From Halomonas alkaliantarctica (GTDB lineage: Bacteria > Pseudomonadota > Gammaproteobacteria > Pseudomonadales > Halomonadaceae), in assembly GCF_029854215.1 (NCBI RefSeq), contig NZ_CP122961.1, positions 1,302,001 to 1,366,000 of the forward strand: DNA of 64,000 nucleotides, given 5' to 3'. Shown piece by piece: positions 1 through 64,000 of this stretch (positions within the stretch are counted from its first letter, which is position 1; every line of letters begins with the position of its first letter). Position numbers and translations under genes: made by a program. Below the pieces are notes generated by a model, which was given only the letters and a program-made list of their open reading frames with translations, was not told where the DNA came from and made no database searches.

Positions 1-597
1 TCTCCGCTAAGTTTCTACTAGCCCAAGCTTCTATTATATCAAGCTTCTTGGATTTCACTGCTTTATATGCAGTCTTCGTCTGTGTTCTTTTTGCCGATAC
101 TGAGTCAGTGACTTTCAGCCTAATAGGGCTCTGGCTAAAGGTCGTGGATGACCACGAACTGCTATTCTTTGATTTTTTTCCAAGCTCAGCTGGTTCGTCA
201 GCGCTCCCTCCTGTCAGGCTATCATCGTCGTTCTAAATCATGTGAAGCTTGCCGCTTTGATGCTGGCAATTAGGCATCTTATTAATTTGAAGATAAGCCT
301 TTAACTGACGCTATCACTTTCTATTACTTTTATTACTTTCTATTGCCGTCAGCGTCGGTCTCCACTGAGGCACGGCGCGGTGTGCGTTCACAACCAAAGC
401 GCACGCAGATTTGATCCACGGCAATATGCAAGTGCGTAGCCTTGGCTATGATGGTGATCCAACGGTGCATAGCCTTGACGGGGATGTCTACCAGAACGGG
501 ATAGTACAGAGTAATCGTTTTTTCACAGTGAGTTAGGGTGCCCTGCGCGCGCGAAATTGATGCCACACAGATAACCCGGTTAACAGAGGATTAAAAA
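1..597. other. Left-edge stretch without a confident gene
   Basis: No protein in this stretch is convincing. A minus-strand frame is open from about position 237 to the left edge but has no ATG or GTG start and no recognised motif, so it may be the tail of a gene lying outside the window or chance. A short T/A-rich repeat (TTTCTATTAC followed by near copies) lies around 318-342. The last part (about 560-597) is the leader of the aldehyde dehydrogenase gene, with AGAGGA placed before its ATG. Confidence 0.4.
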
Positions 598-1989
598 ATG
601 GCTTATGCAACGACCAATCCCTATACCGGGGAGACAATCAAAAACTTCCCCAACGCAACCGATGCAGAGGTTGCTCTGGCGTTAGATCGCGGCGATACAG
701 CATTCCACAACTGGAAGAACACCCCCGTCCAGCAGCGGGTCACTATCCTGAAGAAAGCGGCTGACTTGCTGCGCGCTAATAGCGAGGAGTATGCAAAACT
801 ACTGACCCTGGAGATGGGCAAGCTGCTGGGCGAGGCGCAGGCGGAGGTCGAGCTGTCAGCTGCGATCTTCGAGTACTACGTCGAGAACGCCGAGCGGCAG
901 TTGGCACCTGAGAAGTTGCCGTCCAAGGATCCGGTGGTGACCGATGCCTGGCTAGTGCACGAGCCGCTGGGCATTATCCTTGCGATAGAGCCGTGGAACT
1001 TCCCTTATTATCAGATCGCCCGGATCATCGCTCCTCAGCTTGCCGCCGGTAACGTGGTAGTACTCAAGCATGCATCCAACGTCCCGCAATCGGCTGCGCT
1101 TTTCGAGAAGCTGATGCTTGATGCTGGCTTGCCGGTTGGCGGGTTCAAGAATCTCTATGCAACGCGCGAGCAGCTGGAAGCCATCATTAACGATCCACGC
1201 GTTCACGGTGTTGCTTTGACCGGTTCTGAAGCAGCTGGCGCGGTGGTTGCTGCACAGGCTGGCAAGGCGCTGAAGAAGTCAACGATGGAGTTGGGCGGCG
1301 CCGACGCGTTTGTGGTGCTGGATGATGCCGACATTGACAAAGCCGTGAAATGGGCCGTGTTTGGCCGCCACTGGAACGCGGGGCAGGTGTGCTGTTCGTC
1401 CAAGCGGATCATCGTCGTCGAGGAGGTCTACGATGCCTTCCTGGAGAAGTACAAAGCCAGCGTCGCCTTACTCAAGGCAGGGGATCCCATGGATCCGACG
1501 ACAACATTGGCGCCTTTGTCGTCCCAGAGCGCAGCGGACGATGTCCAAAAGCAAGTGGAAGATGCAATTAAGCATGGTGCTACGATGACCGTAATCGGTG
1601 CCGCAATACCCGAGCGCGGTGCATTCGTACAGCCCGTGCTGCTGACGGACTTGACGAAGGACAACCCTGCTTACTACTGGGAGTTCTTTGGTCCGGTATC
1701 TCTGGTATTCAGAGCCAAGGATGAGTCCGAAGCCATCGAGATTGCCAACGATTCTCCCTTTGGGTTAGGTGGGTCAGTGTTCACGCAGAACATTGAGCGA
1801 GGTCGCCAGGTGGCGGCTCAGATGTCTACCGGCATGGTTTACATCAATCACCCAACGGCAGTGAAGGCCGACTTGCCTTTCGGCGGCGTTCGTCGCTCCG
1901 GCTATGGCCGCGAGTTGATCGGCCTCGGACTGAAGGAATTCGTCAACCACAAGTTGATTAGCGTTACCGACATCGACGGTCAGTTCTGA
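598..1989 (+). CDS. NAD(P)-dependent succinate-semialdehyde dehydrogenase-like aldehyde dehydrogenase
   Basis: Aldehyde dehydrogenase superfamily enzyme of 463 residues, the usual length for the short Sad/YneI branch that oxidises succinate semialdehyde to succinate in the cytoplasm. Visible motifs are the WNFP loop (oxyanion Asn about 134), the ELGG general-base motif (Glu about 231), GQVC with catalytic Cys about 265, and EFFGPV late in the chain for cofactor binding. The ATG is preceded by AGAGGA at good spacing. The gene stands alone, with no gabT or transporter beside it, so the exact aldehyde substrate is inferred from family resemblance only. A related function on another small aldehyde is possible. 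Confidence 0.9.
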   Translation: MAYATTNPYTGETIKNFPNATDAEVALALDRGDTAFHNWKNTPVQQRVTILKKAADLLRANSEEYAKLLTLEMGKLLGEAQAEVELSAAIFEYYVENAERQLAPEKLPSKDPVVTDAWLVHEPLGIILAIEPWNFPYYQIARIIAPQLAAGNVVVLKHASNVPQSAALFEKLMLDAGLPVGGFKNLYATREQLEAIINDPRVHGVALTGSEAAGAVVAAQAGKALKKSTMELGGADAFVVLDDADIDKAVKWAVFGRHWNAGQVCCSSKRIIVVEEVYDAFLEKYKASVALLKAGDPMDPTTTLAPLSSQSAADDVQKQVEDAIKHGATMTVIGAAIPERGAFVQPVLLTDLTKDNPAYYWEFFGPVSLVFRAKDESEAIEIANDSPFGLGGSVFTQNIERGRQVAAQMSTGMVYINHPTAVKADLPFGGVRRSGYGRELIGLGLKEFVNHKLISVTDIDGQF

Positions 1990-2214
1990 TCGTCGTACTC
2001 GGGAGTGCATTGTTAATGTGATTTTGCTTGCCAGCACGCCCGAAGTGGCGGTCTCGGCTAGCGCCTAGTTTCAATTTCTTCCCTGATGCATCAGCTACTT
2101 GCTAGGTGATGCTATCAGCGTGTCTAGCGCTTGGCTCAATTGCTCACCTTGAAAAAAGTCGTTTGCGCCCTAATGTTTGACCTTCACTTCTTATTTTGCT
2201 GACAGGACATTTTC

Positions 2215-3183
2215 ATGGCCGAACCGGCATTGTCTATCCGTGGCCTCACCAAAGTGTATGGCAACGGCTTTCAGGCGCTCAAAGGTATTGATCTAGACGT
2301 CCAGCAGGGCGATTTTTTTGCTTTGTTGGGCCCCAATGGCGCCGGTAAATCCACCACCTTGGGTGTGGTGTGCTCGCTGGTGCAAAAGACGGCGGGCAAG
2401 GTCTCCATATTTGGCATTGATGTGGATAAAGACTTCGCCAAAGCCAAATACCAGTTGGGCGTGGTGCCACAAGAGTTCAACTTCAATCAGTTTGAGAAAG
2501 TGCTCGATATCGTGCTGGCTCAGGCGGGCTATTACGGTATGACCAGTCGCGAGGCCTTGCCCCGCGCTAAACAGCTGCTGACTGATCTGGGCCTATGGGA
2601 AAAACGCAACGGCAGCGCGCGCATGCTCTCTGGTGGCATGAAGCGCCGCCTGATGATCGCTCGGGCGCTGATGCATCGCCCCAAACTGCTGATTCTGGAT
2701 GAACCAACGGCCGGGGTGGATATCGAACTGCGGCGCAGCATGTGGGAATACATGCGGCGGATTAACCAAGACGAAGGCACCACCATCATCCTCACCACTC
2801 ACTACCTGGAAGAAGCCGAGAGCCTGTGCCGCAATGTGGCGATTATCAATAATGGCGACATTGTGCGTAATACCAGCGTGCGGGAGCTTCTGGCAGAACT
2901 TGATACCGAGACCTTCCTGATTGATTTGGCTGAGCCAGTTGCAGAAGTACCCCAGATCGAAGGGTTTGAGCTGCATCAGTTGGAGCCTACCCAGCTTTCG
3001 CTGCTGGTCCATCGCGGCCAGCGCTTGAACGATGTCTTCAATGCGTTGAGCGCGCAGGGCATTCAGGTGGTTTCCATGCGTAACCGAGCCAACCGCTTAG
3101 AGGAGATGTTTGTGTCGATGGTGGAAGGTAGTGGCCAAGGGGCGATAGATCAGCGCGTTGAGAAGAAGGAGGAGCGCGTATGA
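2215..3183 (+). CDS. yadG: ABC transporter ATP-binding protein (YadG family)
   Basis: Cytoplasmic ATPase subunit of a two-gene ABC-2 type exporter. The 322 residues show a Walker A GPNGAGKST (about 39-47), signature LSGGMKRR, Walker B LLILDEPTAGVD and an H-loop in TTHYLEEAE, followed by a C-terminal extension of about 90 residues typical of YadG-like proteins. The stop overlaps the start of the permease gene in an ATGA, indicating translational coupling. The substrate of YadG/YadH exporters is not established; the symbol is given by family resemblance. Confidence 0.9.
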   Translation: MAEPALSIRGLTKVYGNGFQALKGIDLDVQQGDFFALLGPNGAGKSTTLGVVCSLVQKTAGKVSIFGIDVDKDFAKAKYQLGVVPQEFNFNQFEKVLDIVLAQAGYYGMTSREALPRAKQLLTDLGLWEKRNGSARMLSGGMKRRLMIARALMHRPKLLILDEPTAGVDIELRRSMWEYMRRINQDEGTTIILTTHYLEEAESLCRNVAIINNGDIVRNTSVRELLAELDTETFLIDLAEPVAEVPQIEGFELHQLEPTQLSLLVHRGQRLNDVFNALSAQGIQVVSMRNRANRLEEMFVSMVEGSGQGAIDQRVEKKEERV

Positions 3184-3953
3184 ATGCCATGCAGACGCTG
3201 ATCGCCCTATGGACGCTGGTGCTAAAAGAGATCAAGCGCTTTACCCGAATCTGGCCACAAACGCTGCTGCCACCGTCGATCACCATGGCGATGTACTTCA
3301 TCATCTTCGGCAATCTCATTGGTTCACGGATTGGCGACATGGACGGCTTCAGCTACATGGACTTTATCGTCCCGGGGCTGATCATGATGTCAGTGATTAC
3401 CAATAGCTACTCCAACGTGGCGTCGAGTTTCTTCTCAAACAAGTTCCAGCGTTCGATCGAAGAGCTGATGGTGTCTCCCATGCCCAATTGGGTGATTTTA
3501 TCCGGCTTTATTTTAGGCGGCATGGCCCGTGGTTTGGGTGTGGGGCTGATTGTGACGGTCGTTTCGCTATTCTTTACACGCCTAACGATGGAGCATCCGC
3601 TGCTCACGGTATTGGTCGTAGTACTGACGTCTGCTCTGTTCTCCATTGGCGGCTTTATTAACGCCTTGCTGGCCAACAAGTTTGACGATATTTCTATCGT
3701 GCCGACGTTTATTCTTACGCCGCTGACCTATTTGGGTGGGGTGTTTTACTCAATCTCAATGCTGCCAGACTTCTGGCAGGGCGTTTCCATGCTCAATCCG
3801 ATTTTGTACATGGTGAACGTCTTCCGCTACGGTTTTCTGGGCGTCTCGGATATCCCGGTAGTTTGGGCGCTTGCCGCAATTTTTGCTTTCATCATCGTGC
3901 TGTTTGTGGCGGCGCTGATGATGCTAGAGCGCGGTAAAGGCATTCGTAGCTAA
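3180..3953 (+). CDS. yadH: ABC-2 type transporter permease (YadH family)
   Basis: Inner-membrane permease partner of the preceding ATPase. It is 257 residues long with about six hydrophobic segments, and contains the ABC-2 signature stretch around SPMPNWVILSGFILGG and a LTYLGGVFYS motif near the end. It overlaps the ATPase gene by four bases (ATGA). An upstream GAAGGAGGAGCG stretch provides a strong ribosome binding site. It should form a homodimer with two ATPase subunits. The exported compound is unknown. Confidence 0.9.
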   Translation: MNAMQTLIALWTLVLKEIKRFTRIWPQTLLPPSITMAMYFIIFGNLIGSRIGDMDGFSYMDFIVPGLIMMSVITNSYSNVASSFFSNKFQRSIEELMVSPMPNWVILSGFILGGMARGLGVGLIVTVVSLFFTRLTMEHPLLTVLVVVLTSALFSIGGFINALLANKFDDISIVPTFILTPLTYLGGVFYSISMLPDFWQGVSMLNPILYMVNVFRYGFLGVSDIPVVWALAAIFAFIIVLFVAALMMLERGKGIRS

Positions 3954-3986
3954 CCCATAACGTCATTAAGTAGAGAGCAGCAAGCA

Positions 3987-4820
3987 ATGGCACATCGCCC
4001 CGACACCTTGGAACACGCGCCATTAGGGCGCGAATCCGCCTACCCTGAACATTATGACGCGGGGCTTCTCTATCCCATTCCCCGCGCGGCCAACCGAGCG
4101 CCGCTGGGGATTGAAGAGGGCGCCTTGCCGTTCGTGGGAGAAGACGAATGGCACGCCTTTGAAGTCTCATGGCTGAACAGCCGCGGTAAGCCTATTGTGG
4201 CCGTAGCACGTTTTCGCTTGCCGGCAGCCTCACCCAATCTAATTGAGTCTAAATCCTGGAAACTCTATCTCAATAGCTTCAACCAAACCCGTTTCTATAC
4301 TCGTCAGGACGTGATGGAAACGCTTGCCAATGACCTCGCGGTTGCGGCAGGCGCTGAGGTGAGCGTTGAGTTGTTTGATGTGGATTCCCCCGAGCTTTCA
4401 GCACAGCACTTGCCAGGCGAATGCTTGGACGATTTAGATATCGCAGTAAGCGATTACACACCTAGCAACGCCCATCTCACGGTGGGAGCGGAGATCGTCG
4501 AAGAGACGCTTTACTCCCACCTGCTGAAATCTAACTGCCCCGTTACCGGTCAGCCGGATTGGGGCAGTGTGCTGATCCGTTATAAAGGGCCCAAAATCGA
4601 CCGCGAAGGGCTGCTGCGCTACCTTATTGGGTTTCGTCAGCACCAGGATTTTCACGAGCACTGCGTTGAGCATATCTTTACCGACTTAATGGTCCAGGCA
4701 AAGCCCACGCAACTGCTGGTGTTGGCGCGCTACGTGCGCCGCGGCGGATTGGATATCAGCCCCTGGCGCGCAACGCCTGGGCTAACGCCACCTACGCCGC
4801 TGCGCCTAGCAAGGCAGTAA
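3987..4820 (+). CDS. queF: NADPH-dependent 7-cyano-7-deazaguanine reductase QueF (type II)
   Basis: Reduces preQ0 to preQ1 in queuosine tRNA-modification synthesis. At 277 residues it is the long tandem T-fold form found in E. coli. The QueF signature ESKSWKLYLNSFNQ lies around residues 87-100. The catalytic cysteine is in NCPVTGQPDWG (Cys about 184, Asp about 191), the spacing expected from the E. coli enzyme. It lies 33 bases after the ABC permease and may be co-transcribed, although the functions are unrelated. No preQ1 riboswitch is visible in the short leader. Confidence 0.96.
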   Translation: MAHRPDTLEHAPLGRESAYPEHYDAGLLYPIPRAANRAPLGIEEGALPFVGEDEWHAFEVSWLNSRGKPIVAVARFRLPAASPNLIESKSWKLYLNSFNQTRFYTRQDVMETLANDLAVAAGAEVSVELFDVDSPELSAQHLPGECLDDLDIAVSDYTPSNAHLTVGAEIVEETLYSHLLKSNCPVTGQPDWGSVLIRYKGPKIDREGLLRYLIGFRQHQDFHEHCVEHIFTDLMVQAKPTQLLVLARYVRRGGLDISPWRATPGLTPPTPLRLARQ

Positions 4821-4831
4821 ACGGCAATGTT

Positions 4832-4891
4832 GTAAATGACAGTGTTATTAATGACAGTGTTATAAATGACGATGCTATAAATGATGGTGCT
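4832..4891. repeat. Four tandem 15-bp repeats after queF
   Basis: Four head-to-tail 15-base units of the type ATAAATGACAGTGTT, with the first two nearly identical and the last two diverged. They fill most of the gap between queF and the nitroreductase gene. One frame reads through as a pentapeptide repeat of the pattern I-N-D-S-V, but it has no start of its own, so coding is doubtful. Replication slippage is the simplest origin. Confidence 0.8.
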
Positions 4892-4926
4892 ACAGTAGCC
4901 TCACACGATTGGATTTGGAGTCATTA

Positions 4927-5487
4927 ATGGACGCACTCACGCTGCTTCACGAACGTAGCTCAATGGGCAAGCTGATGGAGCCTGCGCCCAGCGGCGAACA
5001 ACTCAGCGCCATTTATCAGGCTGCGCTACGTGCACCCGACCATAAGGAGCTGCGTCCCTGGCGCTTTATCGAGTTCAGCGGGGAAGGGCGTGAGCGACTT
5101 GGCGAGCTATTTGCCGAGGCAGAGTTTCAGGAGGACCCCAGCGCCGACGACGAAACGCTCAACTCAGCGCGCAAAAAACCGCTGCGAGCGCCGATGATTA
5201 TCGCCGTGATTGCCAAGGTCACACCCGATCTCGAAAAAGTACCTAAAATGGAGCAGGTGATCTCCGCTGGGTGCGCGGCCCACGGCATACTGCTAGCCGC
5301 TCACGCGCTAGGCCTAGGCGCTATGTGGCGCAGCGGCAAGTATGCTTTCGACCCCGTGGTTCGCAAAGGGCTGAGCCTGGATGAGGATGACGAAGTCGTC
5401 GCGTTTATCTACCTGGGCACCTTAGGGGGCCGCCACAAACCCGTGCCACAGCATAACGTTGATGACTTTGTCGAGCGTTGGGACTAG
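4927..5487 (+). CDS. Nitroreductase family protein (YdjA-like)
   Basis: Flavin-dependent nitroreductase-fold protein of 186 residues, close in length and sequence pattern to E. coli YdjA (start MDALTLL, then EPAPSGEQL, APDHKELRPWRF, GCAAHGILLAAHALGLGAMWRSG). I chose the ATG at 4927 because GGAG ends six bases before it; an in-frame TTG eighteen bases upstream is less likely. YdjA proteins are minimal FMN-dependent reductases of uncertain physiological substrate. The stop is two bases before the next gene, suggesting co-transcription. Confidence 0.9.
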   Translation: MDALTLLHERSSMGKLMEPAPSGEQLSAIYQAALRAPDHKELRPWRFIEFSGEGRERLGELFAEAEFQEDPSADDETLNSARKKPLRAPMIIAVIAKVTPDLEKVPKMEQVISAGCAAHGILLAAHALGLGAMWRSGKYAFDPVVRKGLSLDEDDEVVAFIYLGTLGGRHKPVPQHNVDDFVERWD

Positions 5488-5489
5488 GT

Positions 5490-5999
5490 ATGAATCTGCC
5501 CCGTCAGCCAGGCATACCCCATCCCCGTTTGCCGCTGCCAGAAGGCCAGCCGGAAGACCTGGCCGCCTTTCAGCAGTGGCTAAGTGATGCCATCCCCATG
5601 GTGAGCGCGCTAGGCATAAACGAAGTGTCACGCCAGGACGATTCGCTAACCTGGCAGTTAGCCTTATCGCCTAACCTTAACGATAAGGGCACGGGGTTTG
5701 GCGGTGCGCTCACGGCGCAGACAACGCTGCAAGGCTGGTGCTGGCTAACGCTATGGCTGCGCGAGCGGGGCATTGCGCGGGATGTGGTCGTTGCCGAGGC
5801 TAGCCAGCGTTTTCTTGCGCCGGTAACGAGTGATTACCGCTTGGTATGCACGCCAGCTCTACCAGAAGGCCCCGCCCAGCTTGCCAACACGCTCGCAGAG
5901 CGCGGTAAAGGGCGTATAGCGCTAACCCAGCAGCTCTATTGTGGTGAGACACTTTGCCTGGAAGCCAACGGCAGTTATGCGGTGTTACCGTCACGCTAA
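5490..5999 (+). CDS. YiiD-type C-terminal thioesterase domain protein
   Basis: About 169-residue protein resembling the thioesterase domain at the C-terminus of YiiD, a hotdog-fold domain. The stretch GTGFGGALTAQTTLQGWCWL looks like the helix and active-site region of the fold, and the VVVAEASQRFLAPVT segment matches the central strands. ATG at 5490 lies two bases after the nitroreductase stop. The N-terminal acetyltransferase half of full YiiD is absent, so this is a stand-alone thioesterase domain. Its acyl substrate is unknown. Confidence 0.75.
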   Translation: MNLPRQPGIPHPRLPLPEGQPEDLAAFQQWLSDAIPMVSALGINEVSRQDDSLTWQLALSPNLNDKGTGFGGALTAQTTLQGWCWLTLWLRERGIARDVVVAEASQRFLAPVTSDYRLVCTPALPEGPAQLANTLAERGKGRIALTQQLYCGETLCLEANGSYAVLPSR

Positions 6000-6105
6000 C
6001 CGAATGGGCAATCGGCCTGAAAAGGCTTGCTATTTCGAGGCTTAGCCAATAGTATATGCGCCGTTCTGTCACGAAAGGTTCAGCCTTTCAACAGCGACAA
6101 AACGC

Positions 6106-6193
6106 GGAGGGGTGTCCGAGTGGTCGAAGGAGCACGCCTGGAAAGTGTGTAAGCCGCAAGGCTTCGAGGGTTCGAATCCCTCCCCCTCCGCCA
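6106..6193 (+). tRNA. serX: tRNA-Ser(GGA)
   Basis: An 88-base cloverleaf. The acceptor stem GGAGGGG pairs with CCCCTCC, with discriminator G and an encoded CCA. The anticodon loop CTGGAAA gives anticodon GGA, and the long variable arm expected of tRNA-Ser is present. The sequence closely follows E. coli tRNA-Ser(GGA). Its 3' end is the integration target of the following mobile element, which preserves the gene intact. Confidence 0.97.
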
Positions 6194-6194
6194 C
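6177..6194. repeat. Attachment site attL (18-bp core, tRNA 3' end)
   Basis: The 18 bases TCCCTCCCCCTCCGCCAC at the 3' end of the tRNA-Ser gene recur exactly at 18810-18827, next to the integrase gene. The pair defines the boundaries of the integrated element. Confidence 0.93.
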
Positions 6195-6203
6195 CGCATA
6201 TCT

Positions 6204-6253
6204 AAGGGCATGTTTTCAAGGCTTTTCAATAGCTTAGAGGACATGCCTTTTTG
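6204..6253 (+). terminator. Replacement terminator downstream of tRNA-Ser
   Basis: AGGGCATGT pairs with ACATGCCTT across a loop of about 27 bases and is followed by a run of five T. It sits just inside the element and could restore termination for the tRNA after insertion displaced the original terminator. Confidence 0.55.
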
Positions 6254-6257
6254 CTTA

Positions 6258-6280
6258 TTTACCACATGTGTTTACCACAT
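6258..6280. promoter_or_regulatory. Integrase arm-type site pair, left end
   Basis: Two copies of TTTACCACAT whose starts are 13 bases apart lie about 65-80 bases inside the left boundary. The same pair with the same spacing and orientation occurs at 18725-18747 near the right boundary. This is the arrangement expected of arm-type binding sites for the N-terminal domain of a tyrosine integrase. Confidence 0.6.
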
Positions 6281-6378
6281 CTCTTTAAGACATCTTCTTG
6301 AAACCCTGCCTCTAATGCCCTGTGCCCAATGTTGCTTTACACTTACTTTCTCTCAATAGATTTAGTTAGGGGTTTTGC

Positions 6379-6999
6379 ATGGATATTTATGATTTATTCC
6401 GTGACAGTGTGTCGATAGAGAAGCTGAGTGGCGAAACTCTTGGGCCGGTGAAGGGCTTAGTCCAGAAGGGGAAAATCCAACTTCAAGCTAAGCACCCCTT
6501 AGAACCTGGAGATATATTGGTAAGGGAAATGCCTTTCGGTGAACCCGAGCGTTATGTGGTAAACGACCCTGGCTTCATGCAAGGTATTGATGATGATACT
6601 TCGCATTTTCAGGCAGAAGTAACCCGCGAAAGCAAAGCGAATGGTAGAGGTGATAAAGTTGGTGGAGATAGCTCCCCGAGACCCGCGCCAATCACTTACA
6701 TAGTCTCCGGTGCACATGCTCGCTTCAACCAGAACTCTACCGATAACTCCATAAACGTCACCGTAGAGGCTGGTGAGTCTCTGTTTGAGGACTTGAAGAG
6801 TGAGCTTCGTTCCAACGTCACTGACCCGCAGCGTTTGGATGAGCTACTGTCTCTTGTCAGTGATATGCAAGCTTCGCAGCATGACAGTAAGAGTTTGAGT
6901 GAGAAGCTGGGGCAGTTCATCAGTAAGAGCGCGGATATTATGACGATTATTGCGCCATTCGTCCCAGCACTTACAGGCCTAGCAACAGGGGCTAGTTAA
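6379..6999 (+). CDS. Unknown protein, element cargo (206 aa)
   Basis: No family is recognised with confidence. The N-terminal half is mixed and polar. The central stretch, about residues 111-125, reads GAHARFNQNSTDNSINV, resembling an Asn/Ser-rich beta motif (xARxNxNSTDNSxNV) that I associate with several uncharacterised proteins, some of them abortive-infection-like. The last 30 residues are hydrophobic (IMTIIAPFVPALTGLATG) and could insert in a membrane. The ATG is preceded by AGGGG. It is the first gene inside the left boundary, a position often occupied by accessory or defence cargo. A role in immunity is only a suggestion. Confidence 0.7.
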   Translation: MDIYDLFRDSVSIEKLSGETLGPVKGLVQKGKIQLQAKHPLEPGDILVREMPFGEPERYVVNDPGFMQGIDDDTSHFQAEVTRESKANGRGDKVGGDSSPRPAPITYIVSGAHARFNQNSTDNSINVTVEAGESLFEDLKSELRSNVTDPQRLDELLSLVSDMQASQHDSKSLSEKLGQFISKSADIMTIIAPFVPALTGLATGAS

Positions 7000-7018
7000 C
7001 GGAAAAGCCAAGCTACCA

Positions 7019-7480
7019 CTAGTTGCGCTTGCCCAAGCCAGGGGCACCGCCTTGGTAAATTGACGTAGTTGAGAATTCATTTGATAAAGACGAGTTTTTC
7101 TCATACCGAGGGCGGTACTCACCTTTTCTTTCGTTGCGGCATTGCTTGCACATGATTGGCTTGGGGTTCCACTCAGGTAGGTAAGCGAAAGTGGCCTCAC
7201 AAAATCGACATTTGTTGACTATCCAGTCGTTACGACGCGGAGCCTTCGCTTGAACATCTCTCGGTTTTAAAGGTTTCTTTTTTGGCGAGCTAAATGGTTG
7301 TGTTTTGTGTTTGTGAGACTGGCCGGTGTTTAGGTTCTCATAACCTTTAACTTTCAGGGCACTTGCCAAGTTTTCAAAATCACTGATCGTCAGATTTTTT
7401 GTTTCCGTTTTTCCTGAAGAGCGCTGGTTTAACATGTCTTCTTTTAGCGCTGCAAGCTTTCGCAGGTTCTCTAAATCCAT
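7019..7480 (-). CDS. Small zinc-ribbon protein, element cargo
   Basis: About 153 residues when started at the ATG at 7480, which is preceded by GAAAGG; a longer frame upstream lacks a ribosome site. The C-terminal half has a C-x2-C (CRFC) and, about 20 residues later, another C-x2-C (CKQC), a zinc-ribbon arrangement. Lysine- and arginine-rich surroundings suggest nucleic acid or protein binding. The N-terminal region is a short predicted helix. No specific function is recognised. It reads towards the left boundary, converging with the 6379 gene. Confidence 0.65.
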   Translation of the reverse strand: MDLENLRKLAALKEDMLNQRSSGKTETKNLTISDFENLASALKVKGYENLNTGQSHKHKTQPFSSPKKKPLKPRDVQAKAPRRNDWIVNKCRFCEATFAYLPEWNPKPIMCKQCRNERKGEYRPRYEKNSSLSNEFSTTSIYQGGAPGLGKRN

Positions 7481-7657
7481 GCCTTTCACCCTACAATTGG
7501 GGATTCTGTCAGCATACCAGAATGTGGCTACTATGTTCCTCACGCCACAGAGCCACATCCTCATCGTTGATAGTCTTTTCCCTGCCGACCGAGAGCCTTT
7601 CACTCTGCTTTGGATCGCTTGATGGGATGCTGGATGTGGTAATTTTCAAGTATAAAT

Positions 7658-8242
7658 CTAAGTAGTAATACAAAATCGCGCTGTAGTTAGCCTTAGCATT
7701 TCATCATAGAATTCAACTCCCTTGCGAGCTACATCGATAACATCATTTGGATCAATGGATTCATCTTTATGGCTGGTAGGTGGTCGGTACTCCACCCCAC
7801 GATTGTATACCGGCAAAAGCTTCGTACGGCCTGGGTTGAACTTGATATCTAGCTCACCATCAGCTTCATACCTGGCTGTTCCCCTTCCAGTGAAATCGCC
7901 TTTTGTTATAGTAATAGGCCTCCCAGAGTTGTTCGAGATGGTTGTATTTCCTGGGACCCTGTATGTAATTTCAGCTACCGTATGCTCATCCGCCCCTCTG
8001 GCATTGATGAGGTAAGACAGCAGTGGATCTTGGCGCCTAGTTCGATCGTATTGACCTTTCCACCCATTCCACGCTGGGTGATTTTTGAAATGTGCTTGCG
8101 ATTTGTTCCATACCCGCTCCAAATGATGCAGAAAACCACGCCAATGCTTCTCAAAAGCATCGAGAGAGTCAGCATTCTCCATACCTATAACATGCACCGT
8201 AGCTTCATTGAGTTCCTGCTGAGGCTTATGTGGGGGTTCCAT
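7658..8242 (-). CDS. Unknown protein with HEPN-like R-x4-H motif
   Basis: A 194-residue protein with AGAGGAAA before the ATG. The N-terminal helical region contains DPLLSYLINARGADEH, in which Arg about 82 and His about 87 form an R-x4-H motif like that of HEPN ribonucleases. The second half, from about residue 90, is beta-rich (VAEITYRVPGNTTISNN and following). I recall similar DPLL-x-YL-x2-AR-x2-DEH stretches in uncharacterised bacterial proteins. Nuclease activity is an inference from the motif alone. It lies 177 bases upstream of the zinc-ribbon gene on the same strand and may be in one transcript with it. Confidence 0.7.
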   Translation of the reverse strand: MEPPHKPQQELNEATVHVIGMENADSLDAFEKHWRGFLHHLERVWNKSQAHFKNHPAWNGWKGQYDRTRRQDPLLSYLINARGADEHTVAEITYRVPGNTTISNNSGRPITITKGDFTGRGTARYEADGELDIKFNPGRTKLLPVYNRGVEYRPPTSHKDESIDPNDVIDVARKGVEFYDEMLRLTTARFCITT

Positions 8243-8580
8243 TGCATTTCCTCTATTTCAAACTGAGATATGAAAGATAAGTAAAAATAGTATCCAGAAC
8301 GATTGATCGATGCTCCAGAGTCCGTAATGAGCGTTTAGCCGCGCGCTAATGGCCTATCCTTTCCGTATGTAATGACGCTCCAATTTACTATTTTCCCACG
8401 ATGTAAGTGAGATGCGAAGTAGTGAGCATTAGCCTTTCTAGAGCTATTCCCCCGACAGTACCATCATAGGTAATGGCTTTATGAGTCTAACCATTAACCG
8501 CTATATCCGAGCTGTTTGAGAGCTAAAAAAATCACCCCACCGCAAAGATGAAGGTCAATAATCAAAGGTTATCATTTTTC

Positions 8581-8880
8581 TTAATTCCATAGCTTTTTAT
8601 TATGATTTTGGAGGCTTTCATTGACTGTCAGAAAGTCTCGCTTGACTGATGTCGGAGAGATATCAAAACGCTCTGCTGTCGCCTCAATGCTGGCGCTAAT
8701 CTCCTGGCACCAAAGAGCTACATCCTCATCGTTATGGTTTTCTCACTATCCTACGCCTTACCTTTAGCTAAGGCTCGTTTGATAGTTTCGATATCGCTTA
8801 GTTTCTCGTACCAAGTAAGTAATGTTCGTTTTTGCTGGTGTTAGTTGGTCTTGCTCTTCTGTTAGCTTAAAAATCAATAT
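8581..8880 (-). pseudogene. Decayed small HTH regulator fragment
   Basis: Read on the minus strand, an open stretch without a start ends at 8581. It contains NDEDVALWCQEISAS followed by a helix-turn-helix-like segment (ATAERFDISPTSVKRDF). Upstream, in other frames, are protein-like pieces such as LSDIETIKRALAKGKA, suggesting frameshifts. A matching EKTINDEDVALW coding stretch lies around 7549-7600 just upstream of the zinc-ribbon gene. Both look like remnants of one small phage protein family. The rest of 8243-8945 shows no gene. Confidence 0.4.
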
Positions 8881-8945
8881 TTACAGTACAATATGCCGTC
8901 TACTGAAGGTTCGTCTTTGCACTCAGAATCACATGGAACATGTCA

Positions 8946-9938
8946 TCAGTTATTACTGTTTGGTTTAGCTATCAGATCAATAATATCTGAGAGGTCACCT
9001 GTTTTAATAAACTGTGGGCCTTCCACCTGTGAGCCTTGCAATCTCGCCCAAATGATTCTGTACTCTTGTTGATATGCGAAAGTGCAGTCTTTAAACATCG
9101 CGCTATCAATTTTTGTATTTAAAGTTGTTTCGTATGGATCGTAATAATTGATTGGCCCGTGATGAAAATACCAATTGTTGTATGTTTGACTTCCTGCTCG
9201 CTCAATACGATTGCATAGCTCAGTGATATCATTAACTACTGCACAGTGAGTTGAGCCGTTAAAATCTGAGAATAAGCTTTCATCCCATGCCAATGAAAAG
9301 CAAAGCATATGATAATCAATGCCACCAGTGGTTCGAATTAAATTTCCTTTAGTTTTAATTTCCTCTCCTAGTAGTGTAGTGATGTTAATGTTATCTCCAA
9401 GAAACACTGCTCGTTTGTATTTTTCGTCATCCGCCCTTGCTACATCATTTTCCATTTCTAAGTAAGTTTGAGCAGATGCGAACCTGATAATGCCATTATG
9501 TATGTCTTCAGCGAAGCTCTTTTTTGTGTACCGAAATAGTTTTTCAGTTTGCCCTACCTTCAGTTTAGAATATAGTTTTTCTCTACTGCTCGTGTTTTTC
9601 AAATCAGGAGGTGGTAGTACGTTGTTATTGTTTCTTAAGTAAATCTCAAATCTAGCTTGATGTTCCTTGCGTAGCCAATACCAGGTGCTATGAAAAATTC
9701 CGATAGGAATAACGCACCGCTCATCTGTATAGAAAGTAATTAAATTTCTTTTCAGCTTCTTATATCGGTCATTAAGCTCTGAGTCGCTGAGATGTTTAAG
9801 GTAACTATTAAATAGATACTCTATTTCCCAAACTTCTGGCTTGTAAATGGATTTGTCATGTTTGAAGCTCCGCATCGCTTCGTCTGTAGGATATATCTCC
9901 GGTATCTTGACGTACGGTATCCTTATTAGCTGTTTCAT
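8946..9938 (-). CDS. DUF2971-like protein, element cargo (330 aa)
   Basis: The middle and C-terminal parts resemble DUF2971: KLFRYTKKSFAEDIHNGIIRFASAQTYLEMEND, then a CFSLAWDES segment, then FAYQQEYRIIWAR near the C-terminus. This order (LYKY-like motif, substrate-loop aspartates, YE-x-E-x-R-like motif) is typical of that family, whose function is unknown although members often sit in mobile and defence regions. The N-terminal 120 residues are family-specific. The gene is AT-rich compared with its neighbours. It stands alone on the minus strand, divergent from the serine recombinase. Confidence 0.65.
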   Translation of the reverse strand: MKQLIRIPYVKIPEIYPTDEAMRSFKHDKSIYKPEVWEIEYLFNSYLKHLSDSELNDRYKKLKRNLITFYTDERCVIPIGIFHSTWYWLRKEHQARFEIYLRNNNNVLPPPDLKNTSSREKLYSKLKVGQTEKLFRYTKKSFAEDIHNGIIRFASAQTYLEMENDVARADDEKYKRAVFLGDNINITTLLGEEIKTKGNLIRTTGGIDYHMLCFSLAWDESLFSDFNGSTHCAVVNDITELCNRIERAGSQTYNNWYFHHGPINYYDPYETTLNTKIDSAMFKDCTFAYQQEYRIIWARLQGSQVEGPQFIKTGDLSDIIDLIAKPNSNN

Positions 9939-10061
9939 AATGGCCCTATAACTTTCCCTTTGCGCCTATTCGCTTTTCAAAGAATGCCAAGTTTAGATGC
10001 GGAATTCTATGGCCTCATTTGGGTACACCTCTAAGAACACATCTCTGAAGGCTGAATATTC

Positions 10062-10127
10062 GTATTCATATATGTGGTTTGACAACCCAAACGAACACAC
10101 TTATTGTGAACATACTCAAATGAATAC
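10062..10127. promoter_or_regulatory. Inverted repeat flanking the recombinase promoter
   Basis: GTATTCAT at 10062 and ATGAATAC at 10120 form an inverted pair flanking the proposed promoter. A TTATTGTGAACA motif between them recurs almost exactly at 13234-13245 upstream of the antirepressor gene. It may be an operator for an element regulator or part of the recombinase's own site. Confidence 0.4.
10079..10107 (+). promoter_or_regulatory. Sigma-70-type promoter for the serine recombinase
   Basis: TTGACA (10079) and TATTGT (10102) are separated by 17 bases. The -35 hexamer is perfect and the -10 moderate. They lie about 50 bases upstream of the recombinase start. Confidence 0.5.
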
Positions 10128-10153
10128 ACGGCGATCATTAGGGAGTCTTAGGA

Positions 10154-10777
10154 ATGTCTTTCATCCGTGCTTACCTCAGAGCATCCACAGATGACCAGAA
10201 CGCGAGCCGCGCCCGTGAAGCGCTGAACATCTTCACACAAGAGAAAGGCGCTAAGGTCGCATCGTGGTATATCGAAAACGCCAGCGGCACCAAAGCCGAC
10301 CGAACGGAGCTAGCGCGTCTAATAGACGACTCACAGCCTGGAGACATTCTCCTTGTTGAACAGGTTGACCGTCTGACGCGACTAATAAAAGCCGATTGGG
10401 ATCGTCTCAAGGGAGCAATCCAGAGCGCTGGCCTAAGAGTAGTCTCGCTAGACCTGCCCACCAGCCATGCAGCGCTGACTGTCGATGCCAACGACGACTT
10501 CACTGGTCGGATGATTGATGCTGTAAACGCCATGCTGCTAGATATGCTGGCGGCTGTCGCTCGGAAAGACTACGAGGACAGGAGAAGGCGTCAGGCTGAA
10601 GGCATCACCAAGGCGAAGGAGCACGGACGCTATAAGGGCCGTCCGGTAGACCACGATAAGCATAGACGAATCAACGAACTTAGAGAGCAAGGCTTCAGCG
10701 TTCGTAAAACAGCGGACATCATCGGTTGTGGTATCAGTACCGTTCAACGTGCCGAAAAAAGAGCATCCGCTGACTAG
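10154..10777 (+). CDS. Serine recombinase of the resolvase/invertase family
   Basis: A 207-residue small serine recombinase. The N-terminal catalytic domain begins with YLRASTDDQNA (nucleophile Ser about 11) and contains EQVDRLTRL. A long helix links it to a C-terminal helix-turn-helix (HRRINELREQGFSVRKTADIIGCGISTVQRAEK) that binds the crossover site. The size fits Tn3 resolvase or Hin/Pin invertases. No invertible segment with matching ends is obvious nearby, so its target could be a resolution site inside the element or DNA elsewhere. GGGAG lies eight bases before the ATG, and a strong terminator follows. Confidence 0.92.
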   Translation: MSFIRAYLRASTDDQNASRAREALNIFTQEKGAKVASWYIENASGTKADRTELARLIDDSQPGDILLVEQVDRLTRLIKADWDRLKGAIQSAGLRVVSLDLPTSHAALTVDANDDFTGRMIDAVNAMLLDMLAAVARKDYEDRRRRQAEGITKAKEHGRYKGRPVDHDKHRRINELREQGFSVRKTADIIGCGISTVQRAEKRASAD

Positions 10778-10812
10778 GCCAAAGAAAGGAATGATACGTC
10801 AGCACACACTAA

Positions 10813-10849
10813 GGGCAGGGCTTGAAAAGGCTCTGTCTTTTTTCTTTTT
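10813..10849 (+). terminator. Rho-independent terminator after the recombinase
   Basis: GGCAGGGC pairs with GCTCTGTC (including G-U pairs) around a short loop, followed by TTTTTTCTTTTT. It begins about 35 bases after the recombinase stop. Confidence 0.8.
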
Positions 10850-10990
10850 GATGTATCCGCTATTGGCTGGGTCATCGTCAGGAGTAGGGCGCTAGAGCCA
10901 AACCGCATCTATCCTCATGTTAATCATACCAATTAGGTAATTAGTTCATTAAAATCAGTGCTTTACATTTTTATCGTATGGCTTGTAGCG

Positions 10991-11040
10991 TGTCTGTTGT
11001 TGGCGCTAGCGAGAGCGCATAGAGCAACCACCAACAGACA
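10991..11040. repeat. Inverted repeat in the leader of the 57-residue gene
   Basis: TGTCTGTTG (10991) and CAACAGACA (11032) are perfect inverted arms enclosing about 32 bases that contain a further GCGCTAGCGAGAGCGC partial fold. It ends just before the ribosome binding site of the next small gene and could control its translation or bind a regulator. Confidence 0.6.
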
Positions 11041-11057
11041 AGCAAGGAGATACACCA

Positions 11058-11231
11058 ATGCTACTGAAGCCAGAAAACCGGGGAATTGATGTACGTATCT
11101 GCGGCATCATCATCAGGCTAGTGATTAACGATGTCTTTATACGTGTGCCGATGGTCGGGCAATTGGCCTGGAACCCTATAGACTTCTCGATGGACAAATG
11201 GTCAGTCGTCAAGCATGACGCAGTGCCTTAA
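11058..11231 (+). CDS. Small unknown protein (57 aa)
   Basis: A short open frame with an excellent AAGGAGA seven bases before its ATG, in an otherwise empty interval. The product starts MLLKPENRGIDVRICG and is hydrophobic in the middle (IIIRLVINDVFIRVPMVG). No family is recognised. The ribosome site and the preceding inverted repeat support it as real. It points towards the convergent minus-strand regulator block. The next 196 bases hold nothing recognisable. Confidence 0.55.
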   Translation: MLLKPENRGIDVRICGIIIRLVINDVFIRVPMVGQLAWNPIDFSMDKWSVVKHDAVP

Positions 11232-11427
11232 CCAATGAATAACAGCTTCAGAGGGATGGGTGTCCATTCGCTTCGCTCATCCCCATGGGTATCGAAAAAC
11301 CGACTTTCTGATAGGCCATACGCGCTAGATAGGTGGGCCTATGGGGAAGCTCAGGCTCTCTATATCTATCAATACCCGCTCAGATTTTTATGGTGAAATA
11401 GTCCGACTCCCTACCGTCCTCCAATTG

Positions 11428-11802
11428 TTAAACCTCAAGAAAACCAGGGTCATTGGTATCTACGGCTTCGCCACGGACTAGCAAGAAGAACAAGACTATA
11501 GCGGTCTCCAGCACCTTAGTCTTCTCCTTGAAAGAGTCTTGAACGGAGCTTCGACACGGCCCATTCTCTTGGGACTTCCTTAGCTGGAGCATAGCCCTTC
11601 CACCAGGGCAGTCCTTCCACTGGTTAAACGTCTGGGCATCAAACCGCATTAACTCATTAAGAACAGACGGTGTGATCAGCAAGTCATTCTCAACGAGATG
11701 GACAGGCAGGTTTCTTCTGCAAACGGTCTTGTAGAGATGCCATAGCTTCGTCAGTGGGGCTTCTCCCTTCAACTTGTCTACGGATCGTACTTCGATTGTC
11801 AT
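11428..11802 (-). CDS. Unknown protein in the element regulatory operon (124 aa)
   Basis: The ATG at 11802 is preceded by GAGAGG at proper spacing; the longer frame reading back into the HTH gene is an overlap artefact. The protein (MTIEVRSVDKLKGEAPLTKLWHLY) is charged, with a hydrophobic segment AIVLFFLLVRG near the C-terminus. No family is recognised. It is the last gene of a four-gene minus-strand run with the HTH, antirepressor and 13928 genes. Confidence 0.6.
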   Translation of the reverse strand: MTIEVRSVDKLKGEAPLTKLWHLYKTVCRRNLPVHLVENDLLITPSVLNELMRFDAQTFNQWKDCPGGRAMLQLRKSQENGPCRSSVQDSFKEKTKVLETAIVLFFLLVRGEAVDTNDPGFLEV

Positions 11803-11854
11803 AGCGCCTCTCTCGCTTCTTAGTACCTCATCTCTGCAGCAGCGGTATATCTCA

Positions 11855-12226
11855 CTACTGCTTCGCCTTCGCTTTGAGCAACAGTTCAGCATGATGGGCT
11901 TCCAAGTTAACCCCATGTTCCTGACATGCGCGAGTAACGGTAGTCTTGGAGACACCGAAGACACGACAGGTTTCCGTAACGCTAGTCCGGTTCTCCCTCC
12001 GGTAGTCAGCGATAGCCTTCCAGTTTTTCTTGAAGGAGGCGCCACCAGAAGGCACAGGTGACTTATAGGACATCCCGGCTTTACGCCAGAGTTCTTGGAC
12101 ATAGGCGGCACTAAGTCCGAAGTGTTCAGCAGTCTTTCGCTTGGAAGCCTTATTCTGAATACGCCACTGGATAACGTCTTGGTGATTAACCCTACATTTC
12201 GGGCCTCGATTATTCGCTATGGTCAT
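11855..12226 (-). CDS. HTH DNA-binding protein, phage type (123 aa)
   Basis: Contains two helix-turn-helix-like segments: about residues 28-48 (ASKRKTAEHFGLSAAYVQEL) and about 78-100 (SVTETCRVFGVSKTTVTRAC). The product is small and basic. AAGGAGA precedes the ATG. Tandem HTH units of this kind occur in phage and transposon regulators. It sits downstream of the antirepressor gene on the same strand, consistent with a switch controlling element gene expression. Its exact target is unknown. Confidence 0.7.
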   Translation of the reverse strand: MTIANNRGPKCRVNHQDVIQWRIQNKASKRKTAEHFGLSAAYVQELWRKAGMSYKSPVPSGGASFKKNWKAIADYRRENRTSVTETCRVFGVSKTTVTRACQEHGVNLEAHHAELLLKAKAKQ

Positions 12227-12365
12227 TGTTTCTTTCTCCTTGGGTGCGTTGGCACTTACCTTGTTTTGTTATTCTCTTCGTTGTTGAAAATTACTGACCA
12301 ATGACAGATGGGAGCCCATAAGGCCCCCATAATAGTTACTGTCCAGACGAGCGCTGTGGACGACA

Positions 12366-13220
12366 TCAGGCTGCCTCAACTCGGTTTGCGGGAAGAATAT
12401 ACTTGGATGGGTCAACGCTCCCTCCGTACAACTGATGCACAACAGACTCGATCTGATCCCTGTCAGTCGTCCCTGTGATGAACAAGGAGGCAGCGAACTT
12501 GTAAGCATCCCGATAGGTGTGAATGTCTTGTCCGGTAAGAATGTCGCGAATGCCCTTGCCTTTGGCTCCCGGGACTTCCTGTAGAGCTTCACGCCACTCT
12601 CTAGCCCTCATCCCACTTATCACCTCGGCGACCATGCTTGTCATGTACCTCTTAGTCTCTTCAGCAAACAGCTTGGAGCCGGTAGTAGAGACAGCAGCAT
12701 GGTAGACTTGGCGGTCGATCTCGGTGAGTTGGTCTTTGCGAATGGGTCTGTAGCGTTCTAGCTTGAAGCTGCACTCTTCCATGTCGCGATAGTAGGCACG
12801 GACTTCCGCTCCTTCAGAAGTACGCGCCAACATGGCCAAGTCCGAGGCTACGTCTCGGGAGAGCAGGTAGTCGGTCTTGTGCCTTCCCTTTGTCTGCTCA
12901 TAAACCTTAACGATCTGGCCGGAAAAATCTTTCGCACTATTTCGTGCGGAAGTTTCTTGGTTATCCATCTCGTGGATGATGTAGTCTTCAGCCCAGCGGC
13001 GGAACCTACCGTATGGTTTTCCTATAAGCTCCCAGAGTTTCCTCGCTGAATGATCGGGAGTTGTCCTTCCAATGTCTTCATGGAACGGCAGTATCTGGCG
13101 AACCTTCATCATCCTGGTGGCTTGTTCCTCGGTGAATTCGAAGACTGACGTCAGGGTTTTCTTCGGGAGCTTGTTTAGATCAGTCTGGAGAGTACGTCCG
13201 TCGCATATTGTCTTGCTCAT
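12366..13220 (-). CDS. Phage antirepressor-like protein
   Basis: A 284-residue protein resembling the AntA/AntB or BRO type of antirepressor. The segment around residues 58-145 follows the family pattern: SARKLWELIGKPYGRFRRW, then the Lys/Arg-rich GRHKTDYLLSRDVASDLAML, then GAEVRAYYRDMEE. The C-terminal 130 residues are element-specific. Antirepressors inactivate phage repressors by protein contact and trigger induction. It is transcribed with the other minus-strand regulators and is preceded by a 12-bp inverted repeat. Confidence 0.8.
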   Translation of the reverse strand: MSKTICDGRTLQTDLNKLPKKTLTSVFEFTEEQATRMMKVRQILPFHEDIGRTTPDHSARKLWELIGKPYGRFRRWAEDYIIHEMDNQETSARNSAKDFSGQIVKVYEQTKGRHKTDYLLSRDVASDLAMLARTSEGAEVRAYYRDMEECSFKLERYRPIRKDQLTEIDRQVYHAAVSTTGSKLFAEETKRYMTSMVAEVISGMRAREWREALQEVPGAKGKGIRDILTGQDIHTYRDAYKFAASLFITGTTDRDQIESVVHQLYGGSVDPSKYILPANRVEAA

Positions 13221-13237
13221 GCTGTTGATTCCTTATT

Positions 13238-13335
13238 TGTGAACACACCGCTCCGGCAAGCACACCCCCTTACCGGCCCACGAACTCCCCAACAGTAGGG
13301 AAGCCAGAAGGGCAAGCCAGAGAGGTGTGCTCACA
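13238..13335. repeat. Spaced inverted repeat upstream of the antirepressor gene
   Basis: TGTGAACACACC (13238) and GGTGTGCTCACA (13324) are inverted copies with one mismatch, 74 bases apart, flanking the antirepressor leader. The left arm shares TTATTGTGAACA-like sequence with the serine recombinase promoter. They are candidate operators of an element repressor, or DNA looping sites. Confidence 0.55.
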
Positions 13336-13439
13336 GATACGGGTTCGTGTGAAAAATGCGTCATGCGTTAGAAGCGTTTCAGCCTTTAGAGGCTCGATAG
13401 ACCTCGCGCTTCAACTTGAGTAAGCAGTTGTGTGGTCTG

Positions 13440-13928
13440 CTAGCTTGCCAATGGAATAGGAAGGAGTTGCCATTCGCCCTCGTCCCATGCCTCTTTCGAG
13501 AGGAGGTCTATGGGATGAATGCCACACACTTGCAGCTCGAAGTGATCCCTCGGACAGAAGTGTTCAAAGAGGAGCTTAAAGAGTTCTTCAGGTGTAAGAT
13601 CCAAATCATCCAGCGCCATTTCGGTAGCGTGTTCTAGCGCAAATACATACCGAATGAAGTCTCCAGCGTGGCTAGTGGAAAGTGGGTATATATTCTTTCT
13701 AAACATATCTATATTATCAGCCTCGAAAGAAAGGCCATGAGCGGCAGCCAGTACGATAGCCTGAAGAATACCTACCGGTACTCCATGCTCAGCGAGCTTG
13801 ATCTTCACTTTTTGTATTCTGCGATTACCTTTTATGAACATTTCTAGTTCAAATTCAGAAGTTTCATCCGAGAAGATGCACTCGACCGGGACTAGTTTCA
13901 TTTGTGCGTCGTTAGAAAAGATGTTCAT
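13440..13928 (-). CDS. Unknown protein (about 162 aa), element regulatory operon
   Basis: The best start is the ATG at 13928, with GGAG six bases upstream; an ATG at 13940 is an alternative. The product is acidic and mostly helical, with FELEMFIKGNRRIQKVKIKL near the start and a C-terminal TPEELFKLLFEHFCPRDHFEL. No family is recognised. A T3/T7-like promoter motif lies about 210 bases upstream on the same strand. It heads the run leading to the antirepressor gene. Confidence 0.6.
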   Translation of the reverse strand: MNIFSNDAQMKLVPVECIFSDETSEFELEMFIKGNRRIQKVKIKLAEHGVPVGILQAIVLAAAHGLSFEADNIDMFRKNIYPLSTSHAGDFIRYVFALEHATEMALDDLDLTPEELFKLLFEHFCPRDHFELQVCGIHPIDLLSKEAWDEGEWQLLPIPLAS

Positions 13929-13940
13929 TGATTGCTCCAT

Positions 13941-14310
13941 TTAGTGGTTCACCTCAGCGAGTCCTTCACTCTCCAATCCACAGACAAGCCCAGCGATGGG
14001 CAGCCGATGAGGTAAGAGATTGATGCTACGACAAGAGGTGTGGGATTTAACGAGTAGTTAGCCAGCGGTAAAAGCTGGCGGGGATTACCCACTGGATGAG
14101 GGGGAAGTTGTTTACTCCCCGAGTGGGTAGGTTGTTCCTAAGGTGCAGGGTAATTATTTGGTTATATCAGGATTGGTTATTCATTCGGTTTTGTTATTGT
14201 TGAGGCTGGGAGAGTACTCCCGAACCTGTGCCTGGAACTCAAAGCCTACCGGAGACATCAACACATCTCCGGCGCTTCGTCTGACAGCTAACACTCAAGA
14301 GCAACTCGAG
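13941..14310. other. Intergenic region with hairpins, no gene
   Basis: No coding frame is convincing. The region holds a GCCAGC/GCTGGC hairpin (14061-14079), an ACCCACT/AGTGGGT outer stem with an inner CCCC/GGGG pair (about 14085-14130), and a CCGGAGA/TCTCCGG hairpin around 14250-14273. It also holds the phage-promoter-like motif at 14137. In T7-like phages, strong hairpins after promoters often serve as RNase III processing sites. Confidence 0.5.
14137..14154 (-). promoter_or_regulatory. Candidate T3/T7-type phage promoter 1
   Basis: On the minus strand this reads ATTACCCTGCACCTTAGG and continues AACA. It shares the framework of the T3 promoter (ATTAACCC-TCAC-TAAAGGG), especially the ATTA, CCC, CAC and AGG blocks. 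A second copy with one difference lies at 16194-16211 in the same orientation. Both are followed downstream by TCGGGGA. Confidence 0.4.
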
Positions 14311-14931
14311 CTACCGTGTGTAAGTCTTGTTGGCCCAGCCAGAGCCGCCGTATGGTCTCGGACTGCTGCCACCAAACGAATTATTCTGTGGTTGCAATGA
14401 TGCCGCCTGGGTTACACCACTAGCGGCTGTTGACGCCATACCAGCAAGGGCAGCACCACGGGAAGGCGGCTGGCCTTTCGATACCGAGTTGATACGGTTA
14501 ACCGCGGCTGTCTGACGGGACTGTTTCTGACGCTGCAACTGACCAAGAGTCCAATTCAGATTCCGGTCGATGGTCGAACGATCACGGGCAGCGGCACCAC
14601 CAATGTCTCGAAGACCAAGATGTACCGTATTGCCACTGATACCGGCCTCACCGGCAGCTACTCTAGAGCGGGCCATTTGAGAGCGTGATTCCCTTGTCCT
14701 TTGTTCTTTCTCTTCGGTGGCTAACTGTTGCTCTTGAGACTGTCGAGTGTTGATGTCCCCATACTCACGGCCTAGAGCCTTATAGGTGTTCTGCCGATTC
14801 TGGGCATACATCTTGTTCTGGGCTTCTGCTCGTTGGGCAGCCGCTTCATACTGCTGCTGTTGGCCGTACATCTGTGCGCCAGTGCTCACGACCGTCATTG
14901 CTGTTACGGCTATAGACATGGGATCACACAT
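14311..14931 (-). CDS. Internal virion protein, T7 gp14-like
   Basis: A 206-residue protein with the organisation of podovirus internal core protein gp14. It has a short hydrophobic N-terminus ([23 protein letters not shown]), then a long Gln/Ala-rich helical coiled region ([16 protein letters not shown]) and a Gly/Ser-rich C-terminal tail. In T7, gp14 forms part of the ejected channel crossing the outer membrane. It overlaps the RNase HI gene by eight bases. It is the only structural gene recognised in the element, so it may be a relic or a satellite device for using helper particles. Confidence 0.72.
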
Positions 14932-15436
14932 GATCGTACTCCTTCACTGTCTCGCCTTCCGCTCCTGCTACTGCTAACTGGTCGGCCAGTTCGTTCTCTG
15001 GGTGTCCGTTGTGACCACGAACCCAATGGAACCGGACAGTGTGAATCCCTAGCAGGGCATCAAGCTGTTGCCATAGGTCTTTATTCTTAACGGGCTGCTT
15101 GTTGGCTGTTTTCCAGCCTTTGCGTTTCCATCCATGAAGCCATTCAGTAGCGCCTTTCGTGACGTATTCGCTGTCACTGGTCAGGTCTACCGATGACGGC
15201 CACTTCAATGCCGATAGCGCTTCAATGGCAGCGGTCAGTTCAGCTCGGATGTTGGTCACGTGCTTGCCCTGGAGTTTGTCAGCCAGTTTCAGGCGGTGGC
15301 CTGACGGAGTGAGAAAGACAGCCCCCCAGCCCGCTTTTGGGTTTTGCTGACCGTTATTGCTACAGGCTCCATCGGTGAAGATACGGACGTAGCTCAAGGG
15401 GCTTTCAGCGTTGGAAAGTTCCTGTGATAAGTTCAT
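14924..15436 (-). CDS. rnhA: Ribonuclease HI, element-encoded
   Basis: A 170-residue RNase HI that degrades the RNA strand of RNA-DNA hybrids. All four acidic catalytic positions are visible: Asp about 22 ([10 protein letters not shown]), Glu about 66 ([11 protein letters not shown]), Asp about 88 (TSDSEYV) and Asp about 152 (ENELAD), with the His loop RGHNGHPEN. The basic-protrusion-like segment [22 protein letters not shown] is present. A phage-linked copy could remove primers during element replication. It is translationally coupled to the gp14-like gene. Confidence 0.93.
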
Positions 15437-16362
15437 GGTTGTTTCGTCCTCATTGTCGGAGACAGACGGTTCCCTTCAGACGGACGGCCCAACAGACGGA
15501 CGAAACCGCCAGTCTGACCGACTGCCTTCGAGAATGTGCTGGTAATGATGAAATGGAATAGCTCAAGGGATGAGCGGTTGGATAGCCTGGGGGGATTTGT
15601 CTATTGGCTATGTGGGATCGTGTGAAGTAGTCAACGTGGCAACGCCACCTTACTGGGCCTCAATAGTGTTAGCCGTAAGCGGATCATAGAGATGGGCCTG
15701 GGTCGTGGTTATTACCACGGTTGATTACGTTACTGTCGATGAAGCCAATAGATGATGTGGATGGTTATCTAAAAGATGAACCGAAAGAATATCTCTTTAA
15801 GAGGTAATCTCAGGTGCCAGTCTTCTAGATATCCCCGCCACCCCGTAGTCAGCCCAACGATAAACTCGTTAGGTCGCTCGGACTGCGCTCTGGGCCACCA
15901 CCTCCAGAGAGTCCTTCCGCCGATCTTCAGGGCATCCAGAGACCATGTATAAGGCCAAGCTGGAAATGCTCTTCGTTGCCCACCGTGTGACCGTCCGACT
16001 GGCGAAGTCGAGCGTGACACCGATAAACAACTTGAACGGGCTGTGTCGGGTTGAACCTGTTCCCAAGCATCCCTATCAAGGGACAGTTACTAAGGTTCTC
16101 CCGAAAGCGATTAAGCTACGGTTATGACGGGGAAGAAGTAAATCTCAGTATGCCGAGCCTTCTTAGATTGATCCCCGAAGGAGCGTATGTCCTCCTTAGG
16201 TGCAGGGTAATCAGTTTGGACTTGTGCGGCTTTCTGGCGGCTTTGAAACCAAAAGCAGTAGTAATGCCCAGCTAAGCTATAAAAGCCTTTGCGTGGAAGT
16301 AAAGCCGCATTTAATAGGGGCCAGCCCAAGACATAAAGCGTTGGTCAGCCCGTTTGTGCTGG
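15437..16362. other. Long interval without a confident gene
   Basis: No frame has both a ribosome site and recognisable protein character. Present are AGACGG(ACG) short direct repeats (about 15465-15505), a CGTGG/CCACG hairpin (about 15702-15721) and the second phage-promoter-like motif. A minus-strand frame (about 15769-16020) reads somewhat like protein but begins with GTG and has no ribosome site. The interval could hold an origin, a non-coding RNA or decayed genes. Confidence 0.4.
16194..16211 (-). promoter_or_regulatory. Candidate T3/T7-type phage promoter 2
   Basis: The minus strand reads ATTACCCTGCACCTAAGG, then AGGACA. It differs from the 14137 copy by one base in 18, and both have TCGGGGA about 15-20 bases further on. 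It points towards the RNase HI and virion protein genes, with a leader of about 750 bases. Confidence 0.4.
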
Positions 16363-16722
16363 TTAGTGCAATATATCATCAAGGGTCACAGCCAGTTCCT
16401 CACCCATCTCGGTAAGATGGACGAGTTTCTTACGACGTTCTTTGGGGTCTTCCTCTGTCCACACAAGTCCAAACCCAGGCTTGTCGTATTCTTGCCACTC
16501 GGACAGTACAGCGATTGTTCTTGAGCATGTCGCTTGTGTGGTATTGGTCTGCTTTCGTAGTTCATCCATTGATACCCCTGGATTTGCAGCGACATAGGTG
16601 AAAAGGGAAGCTACCGTCATCGGTAGGTCAGAATGCAGCTTGCGAAATTCCTCCACAGCAGCCAGCGCTCGCTGCAAGTAGATTTTATTGCTTGTAGGCA
16701 CGGCTTGCGGCTGACTTTCCAT
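16363..16722 (-). CDS. MarR-like winged-helix regulator
   Basis: A 119-residue protein following the MarR pattern: an N-terminal helix, then PMTVASLFTYVAANPGVSMDEL, a recognition helix region TNTTQATCSRTIAVL, a wing ending EDPKERRKKLVHLTEMG, and a C-terminal helix. AGAGGAA lies before the ATG. In this element it is probably a repressor or activator of element genes. It is 21 bases downstream of the KilA-N gene and likely shares its transcript. Confidence 0.75.
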   Translation of the reverse strand: MESQPQAVPTSNKIYLQRALAAVEEFRKLHSDLPMTVASLFTYVAANPGVSMDELRKQTNTTQATCSRTIAVLSEWQEYDKPGFGLVWTEEDPKERRKKLVHLTEMGEELAVTLDDILH

Positions 16723-16743
16723 TATCCAGTTCCTCTTTGTGGG

Positions 16744-17055
16744 CTATAGGAATCGTATGCTTTGAGGTCTTCCATCACAAGCCAAGGCGAACCGAACGTC
16801 TAACCAGCGGGCAAAGAACACGGCCAACTTTGGGTGTGCCCAGGTGCCACCATGACGACCACGCTTTACCTCAAAAACGTGGGGATATCCCACCTTTTCC
16901 AATTCGGCTGTGTATTCTTTTGTGCTGGGGAGCCGGAGAAATTCTTTTACCTCCTTACCGAATTCCTTAGCGGCCATCGTCATGTTGAAGTAACCGTCTT
17001 CGCGGAATGTGAGGGTCTTGCCGTGCCACTGTTTGGTGATCATTGCGTTGCTCAT
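16744..17055 (-). CDS. KilA-N domain protein (short)
   Basis: About 103 residues from the ATG at 17055. The KilA-N DNA-binding domain fills the chain: REDGYFNMTMAAKEFGKEVKEFLRLPSTKEY, then GRHGGTWAHPKLAVFFARWLDVRFAL. KilA-N domains are common in phage and satellite regulators, often fused to other domains; here nothing follows. The ribosome site is weak. A TTG start at 17094 is possible but less likely. Confidence 0.85.
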   Translation of the reverse strand: MSNAMITKQWHGKTLTFREDGYFNMTMAAKEFGKEVKEFLRLPSTKEYTAELEKVGYPHVFEVKRGRHGGTWAHPKLAVFFARWLDVRFALACDGRPQSIRFL

Positions 17056-17094
17056 TTTGATAGCTCGTTCACCAGAGCAGTGTAGTTTCAGCAA

Positions 17095-17410
17095 GGCCGT
17101 GGCTTAAATCATCAAAATCCGATGAATTGATCCCAGACAATGCTTGGAGTAGCTTGAATAAGGTCAGTACATGGAATTCCAGTGACTGCTACTAAATCCT
17201 GATGTGGGATTTCCCCATACAAGGCTTCTGAATATGCCTTCGTGCTGAACTAAGAAAATATCCTTATCACCCAAACGTGGGTAACTAGAACGAAGCGCAC
17301 CACTACTAAATCCTTGTCCGTTAAATCTACGGATAAGGTTTCAATTTATTTTGTGTGTCCGAGTGTCGTACCTGCCAAACATTCCCGCTTCACTGTGCCT
17401 TAGCAGCTAT
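17095..17410. other. Interval between KilA-N gene and integrase, with hairpin
   Basis: No gene is seen. CCTTGTCCGT (17312-17321) and ACGGATAAGG (17329-17338) form a strong hairpin with one mismatch, about 70 bases beyond the integrase stop. It may terminate integrase transcription or shield it from read-through. ACTACTAAATCC occurs twice as a direct repeat (about 17187 and 17301). Confidence 0.5.
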
Positions 17411-18703
17411 TCACGTTGGGTAGTTAATCAGTTCTATAGCTTCCCGCTTGCTCTTCAACGAATGCCCCCCAGAGTAAAGCCCATAGGTCACCCTTGGTTT
17501 CTCATGACCGACAATATCCGCCGTGAGGTTTTCCGACACTCCGGCATCTTCGAGTAGGGTAACAACGGTCTTACGGATGGAGTGAAATACGAAGGTAGAG
17601 CCGAAGCCATGGCGGGCTTTGAGCCGCCCAAAGCGTTTACCGATGGCGTTCGACCTATCGCCATACTTATTAAAGGTGAGTCCTGATAGTAGGTAGCCGT
17701 CTTTAGATTCAGCCAACAGACGCTTTATTGTGGGCTTCAACTCGTGGTGAACAGGAATCTCACGGATCCCCGCATCAGTTTTGCTGTCGGTAACCCTTAA
17801 CCTATCAGTTGAACTGTCATCCGTGCGTAGTGAGCATAACTCTTCGATCCTGGCCCCTGTGAACATCCCTAGATCAATCAGGTCTGCCAACGAATGATCC
17901 CCTCCATCCATTGCAGCACGATGAAGACTAACCACATCGATGGGGTCAAAAGGTATCCATCCTTTCGTTCCCTCGCGGGCTTTGCTGGCGCTGGAAGCTC
18001 GTTCTTGGCGAAGCACGAAAGAGGGCAGTTTGAATGGCTCACGGTCAGTTGGGGCTTTGCCTGTTTCTTGAAGGTGATGCCATACGTTTCGAGCCGTCGT
18101 GAAGCACCGTCTGACAGACGATACGCCATAGCCGTGACCGTCTTGTTCCTTCGGTGCCATGAGAGCCTTGGCCCACTTCCTGACACTCTCGGTGTTTATG
18201 GCTTCAATTACCTCGAAATAGTTTGCCATTCGCTTGGCGTCTTTCTCCATCTGTTCGACTGTTTTTTGCTTCAAATGGATATTACTTCGCCACTCTACTA
18301 GCTCTGGGGTAATAGGTGTCTGCTCTCCGAGAGCAACACTAGCGAGGCGTTGAGCGTCTTCATGATTTCCTTGAGAGTCCAGCTTTTCGGCTTTGCTGGT
18401 TATTGAACCTGCCAAGGCTTCATAGTGCTGAAGGTCGTTGCTGCGCCGGAGTTCTTCTAGCTGCTGGCGATACTCCAACACACCATCAAAAAATGATCCT
18501 CCTGGCTCATCATTCCCTTGTGCTTTGGCAATCTGGTCTTTCCATTCAGCCACCAATGCATAGGCTCTTGATTGAGCCACTCGTTTATCAGTGGTGCCCG
18601 TACTCTTAACGAAACGAATCTTGCCACCGAGTTTTGGCCGTACTTCCTTGGGGATCGTAAGCACTGCGTACCAACGGTTTGCGCGTCTCTCCAGGTGGCT
18701 CAT
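17411..18703 (-). CDS. int: Tyrosine recombinase / integrase
   Basis: About 430 residues, starting at MSHLERRANRWYAV. The N-terminal arm-binding and core-binding regions are followed by a catalytic domain with Arg in FTGARIEEL, Lys in DSKTDAG, His-x-x-Arg (HSIRKT, His about 374, Arg about 377), His about 400 (GHEK) and the nucleophile Tyr about 410 (YGLYSGG). The gene reads inward from the right boundary, with its start about 105 bases from the attachment core. It is the element's excision and integration enzyme, targeting the tRNA-Ser 3' end. No separate excisionase is identified; the HTH or KilA-N proteins are candidates. Confidence 0.95.
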   Translation of the reverse strand: MSHLERRANRWYAVLTIPKEVRPKLGGKIRFVKSTGTTDKRVAQSRAYALVAEWKDQIAKAQGNDEPGGSFFDGVLEYRQQLEELRRSNDLQHYEALAGSITSKAEKLDSQGNHEDAQRLASVALGEQTPITPELVEWRSNIHLKQKTVEQMEKDAKRMANYFEVIEAINTESVRKWAKALMAPKEQDGHGYGVSSVRRCFTTARNVWHHLQETGKAPTDREPFKLPSFVLRQERASSASKAREGTKGWIPFDPIDVVSLHRAAMDGGDHSLADLIDLGMFTGARIEELCSLRTDDSSTDRLRVTDSKTDAGIREIPVHHELKPTIKRLLAESKDGYLLSGLTFNKYGDRSNAIGKRFGRLKARHGFGSTFVFHSIRKTVVTLLEDAGVSENLTADIVGHEKPRVTYGLYSGGHSLKSKREAIELINYPT

Positions 18704-18724
18704 AGTGGGCATCCAGATGGTGTA

Positions 18725-18747
18725 TTTACCACACGAATTTACCACAT
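18725..18747. promoter_or_regulatory. Integrase arm-type site pair, right end
   Basis: TTTACCACAC and TTTACCACAT start 13 bases apart, matching the pair at 6258-6280 in sequence, spacing and orientation. They overlap the integrase leader, so integrase binding may also repress its own gene. Confidence 0.6.
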
Positions 18748-18809
18748 GAAATGGAGGTAATGCATTGATAGTTATGTGTATCAGTCACTTATAACCGTTT
18801 GGCGGATTG

Positions 18810-18827
18810 TCCCTCCCCCTCCGCCAC
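18810..18827. repeat. Attachment site attR (18-bp core)
   Basis: Exact copy of the 18 bases at 6177-6194, forming the right boundary of the element. It resembles a tRNA 3' end but no tRNA body precedes it. Confidence 0.93.
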
Positions 18828-18834
18828 AAAATTT

Positions 18835-18868
18835 AAAAAAGCCCGCTGATTAATCAGCGGGCTTTTTT
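18835..18868. terminator. Displaced terminator of tRNA-Ser
   Basis: AAAAAAGCCCGCTGAT continues as a perfect palindrome ending GCGGGCTTTTTT, a bidirectional rho-independent terminator. It directly follows attR, so it was most likely the original terminator of tRNA-Ser before the element inserted. Confidence 0.9.
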
Positions 18869-18917
18869 GTGCCTTAAAATGGGCTACGCCCAAGTACCTG
18901 CGATTATTGGCGCTATT

Positions 18918-19001
18918 CTAAAAAGGCAGTACGCCGCTGAAACCAACACCCAGTACGGCAACGACAACAACAACGATAACGACGATAGTAGTAGTAGACA
19001 T
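18918..19001 (-). CDS. Very small hydrophobic membrane peptide (27 aa)
   Basis: A 27-residue frame, MSTTTIVVIVVVVVAVLG followed by VGFSGVLPF, with a strong AAAGGAAGAG just before its ATG. It is almost entirely one transmembrane helix rich in valine and isoleucine. No family is recognised. Small single-helix proteins commonly regulate membrane complexes or act as toxins, but nothing here tells which. It is read towards the displaced tRNA terminator, which could end its transcript. Confidence 0.6.
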   Translation of the reverse strand: MSTTTIVVIVVVVVAVLGVGFSGVLPF

Positions 19002-19213
19002 TTTCTCTTCCTTTGAGTAACAAGCGTTGCTACAGCTTAGTCGCGATTACGCCATTTCACACGTTAGCGAATAAACTGAGCTTTCTTTCCATGATGGCAG
19101 GAAAAAAACCGGCCGGAACGCCCGGCAATGAGGTTTGCAATCACCATCTAGCGGGCGTTAACAAAATAGCAGAAAACGTTCAGCGCTTCTTCATCAATTC
19201 CAAGCTGCTAATG

Positions 19214-19283
19214 TTCACGCCCCAACGCCTCCCCCAATCTTCTAAAATAATCGCCAAACGCTGCATCAACTCGCTTCCGTGGC
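19214..19283 (-). pseudogene. Duplicated 3' end of the CLCA_X-type gene
   Basis: About 70 bases nearly identical to 20125-20194, the 3' end of the minus-strand gene beyond the toxin-antitoxin module. Read on the minus strand it encodes RVDAAFGDYFRRLGEALGREH and a stop, against RVNAAFGDYFRRLGEALGREN in the intact gene. The first 36 bases match exactly. This is the old gene end left behind when the module was inserted. Confidence 0.85.
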
Positions 19284-19449
19284 TTGCTCTGAGTGCAATG
19301 TTGAGGTTATGGATGAGTAGTTGAACCAGAATCTTTGGAAGCATGCCATACTTGATTTGATGTTATAAAATTTGCTGAAGTAGGACAGAAGCAAGCACAT
19401 ATATGGCTGTTCCATATAGGGTGTGCCCATGGGCAAGGAGGGGATCAAC

Positions 19450-19740
19450 ATGAACAGAGAGGAAACATTGCGCCTCTTACATGAGCACAAGCCCATATTG
19501 GCTTCGAAGTTTGATGTCAAGAAGCTTGCTCTTTTTGGCTCTATGGCCCGTGGTAGCGCTATAGACGCAAGCGATATTGATATTCTTGTCAGCTTTGATG
19601 GGCCTGCAACCTCCGCACGCTATTTTGGTCTTCAATTTTATTTAGAAGATCTGCTTGGCTCTCCCGTCGATTTAGTGACAGATAAAGCTCTTCGGAATGA
19701 ATTGAGGCCATACATTGAGAGCGAGGCGCTACATGTCTGA
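19450..19740 (+). CDS. mntA: Antitoxin MntA (minimal nucleotidyltransferase)
   Basis: A 96-residue minimal nucleotidyltransferase. The signature is LFGSMARG with GS at about 30-31, then SDIDILV with metal-binding Asp about 42 and 44. In characterised MntA/HepT systems this protein poly-AMPylates a tyrosine near the toxin's catalytic His and neutralises it. The ATG at 19450 has AAGGAGG upstream. It overlaps hepT by eight bases, the usual antitoxin-first order. Confidence 0.93.
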   Translation: MNREETLRLLHEHKPILASKFDVKKLALFGSMARGSAIDASDIDILVSFDGPATSARYFGLQFYLEDLLGSPVDLVTDKALRNELRPYIESEALHV

Positions 19741-20122
19741 GAAAGGCCTGGAGCGTGAATGGCGCTTCTATATTGATGACATGATCGGCTTTGCTGAAAA
19801 AGTGCTTTCCTATACAGAAGGGTTGGATCAGGTTGGTTTCCTCAGTCATGATCTCACCTACGATGCTACGTTGCGCAACTTAGAACTTATCGGTGAAGCA
19901 GCCACCCGAATCCCAGATGAAGTGCGCCAACAATACCCCCATGTACCTTGGCGCTTGATCATTGCGACACGCAATAGACTCATTCATGCATATTTAGGTA
20001 TTGATGAGGATACCGTATGGAGCATTATTCAAGATAATGTGCCAGAGCTTCTCGGATATCTGGAAACGATTCGCAGCGAAAGTAAGGCGGATATCAGTAA
20101 TGAAAATGATGTATCTGACTAA
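19733..20122 (+). CDS. hepT: Toxin HepT (HEPN ribonuclease)
   Basis: A 129-residue HEPN toxin (DUF86 type) that cleaves RNA when not neutralised. The motif TRNRLIHAY gives R-x4-H (Arg about 80, His about 85) with the modifiable Tyr about 87, the target of MntA in known systems. The preceding helices LSHDLTYDATLRNLELIGEA follow the family pattern. The start at 19733 overlaps mntA. Its stop overlaps the stop of the convergent CLCA_X-type gene by two bases. Confidence 0.93.
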   Translation: MSEKGLEREWRFYIDDMIGFAEKVLSYTEGLDQVGFLSHDLTYDATLRNLELIGEAATRIPDEVRQQYPHVPWRLIIATRNRLIHAYLGIDEDTVWSIIQDNVPELLGYLETIRSESKADISNENDVSD

Positions 20123-20898
20123 TTTTCACGCCCCAACGCCTCCCCCAATCTTCTAAAATAGTCGCCAAACGCAGCATTAACCCGCTCCCGTTGCTTCCCT
20201 TGCGGGTAAAGACCCATCTCTGCTTCGGGGGAGGCTTTGGTGCCTTTGACTAAGAAGTGGTTGGTGATAGCGGCATCTTGTACAAAGGCTTCAAAGGCGC
20301 GGGCGCAGAGCTCTTCGGGTTTGCTGTAGTAGAGTTGACCGAGCTTTTTATCCATCTGCACCGAGTGCTTAAACAGCGCGCTGGGCTGGTCGCCTGCTGG
20401 CTGCAGCAGAATAGCCTTGAAGCACTCCATCAATAATTGATTAAGCGGGTGGGAGATGGGCGTCGCATCGGCTAGCCACGCGGTGGAAGCGAACATACCG
20501 TTGGGTATGTCACGAAAACATTTCGTGGCGATGTAGTGGTCGAAAGCGTGAAACCATTCATGGGCGATGCTGCCAGGGCCTGCGTTTTTGGCCAGCGCAA
20601 AGCTGCGTTGGCTAGGGTCGTAGTGGGCAGAAACGCCCGGTCGACCACCGCTGCCGTACTGCAGCGCTACAGAGCCACGCAGCGAAATCAACGCCTCTGG
20701 CCCCTGTAGAATCAACATAAGATCGCACAGGGCATCGTGGAAAAGCTCTGCGGCCCGGTCACGCTCAGCGTTGGTTACCCAGCGGCCAATCTCAATCGAG
20801 CGAAAATCAAACTGGCGCCGAATCAACGCAAAACTGCTTGCTTGCCCTTGGCGATGGTCTGGCCCGCTGCGATAAAAATCCCGCGCTTCAATGCTCAC
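20119..20898 (-). CDS. CLCA_X family putative metalloprotease-like protein
   Basis: A 259-residue protein with a zincin-like HEWFHAFDHY motif around residue 113 (HExxH variant H-E-W-F-H). A C-terminal block YYSKPEELCARAFEAFVQD could supply the third metal ligand. The N-terminus DFYRSGPDHRQG and the FRSIEIGRWVT stretch match what I recall of CLCA_X family proteins of gammaproteobacteria, whose function is unknown. The 3' end is duplicated at 19214-19283, so the present C-terminus was rebuilt by the insertion of the mntA-hepT module. Confidence 0.75.
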   Translation of the reverse strand: MSIEARDFYRSGPDHRQGQASSFALIRRQFDFRSIEIGRWVTNAERDRAAELFHDALCDLMLILQGPEALISLRGSVALQYGSGGRPGVSAHYDPSQRSFALAKNAGPGSIAHEWFHAFDHYIATKCFRDIPNGMFASTAWLADATPISHPLNQLLMECFKAILLQPAGDQPSALFKHSVQMDKKLGQLYYSKPEELCARAFEAFVQDAAITNHFLVKGTKASPEAEMGLYPQGKQRERVNAAFGDYFRRLGEALGREN

Positions 20899-20991
20899 TT
20901 ATCGTGTCTCCTTGTATTCCGCCATCCAGACCCCCACTAACTAAGCGTAACGTATTTTAATTGCTTCATTTTTCATCGCCAGGAGAGAGAT

Positions 20992-21678
20992 ATGAGCAAG
21001 CGTATTTTAGTGGTATTGACGTCTCACGATCAGTTGGGCGATACCGGTAATAAGACCGGTTTTTGGCTCGAAGAGCTGGCCGCCCCTTATTATGTCTTTA
21101 AAGACGCGGGTGCTGAAGTAACGTTGGCATCGCCCAAGGGGGGGCAGCCGCCGCTGGATCCCAAAAGTGACGCAGAGGATAGCCAAACTGATGAAACGCG
21201 CCGTTTCAAGCAGGATGAGCATGCCAATGCTGAGCTTGCCGCTACCCATCGCTTGAGCGACATGAACGCCGATGATTTTGATGCGGTGTTTTATCCCGGT
21301 GGCCACGGTCCACTGTGGGATCTCGTCGACGATGCGAACTCTATTCGCCTGATCGAAACCTTTATCGCCCAAGGCAAGCCGGTTGCCTCGGTTTGTCACG
21401 CGCCGATCGTATTAGTGAATGCGAAAGACAGCGCTGGCGAACCGCTTGTTAAAGGTCGCCAGGTAACGGGCTTTACCAACGGCGAAGAAGAGGCCGTTGG
21501 CTTGACCAATATCGTGCCGCATCTCGTTGAAGATGCCTTGCAAAAGTGCGGTGGGATTTATAGCAAAGCGGATGATTTCACCCCTTACGTACGCGAAGAT
21601 GGTCAACTGATCACCGGGCAAAACCCGCCATCTTCAGCGCTCACGGCTGAGACCCTGATGGCGTGGTTTAATAAATAA
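20992..21678 (+). CDS. DJ-1/PfpI family protein (Hsp31-like glutamine amidotransferase fold)
   Basis: A 228-residue type 1 glutamine-amidotransferase-like protein. The nucleophile elbow ASVCHAP holds the catalytic Cys around 139, with PGGHGPLWDL upstream as the family's Glu/His region. The length and the GNKTGFWLEELAAPYYVFKDAGAEV N-terminus resemble the Hsp31/glyoxalase III-like subgroup, which detoxifies methylglyoxal or acts as a chaperone. AGGAGAGAG precedes the ATG, and a strong hairpin terminator follows. The specific activity is inferred from family. Confidence 0.9.
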   Translation: MSKRILVVLTSHDQLGDTGNKTGFWLEELAAPYYVFKDAGAEVTLASPKGGQPPLDPKSDAEDSQTDETRRFKQDEHANAELAATHRLSDMNADDFDAVFYPGGHGPLWDLVDDANSIRLIETFIAQGKPVASVCHAPIVLVNAKDSAGEPLVKGRQVTGFTNGEEEAVGLTNIVPHLVEDALQKCGGIYSKADDFTPYVREDGQLITGQNPPSSALTAETLMAWFNK

Positions 21679-21702
21679 GCGGTATAGATCATATGTTGGA
21701 TG

Positions 21703-21733
21703 AAACGGCGAGGCTCTCCTCGCCGTTTCTATT
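21703..21733 (+). terminator. Terminator after the DJ-1/PfpI gene
   Basis: AAACGGCGAG pairs with CTCGCCGTTT around a short loop, followed by CTATTTT. It lies about 25 bases after the stop. Confidence 0.85.
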
Positions 21734-21744
21734 TTGGGTACTGG

Positions 21745-21891
21745 CTAGGGTTTGTACGAAAAGTCGGCGAGCGAAGGTCAGGCAAGGCAAAAAACGGCGA
21801 AAAAGCGGAGTTTACGGGGTGTAAATGAGCATTTTGAGCCGTTTTTTAACGCCGCATGGCCGAGCGCAGTCCGTTTTCGTACAAAACCTAG
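21745..21891. repeat. 147-bp palindromic intergenic repeat (MITE-like)
   Basis: The ends CTAGGGTTTGTACGAAAA and TTTTCGTACAAAACCTAG are inverted copies with one mismatch over 18 bases. Inside lie a further inverted pair (AAAAAACGGC with GCCGTTTTTT) and a TTTAC/GTAAA fold, so the whole unit can form a long branched hairpin. It contains no gene. I believe similar units recur in Halomonas-type genomes, but only one copy is in this window. A non-autonomous mobile repeat or a REP-like element fits. Confidence 0.75.
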
Positions 21892-21972
21892 ATCCTGACT
21901 ACCCTTATAGGGCAATAGGTTATTTATGCAAAGTAGCCACGTTCTTATAAGGGCAACAAGGAGATGAGTAAC

Positions 21973-22710
21973 ATGGAGACGGCACGCGTCTATCGGATGA
22001 AGACGGCAGAACATCTCTGTCCGTTTGGGATGAAAACGGTCGATTTGCTAAAGCGGAAAGGCTATCAGGTTGACGACCATCCGCTTACCTCCCGGGATGA
22101 AATTGATGCATTCAAGGCCCAGGAGAGTGTCGATACAACGCCACAAACCTATATCGGCGATAAACGTATTGGCGGCTATGAAGAGGTGCGTGAGTATTTA
22201 GGCATGAGCGTGCCTAGCGCGAAAGAGACCTCATATCGGCCGGTGGTGGCGATTTTTGTTACCGCTTTGCTCATTGGTCTGGCGGTTAGCTGGGTAGCCA
22301 ACGGCACCTTAGTGGCAGCTCGAATGCCAGAGTATGCGGTGGCTACAGCCATGGTGCTGCTAGGTTTGCAGAAGCTGCAGGATGTAGAAAGCTTTAGCAC
22401 GATGTTTCTTAACTACGACCTGTTGGCTCAGCGCTATATCCCGTACAGCTATGTGTACCCCTACGCAGAAACCCTGGCGGGGGTGTTAATGCTGGCAGGT
22501 GCTTTGATTTGGCTGGCAGCCCCGCTGGCGCTGTTTATCGGTACGGTGGGTGCGGTATCGGTTTTTAAGGCCGTGTATGTGGATAAGCGTGAGTTGAAAT
22601 GCGCCTGTGTTGGCGGAAGCAGCAATGTACCACTAGGGTTTGTATCGCTAACGGAAAACATCGCCATGATACTGATGGGGCTATGGATGCCGCTGAAAAT
22701 GTTGTTATAA
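21973..22710 (+). CDS. Glutaredoxin domain fused to MauE/DoxX-like membrane domain
   Basis: About 245 residues. The N-terminal 75 residues are glutaredoxin-like with LCPFG in place of the usual CPYC, so only one active-site Cys remains, and with TTPQTYIGDKRIGGYEEV for glutathione binding. The remainder has four or so membrane segments of MauE/DoxX type and ends with KCACVGGSSNVPLG, a paired-Cys loop. The fusion suggests electron transfer between glutathione and membrane or periplasmic thiols. The ATG at 21973 is chosen because AAGGAG lies nine bases before it. The partner is unknown. Confidence 0.82.
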   Translation: METARVYRMKTAEHLCPFGMKTVDLLKRKGYQVDDHPLTSRDEIDAFKAQESVDTTPQTYIGDKRIGGYEEVREYLGMSVPSAKETSYRPVVAIFVTALLIGLAVSWVANGTLVAARMPEYAVATAMVLLGLQKLQDVESFSTMFLNYDLLAQRYIPYSYVYPYAETLAGVLMLAGALIWLAAPLALFIGTVGAVSVFKAVYVDKRELKCACVGGSSNVPLGFVSLTENIAMILMGLWMPLKMLL

Positions 22711-22810
22711 AAATCGGCGTCAAAAATCTGCTTGGCTAAAAGGCTGTTTAAAATCCAAAAAGTCGTTATAAAACAATTTATTTCCCGCTACATATCACAG
22801 GTTAGATAAA

Positions 22811-22977
22811 CCACCTTTTATAAAGTGCACTGTGTGCACACAGCGAAGGGAACTCGCGACAGGGAAGAACAAGCAAGGATGGCTTGTGTAACACAAGGAT
22901 GCATAAACAGGATGTTTGTGGTGCAAGATCAGGGAAGATTAATGAAAAACCGGCCAAGGAATGGCCGGTTTTTTTAC
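22811..22977 (+). ncRNA. CsrB/RsmZ-like regulatory RNA, copy 1
   Basis: A gene-free stretch ending in a strong terminator and containing seven GGA motifs in CsrA-binding contexts: AAGGGA, CAGGGA, AAGGATG twice, CAGGATG, CAGGGA, and AAGGA in the terminator loop. CAGGATG is the E. coli CsrB consensus. Several GGAs lie in potential hairpin loops. A related sequence with the same order lies at 23574-23738. Such RNAs bind and sequester CsrA/RsmA. The conserved AGGTTAGATAAA block just upstream (about 22798-22810) is the probable promoter region. No GacA box is visible. The 5' end is approximate. Confidence 0.75.
22948..22977 (+). terminator. Terminator of CsrB-like RNA copy 1
   Basis: AACCGGCC pairs with GGCCGGTT around the loop AAGGAAT, followed by seven T. 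The loop itself carries a GGA motif, a feature typical of CsrB/RsmZ RNAs. Confidence 0.9.
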
Positions 22978-23151
22978 CCCAAAATAGATAACATATTAAT
23001 TAAGTAATTATGACGTTTTTATTAACTTTTTTGTTAATTTGTTTATTAACTTTTTTTACTAACTATGCATTGCTTATGTTGATGAAAGGGCAGCTGCGCT
23101 ACCAGACTACCCATGGGTTTATAACAAACCACCCTTGAACAAGCTGTTTCT
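22978..23151. other. AT-rich intergenic stretch
   Basis: Contains two copies of TTTATTAACTTTTTT-like sequence (about 23015-23060), then a CCATGGGTTTATAAC/ACCACCC partial hairpin before the zinc-ribbon stop. No gene is seen. Confidence 0.4.
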
Positions 23152-23367
23152 TTAACAGGCATAGTGATAGTAAAGCGAGCTTAACTCATTCAGGGGGACT
23201 TCAACCGCAGTTTGACAGTTTAGACAGCGTACCGTAGTGCTATTTTTGCCGGTGCCTTCTAAACGGAAGCGGTTCAAGAACGGGGTTCTGGGTGACTCTG
23301 AGTTGCCACAATGACGACAGATGACATCCAGGCCATTGACTCTATTGGTAATAATAATATCGCGCAC
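23152..23367 (-). CDS. Small zinc-ribbon protein (71 aa)
   Basis: A 71-residue protein starting at GTG with AGGAGGT just upstream. It has two C-x2-C pairs (CRHC near residue 17 and CLNC near residue 48), forming a zinc ribbon, and a trailing Cys at the end. The middle is basic. It is sandwiched between the two CsrB-like RNAs on the opposite strand. No specific family is recognised. Confidence 0.7.
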   Translation of the reverse strand: MRDIIITNRVNGLDVICRHCGNSESPRTPFLNRFRLEGTGKNSTTVRCLNCQTAVEVPLNELSSLYYHYAC

Positions 23368-23573
23368 GCTGACCTCCTACCGGTGGGTTAGATGATGGTT
23401 CAGGCGTGGTAACGTCCGTGTAGAGCAGTATCGTTGCCGACACTTTTAAAAGTATAGCGCTGCCGGCTATATGCGCCATATAAAAAACAAAAACGTGTTT
23501 TAAATAGGTACCCTTGAGCTTGTGAAAAAAAGATAAATTTTTTTGATTTTAATAACATAGGTTAGATAAATAG

Positions 23574-23738
23574 ACCGTTTTAAGGTTCACTGTGAGCATA
23601 TACCACAAGGAAGCGGCAACAGGGAAGATTAAGCTAGGAAGGCTTACGCTCATGGACGCACAAATAGGATGTTTGTGAAGAGTAATCAAGGAAGGTTTGA
23701 TAAAGCCCCAGCCAGGGAATGGCCGGGGCTTCTTTTTT
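23574..23738 (+). ncRNA. CsrB/RsmZ-like regulatory RNA, copy 2
   Basis: A second RNA of the same design: GGA motifs in ACAAGGAAG, CAGGGAAG, TAGGAAGG, ATGGACG, TAGGATG, CAAGGAAGG and CAGGGAAT in the terminator loop, seven in all. It shares with copy 1 the upstream AGGTTAGATAAA block, CACTGTG near the 5' end and GGATGTTTGTG in the body. The two copies diverged elsewhere, so they are paralogues rather than a recent duplication. Its terminator ends about 12 bases before the stop codon of the convergent M42 peptidase gene. Confidence 0.75.
23702..23738 (+). terminator. Terminator of CsrB-like RNA copy 2
   Basis: AGCCCC-A-GCC pairs with GGC-C-GGGGCT around the loop AGGGAAT, followed by TCTTTTTT. 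The loop again carries GGA. It may also end transcripts of the convergent peptidase gene, but less efficiently. Confidence 0.88.
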
Positions 23739-23749
23739 ATACGCTTGTT

Positions 23750-25099
23750 TTATTTTTTAGCTTTCTTCTTGTTTTTCTTGCTGGAGTTACTTTCTCCACT
23801 CTGGATACTCGCAGTGCTTTGCTCGCTTTCTGTATTCTCATCTTTACTGTCATCACCCTCTCTGTCCGGCTTATCGCTGCCTTGGTGAGTAAGCGGGCTT
23901 GCTTGGTCTAAGCGCGGGTGGTTATCCAGGAATTCACGCTGTAGGTCAGGTATGGCATCCAAGGCTTGCAGGGTATGCGTGAGGGCGTGAATAGCCGCCA
24001 GCACATCTTGCGTGTGGCCGGTTTCGGAGATGGTGTGCATGTTGCGGATGGGGAAGCCAATCGAGGTGGCGGCGCTATCGATAGACGCCAATACACCTGC
24101 CATGCCATCGGTACCCGTATCCACGCCGACAATATCGCGTTGCAGCGGAATGTCCTGCTCTTTAGCGGCGGTAGCGATAATCCGGTTGAGCTGTTCACTG
24201 GCAATTGAGCCCACCGCCATGGTGAAGCCTTTGCCCATTTCCAGCGGCTGCATGCGCTTGTCGCCAATACCGGGCGCAGCCACATAGTCGTGGTTTACAT
24301 CGACGCCTATCAAAGCATCCGGCTTCATTTCGCCTGCCATCACGCGGCTGCCGAAACGGCCAATCTCTTCGTAGCTGGCAATCGCAAACAGTACGCGCAC
24401 GTTTTGGGTACCGCCTGCTTCTGCGATCAGGCGCGCCACTTCTGCGGCCACAAAGCAGCCTAGGCCGTTATCCAGGTAAGCGCCGTAGAACGTATTAGGG
24501 CTAAAGCCTGGGCGGATAGGGCGGTCGAAAATAATCGAATCGCCGGGGCGAACACCCAAGTTCAGCACCTGTTGCTTTTTATTTTCGCCGTGGATCTGTA
24601 AATCCAGGTAGATCTGCTCTTTTTTCAGCCCTTTACTGCCATCGCGCTGGGCAGGATCGGAGAAGTGAATCGCGCCCAGTGCTTCTACCGTGCCGCCTTC
24701 AATGCAGCGATAACTGCCGGGTGCATCGGGGTCTTCGCTAAACAGCTTCACTTCATGGCCGATCAGCACGGTAGGCAGAAAGGAGTCGGTGTTGATCCAG
24801 ATCTTGCCGTCTTCACCAATCGAGCGCACCTGCATACGGATTTTGTCCGCATGGCCGATGATCATGACCTTGAACATATCGTCGCGGTCAGGGTGGGTGT
24901 CCAAGACAACGCCTGCGTTGCCCTTGAACTGGTGAAGGTGCCAGCTTTTGGGCGCGAAGCTCTCAAAATGCGGTTTGAGCACGCCATAGGTCATGGCGGC
25001 TTCCAGGCCTACTGGGCTGGGGGCGGCCAGAATATCGCGCATCAGTTTGAACTGCGCGTCGGGCATTGGTTGCGTCCAGGGTTTTGCACTATCGCTCAT
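23750..25099 (-). CDS. M42 family metallopeptidase (glutamyl aminopeptidase-like)
   Basis: A 449-residue M42 peptidase. Metal-ligand motifs are visible: IIGHADKI (His), GAYLDNGLG (Asp), ASYEEIGRFGS (Glu-Glu pair), GVDVNHD and a late His in NMHTISETGHTQD. M42 enzymes are cytoplasmic, tetrahedral dodecamer aminopeptidases with cobalt or zinc. After about residue 390 comes an unusual low-complexity tail, rich in Asp, Glu, Ser and Asn and ending KKNKKKAKK, that is not part of the catalytic fold. Acidic stretches are common in halophile proteins, but the terminal lysine run is odd. Confidence 0.9.
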   Translation of the reverse strand: MSDSAKPWTQPMPDAQFKLMRDILAAPSPVGLEAAMTYGVLKPHFESFAPKSWHLHQFKGNAGVVLDTHPDRDDMFKVMIIGHADKIRMQVRSIGEDGKIWINTDSFLPTVLIGHEVKLFSEDPDAPGSYRCIEGGTVEALGAIHFSDPAQRDGSKGLKKEQIYLDLQIHGENKKQQVLNLGVRPGDSIIFDRPIRPGFSPNTFYGAYLDNGLGCFVAAEVARLIAEAGGTQNVRVLFAIASYEEIGRFGSRVMAGEMKPDALIGVDVNHDYVAAPGIGDKRMQPLEMGKGFTMAVGSIASEQLNRIIATAAKEQDIPLQRDIVGVDTGTDGMAGVLASIDSAATSIGFPIRNMHTISETGHTQDVLAAIHALTHTLQALDAIPDLQREFLDNHPRLDQASPLTHQGSDKPDREGDDSKDENTESEQSTASIQSGESNSSKKNKKKAKK

Positions 25100-25206
25100 C
25101 GTTGTCGCTCACTCATTTAGGTGGATATTCATCACCTCTAGTCTGCCAGATTCCCGCCCGACGTGTAGAGAAAGCAGTAGCAAAAACGCTGATTTGTAGA
25201 ACGCCT

Positions 25207-26091
25207 TTATTGGTGATGCCGAATTAGCTGTTGCAGCGCGCTAGAGGCAGCAGAAGGAGGATGATGGCGGCTTAATATAATGCCTAGCTCACGTCGAATG
25301 GTTGGCTCCACCAGCGGGCGGTGTTCAATACCATCAGCGGCAATTTGACGAAAACTGAGCGAGGGCAGCACGCTAATGCCCAATCCCGCAGCCACCATGC
25401 GACCCACCGTGGCGATCTGGCGCGCATCGCACAAGATATCCAGCCGTTCGCCGACGCTCTGCATAATACGGTCAATATCCTGGCGCGAGCTGGAAAGACG
25501 ATTGATACCGATAAACGGATAAGTCGCGAGCTGGCTCCAGGCCACGGTCGATTGCGTCAATAGCGGGTGCCCACAGGGGCAAACGGCGACGTAGCTATCT
25601 TCGAGTACGGGCTCAAAGGTGAGGTCGTCAGCATCGCTGGGCGGCACCGAAAGCCCCAGGTCGGCGCGGCCTTCACGCACCATTTGATTGATCTGTTCGG
25701 CCAGCACATCGTGCAGGCTGAGGTTGATGCGTGGGTAAGCCTCATGAAAAAGTTTAATGACCCGCGGGAATAATCCTGCCGCCAGAGTGGGCAGGGCGGC
25801 CACCGTTACCTTTCCGCGCTGTTTTGAAAACTGGTCGTTGAGATCCTCAAAGGCTTCATTCCAATCATTCAAAAGCCGCACGGCGACGGGCAGAAAGGCT
25901 TCGCCTTCCGGTGTTAGTGCGAGCTGGCGCGTGGTGCGTGCAAATAGTGCACCGCCCACGTTCTCTTCAAGTTTACGCAGGGCAATAGAGATTGCCGGTT
26001 GGGAAAGGTGCACCCGCTCACTGGCCTCTGCAAGGCTGCGCGAATGGGCGACGGCAACAAAAACACGCAACTGCTGGATGCTTGGATTCAT
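25207..26091 (-). CDS. LysR family transcriptional regulator
   Basis: A 294-residue LysR regulator. The N-terminal winged HTH (QQLRVFVAVAHSRSLAEASERVHLSQPAISIALRKLEE) is complete, followed by the periplasmic-binding-protein-like co-inducer domain. It is divergent from the TAXI-TRAP operon across a 158-base gap, the standard arrangement for a LysR regulator and its target. The inducer is probably the transported organic acid or a metabolite of it. Confidence 0.93.
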   Translation of the reverse strand: MNPSIQQLRVFVAVAHSRSLAEASERVHLSQPAISIALRKLEENVGGALFARTTRQLALTPEGEAFLPVAVRLLNDWNEAFEDLNDQFSKQRGKVTVAALPTLAAGLFPRVIKLFHEAYPRINLSLHDVLAEQINQMVREGRADLGLSVPPSDADDLTFEPVLEDSYVAVCPCGHPLLTQSTVAWSQLATYPFIGINRLSSSRQDIDRIMQSVGERLDILCDARQIATVGRMVAAGLGISVLPSLSFRQIAADGIEHRPLVEPTIRRELGIILSRHHPPSAASSALQQLIRHHQ

Positions 26092-26221
26092 TTATAAAGT
26101 AAAACATAAATTAAAAACTATTCAATATACAAAATTAACCCGGCAGACCATGCTTGCTTTATCGCATGCAAACAGCGTCGCGATCACCGTTTTAGATAAA
26201 AAACCGCTCTACAATAACAAT

Positions 26222-26238
26222 AGCTCGCAAAGCGAGCT
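26222..26238 (+). promoter_or_regulatory. Leader hairpin before the TAXI gene
   Basis: AGCTCGC-AAA-GCGAGCT is a perfect seven-pair hairpin ending about three bases before the GGAG ribosome site of the TAXI gene. It could mask or protect the translation start. A TACAAT -10-like hexamer lies just upstream (about 26210). Confidence 0.5.
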
Positions 26239-26249
26239 TCGGAGACACA

Positions 26250-27215
26250 ATGAAAACGCTACTGACCGCCATGGTGGCAAGCGCCGCGATGCTTGCTGCT
26301 GCCACTTCCCATGCCGATGAGCGCCTGCTGATTGGTTCAACCTCCAGTTCCTCCAGCCACTACAGCTACTTTGTCGCGGTTAACCAAATCATTAATAACC
26401 AAGTCGAAGGGGTGAGTTCCTCCGTTGCGGAAACCGGTGCCACCGTGGATAACCTACGCCGTTTAGGCCGCAACCAAATCGATATGGGCTTGGTCACCAC
26501 CAATACGGGTTATCACGCCTACGCGGGTGAGGAAGATTTTGAAGGCCGCCCCGTCGATAGCCGCTTGCTATGGGTTTACACCGTGGCACCGCAGAATGCC
26601 GTAATGCGCCAGGATGCCGAGGTGGAAACGTTCGCTGACTTAAACGGTGTGCGCTTCAACCCAGGGATAACCGGGTCAGCCACTGAGAAAACCACCGAAG
26701 CGGTGATGCGTACCCTCGGCATCGAACCTGACTACGTGCGCGGCTCAACGACCGATATGGTCGACGCCATGAAAGATGGCCGGGTGATGGGGTCGGTTAA
26801 GTCGGGCGTCGGAGAGCGCCTGGATGGCTCCTCTATGGATATTGCCACTTTCACACCGATAAGCGTGCTGTCGCTAAACGACGAAGAAGCCGACACCTTA
26901 CGCACTGAAATGCCCGACGTCGCCATTGTTGATGTGCCTGAAGGGGCTGCAGAGGGTATTCCTGCTTACACCACCTGGGCGTTCGGCGTCGCTGTGCATG
27001 CTCATCCAGACATGGATGACGAGACTGCCTATCAAATCGTCAAAGCCGTGATGGAAAACCCAGAGCCGCAGGTTAACGCCTTTGCGGCCATGCAGGATGC
27101 GGATATGGCGAAGATGACTCTGGAGGTTGGCACCGTGCCGCTTCATGCCGGCGCTGCGCGCTATTTCGAAGAGCAGGGGTATGACATCCCCGATGCCTTG
27201 CAGCCAGTCCAGTAA
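26250..27215 (+). CDS. TAXI family TRAP transporter solute-binding protein
   Basis: A 321-residue periplasmic binding protein with a clear signal peptide (MKTLLTAMVASAAMLAAATSHA, cut before DE). The mature part follows the TAXI pattern: LLIGSTSSSSSHYSYFVAVNQII, then a GATVDNLRRLGRNQIDMGLV stretch and PGITGSATEKTTEAVMRTLGI. TAXI proteins capture carboxylic acids or related solutes for TRAP permeases. It is the first gene of a four-gene operon with the fused permease and two AtuA-family genes. Confidence 0.93.
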   Translation: MKTLLTAMVASAAMLAAATSHADERLLIGSTSSSSSHYSYFVAVNQIINNQVEGVSSSVAETGATVDNLRRLGRNQIDMGLVTTNTGYHAYAGEEDFEGRPVDSRLLWVYTVAPQNAVMRQDAEVETFADLNGVRFNPGITGSATEKTTEAVMRTLGIEPDYVRGSTTDMVDAMKDGRVMGSVKSGVGERLDGSSMDIATFTPISVLSLNDEEADTLRTEMPDVAIVDVPEGAAEGIPAYTTWAFGVAVHAHPDMDDETAYQIVKAVMENPEPQVNAFAAMQDADMAKMTLEVGTVPLHAGAARYFEEQGYDIPDALQPVQ

Positions 27216-27230
27216 GGCACATCGGAGAAA

Positions 27231-29147
27231 ATGATCATGCGCGAGACAGTCACCAAAGGCTTGGCGCTCCTGCTGGGTGGGCTAATCCTTTATACCTCCG
27301 CCACTGGGCCATTCGAGAGCTTAATTCAGCGGAGTATCTTTCTCGCGCTGGTCATCCTGCTAGGGCTTGCCGTTTATCCGTTAGGCGCAGGCAAGCGCTG
27401 GCGCCCGCTAGGTATAGTGATTGATGCGGTGCTGGCAGTGGGTGTGGTATTTGCCTGTAGCTATGTGGCGCTTAACCACGAACAAATTCTGGTCGAGCTC
27501 CCCTGGGCAACTCCTCGCGATATGCTGCTGACCGGCGTACTGCTGGTGGCCATTCTGGAGCTTTCGCGGCGCGCCATTGGAGCTATTTTTCCCCTGTTGG
27601 TGTTAGTGGGGCTAGCCTATGCGTGGTTTGGGGCCGCCATTCCAGGGCCGCTTGGCCACCGCGGCTTTGATCTCTACTACATGACCGAAACCATTTACCT
27701 CGGTGACTTGGGCGTGTGGGGCATGCTGGTGGGCGTGGCCGGCACCACCATTGCGGCTTTCGTGCTGTTTGGCTGTTTGTTGCTGCATACCGGGGGCGGC
27801 AATACCTTTATGGATCTTGCGCTGCGTATTAGCGGCCGCTCGCCGGGCGGTGCTGCTAAGGTGGCCACCGTAGCCTCCGGGCTGTTTGGCATGGTCAGCG
27901 GCAGCGCTGTGGCCAATGTGGCCACCACGGGCAACTTTACTATTCCGATGATGAAGCGCTTGAACTACCCACGACCCTTCGCGGCTGGGGTGGAAGCGGT
28001 CGCCTCGACCGGCGGCCAAATCGCACCGCCGATTCTGGGCGCTGCGGCATTCATCATGGCGGAAATTCTCGGCGAGAGTTACCTGCGTATTGCGCTCGCC
28101 GCTTTGCTACCGGCCATTCTGTTTTACCTGGGCGTATTCGTTACCATTCACTTGGTCGCCAAGCGCCGCCAACTTCAGGTCGTACCCGATGATGAGCTAC
28201 CAAGCTGGTCAGACGTGATGCGGGCCGAACGTATCATTCCCATTCTGGCCGCATTAGGCGGGCTGTTTTACGGTGTGCTTAGCGGCCGTTCGATTCAAAT
28301 GTCGGCGTTCTACGGCATCTTGATGACCGTGCTGACGTTCGTGCCTTTTGCGCTGATGGCCAAGATGTCGCTGCGCGAGATTGTCGGTAAGTTAGTAGCA
28401 GGCTTGGTTGATGCAGGCAAAGGCATGGTGATTATCGGCGTGCTGCTGGCTGGGGCGCAAATTCTCGTTGCCATGATCGGTATGACCGGCATCGGTGTGA
28501 CGTTAGCCAGCTTGATCGTCACGGTGGGCGGGGAGTCGCTGTTCCTGGTCGCCTTTATCGTCGGCGGCGTGTGCCTGATTTTAGGCATGGGGATACCAAC
28601 CACGGCAGCGTATGTGCTGGTGGCGTCGGTGCTGGCGCCAGCGCTTACCACCATCGGTGTCGAGCCGCTGATTGCTCACCTGTTCGTTTTCTACTTCGCC
28701 ACCCTGTCGGTGATTACGCCGCCGGTCTGCATTGCGGTATTCGTGGCCTCGGGCATCGCCGACACCAATTGGCTACCGGCGGCGGTTGAATCAGTGCGCT
28801 TGGCGGCGGCGATCTACGTTATTCCCTTCCTGCTGCTGATCTACCCGGCCCTGGCGGGGTTTGGTTCTGCCCTGGAGATCGTCTTGGCCAGCTGCCAAGG
28901 GGTTGTGTTCGTGATGGCGTTTGCCGCCCTGATGTCGCGGGTAGCCATGACGGGCAAACGCTTGATCGATGTCATTGCGCTGATCGCGGTGATTGGTCTG
29001 GCGCTGACGCCCGGCTGGCTGACCACCCTGGCAGCGCTAGCCCTGATCATTGGGCTGTTTATACGCCGCCGCTCGCTGCTGAGAGACGAGCTGGCGTCTG
29101 TCGCAGGCGACCACCCCTCTCTTCAGGCCAAGGAGACACAGCTATGA
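27231..29147 (+). CDS. TRAP transporter fused permease subunit (DctQM)
   Basis: A 638-residue membrane protein carrying the small (DctQ-like) and large (DctM-like) TRAP permease parts in one chain, the form usually paired with TAXI binding proteins. The N-terminal 130 residues hold about four membrane segments. The remainder has the DctM signature regions (GMVSGSAVANVATTGNFTIP, GGQIAPPILGAAAFIMAE, GMGIPTTAAYVLVA, TPPVCIAVFVASGIA). It drives Na+-dependent uptake, fitting a halophile. The stop overlaps the next start (ATGA). Confidence 0.95.
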   Translation: MIMRETVTKGLALLLGGLILYTSATGPFESLIQRSIFLALVILLGLAVYPLGAGKRWRPLGIVIDAVLAVGVVFACSYVALNHEQILVELPWATPRDMLLTGVLLVAILELSRRAIGAIFPLLVLVGLAYAWFGAAIPGPLGHRGFDLYYMTETIYLGDLGVWGMLVGVAGTTIAAFVLFGCLLLHTGGGNTFMDLALRISGRSPGGAAKVATVASGLFGMVSGSAVANVATTGNFTIPMMKRLNYPRPFAAGVEAVASTGGQIAPPILGAAAFIMAEILGESYLRIALAALLPAILFYLGVFVTIHLVAKRRQLQVVPDDELPSWSDVMRAERIIPILAALGGLFYGVLSGRSIQMSAFYGILMTVLTFVPFALMAKMSLREIVGKLVAGLVDAGKGMVIIGVLLAGAQILVAMIGMTGIGVTLASLIVTVGGESLFLVAFIVGGVCLILGMGIPTTAAYVLVASVLAPALTTIGVEPLIAHLFVFYFATLSVITPPVCIAVFVASGIADTNWLPAAVESVRLAAAIYVIPFLLLIYPALAGFGSALEIVLASCQGVVFVMAFAALMSRVAMTGKRLIDVIALIAVIGLALTPGWLTTLAALALIIGLFIRRRSLLRDELASVAGDHPSLQAKETQL

Positions 29148-30550
29148 GCTTTTTATTAGGCAGCGGGGCGGGCTTTTCCGGCGACCGTACCGATGCGGCC
29201 GTGGCGGTGGTGGCAGAGTTAATCAAGCGGCAGCAACCCTCGGCTCTAGTATTTGAAACCCTGGGCGAGCGGACATTAGCGGCAGCCCACCGGGCGATGC
29301 GTGAAGATCCCGAAAGCGGGTTTGAACCGCTATTAGACGAACTGCTGGCGCCGGTGCTGCGCGACTGCCTTGATCACGGCATTAAAATTCTAGGCAACTT
29401 TGGTGCCGCCAACCCCGGTGGCGCGTGCCAGGTAATTGCGGCGCTGGCCACACAGCTTGGCCGCCCAGATCTCAGCATTGCCCAGGTGCATGGTGACGAT
29501 ATCCGTCAACAGCTACATAGCTTGGATTTAGAGCGCTGGGAGGCCGAGCGACTGGAGATGCCGGGCGATGACGCCTTGATTTCAGCCAATGTCTACCTGG
29601 GTGCCAAGGCGCTGGCCGAAGCGCTGGCCATGCAAGCCGATGTCGTGGTCACCGGGCGTGTTGCCGACCCGGCGCTGTTTTTGGCGCCGTTGATGCACCA
29701 TTTCGATTGGCGTTGGGACGATTGGGATCGCCTGGCCTGCGGCATGATGGCGGGGCACCTGGCCGAGTGTGGTGCCCAAGTGAGCGGCGGCTACTTTGCT
29801 GACCCCGGTTTTAAAGACGTTCCGGGCCTTGCCACGGTGGGCTACCCGATTATCGAAGTAGAGCATGATGGCAGCCTTATTATTACCAAGCCTGCCAACA
29901 CCGGTGGCTGTGTTACCGAGCAGACGGTCAAAGAACAGCTGCTTTACGAAGTGCATGACCCGGCTAATTACCTTACTCCTGATGTCACGGTGGATCTTTC
30001 CCACGCGGAGGTACGTCAGTTATCACCCAACCGCGTGGCGGTGACGGGAATTCGCGGCAAGCCTGCTCCAGAGCGATTAAAAACCACCGTGTGCTACGAA
30101 GGTGGCTGGCAGGGCGAGGCGGAAATTTCCTATGCAGGGCCGAATGCCTTGGCAAGAGCCCAGCTTGCAGCGCAGGTACTGCGTGAACGATTGGTGTTTC
30201 GCGCTCCCGCGGAGCTGCGTACCCGCTTGGATATCATTGGTTTAGCCAGCGTGTTTGATAGCGATAGCGGCGAGCTTCAGCGTAGCGCTTCAGCTTCTAG
30301 CAGCGGCGATTATCGGCTGCGGCTGGCGGCCGAACACAGCGAGCGGCGCTGGGTAGCCCGCGCCACCCAGGAGCTATTGGCGCTCTACTGCGCCGGACCT
30401 GCGGGCGGTGGCGGCGTGCGGCGCCAGTTTCAACGGCGAGTGTTTACCGCCTCATATCTTGTCAAGCGTAGCGACGTTCATGCCCATGCCACGCTGTTTG
30501 AATCGTCGCCTTTCGGCGAACGCAGGAGTGAACGTTATGTTGCAAGCTGA
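29144..30550 (+). CDS. AtuA family acyclic terpene utilisation-like protein (DUF1446)
   Basis: A 468-residue protein of the AtuA/DUF1446 family. It shows GSGAGFSGDRTDAA near the start, KILGNFGAANPGGA, VVVTGRVADPALFLAPLMHHF, PIIEVEHDGSLIITKPANTGGCV and GPAGGGGVRR near the end. AtuA was named for the citronellol/acyclic terpene pathway in Pseudomonas, but the family is wide and its reaction is not firmly known. The link with a TAXI-TRAP transporter suggests catabolism of an imported organic acid. It is translationally coupled on both sides. Confidence 0.88.
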   Translation: MSFLLGSGAGFSGDRTDAAVAVVAELIKRQQPSALVFETLGERTLAAAHRAMREDPESGFEPLLDELLAPVLRDCLDHGIKILGNFGAANPGGACQVIAALATQLGRPDLSIAQVHGDDIRQQLHSLDLERWEAERLEMPGDDALISANVYLGAKALAEALAMQADVVVTGRVADPALFLAPLMHHFDWRWDDWDRLACGMMAGHLAECGAQVSGGYFADPGFKDVPGLATVGYPIIEVEHDGSLIITKPANTGGCVTEQTVKEQLLYEVHDPANYLTPDVTVDLSHAEVRQLSPNRVAVTGIRGKPAPERLKTTVCYEGGWQGEAEISYAGPNALARAQLAAQVLRERLVFRAPAELRTRLDIIGLASVFDSDSGELQRSASASSSGDYRLRLAAEHSERRWVARATQELLALYCAGPAGGGGVRRQFQRRVFTASYLVKRSDVHAHATLFESSPFGERRSERYVAS

Positions 30551-30893
30551 ACACACGCAAACGGCGGTGCACCCGCATTCCTCGGTTAGCCTTCATCAAC
30601 TCGCCCACGCCCGTGCAGGTGATAAGGGCGAGCGGCTGAATGTGGCGTTATTTGCCTATGACCCAAACCACTACACCACCTTGCTGGACCAGGTAACCGA
30701 GGAGCGGGTGCTGGCGCTGTTTGCCCACCGCGGTGCCAGCCGAGTGCGACGCTACCCTCTGCCTAATTTGGCGGGCATGAACTTCGTGATCGATGACGTG
30801 CTGCAGGGGGGCGTTAATGGCGCGCTCAACCTGGATGGGCATGGCAAAACACTGTCGTTTTTGCTGCTAAGCATGGAGGTTAATTCGAGCTAG
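30537..30893 (+). CDS. AtuA-related small protein
   Basis: A 118-residue protein starting at the ATG at 30537 with AGGAG nine bases upstream, overlapping the AtuA gene end by 14 bases. The pattern LHQLAHARAGDKGERLNVALFAYDP and LPNLAGMNFVIDDVLQGGVNGALNLDGHGKTL matches the small domain that in other genomes is fused to or follows AtuA. It probably forms a complex with the preceding protein. Confidence 0.85.
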   Translation: MLQAEHTQTAVHPHSSVSLHQLAHARAGDKGERLNVALFAYDPNHYTTLLDQVTEERVLALFAHRGASRVRRYPLPNLAGMNFVIDDVLQGGVNGALNLDGHGKTLSFLLLSMEVNSS

Positions 30894-30996
30894 ATCTTTT
30901 TAACCACGCCCCCGACTTAGGTGGTCATGACCCGCTGCCCGAAACACCTTACTATGACGACACAATACGCACGCTAATTAATATAACGATAGCCGT

Positions 30997-31044
30997 CGCT
31001 AAATAGCTAAGCCGTTAAATAGCTACGGCGTTAAATAGCTATGT
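30997..31044. repeat. Three tandem 16-bp repeats upstream of the MFS gene
   Basis: Three consecutive 16-base units based on CGTTAAATAGCTACGG (30997, 31013, 31029), each containing the palindromic TAGCTA. They end 31 bases before the MFS transporter start. They could bind a regulator or simply reflect slippage. Confidence 0.8.
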
Positions 31045-31075
31045 CGTCTCTTAAGAGCCGCTAAGGAGCAGCCCC

Positions 31076-32299
31076 ATGACCTCCGCAACGCTAGGTGCCC
31101 AGCGCTTCAAAGTGCTGCTGGCGGGCGTTTTTAGCCAAATATTATGTGTTGGCATCGCGCGCTTTGCCTATACCCCATTGCTACCGGTGATGCAGCAGCA
31201 GACCTGGATGGGGGATGCCGATGGCGGTTGGCTGGCGGCGGTTAACTACGCGGGCTATATGCTGGGGGCCGTGCTGGCCGCCTCTATTCACAGTATTTAT
31301 ATCAAAGACACGCTATTTCGCTGCGGGCTAATTCTGGCCGTGCTCACCACGGCGGGTATGGCGCTTACCGATCACTTCTGGGTTTGGGCAGGGTTGCGCT
31401 TTCTGGCGGGTCTTTCAAGCAGCGCTGCAATGCTATTAGCGTCAGGGCTGATTCTTCACTGGTTAATCCAACATCGTCAGCGCGGCGAGCTGGGAATTCA
31501 TTTTGCCGGTTTGGGGCTAGGCATGATTGTCGCGGCCGTGGCAGTGGAGATGATGCTCCAGCTTTCCTTTAGCTGGCAAACCCAATGGTGGGGCTTTAGC
31601 CTGCTGGGTGCCGTGCTGCTGGTGCCTGCCTGGCGCTGGCTGCCACGGCCGGAAAAGCCGTTAGAGGGGGCTCATCTGGCGAGTAGCCGAACCGCTATGC
31701 CGCCGACACGTACTTTTATGCGCTGGATGCTCGCCGCCTACTTTTGCGCCGGTTATGGCTATGTGATCAGCGCTACCTTCCTAGTCGCCATCGTCGAGCG
31801 GGAACCACTGCTGTCGGGGATGGGCAACTGGACGTTCGCCCTGGCCGGTTTAGCCGCCGCTCCTGCCGTCATGCTATGGGATTTAGTCGCCCGTCGAGTA
31901 GGCTACTTAATGGCACTGATGATCGCTATGAGCATTCAAGTTATTGGTATTGTGCTCCCAGCCATTACCGCGAATGCCGCAGTGGTGCTGCTAAGCGCCG
32001 TGCTTTACGGCGGCACTTTCCTTGGCTGTGTCAGCTTAGTGCTGACCATGGCGGGCAGGCTCTATCCCGCCAGCCCTGCTCGATTAATGGGGCAGATGAC
32101 GCTCGCATACGGTGCCGCCCAGATATGCGCTCCGGCGTTAACCGGTATGCTGGCGGAAGCCTCCGGCCACTATGGCGTTGGGCTGTGGTTGGCGGGCGGC
32201 TTTGTGACGCTTGGCGCCGTATTGCTGGCCTGTTTACGCAAGGTGGATCAAACCGCTCAGCGCTTGGATGCCGCAGCCAAAGCCTCGGTGTACGCCTAG
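31076..32299 (+). CDS. YbfB/YjiJ family MFS transporter
   Basis: A 407-residue major facilitator with about twelve membrane helices. The start VLLAGVFSQILCVGIARFAYTPLLPVMQQQTWM is characteristic of the YbfB/YjiJ group, including the conserved GIxRFxYTPLLP stretch. AAGGAGC precedes the ATG. The substrate is unknown. It may be under the control of the tandem repeats directly upstream. It follows the TRAP operon but is separated by about 180 bases. Confidence 0.9.
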   Translation: MTSATLGAQRFKVLLAGVFSQILCVGIARFAYTPLLPVMQQQTWMGDADGGWLAAVNYAGYMLGAVLAASIHSIYIKDTLFRCGLILAVLTTAGMALTDHFWVWAGLRFLAGLSSSAAMLLASGLILHWLIQHRQRGELGIHFAGLGLGMIVAAVAVEMMLQLSFSWQTQWWGFSLLGAVLLVPAWRWLPRPEKPLEGAHLASSRTAMPPTRTFMRWMLAAYFCAGYGYVISATFLVAIVEREPLLSGMGNWTFALAGLAAAPAVMLWDLVARRVGYLMALMIAMSIQVIGIVLPAITANAAVVLLSAVLYGGTFLGCVSLVLTMAGRLYPASPARLMGQMTLAYGAAQICAPALTGMLAEASGHYGVGLWLAGGFVTLGAVLLACLRKVDQTAQRLDAAAKASVYA

Positions 32300-32400
32300 C
32301 CCTTAGGAATAGCGTCTAGCCCTTAGGAACAGGGCTGAGTGGGCATTGCCCGTGAAATCCTTTAGGATGAGCGCCTTTTTCTGACAGGGTAAATGGGCAA

Positions 32401-33864
32401 ATGACCTCTTCTAGGCAACCTCGCACCCAATGGCTAGGCCGCTGGGGATTTATGCTGGCGGCTACCGGCTCTGCCGTTGGGCTGGGCAATATCTGGAAAT
32501 TCCCCTATATCACCGGGGAGTTCGGCGGCGGTGCCTTCGTCCTGGTGTATCTAGCCTGTATCTTTGCCGTGGGTGTGCCGGTCATGATGACCGAGATCGC
32601 CTTTGGGCGGCGTGGCCGCGGCAGCCCGGTAGATGCTATTCGACGCGTGGTCAATGAGTCTGGCCACTCATCGGCATGGTCGTTGATTGGCTGGATGGCC
32701 ATGCTCTGCGGTTTTATGATCCTGTCGTTTTACGTGGTCGTGGCGGGCTGGTCGTTTTCGTATTTATGGAAAATGCTCACCGGCGGTTTGGCAGGCAGCA
32801 GCGTTGATGACATGGCTGCCGTATTTGGGGCCAATAACGCCAATCCGCTGAATCTCGGTGCCTGGAGTACCTTGGTGACGCTGCTCACCATGCTGATTGT
32901 GGGCAAGGGCGTACAGAAGGGGATTGAAAAGAGCGTAAGCTGGATGATGCCGGGCTTGGTCATCATGCTGGTGATCCTGATTGGCTTTGGCATGTTTTCC
33001 GGCGGCTTTGGCGCAGCGGTGAACTTCCTGTTCTCGTTCAACGCGGGCAGCCTCTCTAGCGAGGGCCTGCTGGCGGCGCTTGGCCACGCGTTCTTTACGC
33101 TCTCGCTGGCTTCCGGGGCGATTCTTACCTACGGCAGTTACCTGCCCAAGGGTGCCTCGATTGGCCGCACCACGGTCAGCGTGGCGGTGGCCGATACCGT
33201 TGTGGCGCTGATGGCGGGGCTGGCGATCTTCCCGGTTATTTTCGCCAACGGCACGAACCCCGGTGAAGGCCCAGGGCTGATTTTTATGAGCCTGCCGCTG
33301 GCCTTCCAGGCGATGCCGCTGGGCACGCTGTTTGGCATTCTGTTCTTCCTGATGCTTTCCATGGCGGCGTTGACCTCGGCTATTTCCATGGTCGAAGCCA
33401 CGGTCTCCTGGCTGTGCGATAACAAAGGTATTTCACGCCCGGCAGCCGCTTGGGGTACCGGCATTGTGCTGTGGTTGATCAGCACCCTGGCGATGCTGTC
33501 GTTTAACCTGGGCGCGGATTGGACACTGGCAGGCAAAACCTTTTTCGACTGGCTGGACTACCTGACATCGCGCTGGATGATGCCGCTGGGTGGCCTGGGC
33601 ATGGTGGTGCTGGCGGGGTTTGTATTAAAGAGCGACTCCTTCCGCGAAGAACTCGGGCTTGCGCCGCTACCTTACGCACTATGGATTGCCATGGTGCGCT
33701 ACGTTAGCCCACTCGGCATTGTGGTGGTTTTTGTCGATGCCCTGGGTGTATATCAGGTCTCGTTTGCTGCCCATTGGCCTTGGCTGCTGGCGATTCTGGT
33801 TGCCATGGCGGCGCTTGGCGAAACCCTAAGCCCGCGGCTCCGCCATGTGCTAAAAAAGACGTAA
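32401..33864 (+). CDS. Sodium-dependent neurotransmitter:sodium symporter family transporter
   Basis: A 487-residue NSS (SNF) family protein related to LeuT, MhsT and TnaT. The diagnostic TM1 sequence AATGSAVGLGNIWKFPYITGEFGGGAFVLVYL, with the unwound Na+/substrate region, is complete. About eleven to twelve membrane segments follow. Such transporters take up amino acids with Na+. The short segment 32298-32327 before it holds a 13-base direct repeat (TAGCCCTTAGGAA twice). Confidence 0.94.
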   Translation: MTSSRQPRTQWLGRWGFMLAATGSAVGLGNIWKFPYITGEFGGGAFVLVYLACIFAVGVPVMMTEIAFGRRGRGSPVDAIRRVVNESGHSSAWSLIGWMAMLCGFMILSFYVVVAGWSFSYLWKMLTGGLAGSSVDDMAAVFGANNANPLNLGAWSTLVTLLTMLIVGKGVQKGIEKSVSWMMPGLVIMLVILIGFGMFSGGFGAAVNFLFSFNAGSLSSEGLLAALGHAFFTLSLASGAILTYGSYLPKGASIGRTTVSVAVADTVVALMAGLAIFPVIFANGTNPGEGPGLIFMSLPLAFQAMPLGTLFGILFFLMLSMAALTSAISMVEATVSWLCDNKGISRPAAAWGTGIVLWLISTLAMLSFNLGADWTLAGKTFFDWLDYLTSRWMMPLGGLGMVVLAGFVLKSDSFREELGLAPLPYALWIAMVRYVSPLGIVVVFVDALGVYQVSFAAHWPWLLAILVAMAALGETLSPRLRHVLKKT

Positions 33865-33884
33865 TCCTCTACGGCATCTACCCT

Positions 33885-34994
33885 TTACGGCATCTGTCCC
33901 GATAGCAAACGCCGCTGCTGTGCTTTTATATCCTCATTGCGCAGCGGCGTTTGGCAGGTCGCAAACACCTCGGCTAAGAATTTTTTGCGCGAACCACGGA
34001 AGGTGCCGCTAAGCAGCGCCGCCTGGGTGAGCGTGTGGAGCAGCGTTTTACGTGACTCGCCCGTCAGTGACGCATAGCCCTGTAAAGCAGCGGACCAATC
34101 AACGTCAATCGTCTGGGGTTTTTCAGGCAGGCTATCCAGCAGGCGAGCCAACAACAGCACCAGGTTCGGGTGTGGGTGTTGATTGCGCATAATAAGCTCG
34201 CCCACCCCCTTGGCTACCAAGCGTCGAGTGCGTTCGTCGCTGTCAGCCAGCGTTTCCATTAAATGTTTCACCAGAGCAGGGCCACGCGCCTGTAAGTAGG
34301 CTTCTTGAATAATGCGCGCGGCAATCCAAGCGTTCCACACGGCATATAGCGGCCCGGTTAATACAGGTAGAAAACCGCGTAGTGTCAATCGGCCCAATAA
34401 ACGGCGCAGCAGCAGACGCAACAAAAAGCTGCTCAAGCTGATTTTTAATCGGTAAATCAGTGATCTAAAGGTTAGCTTCCAGCCGTGCAGATAGGCGTGT
34501 GGATCTACGCCATAAATGAGGCTACCGGGGCTGGGGTACTCCAAGGCCGCACGGGAAATGCCGTGAACGGTTAACTGAATATCGGGCTCCAGAGTATCCG
34601 TTTGGCCATAACGTAATCCCGCTAAGCGCGTTATCGTCGCTACGCCGCGAAGCGCATTCCAGTATAAAAACCCAATTTCCAGCGCGGTAACGGCACCTGC
34701 GAAGGCCAGATAGGACGCCCAGTAGGGGAGTTGTTCCCGCAGGCTCATGGCTGCCCAGTGGCCAGTGGCAAATTCACGCATAAACCACTCGGCGCCACCA
34801 ATCAGCGTGCCGGAAATCATGCCAGCAAGCGCTGCCCAGACAATGATCCAGCGCCGTGCCCGCTTCAGGGCATAGGGGGCGGGGGAATCAAGTGCTGGCT
34901 GGCGGCGTAAATAGCGATGTACATAGCGGCTAGCCCAGCGTTGCGCTAAGCCAGGGGCCGGAGCGTACTCTTTATCTGGCCGAGAGAGGGGCAT
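33885..34994 (-). CDS. Conserved membrane protein of unknown function
   Basis: A 369-residue protein. Two clear membrane segments lie near residues 48-70 (WIIVWAALAGMISGTLIGGAEW) and 90-112 (YWASYLAFAGAVTALEIGFLY), and a further hydrophobic region around 210-235. The C-terminal 130 residues look helical and soluble, possibly HEAT-like (LVKHLMETLADSDERTRRLVAKGVGELIM). No family is recognised with certainty. It lies convergent to the sodium symporter gene and downstream of umuC on the same strand, separated by about 40 bases. Confidence 0.75.
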   Translation of the reverse strand: MPLSRPDKEYAPAPGLAQRWASRYVHRYLRRQPALDSPAPYALKRARRWIIVWAALAGMISGTLIGGAEWFMREFATGHWAAMSLREQLPYWASYLAFAGAVTALEIGFLYWNALRGVATITRLAGLRYGQTDTLEPDIQLTVHGISRAALEYPSPGSLIYGVDPHAYLHGWKLTFRSLIYRLKISLSSFLLRLLLRRLLGRLTLRGFLPVLTGPLYAVWNAWIAARIIQEAYLQARGPALVKHLMETLADSDERTRRLVAKGVGELIMRNQHPHPNLVLLLARLLDSLPEKPQTIDVDWSAALQGYASLTGESRKTLLHTLTQAALLSGTFRGSRKKFLAEVFATCQTPLRNEDIKAQQRRLLSGQMP

Positions 34995-35036
34995 GAGAAC
35001 CGCATTTCCTACGCATTTGGTCGCTTAGGGTAGCGG

Positions 35037-36338
35037 TTACGTCCGTGAAGTACACGCATCAATAGCGCCGGGGTGAGTGCCTGCCTTCATTAATTCATCC
35101 CAGCGCGTGGTATAGCGGTCTGAACGGTGGGCGCAGCGTAACTGCCAGGCGGCGGGGGCGTTGGTCATGCCAAAGCTAATAGTGCCTTGTCCCATCTGCT
35201 GGTTGATCTGGTCCACCGTGGCCATCAAAAACGGGTGACGATCCCGGGTGGGTGGATTGATTAGCGAAAGCTGGTGCTGCTCGGCGTCCACCAAATCCAT
35301 CAGCATCACCCCGGCTTTCATAAACTGGTAGCGAGGGCGGTGAATCTGCTCAAGCCCTTGACGAACGGCATCAAGGATCACCCGGGTGTCGTCGCTGGGC
35401 GAGGGCAGGGCGATCACTGCGTTGGGGAAGTACTGCTTCTGGTCGCGCCGGTGGCGGTTGGTATTGAGAAATACCATGACCGCCCGGGCCATGCTCTGCT
35501 GTTCGCGCAGTTTTTCCGCACTACGCTGCGCGTGGCGACGCAGCGCATTATGCACTTCGGCAAAAACGCCGGTGGGCTGACCGAAAGAACGCGACGTCAT
35601 GATACGCTGGCGCGGCTGATCCAGCGCGTTCATCTCCATGCAGGGCGTGCCACGCAGCTCGAGCGCGGTACGCGCCAGCACCACCGAGAAACGCTTGCGC
35701 AGCTGCTTTTCATCGCTTTCCCGCAGGTCCCAGGCGGTGTTAACGCCGCCAATGGCCAAACGCTCCGCTAGGCGTCGGCCGACGCCCCACACACTGCCCA
35801 CTGGAGTACGTTTTAGCAGCGCCTCCGTGGTGTGATCCTGCCCATTAAGCAAGCAAACGCCTTGGTAGTGAGGGTCCTGCTTGGCAAGGTGATTGGCCAG
35901 TTTGGCAAGCGTATGGGTTGGGGCAAGCCCCACGCACACCGGTAATCCCAAATGCCGGCGAATACGCTGACGTAGCTTCCGCCCCAATGCCTCAGACTGG
36001 TCGTTGGTGAAACCGTCTAAATAGACGAACATTTCATCTATGGAGTAGGGGGCAATCTCTGGACAGGCATCGCGCAGCAGTTGAGCCAGGCGCGCCGACA
36101 TGTCGCCATAAAGCTCATAGTTAGACGACAGCAGATGGATCTCGCCGCGCTGGCGCAACCCTTCAAGCTTGAAGGCGGGCGTACCCATAGGGATATCGAG
36201 CGCTTTCAACTCTGCAGAGCGGGCGATCACGCAACCGTCGTTGTTGGACATCACCCCAACGGGCCTGCCTTCAAGCCTGGGCCGAAAAACGCGTTCGCAA
36301 CTGACATAAAAGTTGTTTGCATCCACCAGACCAATCAT
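35037..36338 (-). CDS. umuC: DNA polymerase V catalytic subunit UmuC
   Basis: A 433-residue Y-family translesion polymerase. The start MIGLVDANNFYVSCERVFRPRLEGRPVGVMSNNDGCVIARS carries the first catalytic Asp and steric region. The second acidic motif is YSIDEMF. The little-finger domain includes RSFGQPTG. It follows umuD by 13 bases with GGTGGGG before the ATG, so both are made from the SOS promoter upstream of umuD. A longer in-frame start inside umuD is unlikely. Confidence 0.95.
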   Translation of the reverse strand: MIGLVDANNFYVSCERVFRPRLEGRPVGVMSNNDGCVIARSAELKALDIPMGTPAFKLEGLRQRGEIHLLSSNYELYGDMSARLAQLLRDACPEIAPYSIDEMFVYLDGFTNDQSEALGRKLRQRIRRHLGLPVCVGLAPTHTLAKLANHLAKQDPHYQGVCLLNGQDHTTEALLKRTPVGSVWGVGRRLAERLAIGGVNTAWDLRESDEKQLRKRFSVVLARTALELRGTPCMEMNALDQPRQRIMTSRSFGQPTGVFAEVHNALRRHAQRSAEKLREQQSMARAVMVFLNTNRHRRDQKQYFPNAVIALPSPSDDTRVILDAVRQGLEQIHRPRYQFMKAGVMLMDLVDAEQHQLSLINPPTRDRHPFLMATVDQINQQMGQGTISFGMTNAPAAWQLRCAHRSDRYTTRWDELMKAGTHPGAIDACTSRT

Positions 36339-36351
36339 CGCCCCCACCTGT

Positions 36352-36804
36352 TTAACGTAAATACTCGTGCACCACCGCGCGCACCACGCCCCAGAGCTGA
36401 CAGTCGGAGCCTTCAAGCGGTAGCGGCGGGTAGGCTGGGTGAGCGGAGCAAAGGTGCGGTGACTCTTTATAAAGCGAGTAGCGTTTAATCAGCACCTCGC
36501 CCTCCAGCATTGCCACCAACATATGACCCAAGCGGGGCTTGATACCGCGATCAACGATCAGTAAGTCGCCATCGAAAATCCCCCAGCCTTCCATGCTGTC
36601 GCCCGTCGCGGTGACATAAAACGTCTCGGTGGGGTTTTTAACCAGCCGTGTATTAAGGTCTAGCGTGCGCGGCTCGTAATCCTGCGCAGGCGAAGGAAAG
36701 CCGCTAAAACCAGCGCGGCCCGTAACGGTTAAATAAGGCAGCGGCTGGGAGCTTAACGGCAAGGCTGGAATAAAGTGAACTGACTGCCCCGGCATCGTCG
36801 GCAT
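36352..36804 (-). CDS. umuD: DNA polymerase V accessory subunit UmuD
   Basis: A 150-residue LexA-like self-cleaving protein. The cleavage region GFSGFPSPAQDY places the cut at Ser34-Gly35, where E. coli UmuD has Cys-Gly. The catalytic dyad is Ser about 70 (ATGDSMEG) and Lys about 107 (VLIKRY), exactly offset from the E. coli enzyme. The shortened product UmuD' activates UmuC. A second ATG three codons in is an alternative start. A near-perfect LexA box lies 16 bases upstream. Confidence 0.94.
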   Translation of the reverse strand: MPTMPGQSVHFIPALPLSSQPLPYLTVTGRAGFSGFPSPAQDYEPRTLDLNTRLVKNPTETFYVTATGDSMEGWGIFDGDLLIVDRGIKPRLGHMLVAMLEGEVLIKRYSLYKESPHLCSAHPAYPPLPLEGSDCQLWGVVRAVVHEYLR

Positions 36805-36819
36805 CCTGATTTTTAAATA

Positions 36820-36835
36820 TTGTATAAATATACAG
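36820..36835 (-). promoter_or_regulatory. LexA (SOS) box of umuDC
   Basis: On the minus strand, CTGTATATTTATACAA preceded by TA. It matches the gammaproteobacterial CTG-N10-CAG operator except for the final base. It lies directly upstream of umuD. Confidence 0.88.
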
Positions 36836-36879
36836 TATTTTGTCGCAGGAAAGAAAATGCAAATTGATGGGAAACCCCG

Positions 36880-36907
36880 AGATCGCCACGCTTCGCTCGC
36901 GATGACA
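36880..36907. repeat. REP-like palindromic unit
   Basis: Minus strand GTCATCGCGAGCGAAGCGTG continuing GCGATCTC, in which ATCGC pairs with GCGAT. This is the familiar GTCATTGCGAGCGAAGCG type of dispersed repeat found in many proteobacterial genomes. One copy is in this window. Confidence 0.6.
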
Positions 36908-36944
36908 CTTCATTAGTCAGTACATGAATCACACTCATGCACGA

Positions 36945-36976
36945 CCTGACGCGGATGCGATGAAAGTCGCGTCAGG
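36945..36976. terminator. Perfect hairpin between umuD and glyA
   Basis: CCTGACGCG and CGCGTCAGG form a nine-pair perfect stem with a 14-base loop, about 65 bases before the glyA start. There is no T run, so it may be a regulatory hairpin in the glyA leader or an operator rather than a terminator. Confidence 0.4.
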
Positions 36977-37040
36977 CTGCGTTATGATAGCGCCCTCGCT
37001 TCTCCCATGATGACCCTTTCTCGTTACGAGGTTCCCGCCG

Positions 37041-38306
37041 ATGTTCAGCCGCGATATGACAATTGCCGGATTCGATGATGTGCTGTTTGATGCCATGCAG
37101 AAAGAAGTGGAGCGCCAAGAAGCCCACATCGAACTGATCGCTTCCGAAAACTACGCCAGCCCCCGCGTACTCGAAGCCCAGGGCAGCCAGCTGACCAATA
37201 AATACGCCGAAGGCTACCCCGGTAAGCGCTACTACGGCGGCTGTGAGTTCGTCGATATCGCTGAAAACCTGGCCATTGATTACGCCAAAGAGCTGTTCGG
37301 CGCTACCTACGTAAACGTACAGCCGCACTCCGGCTCGCAGGCCAACAGCGCCGTGTTCCAAGCGCTCGTTAAGCCCGGCGATACCATTTTAGGCATGAGC
37401 CTGGATGCCGGTGGCCACCTGACCCACGGCGCCAAGCCGAGCTTTTCGGGCAAGCACTACAACGCCATTCAGTACGGCTTGGATGATCAAGAGCTGATCG
37501 ATTACGACCAAGTGGCCCAGCTTGCTCGCGAGCACAAGCCCAAAATGATCATTGCCGGTTTCTCAGCCTATTCACAAATTGTCGATTGGGCCAAGTTCCG
37601 CGAGATCGCTGACGAAGTAGGCGCTTACTTGCTGGTCGATATGGCCCACGTCTCTGGATTGGTAGCTGCAGGTGTTTATCCCAGCCCGCTGCCTCATGCC
37701 CACGTGGTCACCTCCACCACCCACAAAACCCTACGCGGCCCACGCAGTGGCGTGATTCTTTCTGCTGAAAACGACGCGGATATCGAGAAGAAGCTGCAGT
37801 CAGCGGTTTTCCCCGGCGGCCAGGGCGGCCCCTTGATGCACGTGATCGCAGCCAAAGCGGTGTGCTTCAAAGAAGCCATGTCGCCAGAGTTCAAAACCTA
37901 CCAGCAGCAGGTGGTTAAAAACGCCAAGGCAATGGCCAACGTGTTTATCGACCGTGGCTACGACATCGTCTCTGGCGGCACCGAGGACCACCTCTTCTTG
38001 CTTTCGCTGATCAAGCAGGGCGTAACGGGTAAAGATGCCGATGCCGCTTTGGGTCGTGCCCACATCACCGTGAACAAAAACGCCGTTCCTAACGACCCGC
38101 AAAGCCCGTTCGTAACTTCTGGCCTGCGTATTGGCACCCCTGCGGTGACCACGCGTGGTTTTGGTGAAGAAGAGTGTAGCCAGCTAGCTGGCTGGATCTG
38201 CGACATTCTCGATGTACTGGCCAAAGGCGAAGACACCAGCGCCATCGAAGCGAAGGTGCTGGATAAAGTGGCTGAGGTTTGTAAGCGTCTGCCGGTTTAT
38301 AAATAA
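37041..38306 (+). CDS. glyA: Serine hydroxymethyltransferase
   Basis: A 421-residue PLP enzyme interconverting serine and glycine with tetrahydrofolate. The PLP lysine lies in [15 protein letters not shown]. The sequence includes the conserved N-terminal [11 protein letters not shown], the [18 protein letters not shown] stretch and [11 protein letters not shown]. Length and order are standard. GAGG lies about 12 bases before the ATG. A hairpin terminator follows at 38360. Confidence 0.98.
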
Positions 38307-38359
38307 GCGACGAACGATGTAAGCGAAGCACGATGTAAATGCTTAACCTAGCGTTCTTG

Positions 38360-38394
38360 AAAGCCATCGAAAGATTAACATTTTCGGTGGCTTT
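38360..38394 (+). terminator. Terminator after glyA
   Basis: AAAGCCATCGAAA pairs with TTTCGGTGGCTTT around a short loop (one mismatch and wobble), about 55 bases after glyA. The T run is short. Confidence 0.7.
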
Positions 38395-38444
38395 GTCCGT
38401 TATGGCTTCTGCAATGCGCAATGGGAACTTCCACTGACCGGGAG

Positions 38445-38912
38445 CGGTTTAAGAAGGTAAGAAGGGGAAGGGCGCGGCCCCAGCATTTTGGATCGGTGAG
38501 CTGTGCAAGCTGACCTTTGAATGGTCCTTCGTTGGCTTGCCCGGCATCGTCAACTTAGAAATATACCTCTTTTGATGCTTCATCCTGAACGCTATGTTGG
38601 CGCAATGTCTCCACGAGGTGAGTGGGGATGGTAGCAGGTTGGTCGCCAAAGGCCACTAGGCTCAATGCACCCCGCGTAGAACGAATTGGCCGCCAGTTGC
38701 TGACCACTTGGTCAAGCTCAATAAATAAGTAATGATGGAAAAGCGTTTCGGTGAGCCACACCAGCTTGCTTGCGACATTGCCAACACTGGGGGGAAACAT
38801 GATAGTGCTGGTTTCCCAACTGCCCCGCCGCGCGGAAAGACTCGCCCCCCTTACGCTGAATAAGTTACCATTGCGCGCACTCTGTGCTGGTTTGGCTATA
38901 GTAAAGGCTCAT
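38445..38912 (-). pseudogene. rfaH: Decayed rfaH-like (NusG paralogue) gene
   Basis: Read on the minus strand from an ATG at 38912 with AAGGAGTGAC before it. The first part ends QW followed by a stop where RfaH has WY, then continues LIQRKGGESFRAAGQLGNQHYHV. After a frameshift comes KLVWLTETLFHHYLFIELDQ, then RSTRGALSLVAFGDQPATIP. After a further stop comes the KOW-domain remnant NEGPFKGQLAQLTDP. The order is that of full RfaH (NGN domain then KOW domain), but at least two stops and a frameshift break it. RfaH recruits to ops sites and suppresses termination in long surface-polysaccharide operons; an ops site lies only 180 bases away. Confidence 0.88.
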
Positions 38913-39089
38913 GTCACTCCTTGCGGTAGGATGAGTTAACCCAGGAGGTTGTCTAAACTCAGAGTCAGCGTACATTGTAACAAAATCGTAGTGATCGAGT
39001 GCAGCAAATGACGTACTAGAGCGCGCCGTTGGCACACCAAATGCTGCTACATAAGGCTAGGGCAAGGGAAACGTCCGGAACAATCCCTG

Positions 39090-39101
39090 GGCGGTAGCGT
39101 G
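39090..39101 (+). promoter_or_regulatory. ops element (RfaH recruitment site)
   Basis: GGCGGTAGCGTG is an exact match to the E. coli ops consensus and reads in the direction of the polysaccharide genes. It lies between the decayed rfaH-like gene and the decayed permease, about 1.1 kb before the first intact polysaccharide gene. The rest of a JUMPStart sequence is not clearly preserved. Confidence 0.85.
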
Positions 39102-39142
39102 GCTGAATATTTTTTAGATGGCTAAGTTTGAAAACGGAGCCC

Positions 39143-39780
39143 ATGACTATCGAAGTCTCGGCGATAATTACTCTCTTGGTGATGGTTGTCACCTTAGCTG
39201 CACTTCGCGATAACCGGCATTGCCCTGATGCGATTTTAGGCTGCCTGCCTGGTCATCAGCCCCCTGCCAAGCGTGGAGTGATTACCTTTGCCACGCTTTA
39301 CGTGGTAGCGGTTGGGCTGTACGAAATCGGGGCGATTCAATGGCTGGCCCACCGCCTGTACGGTCAAACCACACGGCTAAGCCAAGCCCAGCCCCAGCTA
39401 CACGTGTAACTGCTTGCTGCCGGGCTTAGCGCCTTTATGAACACCACCACCAACGTAGTCGCCATGTTCATACCCGCAATACAGGAACGGGCTGTACGTT
39501 AAAACTTCCCCCGGGCAAGCTGCTACTGCCGTTGAGCTATGCGGTGATCATCGGTGGCACCTGCACGCTGATTGGCACCAGTACCAACTTGGTGTTGGAT
39601 GGCCTGCTATAAAACCGAGCGCTGCGTCAGCCTCTCGGTGTTTGCACTGGTTTGGGTAGGTGTGCATTTTAAGCCTTATGCGCGGACCTGACTAAGCACG
39701 AACGCTTAAGTATGGGGGTTCGATTCAACCGTGTTCGGTAGCGGAAGGCCAAGCTGATTTATACCCGTGCTTGACCCCCT
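39143..39780 (+). pseudogene. Decayed SLC13/DASS-type permease
   Basis: The first part (MTIEVSAIITLLVMVVTLAAL, then GVITFATLYVVAVGLYEIGAIQWLAHRLYG) matches the start of SLC13-type permeases, but with a deletion after DAILG. Past a stop at 39409, other frames give [20 protein letters not shown], which corresponds to the family's SAFLNNTPVVAMFIPV region. A later frame gives [19 protein letters not shown], the second conserved signature. At least two frameshifts and stops separate these. TrkA-C domains expected downstream are not seen. Confidence 0.85.
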
Positions 39781-40232
39781 GTGAATGGGATATCGCTGCC
39801 GCCCAGCCCGTGGTCACAGCCGCAGATGGAGAAGTCAACGCACTCCCCTGGAGCCACTAAGCTGTAATTAGCAGGAAAGCGTGCTCAACCCATATTTTAT
39901 TGTACTTGTACAGCGCGATAGCCGCTGGGAAGACGCGCTAAAAAAGCGATAGACCTTGTAAGAGCCAGACTTGACGGTCGATCAGACTATCTACATGCAT
40001 CCACCTACTGCAGCACTGGGCTTAGTGCTTGGTCACTAATCATCGTCATTAGTTATATTCATGATGCGATAAGTCTACAATTTTGCCGTGTTTGATCTGT
40101 AATGTATAAATTAAATACAATACAAAACATACGCATGCATAGAGATATAAGAATTCAGCTAAAACTTTGGTTTGACGTGATTTAAGCGATTATGTAAAGC
40201 ATTTATATATCTTGAGTTTAAAGGAAAAATAT
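39781..40232. other. Degenerate DNA and AT-rich leader of the polysaccharide locus
   Basis: No intact gene. Short protein-like stretches up to about 40050 suggest more decayed coding DNA. After about 40050 composition switches abruptly to AT-rich, marking the edge of the acquired polysaccharide cluster. A promoter probably lies in 40100-40200 (TTGACG at 40172 is a possible -35), but no good -10 partner is at standard spacing. Confidence 0.5.
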
Positions 40233-41543
40233 ATGAGTCATAAGAAAAAATTAATTAATCTTTTTGTTAACAAAAAAGCGCATATAGGTGTGGTAGGGCT
40301 AGGTTATGTTGGTTTGCCTTTAATGTTGCGATATAACGAGGTGGGCTTTAAGGTTGTTGGTATTGATATAGATGGGGAAAAAGTTGATGCATTAAGCTCT
40401 GGAGAGAGTTATATAGGCCACATATCTGAAGAAAAAATAAAAAAAGCTTGCGCTACAGGGTTTGAAGCTACAACAGATTTTAGTCGAGTTTCAGAGTTAG
40501 ATGCTATTATATTATGTGTGCCGACACCTCTTAATAAATACAGAGAACCAGATATTAGTTATGTCATTGATACCGTGGAAGCATTGTTGCCATATTTGAG
40601 AAAAGGTCAAGTTGTTTCGCTTGAGAGCACAACTTATCCTGGTACAACTGAAGAAGAATTACTACCAAGAATACAAGGGAAAGGGCTTGAAGTTGGTGAG
40701 GATATATTTCTTGTATATTCTCCTGAACGTGAGGACCCAGGTAATCCTGATTATGAAACACGGACTATCCCTAAAATAGTGGGTGGCCAGACTGTCAGTT
40801 GTAAGGAAGTTGGTGTTGCCCTATATGAGCAAGCAGTTGATAAGGTTGTGGCTCTAAGTTCAGCCAAAGCAGCAGAAATGACCAAGCTTTTAGAAAATAT
40901 ACATCGCGCAGTAAATATTGGCCTGGTAAATGAAATGAAGATTGTGGCTGATAAAATGGGCATTGATATTTTCGAAGTTGTAGATGCAGCTGCAACTAAA
41001 CCTTTTGGGTTTACTCCCTATTATCCAGGCCCAGGGTTGGGAGGGCATTGTATACCGATCGACCCTTTTTACTTGACTTGGAAAGCGCGGGAATATGACG
41101 TCCACACTCGTTTTATAGAGCTTTCAGGTGAAGTTAATCGTGCTATGCCATATTATGTGGTCGATAAGCTCGTTGGAGGAATGAATGATGTGGGTAAACC
41201 ATTAAAAGGTAGCCATATACTTGTGCTAGGAATTGCATACAAGAAAAATGTAGGAGACGTTCGTGAGTCTCCTTCGGTTGCAATTATGGAATTAATAAGA
41301 AATAAAAAAGCAAATGTCGCTTACTCTGATCCTTATTTTCCAGCTTTTCCTAAGATGAGAAATCATTTTTTTGACTTAACCAGTGATCCACTAACAAAGG
41401 AAAGTTTGAAAAAATTTGATGCAATAGTATTGGCTACAGATCATGATTCTTTTGATTTGAAGTTCTTGCAGGAAAACGCAAAATTAATTATTGATGCTAG
41501 AGGTAAATATAGAAATAACGAGCCAAATGTAATCAGGGCGTAG
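40233..41543 (+). CDS. UDP-N-acetylglucosamine 6-dehydrogenase-like (WbpA family)
   Basis: A 436-residue nucleotide-sugar dehydrogenase. It has an N-terminal [15 protein letters not shown]-binding motif, [27 protein letters not shown], and catalytic Cys in [16 protein letters not shown]. The match is to the WbpA/TviB-type enzymes that oxidise UDP-GlcNAc to UDP-GlcNAcA rather than to UDP-glucose dehydrogenase. The ATG at 40233 is preferred over an upstream TTG because AAAGGAAA precedes it. First intact gene of the polysaccharide operon. It gives an acidic sugar for the repeat unit. Confidence 0.88.
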
Positions 41544-41570
41544 TATTTTTTAATTACTTGAAATTATATT

Positions 41571-42692
41571 ATGAAAATATTGCATATATGTTCTTATTAT
41601 GTCGGCTCTCTTGTTTATAAGAAGCTTTTCGAGAGTTTAGATTCAGAGGAGCGTGTAAGTAAACAGTATGTATGGGTGCCAGTGCGAAAACATCACCATG
41701 AAGGTAAAAACTTAAGTAGCAAAAAGAAAATTAAAATTATTTACGTTAAAAGTTTGGATAGGTTCACCCGGTTATCTTTTCTTTATAAACTGCTACGGCT
41801 GGTTTTAAGCTTTCACCGTGACCAAAAGCGGGCTGATATTCTTCAAGGATGTAATGTTATCCACGCTCATACTTTGTACTCAGATGGCTATCTAGCTTAC
41901 TGGTTGAGTCGTAAATACCAAATACCTTATGTACTGAGTATTCGCACTACGGATGTCAGTGTCTTTGAGCGCTTTCTTCCTCATTGGCGGTGGATGACTC
42001 GGCGAGTCATAGCTAATGCGCAATGTCTTATCTTCATTTCACCTGCACACAAGATAACGATTGAAGCAAAGTACGCAAACGATTTGCCCAAAACACTGCT
42101 AGTTACCAATGGCTTGGATGAATATTGGATTAGTAACGCCATCTGCAGTTCAGCTCCAGAGAGGTCGAAGGCACGGAGTGGTATTTATATTGGCGAAATC
42201 AACGCCAACAAAAATATTAAGCGCGCTATTCTAGCGTTCTTTAAAATAGCCGATGACAACGACGCGACATTTACAGTACTTGGAGGTGAATACTCAACGT
42301 TCTCTGCTATCTACGGTGAGATTCCCGAGGTGCTACGGTCTCGTGTTGATTTCATTTCCCGAACAGAGGACAAGCAGTGCATCAAAGAATTGTTGAGACA
42401 ACATCAAGTGTTAATCATGCCATCGTTCATGGAAACTTTTGGCCTCACCTACCTTGAGGCGATCAGCCAATGCGTACCTGTGGTATTTAGTCATGGACAG
42501 GGCATTGATGGGCTTTATCCTGAGGGAATGGTTGGGTTCTCTTGTGACCCGAGTCGGGAGGAAAGCATCGCTGATGCCATTCTTAATGTCTTTAAGCATT
42601 TCCCAGAAGGCCTAATCTTTGAGGGCAATAACCCAGTAGAAGATTATTCTTGGCAATCACGTGCGCAAATTTTAATGAAAAATGCATACTGA
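41571..42692 (+). CDS. Glycosyltransferase family 4-like
   Basis: A 373-residue GT-B glycosyltransferase. The N-terminal domain has HAHTLYSDGYLAYWLSRKYQIPYVLSIRTTD. The C-terminal domain has the nucleotide-binding EX7E region MPSFMETFGLTYLEAISQCVPVV. Cytoplasmic, probably at the membrane face. It transfers one sugar of the repeat unit; donor and acceptor are unknown. Confidence 0.88.
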   Translation: MKILHICSYYVGSLVYKKLFESLDSEERVSKQYVWVPVRKHHHEGKNLSSKKKIKIIYVKSLDRFTRLSFLYKLLRLVLSFHRDQKRADILQGCNVIHAHTLYSDGYLAYWLSRKYQIPYVLSIRTTDVSVFERFLPHWRWMTRRVIANAQCLIFISPAHKITIEAKYANDLPKTLLVTNGLDEYWISNAICSSAPERSKARSGIYIGEINANKNIKRAILAFFKIADDNDATFTVLGGEYSTFSAIYGEIPEVLRSRVDFISRTEDKQCIKELLRQHQVLIMPSFMETFGLTYLEAISQCVPVVFSHGQGIDGLYPEGMVGFSCDPSREESIADAILNVFKHFPEGLIFEGNNPVEDYSWQSRAQILMKNAY

Positions 42693-42693
42693 T

Positions 42694-43911
42694 ATGAAAG
42701 TTCTTTATTTACACCAATACTTTGCGACACCTGATAACTCTGGAGGGGTGCGCTCATATCAATTCGGGAAGCGCCTTGCTGAAGCTGGACACTCTGTTGA
42801 TCTCGTTACATCGACGGCGTTCTTTCCGGTAGCCCGAAACTCAAGATTTCAATTAGTTAGCCAGCATGACATCGACGGGATAAAAGTACATGCGATTCAT
42901 ATAGAGTATGTGAACCAGATGAGTTTTTTTCGGCGAATCGTTGCTTTTTTATTATTTATGATAGTTTCATCTGTATATGTAATGAAGTTGCGCAAGCATG
43001 ATCTTATTTATGCATCCAGCACACCGTTGACTATTGCTGTACCTGCACTGATCTATAAAGCGTTTAGGCGTGTCCCTATGGTTTTTGAAGTTAGAGACCT
43101 TTGGCCCGATATTCCAGTTGAACTGGGCATAATAAAATCAAAATTACTAATCAAAGTTCTTTATCGGTTTGAGCACTTTGTATACAAAGCCTCAAAAAAA
43201 ATTGTGGTTCTGTCTACAGGCATGCGCGACGAACTAATTAAAAAGGGGGTTAAAAATGAAAAAATCGTTGTGGTACCTAATGCCTGTGACATCAAGGAGT
43301 TTTCGAAGGAGGTAAGCTCAGATGTAGCTGAGCAGCTTTTCAGCCAGCACGGCCAAGTCAGGCTTTGCATCTATGCAGGGACATTCGGCTACGTCAACAA
43401 TCTGGACTATGTGCTGGATATTGCCGTACATCTAAAAGATCTAGGAAGAAATATTAAATTTATTTTGATTGGAGATGGACAGGAAAAGCCCCACCTTCAG
43501 CGCAGAGTACAGGATGAAGGGCTCGCTGAACAAGTTGTCCTTTTGCCCGCTATGAGCAAGGCCGAGTTGATTCCTTATCTGAAAGCTTCTGACGCCTGCC
43601 TATCAGTAGTAAGGGATATTCCCGCGCTTTACAATAACTCAGCAAATAAGTTTTTCGACGCATTGGCTGCCGGTAAACCCATCATCATTAACCACGGTGG
43701 TTGGCAAGCAGACGTGATCAGGGATAACGGGATTGGCCTGGTGCTATGCAGAAACCCAGAAAAGAGCGCCAGGAAGCTGATCGACTTCATGGATAGAATT
43801 CAAGAGATAGACACAGAATGTATATTAAATTTAGCTCACGAAAATTACTCAAGGGATAAGCTTTTTAGAAAACTATGTTGTGATGCTTTATACCCTGCAG
43901 TTCATTCATGA
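42694..43911 (+). CDS. Glycosyltransferase family 4 (WbuB-like)
   Basis: A 405-residue GT-B enzyme starting MKVLYLHQYFATPDNSGGVRSYQF, typical of WbuB-type O-antigen transferases. It has EVRDLWPDIPVELG, VVPNACDIKEF and a C-terminal NKFFDALAAGKPIIINHGGWQ. WbuB-like enzymes often add the second sugar to the lipid-linked primer. An ATG twelve bases earlier overlapping the previous gene is an alternative; neither has a clear ribosome site, so translational coupling is likely. Confidence 0.88.
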   Translation: MKVLYLHQYFATPDNSGGVRSYQFGKRLAEAGHSVDLVTSTAFFPVARNSRFQLVSQHDIDGIKVHAIHIEYVNQMSFFRRIVAFLLFMIVSSVYVMKLRKHDLIYASSTPLTIAVPALIYKAFRRVPMVFEVRDLWPDIPVELGIIKSKLLIKVLYRFEHFVYKASKKIVVLSTGMRDELIKKGVKNEKIVVVPNACDIKEFSKEVSSDVAEQLFSQHGQVRLCIYAGTFGYVNNLDYVLDIAVHLKDLGRNIKFILIGDGQEKPHLQRRVQDEGLAEQVVLLPAMSKAELIPYLKASDACLSVVRDIPALYNNSANKFFDALAAGKPIIINHGGWQADVIRDNGIGLVLCRNPEKSARKLIDFMDRIQEIDTECILNLAHENYSRDKLFRKLCCDALYPAVHS

Positions 43912-43997
43912 TGATAAAGAACTGCGCTTATTATGTGAGAGTAAAATAAGTGTGGTGGAGTGTTATTGGCAAATATAGCCAGAAGGAATAAAACAGA

Positions 43998-45155
43998 ATG
44001 CAAAAAATCACAGTGTTTACCAGTACGCGTGCAGAATATGGGCTGTTGTATTGGCTTATCAAGGAACTTCACGAAAGTGCAGATTTTGAATTACAATTAG
44101 TAGTAGCGGGAACACATCTTTCTCATGAGTATGGTTATACAGTCAATGATATTATTGCAGATGGTTTTACCCCAAATGAATGTATTTCAACGCTTATAGC
44201 TGATGACTCTCCTCAAGCTATTACACGCTCCTCAGCCATGTTGGCTATGGTCATGGGTGACTATTTTGCACGTGAAAACCCTGATTACATTATTGTGCTG
44301 GGTGATCGGATAGAGCTAATGGCTGTGTGTGAAGCGGCCGTGATAGCCAAGATTCCCATTGTTCATTTACACGGAGGTGAGATAACTGAAGGTGCTGTTG
44401 ATGAAAAAGTGCGCCATGCCATCAGTAAATTGGCAAGCCTCCACTTTACATCGACAGAAGCCTATCGTCGCCGTGTGATACAAATGGGCGAGAATCCAGA
44501 AAGAGTATATAACTGCGGTGCACTTGGGCTTGAGTCGATGGCTCGCCAGGACGCAGTCGAACGCAAACAAATGTCAGAAAGTGTTGGTATTAGTGTCGAT
44601 GAGAGATATTTCCTTATTGTCTACCATCCAGAGACTCACAAGAAGTCTGAAAATATTGATGCACTACTTCAAGCAATTGAAGACTTTCCAGATTATAAGA
44701 AATTGTTTATATACCCAAACTCGGACATGATGAGCCGAGATATTATTGAGGCCATTCAGGCGTTCGCAGCACATCATCCTCAGAATGTGTTACTCATCAA
44801 ATCATTGCAGCGTGATATATATCTATCTCTGATGAAACATTGCGAGTTGTATCTTGGAAACTCCTCGTCAGGAATCATCGAAATGCCTAGTTTCAAGAGA
44901 CCTATCATTAACATCGGTGATAGGCAGCGAGGGCGCATTCGCTCTATAGCAACACTGGACGTAGAACTTGATTACCATCAAATTTCGAATGCAATCAGTA
45001 CGGCTATGACAACTGAACATCAGGAAAGAGTTACGCATATCGACAACCCTTATCAAGGTAGTGCGCCATCAAGCTTTATAGCTGATGTGCTACGCAATGC
45101 TAATGAGAAAGTCGGTATTCAAAAGACATTCTTCGATTTGGACTTTAATCTATGA
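43998..45155 (+). CDS. UDP-sugar 2-epimerase, hydrolysing (NeuC/LegG type)
   Basis: A 385-residue enzyme with the hydrolysing NeuC pattern TSTRAEYGLLYWLIKEL, HLHGGEITEGAVDEKVRHAISKL and GNSSSGIIEMPSFKRPIINIGDRQRGR. It removes UDP and inverts C2, giving ManNAc from UDP-GlcNAc, or the 2,4-diacetamido-trideoxymannose from UDP-diacetylbacillosamine in LegG versions. Sequence alone does not settle the substrate. The presence of a diacetylbacillosamine pathway in the same locus favours the LegG role. The start overlaps neuB downstream in ATGA. Confidence 0.9.
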   Translation: MQKITVFTSTRAEYGLLYWLIKELHESADFELQLVVAGTHLSHEYGYTVNDIIADGFTPNECISTLIADDSPQAITRSSAMLAMVMGDYFARENPDYIIVLGDRIELMAVCEAAVIAKIPIVHLHGGEITEGAVDEKVRHAISKLASLHFTSTEAYRRRVIQMGENPERVYNCGALGLESMARQDAVERKQMSESVGISVDERYFLIVYHPETHKKSENIDALLQAIEDFPDYKKLFIYPNSDMMSRDIIEAIQAFAAHHPQNVLLIKSLQRDIYLSLMKHCELYLGNSSSGIIEMPSFKRPIINIGDRQRGRIRSIATLDVELDYHQISNAISTAMTTEHQERVTHIDNPYQGSAPSSFIADVLRNANEKVGIQKTFFDLDFNL

Positions 45156-46225
45156 GCACTTATGTTATTGCAGAAGTTGGTGTTAACCACAATGGCTCAG
45201 TAACACTCGCAAAAGATTTAATACGTGTGGCAAGCGAGTGTGGAGCTGATGCTGTTAAATTTCAAACATTTGTAACGGATAAACTAGTAACAAGTTACGC
45301 AAAAAAAGCAAGTTATCAAAACGAAAATGATGCTAGTTCATCTTCGCAAGCTGATATGCTCCGAAGGCTTGAACTAAAGTACGATGACTATGTGATAATA
45401 AAAAAAGAGTGTGATAAATATAATATAGATTTCATGACAACATGCTTCGATAGTGATTCGCTTGATTTTATTATTAAAACTGCTGCACCAAAAATCCTCA
45501 AAATTGGGTCTGGTGACCTCACTAATCTTCCATTTTTGATTGAGCATGCTCGAACAGGGGTTAGCATCATCATCTCTACTGGTATGGCCATGTTGTCTGA
45601 AGTAGAAGATGCTCTTGCAGCGTTGGCTTTCGGATACCAGTCAGAGCCAGGTACAACTCCAGAGAGTTATCGCTGGTTAAAATATAACTACTTTACCCCC
45701 GAGTCCATCGAGCAACTGAAAAATAAAGTTACTATCCTTCATTGTGTCACAGACTATCCAGCGCAAGCACAGGATTTAAACCTTAATGCCATCCGTCAGT
45801 TGCGAGAAGTTTATGGCTTAAATGTAGGCTATTCGGATCATTCGACAGGTATTGAAGCATGCTGTGCAGCCGTTGCCTTGGGAGCAACCTGTTTGGAAAA
45901 GCATATCACTTTAGATCAAAGCATGCCTGGGCCTGATCACGCGGCATCCTCTACGCCTGAAGAGTTTAGACATTTTATTGATGCTATTCGTAACCTTGAT
46001 AAAGCACTGCTTCCGAAAGTGAAGGCTCCATCCCCGCGCGAGCAGGCAAACCTTGAAGTAGCTCGCAAGTATCTCGTTGCTGCAAAAGAGATTGCTGAAG
46101 GGGAGTTGTTCACTTCAGATAATATTGATATCAAGCGTTCTGCAACTGGACTAATGCCAAATCAGTATTGGGATATACTTGGTCAGCCAGCGCGGAAAAC
46201 ATACAGCGAGGGGGAGAGCATCTGA
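45152..46225 (+). CDS. Nonulosonic acid synthase (NeuB/LegI type)
   Basis: A 357-residue NeuB-family enzyme condensing a hexosamine with phosphoenolpyruvate. The TIM-barrel domain starts IAEVGVNHNGSVTLAKDLI and contains DAVKFQTF, LKIGSGDLTNLPFL, STGMA, CVTDYPA, YSDHSTG and EKHITLD. A C-terminal SAF/antifreeze-like domain starts after about residue 285 (REQANLEVARKYLVAAKEIAEG). Product is Neu5Ac or a legionaminic-type sugar depending on NeuC's product. Coupled on both sides. Confidence 0.92.
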   Translation: MSTYVIAEVGVNHNGSVTLAKDLIRVASECGADAVKFQTFVTDKLVTSYAKKASYQNENDASSSSQADMLRRLELKYDDYVIIKKECDKYNIDFMTTCFDSDSLDFIIKTAAPKILKIGSGDLTNLPFLIEHARTGVSIIISTGMAMLSEVEDALAALAFGYQSEPGTTPESYRWLKYNYFTPESIEQLKNKVTILHCVTDYPAQAQDLNLNAIRQLREVYGLNVGYSDHSTGIEACCAAVALGATCLEKHITLDQSMPGPDHAASSTPEEFRHFIDAIRNLDKALLPKVKAPSPREQANLEVARKYLVAAKEIAEGELFTSDNIDIKRSATGLMPNQYWDILGQPARKTYSEGESI

Positions 46226-46929
46226 TGGCTGCTCCGCGCAAGCGTTATTTGGTAGTCATTCCTGCCCGTGGGGGGAGCAAACGACTCCCCGGCAAAAATT
46301 TGATGAAAATTGGTGACGATTCCTTGATTGGGTGCGCGATTTTATGTGCCAAGAATGCAAGCATTGTTGGTGATATCACTGTAAGCACCGACGATCAAAG
46401 CATAGCAACTGAGGCAATGCGCTATGGCCCATATGTACCTTTCATGAGGCCCAAGCAGCTAGCTACAGACGAAGCTAAAACGATAGATGTTGTCGACCAT
46501 GCAATTCAGTGGTTTGCCAGCAGGGGAAACCACTATGACGCTTTAATCGTTTTACAGCCTACATCACCATTACGAACGGCACAGGATCTTCGGCAAGCAG
46601 TTGAGCTGTTCGAGGAACGTGAGGCTGATGCTGTGGTATCAGTATGTAAACTTGAACACCCTCTTCAATGGTGTGCTGAGCTCGGACCAAATGGAAGCAT
46701 GGAAAAATTTGGGGAGAGTGATAATTCGCAGATGCGATCCCAAGAGCTAGCACATCATTACCGCCTTAATGGGGCTATATATATTTATGATATAAAGTCG
46801 TTAAGTACGTATGGAAAGTTCTATTTCAATAATAATACCTTTGCCTATGAAATGGATGAAGTGTCTTCTATAGATATCGATACTCACCATGATTACCTAA
46901 TGGCTGAATATTTTTATTCTATAAGATAG
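46225..46929 (+). CDS. CMP-nonulosonic acid cytidylyltransferase (NeuA/LegF type)
   Basis: A 234-residue nucleotidyltransferase with VVIPARGGSKRLPGKNL, VSTDDQSIA, LQPTSPLRTAQDL and the terminal DEVSSIDIDTHHDYLMAE metal site. It activates the NeuB product with CTP. The ATG overlaps the neuB stop (TGATG), with GGGGAGA upstream. No O-acetyltransferase is fused, unlike some NeuA proteins. Confidence 0.93.
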   Translation: MAAPRKRYLVVIPARGGSKRLPGKNLMKIGDDSLIGCAILCAKNASIVGDITVSTDDQSIATEAMRYGPYVPFMRPKQLATDEAKTIDVVDHAIQWFASRGNHYDALIVLQPTSPLRTAQDLRQAVELFEEREADAVVSVCKLEHPLQWCAELGPNGSMEKFGESDNSQMRSQELAHHYRLNGAIYIYDIKSLSTYGKFYFNNNTFAYEMDEVSSIDIDTHHDYLMAEYFYSIR

Positions 46930-46937
46930 AGGTTGCT

Positions 46938-47909
46938 ATGAAAAATGTATTACTAGTCGGTGCTGGAAACCTGGGGCGGCGACATTTACAGAGCATGAAA
47001 AATAGTGCTGAACCTTTCAATATTTTTGTAGTAGAACCATTTGAAGCAGCTAGAGAGCAGGCTGAGAAAATATTTCAAGAAACGAAAAGTGATGCCGTAG
47101 AAAAAGTTGTAAGCTTTCATAAAGCTATAGAAGAAATAGATAAAGAAATTGACATTGTAATCGATGCGACACCAGCAAGTGGGCGTTTAGATATACTTAA
47201 ACAGGTGTTGGCTCTAGGGGCGAAAGACCTAGTTCTGGAGAAAGTAGCTTTTAACTCTGTGCCTGATATTGAAAAAGCTAAAGTATTAATAGAGAAATAT
47301 AATGCGCGTGCCTGGGTAAATTGCCCTCGTCGTCTTAACCCATTTTATATTCAATTACGTGAGATATTTGAAAATTTAAAAATTGATCGCTTTGAAGTAG
47401 TGGGAGAAAACTTTGGCATGGCTTGTAATGCCATTCATTTTATTGACTTGTTTGCTTTCTTAGCAAAAAAAGCCAATTATCATATTTCTTTAGATAATAT
47501 TAGTGAGATATTGCCAAGTAAACGTCATGATTATATTGAGTTTTTTGGCGAAATCACAGGGACATTTGAATCTGGACCGGATTTTAAAATTGATTGTCAG
47601 CGGTCTACTAAAGAGGTGGGATTTAAGATAAGAATTGTTACACTTACTGATGAATACGTGATTGATGAGATAGCTGGAAATGTGGAAATTATAAAGACAG
47701 ACGGTAGTAAAGAGGTTAGCAGTTTCCGTCAGCCTTATCAGAGTGAGCTGACAGGGGGACTTATAGATGAAATCATTTCTAAACAAGCGTGTGGATTAAC
47801 TGAGTTTTACGAGTCGATGGCCTTACATAGTCCATTTATTAGTAATGCTTATGTATTATATGCTTCGAATATTGAAGAAAACTCTTTAAAGATGGTGCCT
47901 ATCACATGA
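46938..47909 (+). CDS. Gfo/Idh/MocA family oxidoreductase (first copy)
   Basis: A 323-residue NAD(P)-dependent oxidoreductase. The Rossmann start is VLLVGAGNLGRRHLQSM, and the family EK motif appears as LVLEKVAF. The typical C-terminal alpha/beta sheet domain follows. The conserved EKP becomes EKV, which is unusual. GAGG lies before the ATG. Such enzymes beside neuA genes may modify the nonulosonate or its precursor. The substrate is unknown. Confidence 0.82.
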   Translation: MKNVLLVGAGNLGRRHLQSMKNSAEPFNIFVVEPFEAAREQAEKIFQETKSDAVEKVVSFHKAIEEIDKEIDIVIDATPASGRLDILKQVLALGAKDLVLEKVAFNSVPDIEKAKVLIEKYNARAWVNCPRRLNPFYIQLREIFENLKIDRFEVVGENFGMACNAIHFIDLFAFLAKKANYHISLDNISEILPSKRHDYIEFFGEITGTFESGPDFKIDCQRSTKEVGFKIRIVTLTDEYVIDEIAGNVEIIKTDGSKEVSSFRQPYQSELTGGLIDEIISKQACGLTEFYESMALHSPFISNAYVLYASNIEENSLKMVPIT

Positions 47910-48865
47910 AAAATAACGTTTTGATCGTTGGCAGTGGAGCGATGGCTAAAGAATACGTAAAAGTTCTGCGTGCCATGAATACACCATTAACAGTAGTGGG
48001 ACGTAGCGTCAGTGGCGCGCGAGCGTTCGAAAAAGAGACCGAATTACCTGTTCTTACTGGGGGGCTAGAAGCTAATATTGCCCATCTTGATTTTTCAAGT
48101 TTTACGCACTGTATTGTCGCTACCAACGTAACGCAGCTGTTCTCGAATGTTTGCAGCCTGATAAAAGCTGGCGCTAAAAAGATTTTAGTTGAAAAACCTT
48201 TCGTACTAGACAATGAGCAATTGAACGCTGCATGTCGTCTGGCTAACGAAAACACTGCCGCTATATTCATTGCTTATAATCGCCGTTTCTTTAGTTCAGT
48301 GATTAAAGCTCGTGAAATTATCGATGAGGATGGTGGCCTGGAAATGGTAAAGTTCGATTTTACCGAGCGGAGTCATGTTATTGAAGGGTTAGACAAAGAT
48401 CCTCATGAGAAGGCTCATTGGTTATTAGCCAACTCTACGCATGTTATCGATCTGGCGTTTTATTTTACAGGTAATCCCGAGAAGCTAACTGCTTATCAAT
48501 CAGGTAGCTTGGACTGGCATCCTAGCGCGATGGTATTCACAGGTGCAGGCATCAGCACGGAAGGTATACTTTTTTCGTATGGTTCTGATTGGGGTTCAGC
48601 AGGACGATGGGGTCTGGAGTTATTTACGCCGCTTCGTAAATTACGCCTATGTCCCATGGAAAAGTTGTTGGAAACTCGCAAAGGTACAATTGATGAGTAT
48701 GAAATTGAGCTTGACGATGAATTAGAAAAATCATTTAAGCCAGGATTGTATCGGCAGACAGATAACTTCCTCCTAGGATTGACGGAAGGCCTTTGTTCAC
48801 TTGGGGAGTTAGAAGATAGCTTTAAGCATTACTGCGAAATAGCTGGATATAAAGAAAATGTTTAA
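47906..48865 (+). CDS. Gfo/Idh/MocA family oxidoreductase (second copy)
   Basis: A 319-residue oxidoreductase starting VLIVGSGAMAKEYVKVL with the canonical ILVEKPFVL motif and AYNRRFFSSV. The C-terminal domain includes WLLANSTHVIDLAFYFTG, where the His is the likely catalytic residue. It overlaps the first copy by four bases. The two differ considerably, so they probably act on successive or different substrates rather than being redundant. Confidence 0.85.
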   Translation: MKNNVLIVGSGAMAKEYVKVLRAMNTPLTVVGRSVSGARAFEKETELPVLTGGLEANIAHLDFSSFTHCIVATNVTQLFSNVCSLIKAGAKKILVEKPFVLDNEQLNAACRLANENTAAIFIAYNRRFFSSVIKAREIIDEDGGLEMVKFDFTERSHVIEGLDKDPHEKAHWLLANSTHVIDLAFYFTGNPEKLTAYQSGSLDWHPSAMVFTGAGISTEGILFSYGSDWGSAGRWGLELFTPLRKLRLCPMEKLLETRKGTIDEYEIELDDELEKSFKPGLYRQTDNFLLGLTEGLCSLGELEDSFKHYCEIAGYKENV

Positions 48866-49709
48866 CCTCCATAAAAGCAAGCTAGCTAATGTACTATTTT
48901 GCTTTGTGAAAACGGCACCTCTGCTTGTGCTGATAGGTATAATTTTTCGTTTTCTATTTATTGTGTTACAAGTTTCTTCTATCTGGTTTATTTTTGGTTG
49001 GGTAGGCGGCAATGTCAAACCAGTTGTCAAGGAAATGATAGGGCTTCCGGTAGAGTCCTATATTTATCCATGCATTGGCGCCTTAGGTTTTATATTATCT
49101 ACCCTATGCCTGCTTATTGGTAAAATGTGTTCTCTTAAAGCAACATGCCAATTTGAAAAAGTTATAGTGGAAAAAGTTGGTAATAATCAAGTTTTGATTA
49201 GCAAAGGTGATCTTAAAAATATAGTTAAATTATTAATATCAGTGATGGATGTGATGGTGCCATTAGCTTTGATCGTGACTGTCTCTGCTTTGTGGATACA
49301 TGTCACCCCTTATATGCTGATATTAATTTTTATAATGTTATGTGGAGGAGCGTGGTTGCTTAAAAAAGGTGTCGGCTTTTCCGCCAAACGTTATAAACCA
49401 ATAAATAGAACCGGAAAACTAGAAAGTTATGTTGGTAGTCAAGAACAGCAAGGGTTTTATAAGATGCTCCTTCTTCCTAATTATATAATGCTGGCTTTGA
49501 TGAGTATAATCGCAATACTGATAGTTACTAGCTTAATTGCAACTAAGCTTTACTTTGAATCTCATGGTGGCCAAATTGGATATATGGCTATATTGACAGG
49601 TGTTGCTTTTCTACAAATGCGCTCTTTTTCGAACATCGTTGTTAGAGCTGGAGCATACAATAAAAGTTTGTCTGCGATTTATAAAGCCTTTTTTACTAAA
49701 GGTACATAA
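48858..49709 (+). CDS. Membrane protein resembling an ABC exporter transmembrane half without ATPase
   Basis: A 283-residue protein with about six hydrophobic segments (near residues 18-45, 66-88, 123-145, 147-166, 207-230 and 236-254). The end (FLQMRSFSNIVVRAGAYNKSLSAIYKAFF) resembles the last helix of ABC-exporter membrane domains just before the ATPase, which is absent here. It is too short for a Wzx flippase. Function is unknown. It overlaps the preceding gene by eight bases and is co-transcribed. Transport of a lipid-linked intermediate is a guess. Confidence 0.6.
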   Translation: MFNLHKSKLANVLFCFVKTAPLLVLIGIIFRFLFIVLQVSSIWFIFGWVGGNVKPVVKEMIGLPVESYIYPCIGALGFILSTLCLLIGKMCSLKATCQFEKVIVEKVGNNQVLISKGDLKNIVKLLISVMDVMVPLALIVTVSALWIHVTPYMLILIFIMLCGGAWLLKKGVGFSAKRYKPINRTGKLESYVGSQEQQGFYKMLLLPNYIMLALMSIIAILIVTSLIATKLYFESHGGQIGYMAILTGVAFLQMRSFSNIVVRAGAYNKSLSAIYKAFFTKGT

Positions 49710-49710
49710 A

Positions 49711-50247
49711 ATGAGATTGTTATTTGTGCTTGGTTCACTAAGTGAAAGATCTGCTTCCCGGTTTTTAACTTTAAATCCGGATCTTGTTTATCATTTTTCG
49801 GATAAAAATATCTTTTCTTCACATGATCCAGTTTCGTATAAGTGCCTTCCAAGTCCACAATTGAATCCGAAAATAGAATCAGCTATTGTTGAGTCTTCTA
49901 TAGAAAGAAATATTAAAAATATAGCTAACCCAGGTGGTGATGCAGCCATAATGCGACGCGCGTTGCGTTTATCTGAACTTCGCATAGAAGCTAAATGCTA
50001 TCTTAATGCTATTAATTTTATAAAACAAAAAAAAACATCTGATGATATAAGTCATGATACTATCATATTTATATCACACTATCTCTTACCATCAGATGTG
50101 TTAATGCATGAAGAACTTAATGTTGAATGGCACCAAGTCACAAATACTCGTTTCCTCGGTTTGATCCCAGGCTTTAGATATCTTCTTTTTTTCATTAGAA
50201 CTATTAGTCCTATTAGGTTGTTAAAAAAAAGGAAAACTTTTAAATGA
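49711..50247 (+). CDS. Unknown protein in the polysaccharide locus (178 aa)
   Basis: Starts at the ATG at 49711 (MRLLFVLGSLSERSASRF) with AAAGG about nine bases before. The N-terminal strand-like start is similar to the beginning of GT-B or nucleotide-binding folds, but no signature follows. The C-terminus is hydrophobic and basic (YLLFFIRTISPIRLLKKRK). It overlaps the next gene by four bases. It could be a partner or a split part of the 414-residue protein that follows. Confidence 0.6.
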   Translation: MRLLFVLGSLSERSASRFLTLNPDLVYHFSDKNIFSSHDPVSYKCLPSPQLNPKIESAIVESSIERNIKNIANPGGDAAIMRRALRLSELRIEAKCYLNAINFIKQKKTSDDISHDTIIFISHYLLPSDVLMHEELNVEWHQVTNTRFLGLIPGFRYLLFFIRTISPIRLLKKRKTFK

Positions 50248-51488
50248 CATTCCTGAGCAGGCTTTTTAGTCATGTTTCGATCCAACAAAGCAAGTCTAAA
50301 AATATAGTCCCTGTGTTTCTTAATATAATAATGACTGATGTTAGGCCTGTAAGTGCTCAGCAAAAATTAAAAAGCTTTTACACCATTATTGATCGGTGTT
50401 TAAAAGATGGTCGTGAAGTTAATTTAGTAATTATTCTCGGTAAAAATGGGAATAAAAATGCAGTTGCAGCCTATGAAGGGTCTTTGAATCGCTATTTGAA
50501 AGAAGATGGGTTCAATATAGTGTTTGTCAAGCCAATAAGCTGGGTTTGTGATAGGTTGTTTATGTTTATGCTCATGGCTAAATATTTTACTAAGATTAAT
50601 GGGTCCTTTGCACAACGTTTTAATTTTGCATGTTTATCTTCAATTTCGCGTGTACGAATAAGTTTATACCAGAAAATATATAGTTTGTTGCCATGTAATA
50701 ATTGGTTAGGTCTTACAGGTGGTATCGAACTGCCGGCACTTCAATTTGAGCAACAAAAATTGACTAGAAGATGCATTGTCAATGCATTACAGTTTGGTCA
50801 GGCTTCCTATGATCAGCAACATTTTTCTGGATATGGTGCCGACAACCTGTTTGTTTATGATGTTTATAGTAAAAAAGTTTTTATGAGTTTGAATGTCAAT
50901 GTTGATAATATAATAGTTTCGGGTTCTCCCGAGTTTGAATATGACTCTAGCCTAATGTTAAATGAAAAACTCCTTGAGGAAAATAAACTTAGCATTATCT
51001 TTGTTGACCAACCTATACGTCAGCGTGGTGAGTATTCAGAAGAATATATAGGCTACTGTTATGATATGCTTAAAGTATTTAATAATGATCCAGAAATTAA
51101 TTTTAAAATAAAAAAGCATCCCCGCGGATCAGCATTTGAAGATAATATGTTAGATCATTTTACGATTGTAAAAGAGTGGGGTGAATCTCTTTCAAAAGCC
51201 CATGTTGTAATTGGTTTTTTTTCAAATCTTTGCGATTTTGCGTTGTGTTGTGGACGAATTACCTTTTACTTAGGAAGTAGATCCATTATGGGTGGGGTGA
51301 AATGCGATTGGATTGTTTCACAAGGTGGGTATGTGGTAAGTGAAATTGATTTCCTTTTTTACGAAATAGGACATCTAAAAAAACAAACACAAGAAATAGC
51401 AAAAAAAATAATAAGTAATGGAAGTGATCAAACGGTATCACCTTCAGATATAATTTATAAAAGAATGGTGGCCCATAGTGAAGCCTAA
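50244..51488 (+). CDS. Putative GT-B glycosyltransferase (capsule type), 414 aa
   Basis: A 414-residue protein. The C-terminal half has FKIKKHPRGSAFED, a K-x-HPR motif seen in capsule, polysialyl and Kdo-type transferases, then VVIGFFSNLCDFALCCG, which corresponds to the donor-binding region. The N-terminus lacks recognisable signatures. Given the CMP-nonulosonate genes upstream, it could be the transferase for that sugar. That is an inference from motif and context only. Confidence 0.65.
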   Translation: MTFLSRLFSHVSIQQSKSKNIVPVFLNIIMTDVRPVSAQQKLKSFYTIIDRCLKDGREVNLVIILGKNGNKNAVAAYEGSLNRYLKEDGFNIVFVKPISWVCDRLFMFMLMAKYFTKINGSFAQRFNFACLSSISRVRISLYQKIYSLLPCNNWLGLTGGIELPALQFEQQKLTRRCIVNALQFGQASYDQQHFSGYGADNLFVYDVYSKKVFMSLNVNVDNIIVSGSPEFEYDSSLMLNEKLLEENKLSIIFVDQPIRQRGEYSEEYIGYCYDMLKVFNNDPEINFKIKKHPRGSAFEDNMLDHFTIVKEWGESLSKAHVVIGFFSNLCDFALCCGRITFYLGSRSIMGGVKCDWIVSQGGYVVSEIDFLFYEIGHLKKQTQEIAKKIISNGSDQTVSPSDIIYKRMVAHSEA

Positions 51489-52857
51489 ACAAGCGCTTAA
51501 ATGGATTAAAGAATTTGAAATGAAACGTGATGGGCTAAATCATAATGTTGACGGGGTTGATTGTTGGCCAGTGATCAGAAATACAATCTTGTCTATTGTA
51601 CTGCCTAAATCTGGTCAAGGCGCTGGCGCAGGTTTTAATTTTAGCATTTATTCTATTATAAGTATTGCCAAGTCAATAAAAGACACTCTTTCAATTAAAA
51701 ATATAAATGTTTTTATTTTATCTGACCAGAAATTTTCTGAAACAGTATCTGGATCAATTTACTTAAAAGATGCACATGTAATTAGAGAAATGGAACAGCA
51801 TAATTCTAAAGTTCCAATCATAGCTCTTCAGAATATGTTGAAAGACAACAATATTGTTGGACGTGAATATTGCCGATCAATATTTATTGTTTTGTTGCTT
51901 GCGGCGGGAGTGTCAAAGTTTTCGGCAGTAATGCGTTATATTCCATCTATATCTACTTATGTTGAAGGTATTGCTAAAGAACTTTCAGACTCTCCTATGC
52001 TTAGAGAAAGTTCGATAAGCTATGCTGTTCTGAAAAAGCAACTATATCGAAATATTCTTTTTTGTTTGGTAGCAAAAAATATTTTCTCATTTATTTTGCG
52101 TAGAGCTAAACCAGAAAAAGCTTACGTTGTTTGCTATTATTCAGTACTAGGAATGGCGTTGACTGCTGCTTGTCGCCAACAGAATATTCCAATAACAGAT
52201 ATACAACATGGTGTAGCGGGTGGCAGTATGAGAGCGTATGCAAGTTGGAACAAAGTGCCAGAAAATGGGTATTCAACACTGCCGGATACTTTTTTTTGCT
52301 GGACCAAATACGATGCAAATGCCATAACTGCCTGGGCAAAAGGTACCCCACACCATAATGCTTTTGTAGTTGGTAGCTTGTGGCGTGATTATGTTATGTC
52401 TAACTGTCTGTTTATGACTTCAGAAAAACAGTGGTTAAAGTTCTTCAATGAAGTAAGTAGCTTTAATAAAAAAGTGTTGATTACGCTGCAGTCTAGTTCA
52501 TTACCAAATTTATTTTTTGAAGTAATAACTCAGAGCAGAAAAAATTATTGTTTTCTTATCAGATCGCATCCTGGCTTTCCTTTAAGAGCGGATGAGATCC
52601 ATAATAAATTAAAAAAAAATTATCCTAACGTTTTTTTTGAGGAGCCATCAAATATTCCTATACAAGTGCTTATGAAACATATTGATGTGCATCTTACGGA
52701 ATGGTCTGGTGCTGTTGTCGATGCGTATTTTGAAGGGGTTAAGTCAATTGTTGTTGCTGAAAGCGCACTAGATTATTTTGAATACTATATTAGTGAAGGT
52801 GATGTGCTTTATGCTTCAACACTAAGCGAAATACAAAACATTATAGAGCAATGCTAG
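51478..52857 (+). CDS. Putative GT-B glycosyltransferase with QHG motif, 459 aa
   Basis: A 459-residue protein starting at a GTG that overlaps the previous gene. The middle contains ITDIQHGVAGGSM followed by LPDTFFCW and AFVVGSLW, an order shared with a group of bacterial surface-sugar transferases with an E/D-x-QHG motif. The C-terminal half has CFLIRSHPGFPLRADE and LTEWSGAVVDAYFEGVKSIVV. It may use a CMP- or UDP-sugar. It is AT-rich, like its neighbours. Confidence 0.65.
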   Translation: MKPKQALKWIKEFEMKRDGLNHNVDGVDCWPVIRNTILSIVLPKSGQGAGAGFNFSIYSIISIAKSIKDTLSIKNINVFILSDQKFSETVSGSIYLKDAHVIREMEQHNSKVPIIALQNMLKDNNIVGREYCRSIFIVLLLAAGVSKFSAVMRYIPSISTYVEGIAKELSDSPMLRESSISYAVLKKQLYRNILFCLVAKNIFSFILRRAKPEKAYVVCYYSVLGMALTAACRQQNIPITDIQHGVAGGSMRAYASWNKVPENGYSTLPDTFFCWTKYDANAITAWAKGTPHHNAFVVGSLWRDYVMSNCLFMTSEKQWLKFFNEVSSFNKKVLITLQSSSLPNLFFEVITQSRKNYCFLIRSHPGFPLRADEIHNKLKKNYPNVFFEEPSNIPIQVLMKHIDVHLTEWSGAVVDAYFEGVKSIVVAESALDYFEYYISEGDVLYASTLSEIQNIIEQC

Positions 52858-52903
52858 TTATTCGTCTAAATCAGAAATTTTTTGTAAAAAATAAGGGTTA
52901 GCC

Positions 52904-55876
52904 ATGTCTTATGTTTTACCGGTAAAAAGATTGTTAAAAAGATTCTACATTTTTTCTACCAGGATAACTTATCGCCTGAATTTTCTTGTTGGATTTAGAA
53001 ACAGTAGATATGTATTTCGATTGATATCAAGAAATAATGATTTTTTTCCTGAAAAATTAGAAGAAAAAGATTATATAAATTATATGAACTACTATTTTCT
53101 TGATGATTTTAAGTCTGGACGAATAAGTTATCGAGGAATGATTTTATTTACTAATGAAGTGAAAAAAATAGAATCTTCAGTGTTGCATTGTGCATTGTCA
53201 CGTGTCCTATTTGAAGGAAAAAATACTTCTGATAAGCTTAAAAAAATCGATCGATTTAATGATGCTGCTCTTTTGGAGTTACTTATAAAGAAAGGAGATA
53301 CAGCGATTCCATCCGTTATGTCTTTTCTTAAAAGTACTAATAATGCCCGCTGGTCCGCTTCATATTGCTATCGGCTAGTTCGTGTTCTATATAGCATGAA
53401 AGAGTGGTTGCTGGTAAAACATTTTTCTGAGCTTTATAGAACTTTTAATCCAGGCAATTCTTGGATTAATAATAGTTACTTGACTGCACGTGTTGAGTTG
53501 AAGGATTTTGCAAGAGGCTCTGATTTTTTTGGCTCTGATGCATTTAATTCTATTGCTTTTGTTAATCAAGTTTCTTTAGTTGAATGTTTGGGTAAAATAG
53601 ATTTTTTTGAAGATAAAAAAATAGACAATAACGAGGAATTTCTCTATCTCTTTTACATGGTGCTCTTTCAAAAATTGATTATATCGGGACAGGTTAGCGC
53701 CATTGCTTCTAGATCAATCCCCCCCATTTCAAATAAACATTCTTTTAAGTTTTTACAGTTATACTTCAAAGAGAAGTTTTTATCATGCTCTAAGTATTTG
53801 TTTAAGCTAGAAAAGGTTTCTTTTTTTTACTTTGATGGCATTCTGCCATTAAAGAAAATTTATGATGTACTTTCTAGCTTTAGTGGTGATTACGGCGGTG
53901 ATGGTTGGAGTGGATTTGTTGAAGAAGTTTGTTATATGATTTATTCCTATGACATCTGTAAAGATTTTGATGAAAGTTTTTTAGAGCTTATTGGCTATTC
54001 GCAAGTTGACCACTTTGCAAGCTTTAATGATGAAGAAGACCCTGTATCCCAAAAAGTAATGCAACCAATTACAGCTTTGGTCTGTATTTCTAGAGTAACT
54101 GAAAGTTTTTTTTTAGAAGCAAACGATGCATATTGTTTTTCACAAGTTGTTGGTTATACCAATGTAGATCAAGTTAATGTTGATCCTCGTGTTTGCCAAA
54201 TTTTCACCTTATCGGATTTAATGCCAGAGCCTGGTTCTTTGTTAGACTTGGATGCTTTCCAAATTTCTCATGATGCGAGTCACTGGCTTTTTTCCAAAAT
54301 AAATAAAAATGACAATCAAAGTTTGTGGGCAACTGATTTTATTAATGAGGTTTTTTCACTTGCAATTGAGGATCGTCTTTTTGGCCATATTAAGAAATTT
54401 ATAGCTTTAGTTGAGCATCTTCGGAGTTTCGGAATAAGTAGAGTTGTTTTTTCGTATAAATTACAAGAATATGCTCTCGTCCAAAGCTTGTCTAAAGCAG
54501 TAAATGAGACATTAGGTATTGAGTGCTTTCTTGTTAGAGAATTTGTTCCTGGAGATTTATCGCAGCTTAATGTTTATCCAGCTACAAACTCACCAAAGAT
54601 TAGTTTCTTTGATTTCATTAATAGGTGTGAGAATGCAACGATCTATTGCAGTGGTTATGAAGATGATGCCATGCTGATTATGTCGTCACTTGGTGATCCT
54701 GCGTACTATAAGTCTTCCTTGGAAATACTTAAAGCATCTGATTATTCACATAACTATGTATTTAATGTTGCAGATAGAATTATTGAAAATACTTTGTTGT
54801 TAGATAATGTTTATCTTATTGATTCCACTGGAGTAAACTCTTTTGATTCAATGGACGTCAGTTTTAATGAACTCCTCTTTGTTGATGTGTCAGGGTTCGA
54901 TAAGCTTGGAAGTTATTCATGTTTATCATTAATTCAGCATACTCTCGATGTTTATCTTGCTAGATGGACTACTAAATTAAAGAATCAGATTGAAGTTGTT
55001 TTGAAATTTCTAGAACACACACCTATTTCTTCTCTTATTACCAGCCCAGGGCGATCACCGTTATCCCGTGCCATAACTTTGATTGCGAATTCATCCGGCA
55101 TTAGAACAGTTGATGTTCAAGCTTTTTTTATATCTTCTATGCCGCGGTACAAAGGCAGTTTGGCCGATAATTACTGCGGAATAACACGTGATCAGATCGA
55201 TGTTTATATAGAGAATCATAGTCAGAAAAGTGATCAGCGAGTTTATTGTATTGGTTCTTTAATGATGGATAATCAACTTTCAAATGTCTCCGACTATAAG
55301 ATCGAAGATATTCGTGTTGAGTATGGACTAGGTCTCGATAAATTTGTCATTTTTTTTGCCGAGCAGCATGGGGATGGAGGGTATAGTTTTGATATTGTAA
55401 AAGATATTATTTCTACACTTGAAGATCATGTGCATCTAATTGTTAAGCTTCATCCAAGAAGCCCAATGAGTTTACTGGATAAATATCATTCTCTTGTCAA
55501 AATGTATGGTAAAGAAACTCATGTTTCAGTTACTCAGTCGGGACATTTGTATAAATTGATTATTGCTTCTGATGTAGTTGTTACTCAGTTTAGTAATGTT
55601 GGTCTAGAGGCTGCTGTTCTAAAAAAGAAAGTTTTAAGTGTGTTAATTTCTGGTCAAGATCCTGTGCTTGATTTTGGTGCTCTTGGTATCGCTGATGTAG
55701 TATACAATCTTACTGATATGAAATCTTATATAAGCGAATTGATACATGCCAATCGGGTTGGAGAAATGCCTTATTTGATTTCGAATCCTGAGCTAGGTGA
55801 CGGACGGTCCGGGAGTCGTGTAATAGAAATCTCACATGGTTTGGGTTTTTATAGCGGAAGTGTTATAACACTATAA
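52904..55876 (+). CDS. Very large putative glycosyltransferase, 990 aa
   Basis: A 990-residue protein of low GC. The last 230 residues form a GT-B-like donor domain: YCIGSLMMDNQL, FFAEQHGDGGY, LIVKLHPRSPMSLLDKY, and VTQFSNVGLEAAVLKKKVLSV. Residues about 520-760 may be a second fold half. The first 400 residues are helical with no recognised domain and could be a repeat or partner-binding region. Unusually long for a transferase; it may act processively or hold more than one active site. Not identified further. Confidence 0.65.
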   Translation: MSYVLPVKRLLKRFYIFSTRITYRLNFLVGFRNSRYVFRLISRNNDFFPEKLEEKDYINYMNYYFLDDFKSGRISYRGMILFTNEVKKIESSVLHCALSRVLFEGKNTSDKLKKIDRFNDAALLELLIKKGDTAIPSVMSFLKSTNNARWSASYCYRLVRVLYSMKEWLLVKHFSELYRTFNPGNSWINNSYLTARVELKDFARGSDFFGSDAFNSIAFVNQVSLVECLGKIDFFEDKKIDNNEEFLYLFYMVLFQKLIISGQVSAIASRSIPPISNKHSFKFLQLYFKEKFLSCSKYLFKLEKVSFFYFDGILPLKKIYDVLSSFSGDYGGDGWSGFVEEVCYMIYSYDICKDFDESFLELIGYSQVDHFASFNDEEDPVSQKVMQPITALVCISRVTESFFLEANDAYCFSQVVGYTNVDQVNVDPRVCQIFTLSDLMPEPGSLLDLDAFQISHDASHWLFSKINKNDNQSLWATDFINEVFSLAIEDRLFGHIKKFIALVEHLRSFGISRVVFSYKLQEYALVQSLSKAVNETLGIECFLVREFVPGDLSQLNVYPATNSPKISFFDFINRCENATIYCSGYEDDAMLIMSSLGDPAYYKSSLEILKASDYSHNYVFNVADRIIENTLLLDNVYLIDSTGVNSFDSMDVSFNELLFVDVSGFDKLGSYSCLSLIQHTLDVYLARWTTKLKNQIEVVLKFLEHTPISSLITSPGRSPLSRAITLIANSSGIRTVDVQAFFISSMPRYKGSLADNYCGITRDQIDVYIENHSQKSDQRVYCIGSLMMDNQLSNVSDYKIEDIRVEYGLGLDKFVIFFAEQHGDGGYSFDIVKDIISTLEDHVHLIVKLHPRSPMSLLDKYHSLVKMYGKETHVSVTQSGHLYKLIIASDVVVTQFSNVGLEAAVLKKKVLSVLISGQDPVLDFGALGIADVVYNLTDMKSYISELIHANRVGEMPYLISNPELGDGRSGSRVIEISHGLGFYSGSVITL

Positions 55877-56512
55877 ATGATTTTTCTATGGATACGGTAT
55901 TTTATAATGCGTCTCTTAGATATTTTAGTCTCTTTTTTTATTCTTATTCTCGGTCTTCCTATTTTTTTATTGCTTTTCTTTGTTGTATTGTTTGATCTTG
56001 GTTCTCCGGTTTTATTTACTCATAAGCGTCCCGGCTACAAAGGAAAACCGTTCACAGTATATAAATTCAGAACTATGCGTGAGCTGGAAGATGATGGGCT
56101 ATTGGGTGTTGGCGATGCCGAGCGTATGTCTCGGGTTGGACGCTTCTTGCGTAGTACCAGCCTTGATGAGTTGCCCCAATTATGGAATGTCCTTAAAGGT
56201 GAAATGAGCCTTGTTGGCCCTCGTCCTTTATTAATGGACTATTTGCCACTTTATAGCGAGCGGCAAATGCGCAGGCACGACGTAAAGCCGGGAATAACCG
56301 GATGGGCTCAGGTTAATGGCCGTAATAATTTGAGTTGGCAGACTAAATTTGAAATGGATGTATGGTACGTTGAAAATAGGACTTTTTGGCTAGATATAAA
56401 AATCCTATACCTAACGCTTATTAAAGTTTTTAAACGCGAAGGTGTTTCTTCTCAGGAACACGTCACATCAGTACGTTTCGAGGGAAATGACGAGTGGGAC
56501 AACAAAAAATAG
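55877..56512 (+). CDS. pglC: Initiating sugar transferase, PglC-like
   Basis: A 211-residue polyprenyl-phosphate phosphoglycosyltransferase of the small PglC type. One N-terminal membrane hairpin ([23 protein letters not shown]) precedes the catalytic domain with [29 protein letters not shown] and [13 protein letters not shown]. PglC of Campylobacter moves diacetylbacillosamine-1-phosphate to undecaprenyl phosphate, and this protein matches its pattern closely, including GVSSQEHVT near the end. It starts directly after the previous stop. Confidence 0.92.
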
Positions 56513-57117
56513 CAATTTTTGGGGCTAGCGGCCATGGCCGTGTAGTTGCTGATATTGCCGTTTGCACTGGCTGGAATGTGCACTTTTATGATGATGCTAT
56601 TCCAGAGAAAGAGATGACATTAGGGATGCCTTATGGTGGTAATTTCCAGAATCTTATTTCGAATGTTGACCAATATTCTGCGGCTTTCGTAGCGATTGGT
56701 AACAACAGGCTCCGTTTGTCTCTTCAACAGTCGCTGCTTGATGCTGGTTTTTACATACCAACGCTCGTTCATCCGTCTTCTACGATAAGCCGGTTTGCAA
56801 GCATTGAATCAGGTACCGTTGTGATGCCGGGGGCTGTAATCAATGCTGCAGCGCATGTCGGTTGCGCCTGTATCATCAATACAGGCGCAAGCATTGATCA
56901 TGACTGCTTGTTGGAGGATGGGGTTCATATCTCCCCTGGCGCACATTTGGCAGGTATCGTATCTGTAGGCAAATGTAGCTGGATAGGTATAGGGGCTTCT
57001 ATTCGCCAACAGGTGCGAATTGGAATTAATGTTACTGTGGCCGCTGGTGCCGTTGTTGTTAAAAATGTCGAGGATAACGCCACCGTTGCTGGTGTTCCCG
57101 CTGTTAAAATGAGGTAA
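56494..57117 (+). CDS. pglD: UDP-4-amino-sugar N-acetyltransferase, PglD-like
   Basis: A 207-residue acetyltransferase beginning with GTG and overlapping pglC by 19 bases. The N-terminal Rossmann-like part has IFGASGHGRVVADIA, and the left-handed beta-helix hexapeptide repeats follow from about residue 90 (SRFASIESGTVVMPGAVINAAAHVG). The catalytic His is in GASIDHDC. The enzyme acetylates the 4-amino group to give UDP-diacetylbacillosamine. The gene order C-D-E matches Pgl loci. Confidence 0.92.
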   Translation: MGQQKIAIFGASGHGRVVADIAVCTGWNVHFYDDAIPEKEMTLGMPYGGNFQNLISNVDQYSAAFVAIGNNRLRLSLQQSLLDAGFYIPTLVHPSSTISRFASIESGTVVMPGAVINAAAHVGCACIINTGASIDHDCLLEDGVHISPGAHLAGIVSVGKCSWIGIGASIRQQVRIGINVTVAAGAVVVKNVEDNATVAGVPAVKMR

Positions 57118-57126
57118 CTGTAGATT

Positions 57127-58302
57127 ATGTTGAACACTTCTTTTTCTCCATGGCCCTCTTTTACTCAAGAAGAGGCAGAGGCCGTACAAAATGTGTTGCT
57201 GTCGAATCGTGTTAATTACTGGACTGGTCAAGAAGGACGCCAATTTGAGCACGAATTTGCATCTTGGGCAGGTACCAATTATTCGATTGCTTTGAGCAAT
57301 GGTACAGTAGCTTTGGATTTGGCATTAAAAGCTATTGGTGTCGAATCCGAAGATGAAATAGTCGTTACTTCGCGGACATTCCTTGCATCTGTTTCTTCTA
57401 TTGTTACGTCAGGTGCAACACCAATATTTGCTGATGTTGATGCAGACTCTCAAAATGTCACGGCTGAAACTATCAAAGCTGTTCTTACACCACGAACACG
57501 TGCAGTGATTTGTGTTCACTTAGCTGGTTGGCCCTGTGAAATGGATGGCATCATGGAGCTTGCCCACGAGAAAGGTCTTTACGTTATTGAGGACTGCGCT
57601 CAGTCACATGGTGCTAGCTACAAGGGCCGCTCTGTGGGATCCATTGGGCATGTAGGCTGTTGGTCTTTTTGCCAGGATAAGATCATGACAACCGGTGGTG
57701 AGGGCGGGATGGTAACCACGAATGATCATGAGCTTTGGTCCCGGATGTGGTCCTATAAGGATCATGGCAAAAGCTGGGAGGCGGTATATGAGCGAGATCA
57801 CCCGCCAGGCTTCCGTTGGCTGCATGAAAGCTTTGGCACCAATTTCCGCATGACAGAAATGCAAGCTACTATTGGGCGGATACAGCTAGGCCGTATGTCG
57901 GAGTGGACTGTCGCTCGCCAGCATAATGCCAATACCATCTGGAATTGTGCCAAGGCTCTGCCAGGTCTTCATGTGCCGGAGATTCCAAATTACATCAACC
58001 ATGCAGCTTATAAGTGTTATGTATTCGTCAAGCCGGAACAGTTGGCTGATGGCTGGGATCGTGACCGTATTCAGAGTGAAATCGTGGCGTCAGGCGTGCC
58101 GTGTTTTTCTGGCTCCTGTTCAGAGGTGTACCTGGAAAAAGCGTTTGAGGGGACCGGCTTGCGGCCTGAACGTCCTTTGCCTGTGGCTCGGGAGTTGGGT
58201 GAGGTCAGCTTGATGTTCCTCTGTCATCCCACCTTAACCGAGTCGAACATAAATAAAACGTGTAGTGTGCTGGAGGACGTGATGGCCCAGGCTGCAAGGT
58301 AA
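57127..58302 (+). CDS. pglE: DegT/DnrJ/EryC1 aminotransferase, PglE-like
   Basis: A 391-residue PLP-dependent sugar aminotransferase. PLP lysine is in SFCQDKIMTTGGEGG, with IEDCAQSHGASYKG upstream and NFRMTEMQATIG downstream. It aminates C4 of UDP-4-keto-6-deoxy-GlcNAc. Codon and base composition shift from AT-rich towards the core genome within this gene, so the right border of the acquired block may be here. Confidence 0.9.
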   Translation: MLNTSFSPWPSFTQEEAEAVQNVLLSNRVNYWTGQEGRQFEHEFASWAGTNYSIALSNGTVALDLALKAIGVESEDEIVVTSRTFLASVSSIVTSGATPIFADVDADSQNVTAETIKAVLTPRTRAVICVHLAGWPCEMDGIMELAHEKGLYVIEDCAQSHGASYKGRSVGSIGHVGCWSFCQDKIMTTGGEGGMVTTNDHELWSRMWSYKDHGKSWEAVYERDHPPGFRWLHESFGTNFRMTEMQATIGRIQLGRMSEWTVARQHNANTIWNCAKALPGLHVPEIPNYINHAAYKCYVFVKPEQLADGWDRDRIQSEIVASGVPCFSGSCSEVYLEKAFEGTGLRPERPLPVARELGEVSLMFLCHPTLTESNINKTCSVLEDVMAQAAR

Positions 58303-58450
58303 AAGTGGCAAAAGCGTAACCTATGGCTATGTTGATCAATATATAGTCTATGTTCACCGTTACTCTATAGGGATAGGTGTTCTTGAGGCATGCTTGCTAT
58401 TACAATCGCTACCATTTCTCATCGACGGTCCCTAATCGGAAGGATTCCGT

Positions 58451-60418
58451 ATGACTAAATCAGGACGCTTGCATCGTTCCATTGCCGGGCTCAGCAGGGG
58501 CAAGAAGCGCTTCATCATGGTCGCTGCCGACCTGCTGGCTTTGCCGTTGGCATTGTGGTCGGCCTATACATTGCGTTTCGCTGAATGGTGGCCCGCCTAT
58601 TACATCGAACCTTTCTGGTGGCTGTTCTTGATTGTGCCTCCGGCAGGTGTTTTTGTATTTGCCCGGCTAGGGCTTTATCGTGCAGTTGTGCGATTCATGG
58701 GCCCTCAGGCGCTTTGGGCGGTGGTGAAAGGCTCGCTGTTGATGGCGGTACTGATGTGGTCGGCGGCCTACTTTTACCAGTGGCAGCAGTTTCCCCGCTC
58801 GGTGCCGATTAATTTCGCGTTAGTTACCCTGGTGTATGTGGGCGGTACTCGTCTGATTGTGCGCAGTTATTATCATTGGCTGATAAAACACTATACCGAG
58901 AAAGAGGCGGTCGCCATCTATGGTGCTGGCGGGGCGGGTGCCCAGTTGGCCCTGGCACTCTCCAGCGGGCGCGAGTTCTATATCGCTGCCTTCATGGATG
59001 ACGATCCCGCGCTTTGGGGTAGTACCATTAAGGGGGTAAAGGTCTATAACCCTTCAGACTTCAAGGCGTTAGTCGAGCGTTTGGGTATCAGGCGCGTACT
59101 GCTTGCTATGCCTACCGCTACAAAGGCACAGCGTAAACAGGCTTTAGATCAGCTAGCTGATTTACCTGTTCGAGTGCAAACCGTGCCCTCAATGCCTGAA
59201 ATTATTTCCGGCGTAGCGAGTGTTGATCAGTTACGTGAGGTCGAACTGGAGGATTTGCTGGGTCGGGACCCCATACCCCCTCGTCAATCGCTGATTGATG
59301 CCAGTATTCGCAATAAGGTGGTGATGATTACCGGCGCTGGTGGCTCTATCGGTAGTGAGATGTGCCGTCAAGTGATGCGCGGCAGGCCCAAGTCGGTAAT
59401 TTTGTTTGAGATGAGTGAGTTTGGTCTTTATGCAATCGAGCAAGAGCTTGAAGCGCTTCGCATCGAGATGGGGGAGGCCTTTCCCATCGTACCGTTGTTA
59501 GGCAATGTCTGTGATCGTAATCGCGTAGAGGCGGTTATTAGCCACTATGGGGTGCAAACTCTCTACCATGCTGCCGCTTACAAACACGTGCCGATTGTTG
59601 AAAACAATGTACTTGAAGGTGTGCGCAATAATGTCCATGGCACCCAAGTCATCGCGGAAAGTGCCGCTAAGCTGGGTGTCGAGCGCTGTGTATTGATTTC
59701 TACCGACAAAGCGGTGCGCCCCACCAATGTGATGGGGGCGACCAAGCGCATGGCCGAGCTAGTGCTGCAGGATTTAGCCACTCGCTATGCCTTGAAGGAT
59801 AATCACCGCACCATCTTCTCCATGGTACGTTTTGGTAACGTGCTGGGTTCCAGTGGCTCTGTAGTGCCTCTATTCCGCCGTCAGATTGAGCAGGGCGGCC
59901 CCATTACCGTTACCCATCCTGATATCACTCGCTATTTCATGACCATTCCCGAGGCTGCCCTGCTGGTGATTCAGGCTGGCTCCATGGCCGAAGGCGGAGA
60001 TGTGTTCGTGCTTGATATGGGTGATTCGGTGAAAATTGTCGACCTGGCAAAGCGGATGATTCAGTTGACAGGCCTTGAGGTGAAAGATGCTGCAAATCCC
60101 GAGGGCGATATTGAGGTTGTTTTTAGTGGCCTGCGCCCCGGTGAGAAGCTCTATGAGGAACTTCTAATTGGCGATAATGTGGCCGGAACATTGCACCCTA
60201 AAATACTGCGTGCCCATGAAGAAATTCTGCCGCATCAAGAGTTAACAGTACTATTAAACGAGCTGCGTGAGGCTGAACGTAACCTTGATAGCTACCGCGC
60301 CTGTGCGGTGCTAAAGCGGGGCGTCAGCGGTTTTGCCCATAGCGGCGATGTTTGTGATCTCTTACCTAATTATCAGCACGTTGTTTATGAGGCTGCCCCT
60401 AGGCCTGCTAAGCATTGA
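58451..60418 (+). CDS. pglF: Membrane UDP-N-acetylglucosamine 4,6-dehydratase, PglF/WbpM type
   Basis: A 655-residue protein. Four N-terminal membrane segments precede a CoA-binding-like domain with IYGAGGAGAQLA. A SDR dehydratase domain follows, starting MITGAGGSIGSEMCRQV, with ISTDKAVRPTNVMGATKRMAE holding the catalytic Ser-Met-Lys arrangement of this branch. It makes UDP-4-keto-6-deoxy-GlcNAc, the first step to diacetylbacillosamine. A strong hairpin terminator follows. Its composition is like the core genome, unlike the upstream glycosyltransferases. Confidence 0.93.
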   Translation: MTKSGRLHRSIAGLSRGKKRFIMVAADLLALPLALWSAYTLRFAEWWPAYYIEPFWWLFLIVPPAGVFVFARLGLYRAVVRFMGPQALWAVVKGSLLMAVLMWSAAYFYQWQQFPRSVPINFALVTLVYVGGTRLIVRSYYHWLIKHYTEKEAVAIYGAGGAGAQLALALSSGREFYIAAFMDDDPALWGSTIKGVKVYNPSDFKALVERLGIRRVLLAMPTATKAQRKQALDQLADLPVRVQTVPSMPEIISGVASVDQLREVELEDLLGRDPIPPRQSLIDASIRNKVVMITGAGGSIGSEMCRQVMRGRPKSVILFEMSEFGLYAIEQELEALRIEMGEAFPIVPLLGNVCDRNRVEAVISHYGVQTLYHAAAYKHVPIVENNVLEGVRNNVHGTQVIAESAAKLGVERCVLISTDKAVRPTNVMGATKRMAELVLQDLATRYALKDNHRTIFSMVRFGNVLGSSGSVVPLFRRQIEQGGPITVTHPDITRYFMTIPEAALLVIQAGSMAEGGDVFVLDMGDSVKIVDLAKRMIQLTGLEVKDAANPEGDIEVVFSGLRPGEKLYEELLIGDNVAGTLHPKILRAHEEILPHQELTVLLNELREAERNLDSYRACAVLKRGVSGFAHSGDVCDLLPNYQHVVYEAAPRPAKH

Positions 60419-60423
60419 TTGAA

Positions 60424-60458
60424 TAAGCGACTTCTCGCTTTGTTGGGAGTCGCTTTTC
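60424..60458 (+). terminator. Terminator after the PglF/WbpM-type gene
   Basis: AAGCGACT pairs with AGTCGCTT around a 16-base loop, followed by TTCATATT. It closes the main polysaccharide operon. Confidence 0.75.
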
Positions 60459-60490
60459 ATATTCTCCACTGACGATACTTGTGACGTCGT

Positions 60491-61798
60491 GTGATAATAT
60501 CTCGCTCTATCCACGTTAGTCTTGGAATTTCTGTGAGCCACCCTCCTTTCTCAGTTTCTCTCCCTGTTTCTACTCCCATTTCCATTTACACGTCCCTCTC
60601 CGCATTTATGCTTTGCGCCATAGCATTGGTGGTGCCTAGTGGTTACTCGCTAGGTGCCGTCATGCTGTTGCTGGGTAGCGTGGTGCTATTGATAAAACGC
60701 CCGGCGCTTGGATTGAACCGACAGGATATGTTGGTGATATTAGCAATGGCCGCGTATACCCTGGTTGGAGCGCTTGAGGCGTGGTGGGATGGGCAGGGCA
60801 CACGCGGCATGGATAGGCCGCTGCGCTTACTGCTAGCGATTCCTGCGCTGTTGTTAGTGATGGCTTACCCTCCGCGTTTGGCCTGGTTTTGGGGCGGTAT
60901 TACGGTGGGGGCGATAGGCGCAGGGGGTTGGGCTACTTGGGCGAAGCTGATAGACGGGGTGGCTCGCCCAGGCGGTTACAACAACGCGATTCAGTTCGGC
61001 AATTTAAGTATGCTGCTGGGGGTGTTGTGTCTCGCCGCGATGGGCTGGGCCGTTATCCAGCCACGCCGCAATCTTTGGAGCACGGTATTTATTATAGGGG
61101 CGGTATTTGGTATGGCGGGGTCGTTGTTATCTGGCAGCCGGGGTGGCTGGATAGGCATTCCTTTTGTGTTGCTGGTGTTGTTCCGCGCCTATGCACCCTT
61201 GATGCTCAAAAGACATAGCGTAGGTGCGCTAGTCGGCGTTTTGCTAGCGGGAGCCGCTGTATATGCAGTGCCTGAAACGGGTGTGCAAGAGCGCGTTCAT
61301 CAAGCCGTAGAACAAGTGCAACGTTATGCTTCAGGCGATAGAAGCTCTACATCTGTTGGGGCACGGTTTGAGATGTGGCGGGGTGCCAGTCATTTGATTG
61401 CCGAGAAGCCGTTGGTTGGTTGGGGATCAAATGGATACGCTGCGGCGATGCAAACGTTAGCCAATGAAGGCGTAATTAATGGAAATGCTGCGCGTTATAG
61501 CCACGCCCACAACGAATTTATTGATACCTTTGCCAAGCGCGGTTTGATTGGCCTTATGGTGTTGTTAGCTGTTTACTTACTGCCCATGCGCTTTTTTGCT
61601 AAAGAGCTGGGGGCTAGTGATTTATCGCTACGCGCCACGGCGACGGCAGGTGTATTGCTACCGGTTACCTATATTGATTTTGGCTTAACGCAAAGTTTTT
61701 TATCCCATAACAGCGGCGTGATGATGTATGCGTTTTTGCTCGCAGTGTTGTGGGGGATTTATTCTCGCCAGCGCAAGGAGTTTGTTCGCCCTATTTAG
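60491..61798 (+). CDS. O-antigen ligase family membrane protein
   Basis: A 435-residue polytopic membrane protein of the Wzy_C/WaaL superfamily. It has around ten hydrophobic segments and a large periplasmic loop ending LVGWGSNGYAAAM and YSHAHNEFIDTFAKRGLIGL, where the conserved H-x-H-N-x-(F/L) region lies. GSRGGW is also present. It may be the ligase joining polymer to lipid A core or to protein, or a Wzy polymerase. The GTG start at 60491 is uncertain; 60533 or 60608 are alternatives. Confidence 0.85.
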   Translation: MIISRSIHVSLGISVSHPPFSVSLPVSTPISIYTSLSAFMLCAIALVVPSGYSLGAVMLLLGSVVLLIKRPALGLNRQDMLVILAMAAYTLVGALEAWWDGQGTRGMDRPLRLLLAIPALLLVMAYPPRLAWFWGGITVGAIGAGGWATWAKLIDGVARPGGYNNAIQFGNLSMLLGVLCLAAMGWAVIQPRRNLWSTVFIIGAVFGMAGSLLSGSRGGWIGIPFVLLVLFRAYAPLMLKRHSVGALVGVLLAGAAVYAVPETGVQERVHQAVEQVQRYASGDRSSTSVGARFEMWRGASHLIAEKPLVGWGSNGYAAAMQTLANEGVINGNAARYSHAHNEFIDTFAKRGLIGLMVLLAVYLLPMRFFAKELGASDLSLRATATAGVLLPVTYIDFGLTQSFLSHNSGVMMYAFLLAVLWGIYSRQRKEFVRPI

Positions 61799-61958
61799 CC
61801 TTTATAATTTAAACGGCGGGATAATTACTGATCGCTCAACAAGTTGAGTTCTTACAAAGCCCTTTCCATCGGGTAACGTGGGACTCAGCCTTGTTGGGCG
61901 ATTTTTATTTTCATGTGATACGTTTCTTATTTAATGGTTATTAGATAAAGAGTACAAC

Positions 61959-63070
61959 ATGCAAAATCAGCAAACGTGGCCCGAAATACGTCATCACGGT
62001 GGGGCAAGTGGCGTTACCGGTAGTTGCCATCAGCTTATGGTTAATAGTGAGTCTTCACTATTAACCGATTGTGGTTTGTTTCAAGGCGAAGACGCACAGC
62101 AGGATAGTTTCGATCAGCTCACTGTCGATTTTGATATTTCATCGGTAAAAACCTTGGTCATTACCCATGTTCATATTGACCATGTGGGGCGGTTACCTTA
62201 TTTACTGGTAGCTGGATTTTCAGGCCCCATTTTGTGTTCGAAGCCTTCGGCTAAGCTGTTGCCGTTGGTGATTGAAGATGCGTTGAAAATTGGCTTTAAG
62301 GACGTGATGAGAGTGCAACCCTCTTAAAGCGGGCTGTAGAACAGGCGTTATAAAATAAGGGTACGGTTATTATTCCGGCTTTTAGCATTGGCCGCACCCA
62401 GGAACTGCTTTACGAGTTGGAGGGAATTATTCATCGGGCGGGGAATGATTCGCTCTGGCAGTCGTTAGAAATCATCGTCGATTCGCCCCTAGCTGCGCGA
62501 TTCACGCGGGTCTATCGCGAGTTAAAGCCCTTCTGGGATGATGAAGCGCAGAAGCGCTTGAAGGCAGGGCGGCATCCGCTTAATTTTGATGCGCTTAATA
62601 CCGTGCATAGCCATGAAACGCATGAGCAAACGGTACGCTATTTAGCCGAAAGCGGTCGACCTGCCGTGGTGATTGCCGCCAGCGGGATGTGCGCCGGTGG
62701 CCGGGTAGTGAACTATTTAAAAGCCACGCTGGGTGACTCGCGCCACCAAGTACTGTTTGTAGGCTACCAGGGGGCGGGCACACCGGGGCGCGATATACAG
62801 CGTTATGGGCCGCAGGGTGGTTGGGTAATGTTAGATGGTGAACGCTATGATATCCGCGCGGGTGTGAGCACCATTAGCGGTTACTCCGCCCACGCTGATC
62901 AGCGGGATTTATTGAGGTTTATCAGGCGAATGCGCCATTGGCCCAGGGAGATTCTCCTTGTGCACGGTGACGATGCGGCTAGGCAAACACTAAAAACCGC
63001 CATTGAAGCAATGGCGGTTAAGCATCGGCGCTCGGTAACGGTGGATTTGCCCGAGAATTCACCAGCCTAG
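61959..63070 (+). pseudogene. Broken beta-CASP metallo-beta-lactamase-fold RNase-like gene
   Basis: The first part (ending at 62327) has the MBL start with TDCGLFQGE and VHIDHVGRLPYLL, the HxHxDH metal site. It stops soon after LPLVIEDALKIGF. A second frame then reads TLLKRAVEQAL, a stop, and NKGTVIIPAFSIGRTQELLYEL; an open frame from 62417 holds AASGMCAGGRVVNYLKATLGD and SGYSAHADQRDLL, which are normal for this family. About 100 residues, including the second metal motif region, are missing between the parts. Internal deletion plus frameshift and stop make it a pseudogene. Confidence 0.88.
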
Positions 63071-63090
63071 CCTGAATAAATGGTAAGTGC

Positions 63091-63681
63091 TCACCAACCT
63101 CCTTGGCCTTCTAACAAACTGCGGGTGTTGTTGTTTAGCGGCAGGCGGAAATCAGCGCTGCCAAGCACCATGGCATCGCCTGCTCGCACCACCCGAGCAC
63201 TCACGTAAACGTAGTCCTGGCCTTGTGCGTAGGTGCCCATCAATATTGATCGTGCGTTGTGCTGGGAGGTTAAGCGCTGAACTTGCCGGGAAAGAATCAA
63301 CTCCCCTACGCTCTCTTCGATAAACATGCTGTCGCGCATTTTAACTTCGCGTACCTGCATGCCCTGGCGGGACAGTGCGGAGGCCATAATTTCAGAGCTG
63401 ATACGCCCAAGCGTCGATGACTGGCTTAGATTGTCGATGCTCACAAAGGTGGCGGCAATCATGGGACTATAGTTCTTTATCTCTGGATTGCTGGCAACCA
63501 TCTGCTCGGCAGCGGCATGAACCAATTCAGAGAGATCGGGTTCCGGTTCGGCGGGTCTGTTGTTAGCATTGCCTAGCGCGCTACAGCCTGCCAGTAACAG
63601 TAGCGTCATGCCAATGGCCATTCCACGGGTAGCATGGCTGATAGAACGAGCGCGCCGAGCAGCGAAAAGTGTAATCAGCAT
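63091..63681 (-). CDS. flgO: FlgO-like outer-membrane lipoprotein
   Basis: A 196-residue protein from the ATG at 63681 with a lipoprotein signal (GMTLLLLAGCSALG, lipobox Cys about 31). The FlgO domain follows: AEQMVASNPEIKNYSPMIAATFVSIDNLSQSSTLGRISSEIMASAL, then GTYAQGQDYVYVSARVV. In Vibrio, FlgO is an outer-membrane protein needed for flagellar stability. Here it follows another gene by four bases in the same operon. A longer start further upstream lies inside that neighbour and is unlikely. Confidence 0.85.
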   Translation of the reverse strand: MLITLFAARRARSISHATRGMAIGMTLLLLAGCSALGNANNRPAEPEPDLSELVHAAAEQMVASNPEIKNYSPMIAATFVSIDNLSQSSTLGRISSEIMASALSRQGMQVREVKMRDSMFIEESVGELILSRQVQRLTSQHNARSILMGTYAQGQDYVYVSARVVRAGDAMVLGSADFRLPLNNNTRSLLEGQGGW

Positions 63682-63685
63682 GAAA

Positions 63686-64000
63686 TTACCACGTATCAGT
63701 AAGGGGAACGGTGGGCGTGCTAGGTGCCTGGGGCACACGGTTAGGGGCATATTGACGACGATCACCGGCATTAATGTAGTAAATGTTGGATGAAGAGTAG
63801 AGAATTCGTTCGCCATCGATAATTTGCGTGGTCACGATGATCTCTTCGTTGCCGGTGTGGGTCCAATTACCGCTAGTGGTATCGGCAAGCATTGCGGCGG
63901 GGATTAACCCCAGCGCCGGTTCGGCCCACTGGTTATACGGAATGGCGGCGACTGCGATGCCCGCGGTAAGTGCAGTAAAAGCGCCGACAGGCGGGCGGAC
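63686..64000 (-). CDS. Partial gene upstream of flgO, running off the right edge
   Basis: The frame is open from the right edge to a stop at 63686. The visible C-terminus includes PYNQWAEPALGLIPAAMLADTT, GNEEIIVTTQIIDGERILYS and a Pro-rich end. The hydrophobic stretch near the edge may be a membrane or signal segment. No family is assigned. The position directly before flgO suggests a flagellar or envelope protein, perhaps of the FlgP or FlgT kind, but this is not shown by the visible part. Confidence 0.6.
   Translation of the reverse strand, partial: VRPPVGAFTALTAGIAVAAIPYNQWAEPALGLIPAAMLADTTSGNWTHTGNEEIIVTTQIIDGERILYSSSNIYYINAGDRRQYAPNRVPQAPSTPTVPLTDTW

Follow-up and report, generated by a model that had tools for sequence, protein, structure and literature searches.

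The closest described system is RfaH-ops control of the E. coli type. One source (PMC7593976) describes how RfaH acts on ops in trans, how rfaH is transferred horizontally, duplicated and still being lost, and that envelope genes often adjoin it. A second relevant element is JUMPstart, held in Rfam as RF01707, for which the main text of the underlying 2010 paper gives a conserved stem-loop (PMC2864571). Three JUMPstart elements are described within one sulfated-capsule locus of a marine Vibrio (PMC11641403). Among the matches listed for RfaH or JUMPstart in Halomonas, none treats the present system by its title or the start of its abstract.

The window analysed is a stretch of 64,000 nucleotides (G000:C1:1302001-1366000) from a single-contig, 4.23-Mb genome rated 99.98% complete. 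The species, Halomonas alkaliantarctica, is a salt-loving marine bacterium, and named relatives of its border RfaH place it in Vreelandella, formerly Halomonas. The original prediction, which saw an exact ops site beside a broken rfaH-like gene where glyA meets a polysaccharide locus, is confirmed. The analysis places this border among 82 genomes of the genus and asks which RfaH the site now serves.

The glyA border and its broken rfaH gene

The 12-base ops, GGCGGTAGCGTG, is intact and, as predicted, directed into the locus (Table 1). It stands ahead of a long operon and forms the 3' end of a ~45-nt leader with the JUMPstart arrangement, a hairpin plus GGGCGGTAGCGTG before polysaccharide genes. 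The leader scores 17.0 bits against RF01707, under the gathering score of 35, and is therefore named JUMPstart-like. At its gathering threshold RF01707 matches neither the window nor any of 8 loci from relatives, and over 369 genomes of the class it matches in 2, neither above cut-off; all Rfam models at gathering thresholds find a tRNA alone in the window.

The rfaH pseudogene survives in two pieces on the minus strand. One (38975-38796) corresponds to residues 1-60 of the V. maris border RfaH at 73% identity, and the other (38770-38405) to residues 73-194 at 72%; they lie in different frames and each contains one in-frame stop. The longest open piece (38908-38558, minus strand) matches PF02357 at 33.5 bits (cut-off 22.2) and the RfaH model TIGR01955 at E 5e-16. 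Its 59 bits on the latter do not reach the full-length cut-off of 144.5, as expected for a fragment, a decayed relative and not a working member. The pseudogene thus has the NusG-type similarity expected of it. From its likely start codon at 38912 to ops is 178 bp, and the predicted distance of ~180 bases and the breakage by stops and a frameshift both hold. The gene is divergent from ops and convergent with glyA, an orientation that the original prediction did not mention.

Also absent from it were two pseudogenes, of a permease and a CysQ-like protein, which separate ops from the nearest intact gene of the locus. A segment of the permease remnant (39430-39609) matches CitMHS at E 1.5e-7. As a result ~1.1 kb free of intact genes now serves as leader between ops and 40212, where a plus-strand run of 18 ORFs, each 200 aa or longer, begins and extends to 61798. 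No ops within 3 mismatches was found from 39102 to 40211, no CysD, CysN or Wzz match before 40212, and no wzz match anywhere in the window. Two promoter-like sites lie directly before 40212 (40030-40059 and 40092-40121), and transcription of the operon may therefore begin past ops. The region holds five such sites vs 2.2 in shuffles, and the sole plus-strand site upstream of ops is ~280 bp away.

Table 1. Features of the glyA border and the polysaccharide locus (window positions)
Feature	Position	Strand	Evidence or remark
glyA (serine hydroxymethyltransferase), name presumed by recognition	37041..38306	+	left border; intact 421-aa ORF
Border-type rfaH pseudogene	38405..38975	-	two in-frame stops, one frameshift
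JUMPstart-like leader (ops preceded by two short helices that may cross)	39052..39104	+	conserved 44-nt core
Exact ops site	39090..39101	+	directed into polysaccharide locus
CitMHS-type permease remnant, former first gene behind ops1	39149..39664	+	residues 1-182 of 588-aa G005 protein, 51%
CysQ-like (inositol-phosphatase family) remnant	39655..39946	+	residues 172-271 of 275-aa G005 protein, three pieces, 57-73%
NDP-sugar dehydrogenase, first intact gene of polysaccharide run	40212..41543	+	TIGR03026 417 bits
Two glycosyltransferases	41571..43911	+	several family matches, all below cut-off
Nonulosonic-acid genes: NeuC-type epimerase, NeuB-type synthase, CMP-sugar synthetase	43998..46929	+	TIGR03568 439, TIGR03569 414, TIGR03584 171 bits (the last below its cut-off of 205.7)
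Two oxidoreductase-like proteins, ORFs without assignment, one Glyphos_transf protein	46938..55876	+	
Initiating sugar transferase, PglD-like acetyltransferase, DegT aminotransferase, Polysacc_synt_2 protein, O-antigen ligase/polymerase (Wzy_C)	55877..61798	+	PF02397, PF17836, PF01041, PF02719, PF04932

The leader in relatives and across the genus

An RfaH of the border type is intact in six members of the genus: V. arcis (G005), Halomonas sp. A40-4 (G017), V. maris (G024), V. subterranea (G073), G055 and G069; the named relatives with this type are these four and H. sulfidaeris. The locus thus probably once carried its own antiterminator, as had been proposed. In each of the six an exact ops (ops1) lies divergent from rfaH, at 150-189 bp upstream of the stretch that was aligned; another exact copy (ops2) follows further on. 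The 588-aa permease is intact behind ops1 in all except V. maris, with the CysQ-like gene next. In G055 CysD- and CysN-like genes come after it, and the module proteins match CitMHS/TrkA_C, Inositol_P (PF00459), PAPS_reduct and GTP_EFTU/APS_kinase in Pfam. The first gene behind ops2 is Wzz-like in 4/6 (G005, G017, G024, G073), the Pfam match for G017 being slightly below cut-off.

Remnants of the border rfaH were found, among the matches listed, in at least five genomes (G000, G008, G046, G028 and G074), and the part preserved differs from genome to genome. They were sought with a full-length query, which covered all 82 genomes, and at glyA borders. A 607-bp 3' part of glyA is matched in 81 of the 82 genomes, and the flanks of 30 of these were scanned by tblastn. 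The flank scan sought ops on the right side alone, the wrong side for the 10 loci whose glyA is on the minus strand; one of them, G008, was afterwards read on the correct side. The ops is exact in 11/11 genomes with a border rfaH or its remnant, and its conservation in relatives is thereby established. An RmlB-like gene comes behind the lone ops1 of G028, and in G046 the permease module is intact despite the decayed border rfaH.

The element is conserved beyond its surroundings. In the five decayed genomes its 44-nt core is on average 95% identical to that of V. maris, vs 73% for the upstream flank (-300 to -60) and 51% for the downstream flank (+30 to +140); with V. maris itself included, the six intact genomes give 94%, 81% and 58%. 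Thus, the upstream flank is more decayed where rfaH is dead and the element is not, while a low downstream value is general. The window element agrees with those of G008, G046, G028 and G074 at 42/44, 44/44, 41/44 and 37/44 positions, and the window's upstream columns agree with the same four genomes at 256-279/540, gaps taken as differences.

Some border contents are recorded as separate observations. The permease and CysQ-like genes, joined in G046 and G055 by CysD/CysN-like genes, lie between ops1 and ops2 in G005, G017, G046, G055, G069 and G073; their predicted functions suggest a sulfate/PAPS supply for a sulfated polysaccharide under RfaH control. G046 carries a duplicate of the glyA 3' end ~7 kb downstream (L155, 12268-12474) with the second ops behind it, perhaps a trace of sugar-operon exchange at this border.

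Across the genus, counting bare ops 12-mers was rejected as a measure, since many exact copies are located inside long ORFs. A leader model (R1) was built instead from 37 sites of 24 genomes and searched at E 0.01 with strict filters that may lose weak matches. The window leader scores 69 bits, which proves nothing since it belonged to the training set; it is the only one in its genome by this search. The element was found in 68 of the 82 genomes: 68/72 with RfaH and 0/10 without, three of the ten RfaH-less assemblies being 80-89% complete. When the 24 model genomes are left out the figures are 44/48 vs 0/10, some of the 44 being close kin of model genomes. Misses among RfaH genomes are G039, G044 and G063, whose RfaH is 49-52% identical to that of G000, and the 66%-complete G051; G019 and G062, with RfaH at 51-53%, do carry the element. 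Genomes with the second RfaH type alone also have it before sugar genes. The genes behind it are presumably rmlB-, wecB-, ugd- and wza-like, names given by recognition.

G039, G044 and G063 form a clade of divergent RfaH with G019 in the RfaH tree, in which three of the four lack the element at the sensitivity of the search; these three may use another leader form. Another recurrent intergenic ops context occurs in L231, L241, L244, L181, L200, L021, L193 and L205, from genomes with and without RfaH. In L247, L250-L252, L258, L259, L271 and L273, from other Halomonadaceae, CTACCGC or a close form lies upstream and, as judged by eye, could pair with GCGGTAG of ops.

The original prediction had called for a search of the whole genome for other ops sites and for an intact rfaH. 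Ten exact ops copies are present, vs 1 of the reversed control word. Six of the ten are repeated in tandem gene arrays (G000:C1:2989177-2994132 and 3512315-3514912; L018, L019), each directly behind a GC-rich hairpin. Array loci also include L176, L178, L182 and L194-L197, similar arrays occur in G017, G050, G069 and G077, and array-type sites precede RHS-type genes in G042. In Pfam, ten array-linked ORFs gave VasX_N below cut-off (E 0.0026, beside one array) and RHS-type matches, and nothing else. These arrays would possibly place secretion-linked effector/immunity genes under RfaH control.

Two RfaH copies and one retained site

The search for an intact rfaH was also productive. A 180-aa RfaH is encoded at G000:C1:1435502-1435999, ~94 kb from the window ops, adjoining a phosphoglucomutase-type gene (pgm). 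It scores 170.2 bits with TIGR01955, above the cut-off of 144.5, and 54.8 with the NusG model, below the cut-off of 135.7. A 54-aa border RfaH query at E 0.001 finds RfaH in 72 of the 82 genus genomes, with two matches in G000 alone.

The two copies follow a one-or-the-other pattern. All five decayed-border genomes, that of the window included, have a second RfaH match elsewhere, and none of the six with an intact border rfaH has any other. The second RfaH of G074 is in pieces; this assembly is 74% complete, and its glyA and second RfaH are frameshifted. A bare 6 vs 5 split has a probability of 1 in 462 if kinship is ignored, and the five decayed genomes are not independent, since G000, G008 and G046 form a clade (RfaH tree support 0.965). 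V. maris is the mirror image: pgm and the following gene are kept with no RfaH between them, which fits both loss and gain. The tree, made with FastTree, contained 70 RfaH proteins from relatives and the genome's own copy, 1 of 71 loci (G072) being left out. A relocation of the border copy to the distant place was considered and rejected: the six border-type proteins form one group (support 1.0), from which the genome's own copy, together with those of G008 and G046, is separate.

Equivalents of K10, R16, T72 and R73 are common to both RfaH types; R16 and T72 are presumably ops-side residues. In the distant RfaH the equivalents of the E. coli residues K10, R16, H20, T72 and R73 are all present, and a PDB alignment shows the same segments. 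As regards the fold switch of the C-terminal domain and autoinhibition, the equivalents of E48 and F130 are also present, and the I93 position is V. A DNA-binding role of K10 and R73 is described (PMC7593976). The four shared ops-side residues mean that the distant RfaH could plausibly read the old site. The H20 equivalent, Q in 5/6 border RfaHs and H in the intact copy of the window genome, counts against such a hand-over.

The preferred reading, with a probability of about 75%, is that control passed from the neighbouring to the distant RfaH, the local gene decaying and the site being retained. As the order of events we infer that rfaH stood at the ancestral border divergent from a JUMPstart/ops leader (ops1) heading the permease/CysQ-like module, after which, as in relatives, a second ops and the polysaccharide genes would have followed. 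With a second RfaH already in the genome or gained, the local rfaH would have become redundant and decayed. The permease and cysQ would have decayed too, ops2 and wzz being no longer found in the window, and ops1 would have persisted since its DNA is also recognised by the distant RfaH. At present, transcription would start at a promoter upstream of 39052 and RNA polymerase would pause at ops, where trans-encoded RfaH would bind the non-template ops hairpin, displace NusG and keep Rho away. With polarity thus relieved, transcription would cross the ~1.1-kb leader and the ~21-kb gene run. Since Rho could act over the ~1.1 kb lacking intact genes, RfaH may matter more here, not less.

The original prediction had left open whether an RfaH encoded elsewhere serves the ops or control was lost when the locus content was replaced. 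The former is favoured by the intact distant RfaH (170.2 bits) and by the tracking of RfaH by the element across the genus; from the latter, what stands is that locus content has also been partly lost or replaced. A relict would explain the border differently: the operon would have its own promoter near 40030-40121, RfaH control would be gone and the element would survive by recency. The promoter-like sites before 40212 fit this account, as do the decay of the permease and cysQ and the want of a nearby ops (within 3 mismatches, 39102-40211) or of a wzz match in the window. It is nonetheless unlikely, given that the element shares 42, 44, 41 and 37 of 44 positions with the other decayed genomes vs 256-279/540 upstream, and that a lone ops1 in G028 precedes an RmlB-like gene. 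A role without RfaH, for example pausing alone or with NusG, draws on the finding that ops-like sequences pause diverse RNA polymerases (PMC7593976). The full element is found in 0/10 RfaH-less genus genomes, none of the 20 exact 12-mers there is JUMPstart-like by eye, and the hairpin-ops array context occurs at just one of them (G030, L239); these results make such a role very improbable.

Two further doubts concern the observations themselves. By a hand estimate that assumes equal base use, a 64-kb window would contain the bare GGCGGTAGCGTG with a chance of ~0.01, odds at which context decides; the 12-mer is not rare, and several exact copies in the genus lie within long ORFs. Identical place, orientation and ~45-nt context in 11/11 genomes, and the same context ahead of sugar genes elsewhere in the genus, leave a chance match near an unrelated pseudogene hardly credible. 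It is just as hard to believe that sequencing errors created the pseudogene, or that recoding lets it be expressed, and hence that the local RfaH is still active. This is a general possibility for which no specific support was found, and against it stand two stops and a frameshift atop ~27% amino-acid divergence, a genome 99.98% complete and four relatives that retain mere fragments of the border rfaH.

A hand-over to the distant RfaH would make this border a natural experiment in which a dedicated antiterminator becomes dispensable and the site outlives the gene where a second copy exists. That the leader was not found where there is no RfaH supports ops as a docking site common to RfaH lineages. 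The genus also offers matched strains for RfaH redundancy outside enteric bacteria.

Possible crossing helices and comparison with known systems

The leader could form two crossing helices, P1 (GGGC with GYCC) and P2 (GGGA with UCCC), of which P2 is the stem held in Rfam's model; in the window these are GGGC/GUCC and GGGA/UCCC. Over the 37 genus sites 96.6% of cells in both helices are paired, a level reached by 0/500 shuffles, and for P1 alone 98.6% (0/500). Three P1 cells are changed on both sides, in one pair only, a count that 101/500 shuffles reach. A set of 16 enterobacterial sites (14 distinct rows), chosen for diversity from the 80 matches listed, has the same layout with other letters; annotated genes directly behind include wzx, galE and rfaQ. 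Both helices are paired there in 93.7% of cells (0/500 shuffles). P1 alone is only suggestive in Enterobacterales: 19, 73 and 55 of 500 shuffles reach its pairing, two-sided pairs and covariation, 68-70% of cells still pair when its partners are slid by 3 columns, and site L293 is without P1. Compared by eye, Vreelandella and Enterobacterales have different letters on both strands of P1 as well as of P2, for example CAGC/GCUG crossing CUGG/CCAG. Among 30 ops sites outside the genus, read by eye and excluded from the pair counts, 14 are JUMPstart-like, and P1 is possible in 12 of these and not in 2.

From these pairings, the JUMPstart pseudoknot itself is likely. The wider proposal is somewhat favoured on balance: the leader would be a conserved H-type pseudoknot directly before ops in Vreelandella and Enterobacterales, with differing stem letters, in which a nascent RNA knot acts with the ops DNA hairpin, and it would have been kept in the window despite the death of the neighbouring rfaH. 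Among the open-licence PubMed Central papers listed, none describes a JUMPstart pseudoknot by its title or abstract start. If the crossing helix is true, JUMPstart has an RNA role beyond the ops DNA hairpin.

RfaH, ops and JUMPstart form a known system, of which the window is a well-resolved case with some new aspects. The one-or-the-other rfaH pattern, the probable crossing helix absent from Rfam's model and the ops repeated in gene arrays look new. The locus resembles the E. coli-type RfaH-ops system in its exact 12-base ops, its TIGR01955 RfaH, its leader before a long polysaccharide run and the action of RfaH in trans, here predicted. It differs in that the neighbouring rfaH is now dead, ~1.1 kb of decayed genes separates ops from the first intact gene, and the six intact relatives have two ops per locus. 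With JUMPstart RF01707 it shares GGGCGGTAGCGTG immediately preceded by a short hairpin, ahead of polysaccharide genes; it departs from it in its score (17 bits vs gathering 35), its other stem letters and the putative crossing helix outside Rfam's model. In cis-encoded NusG paralogs (UpxY, TaA and the RfaH of Shewanella CL7) the antiterminator gene likewise sits with its target operon, as described in PMC7593976, whereas the rfaH of this border points away from the operon, lies at a classical ops and has decayed beside an intact distant copy.
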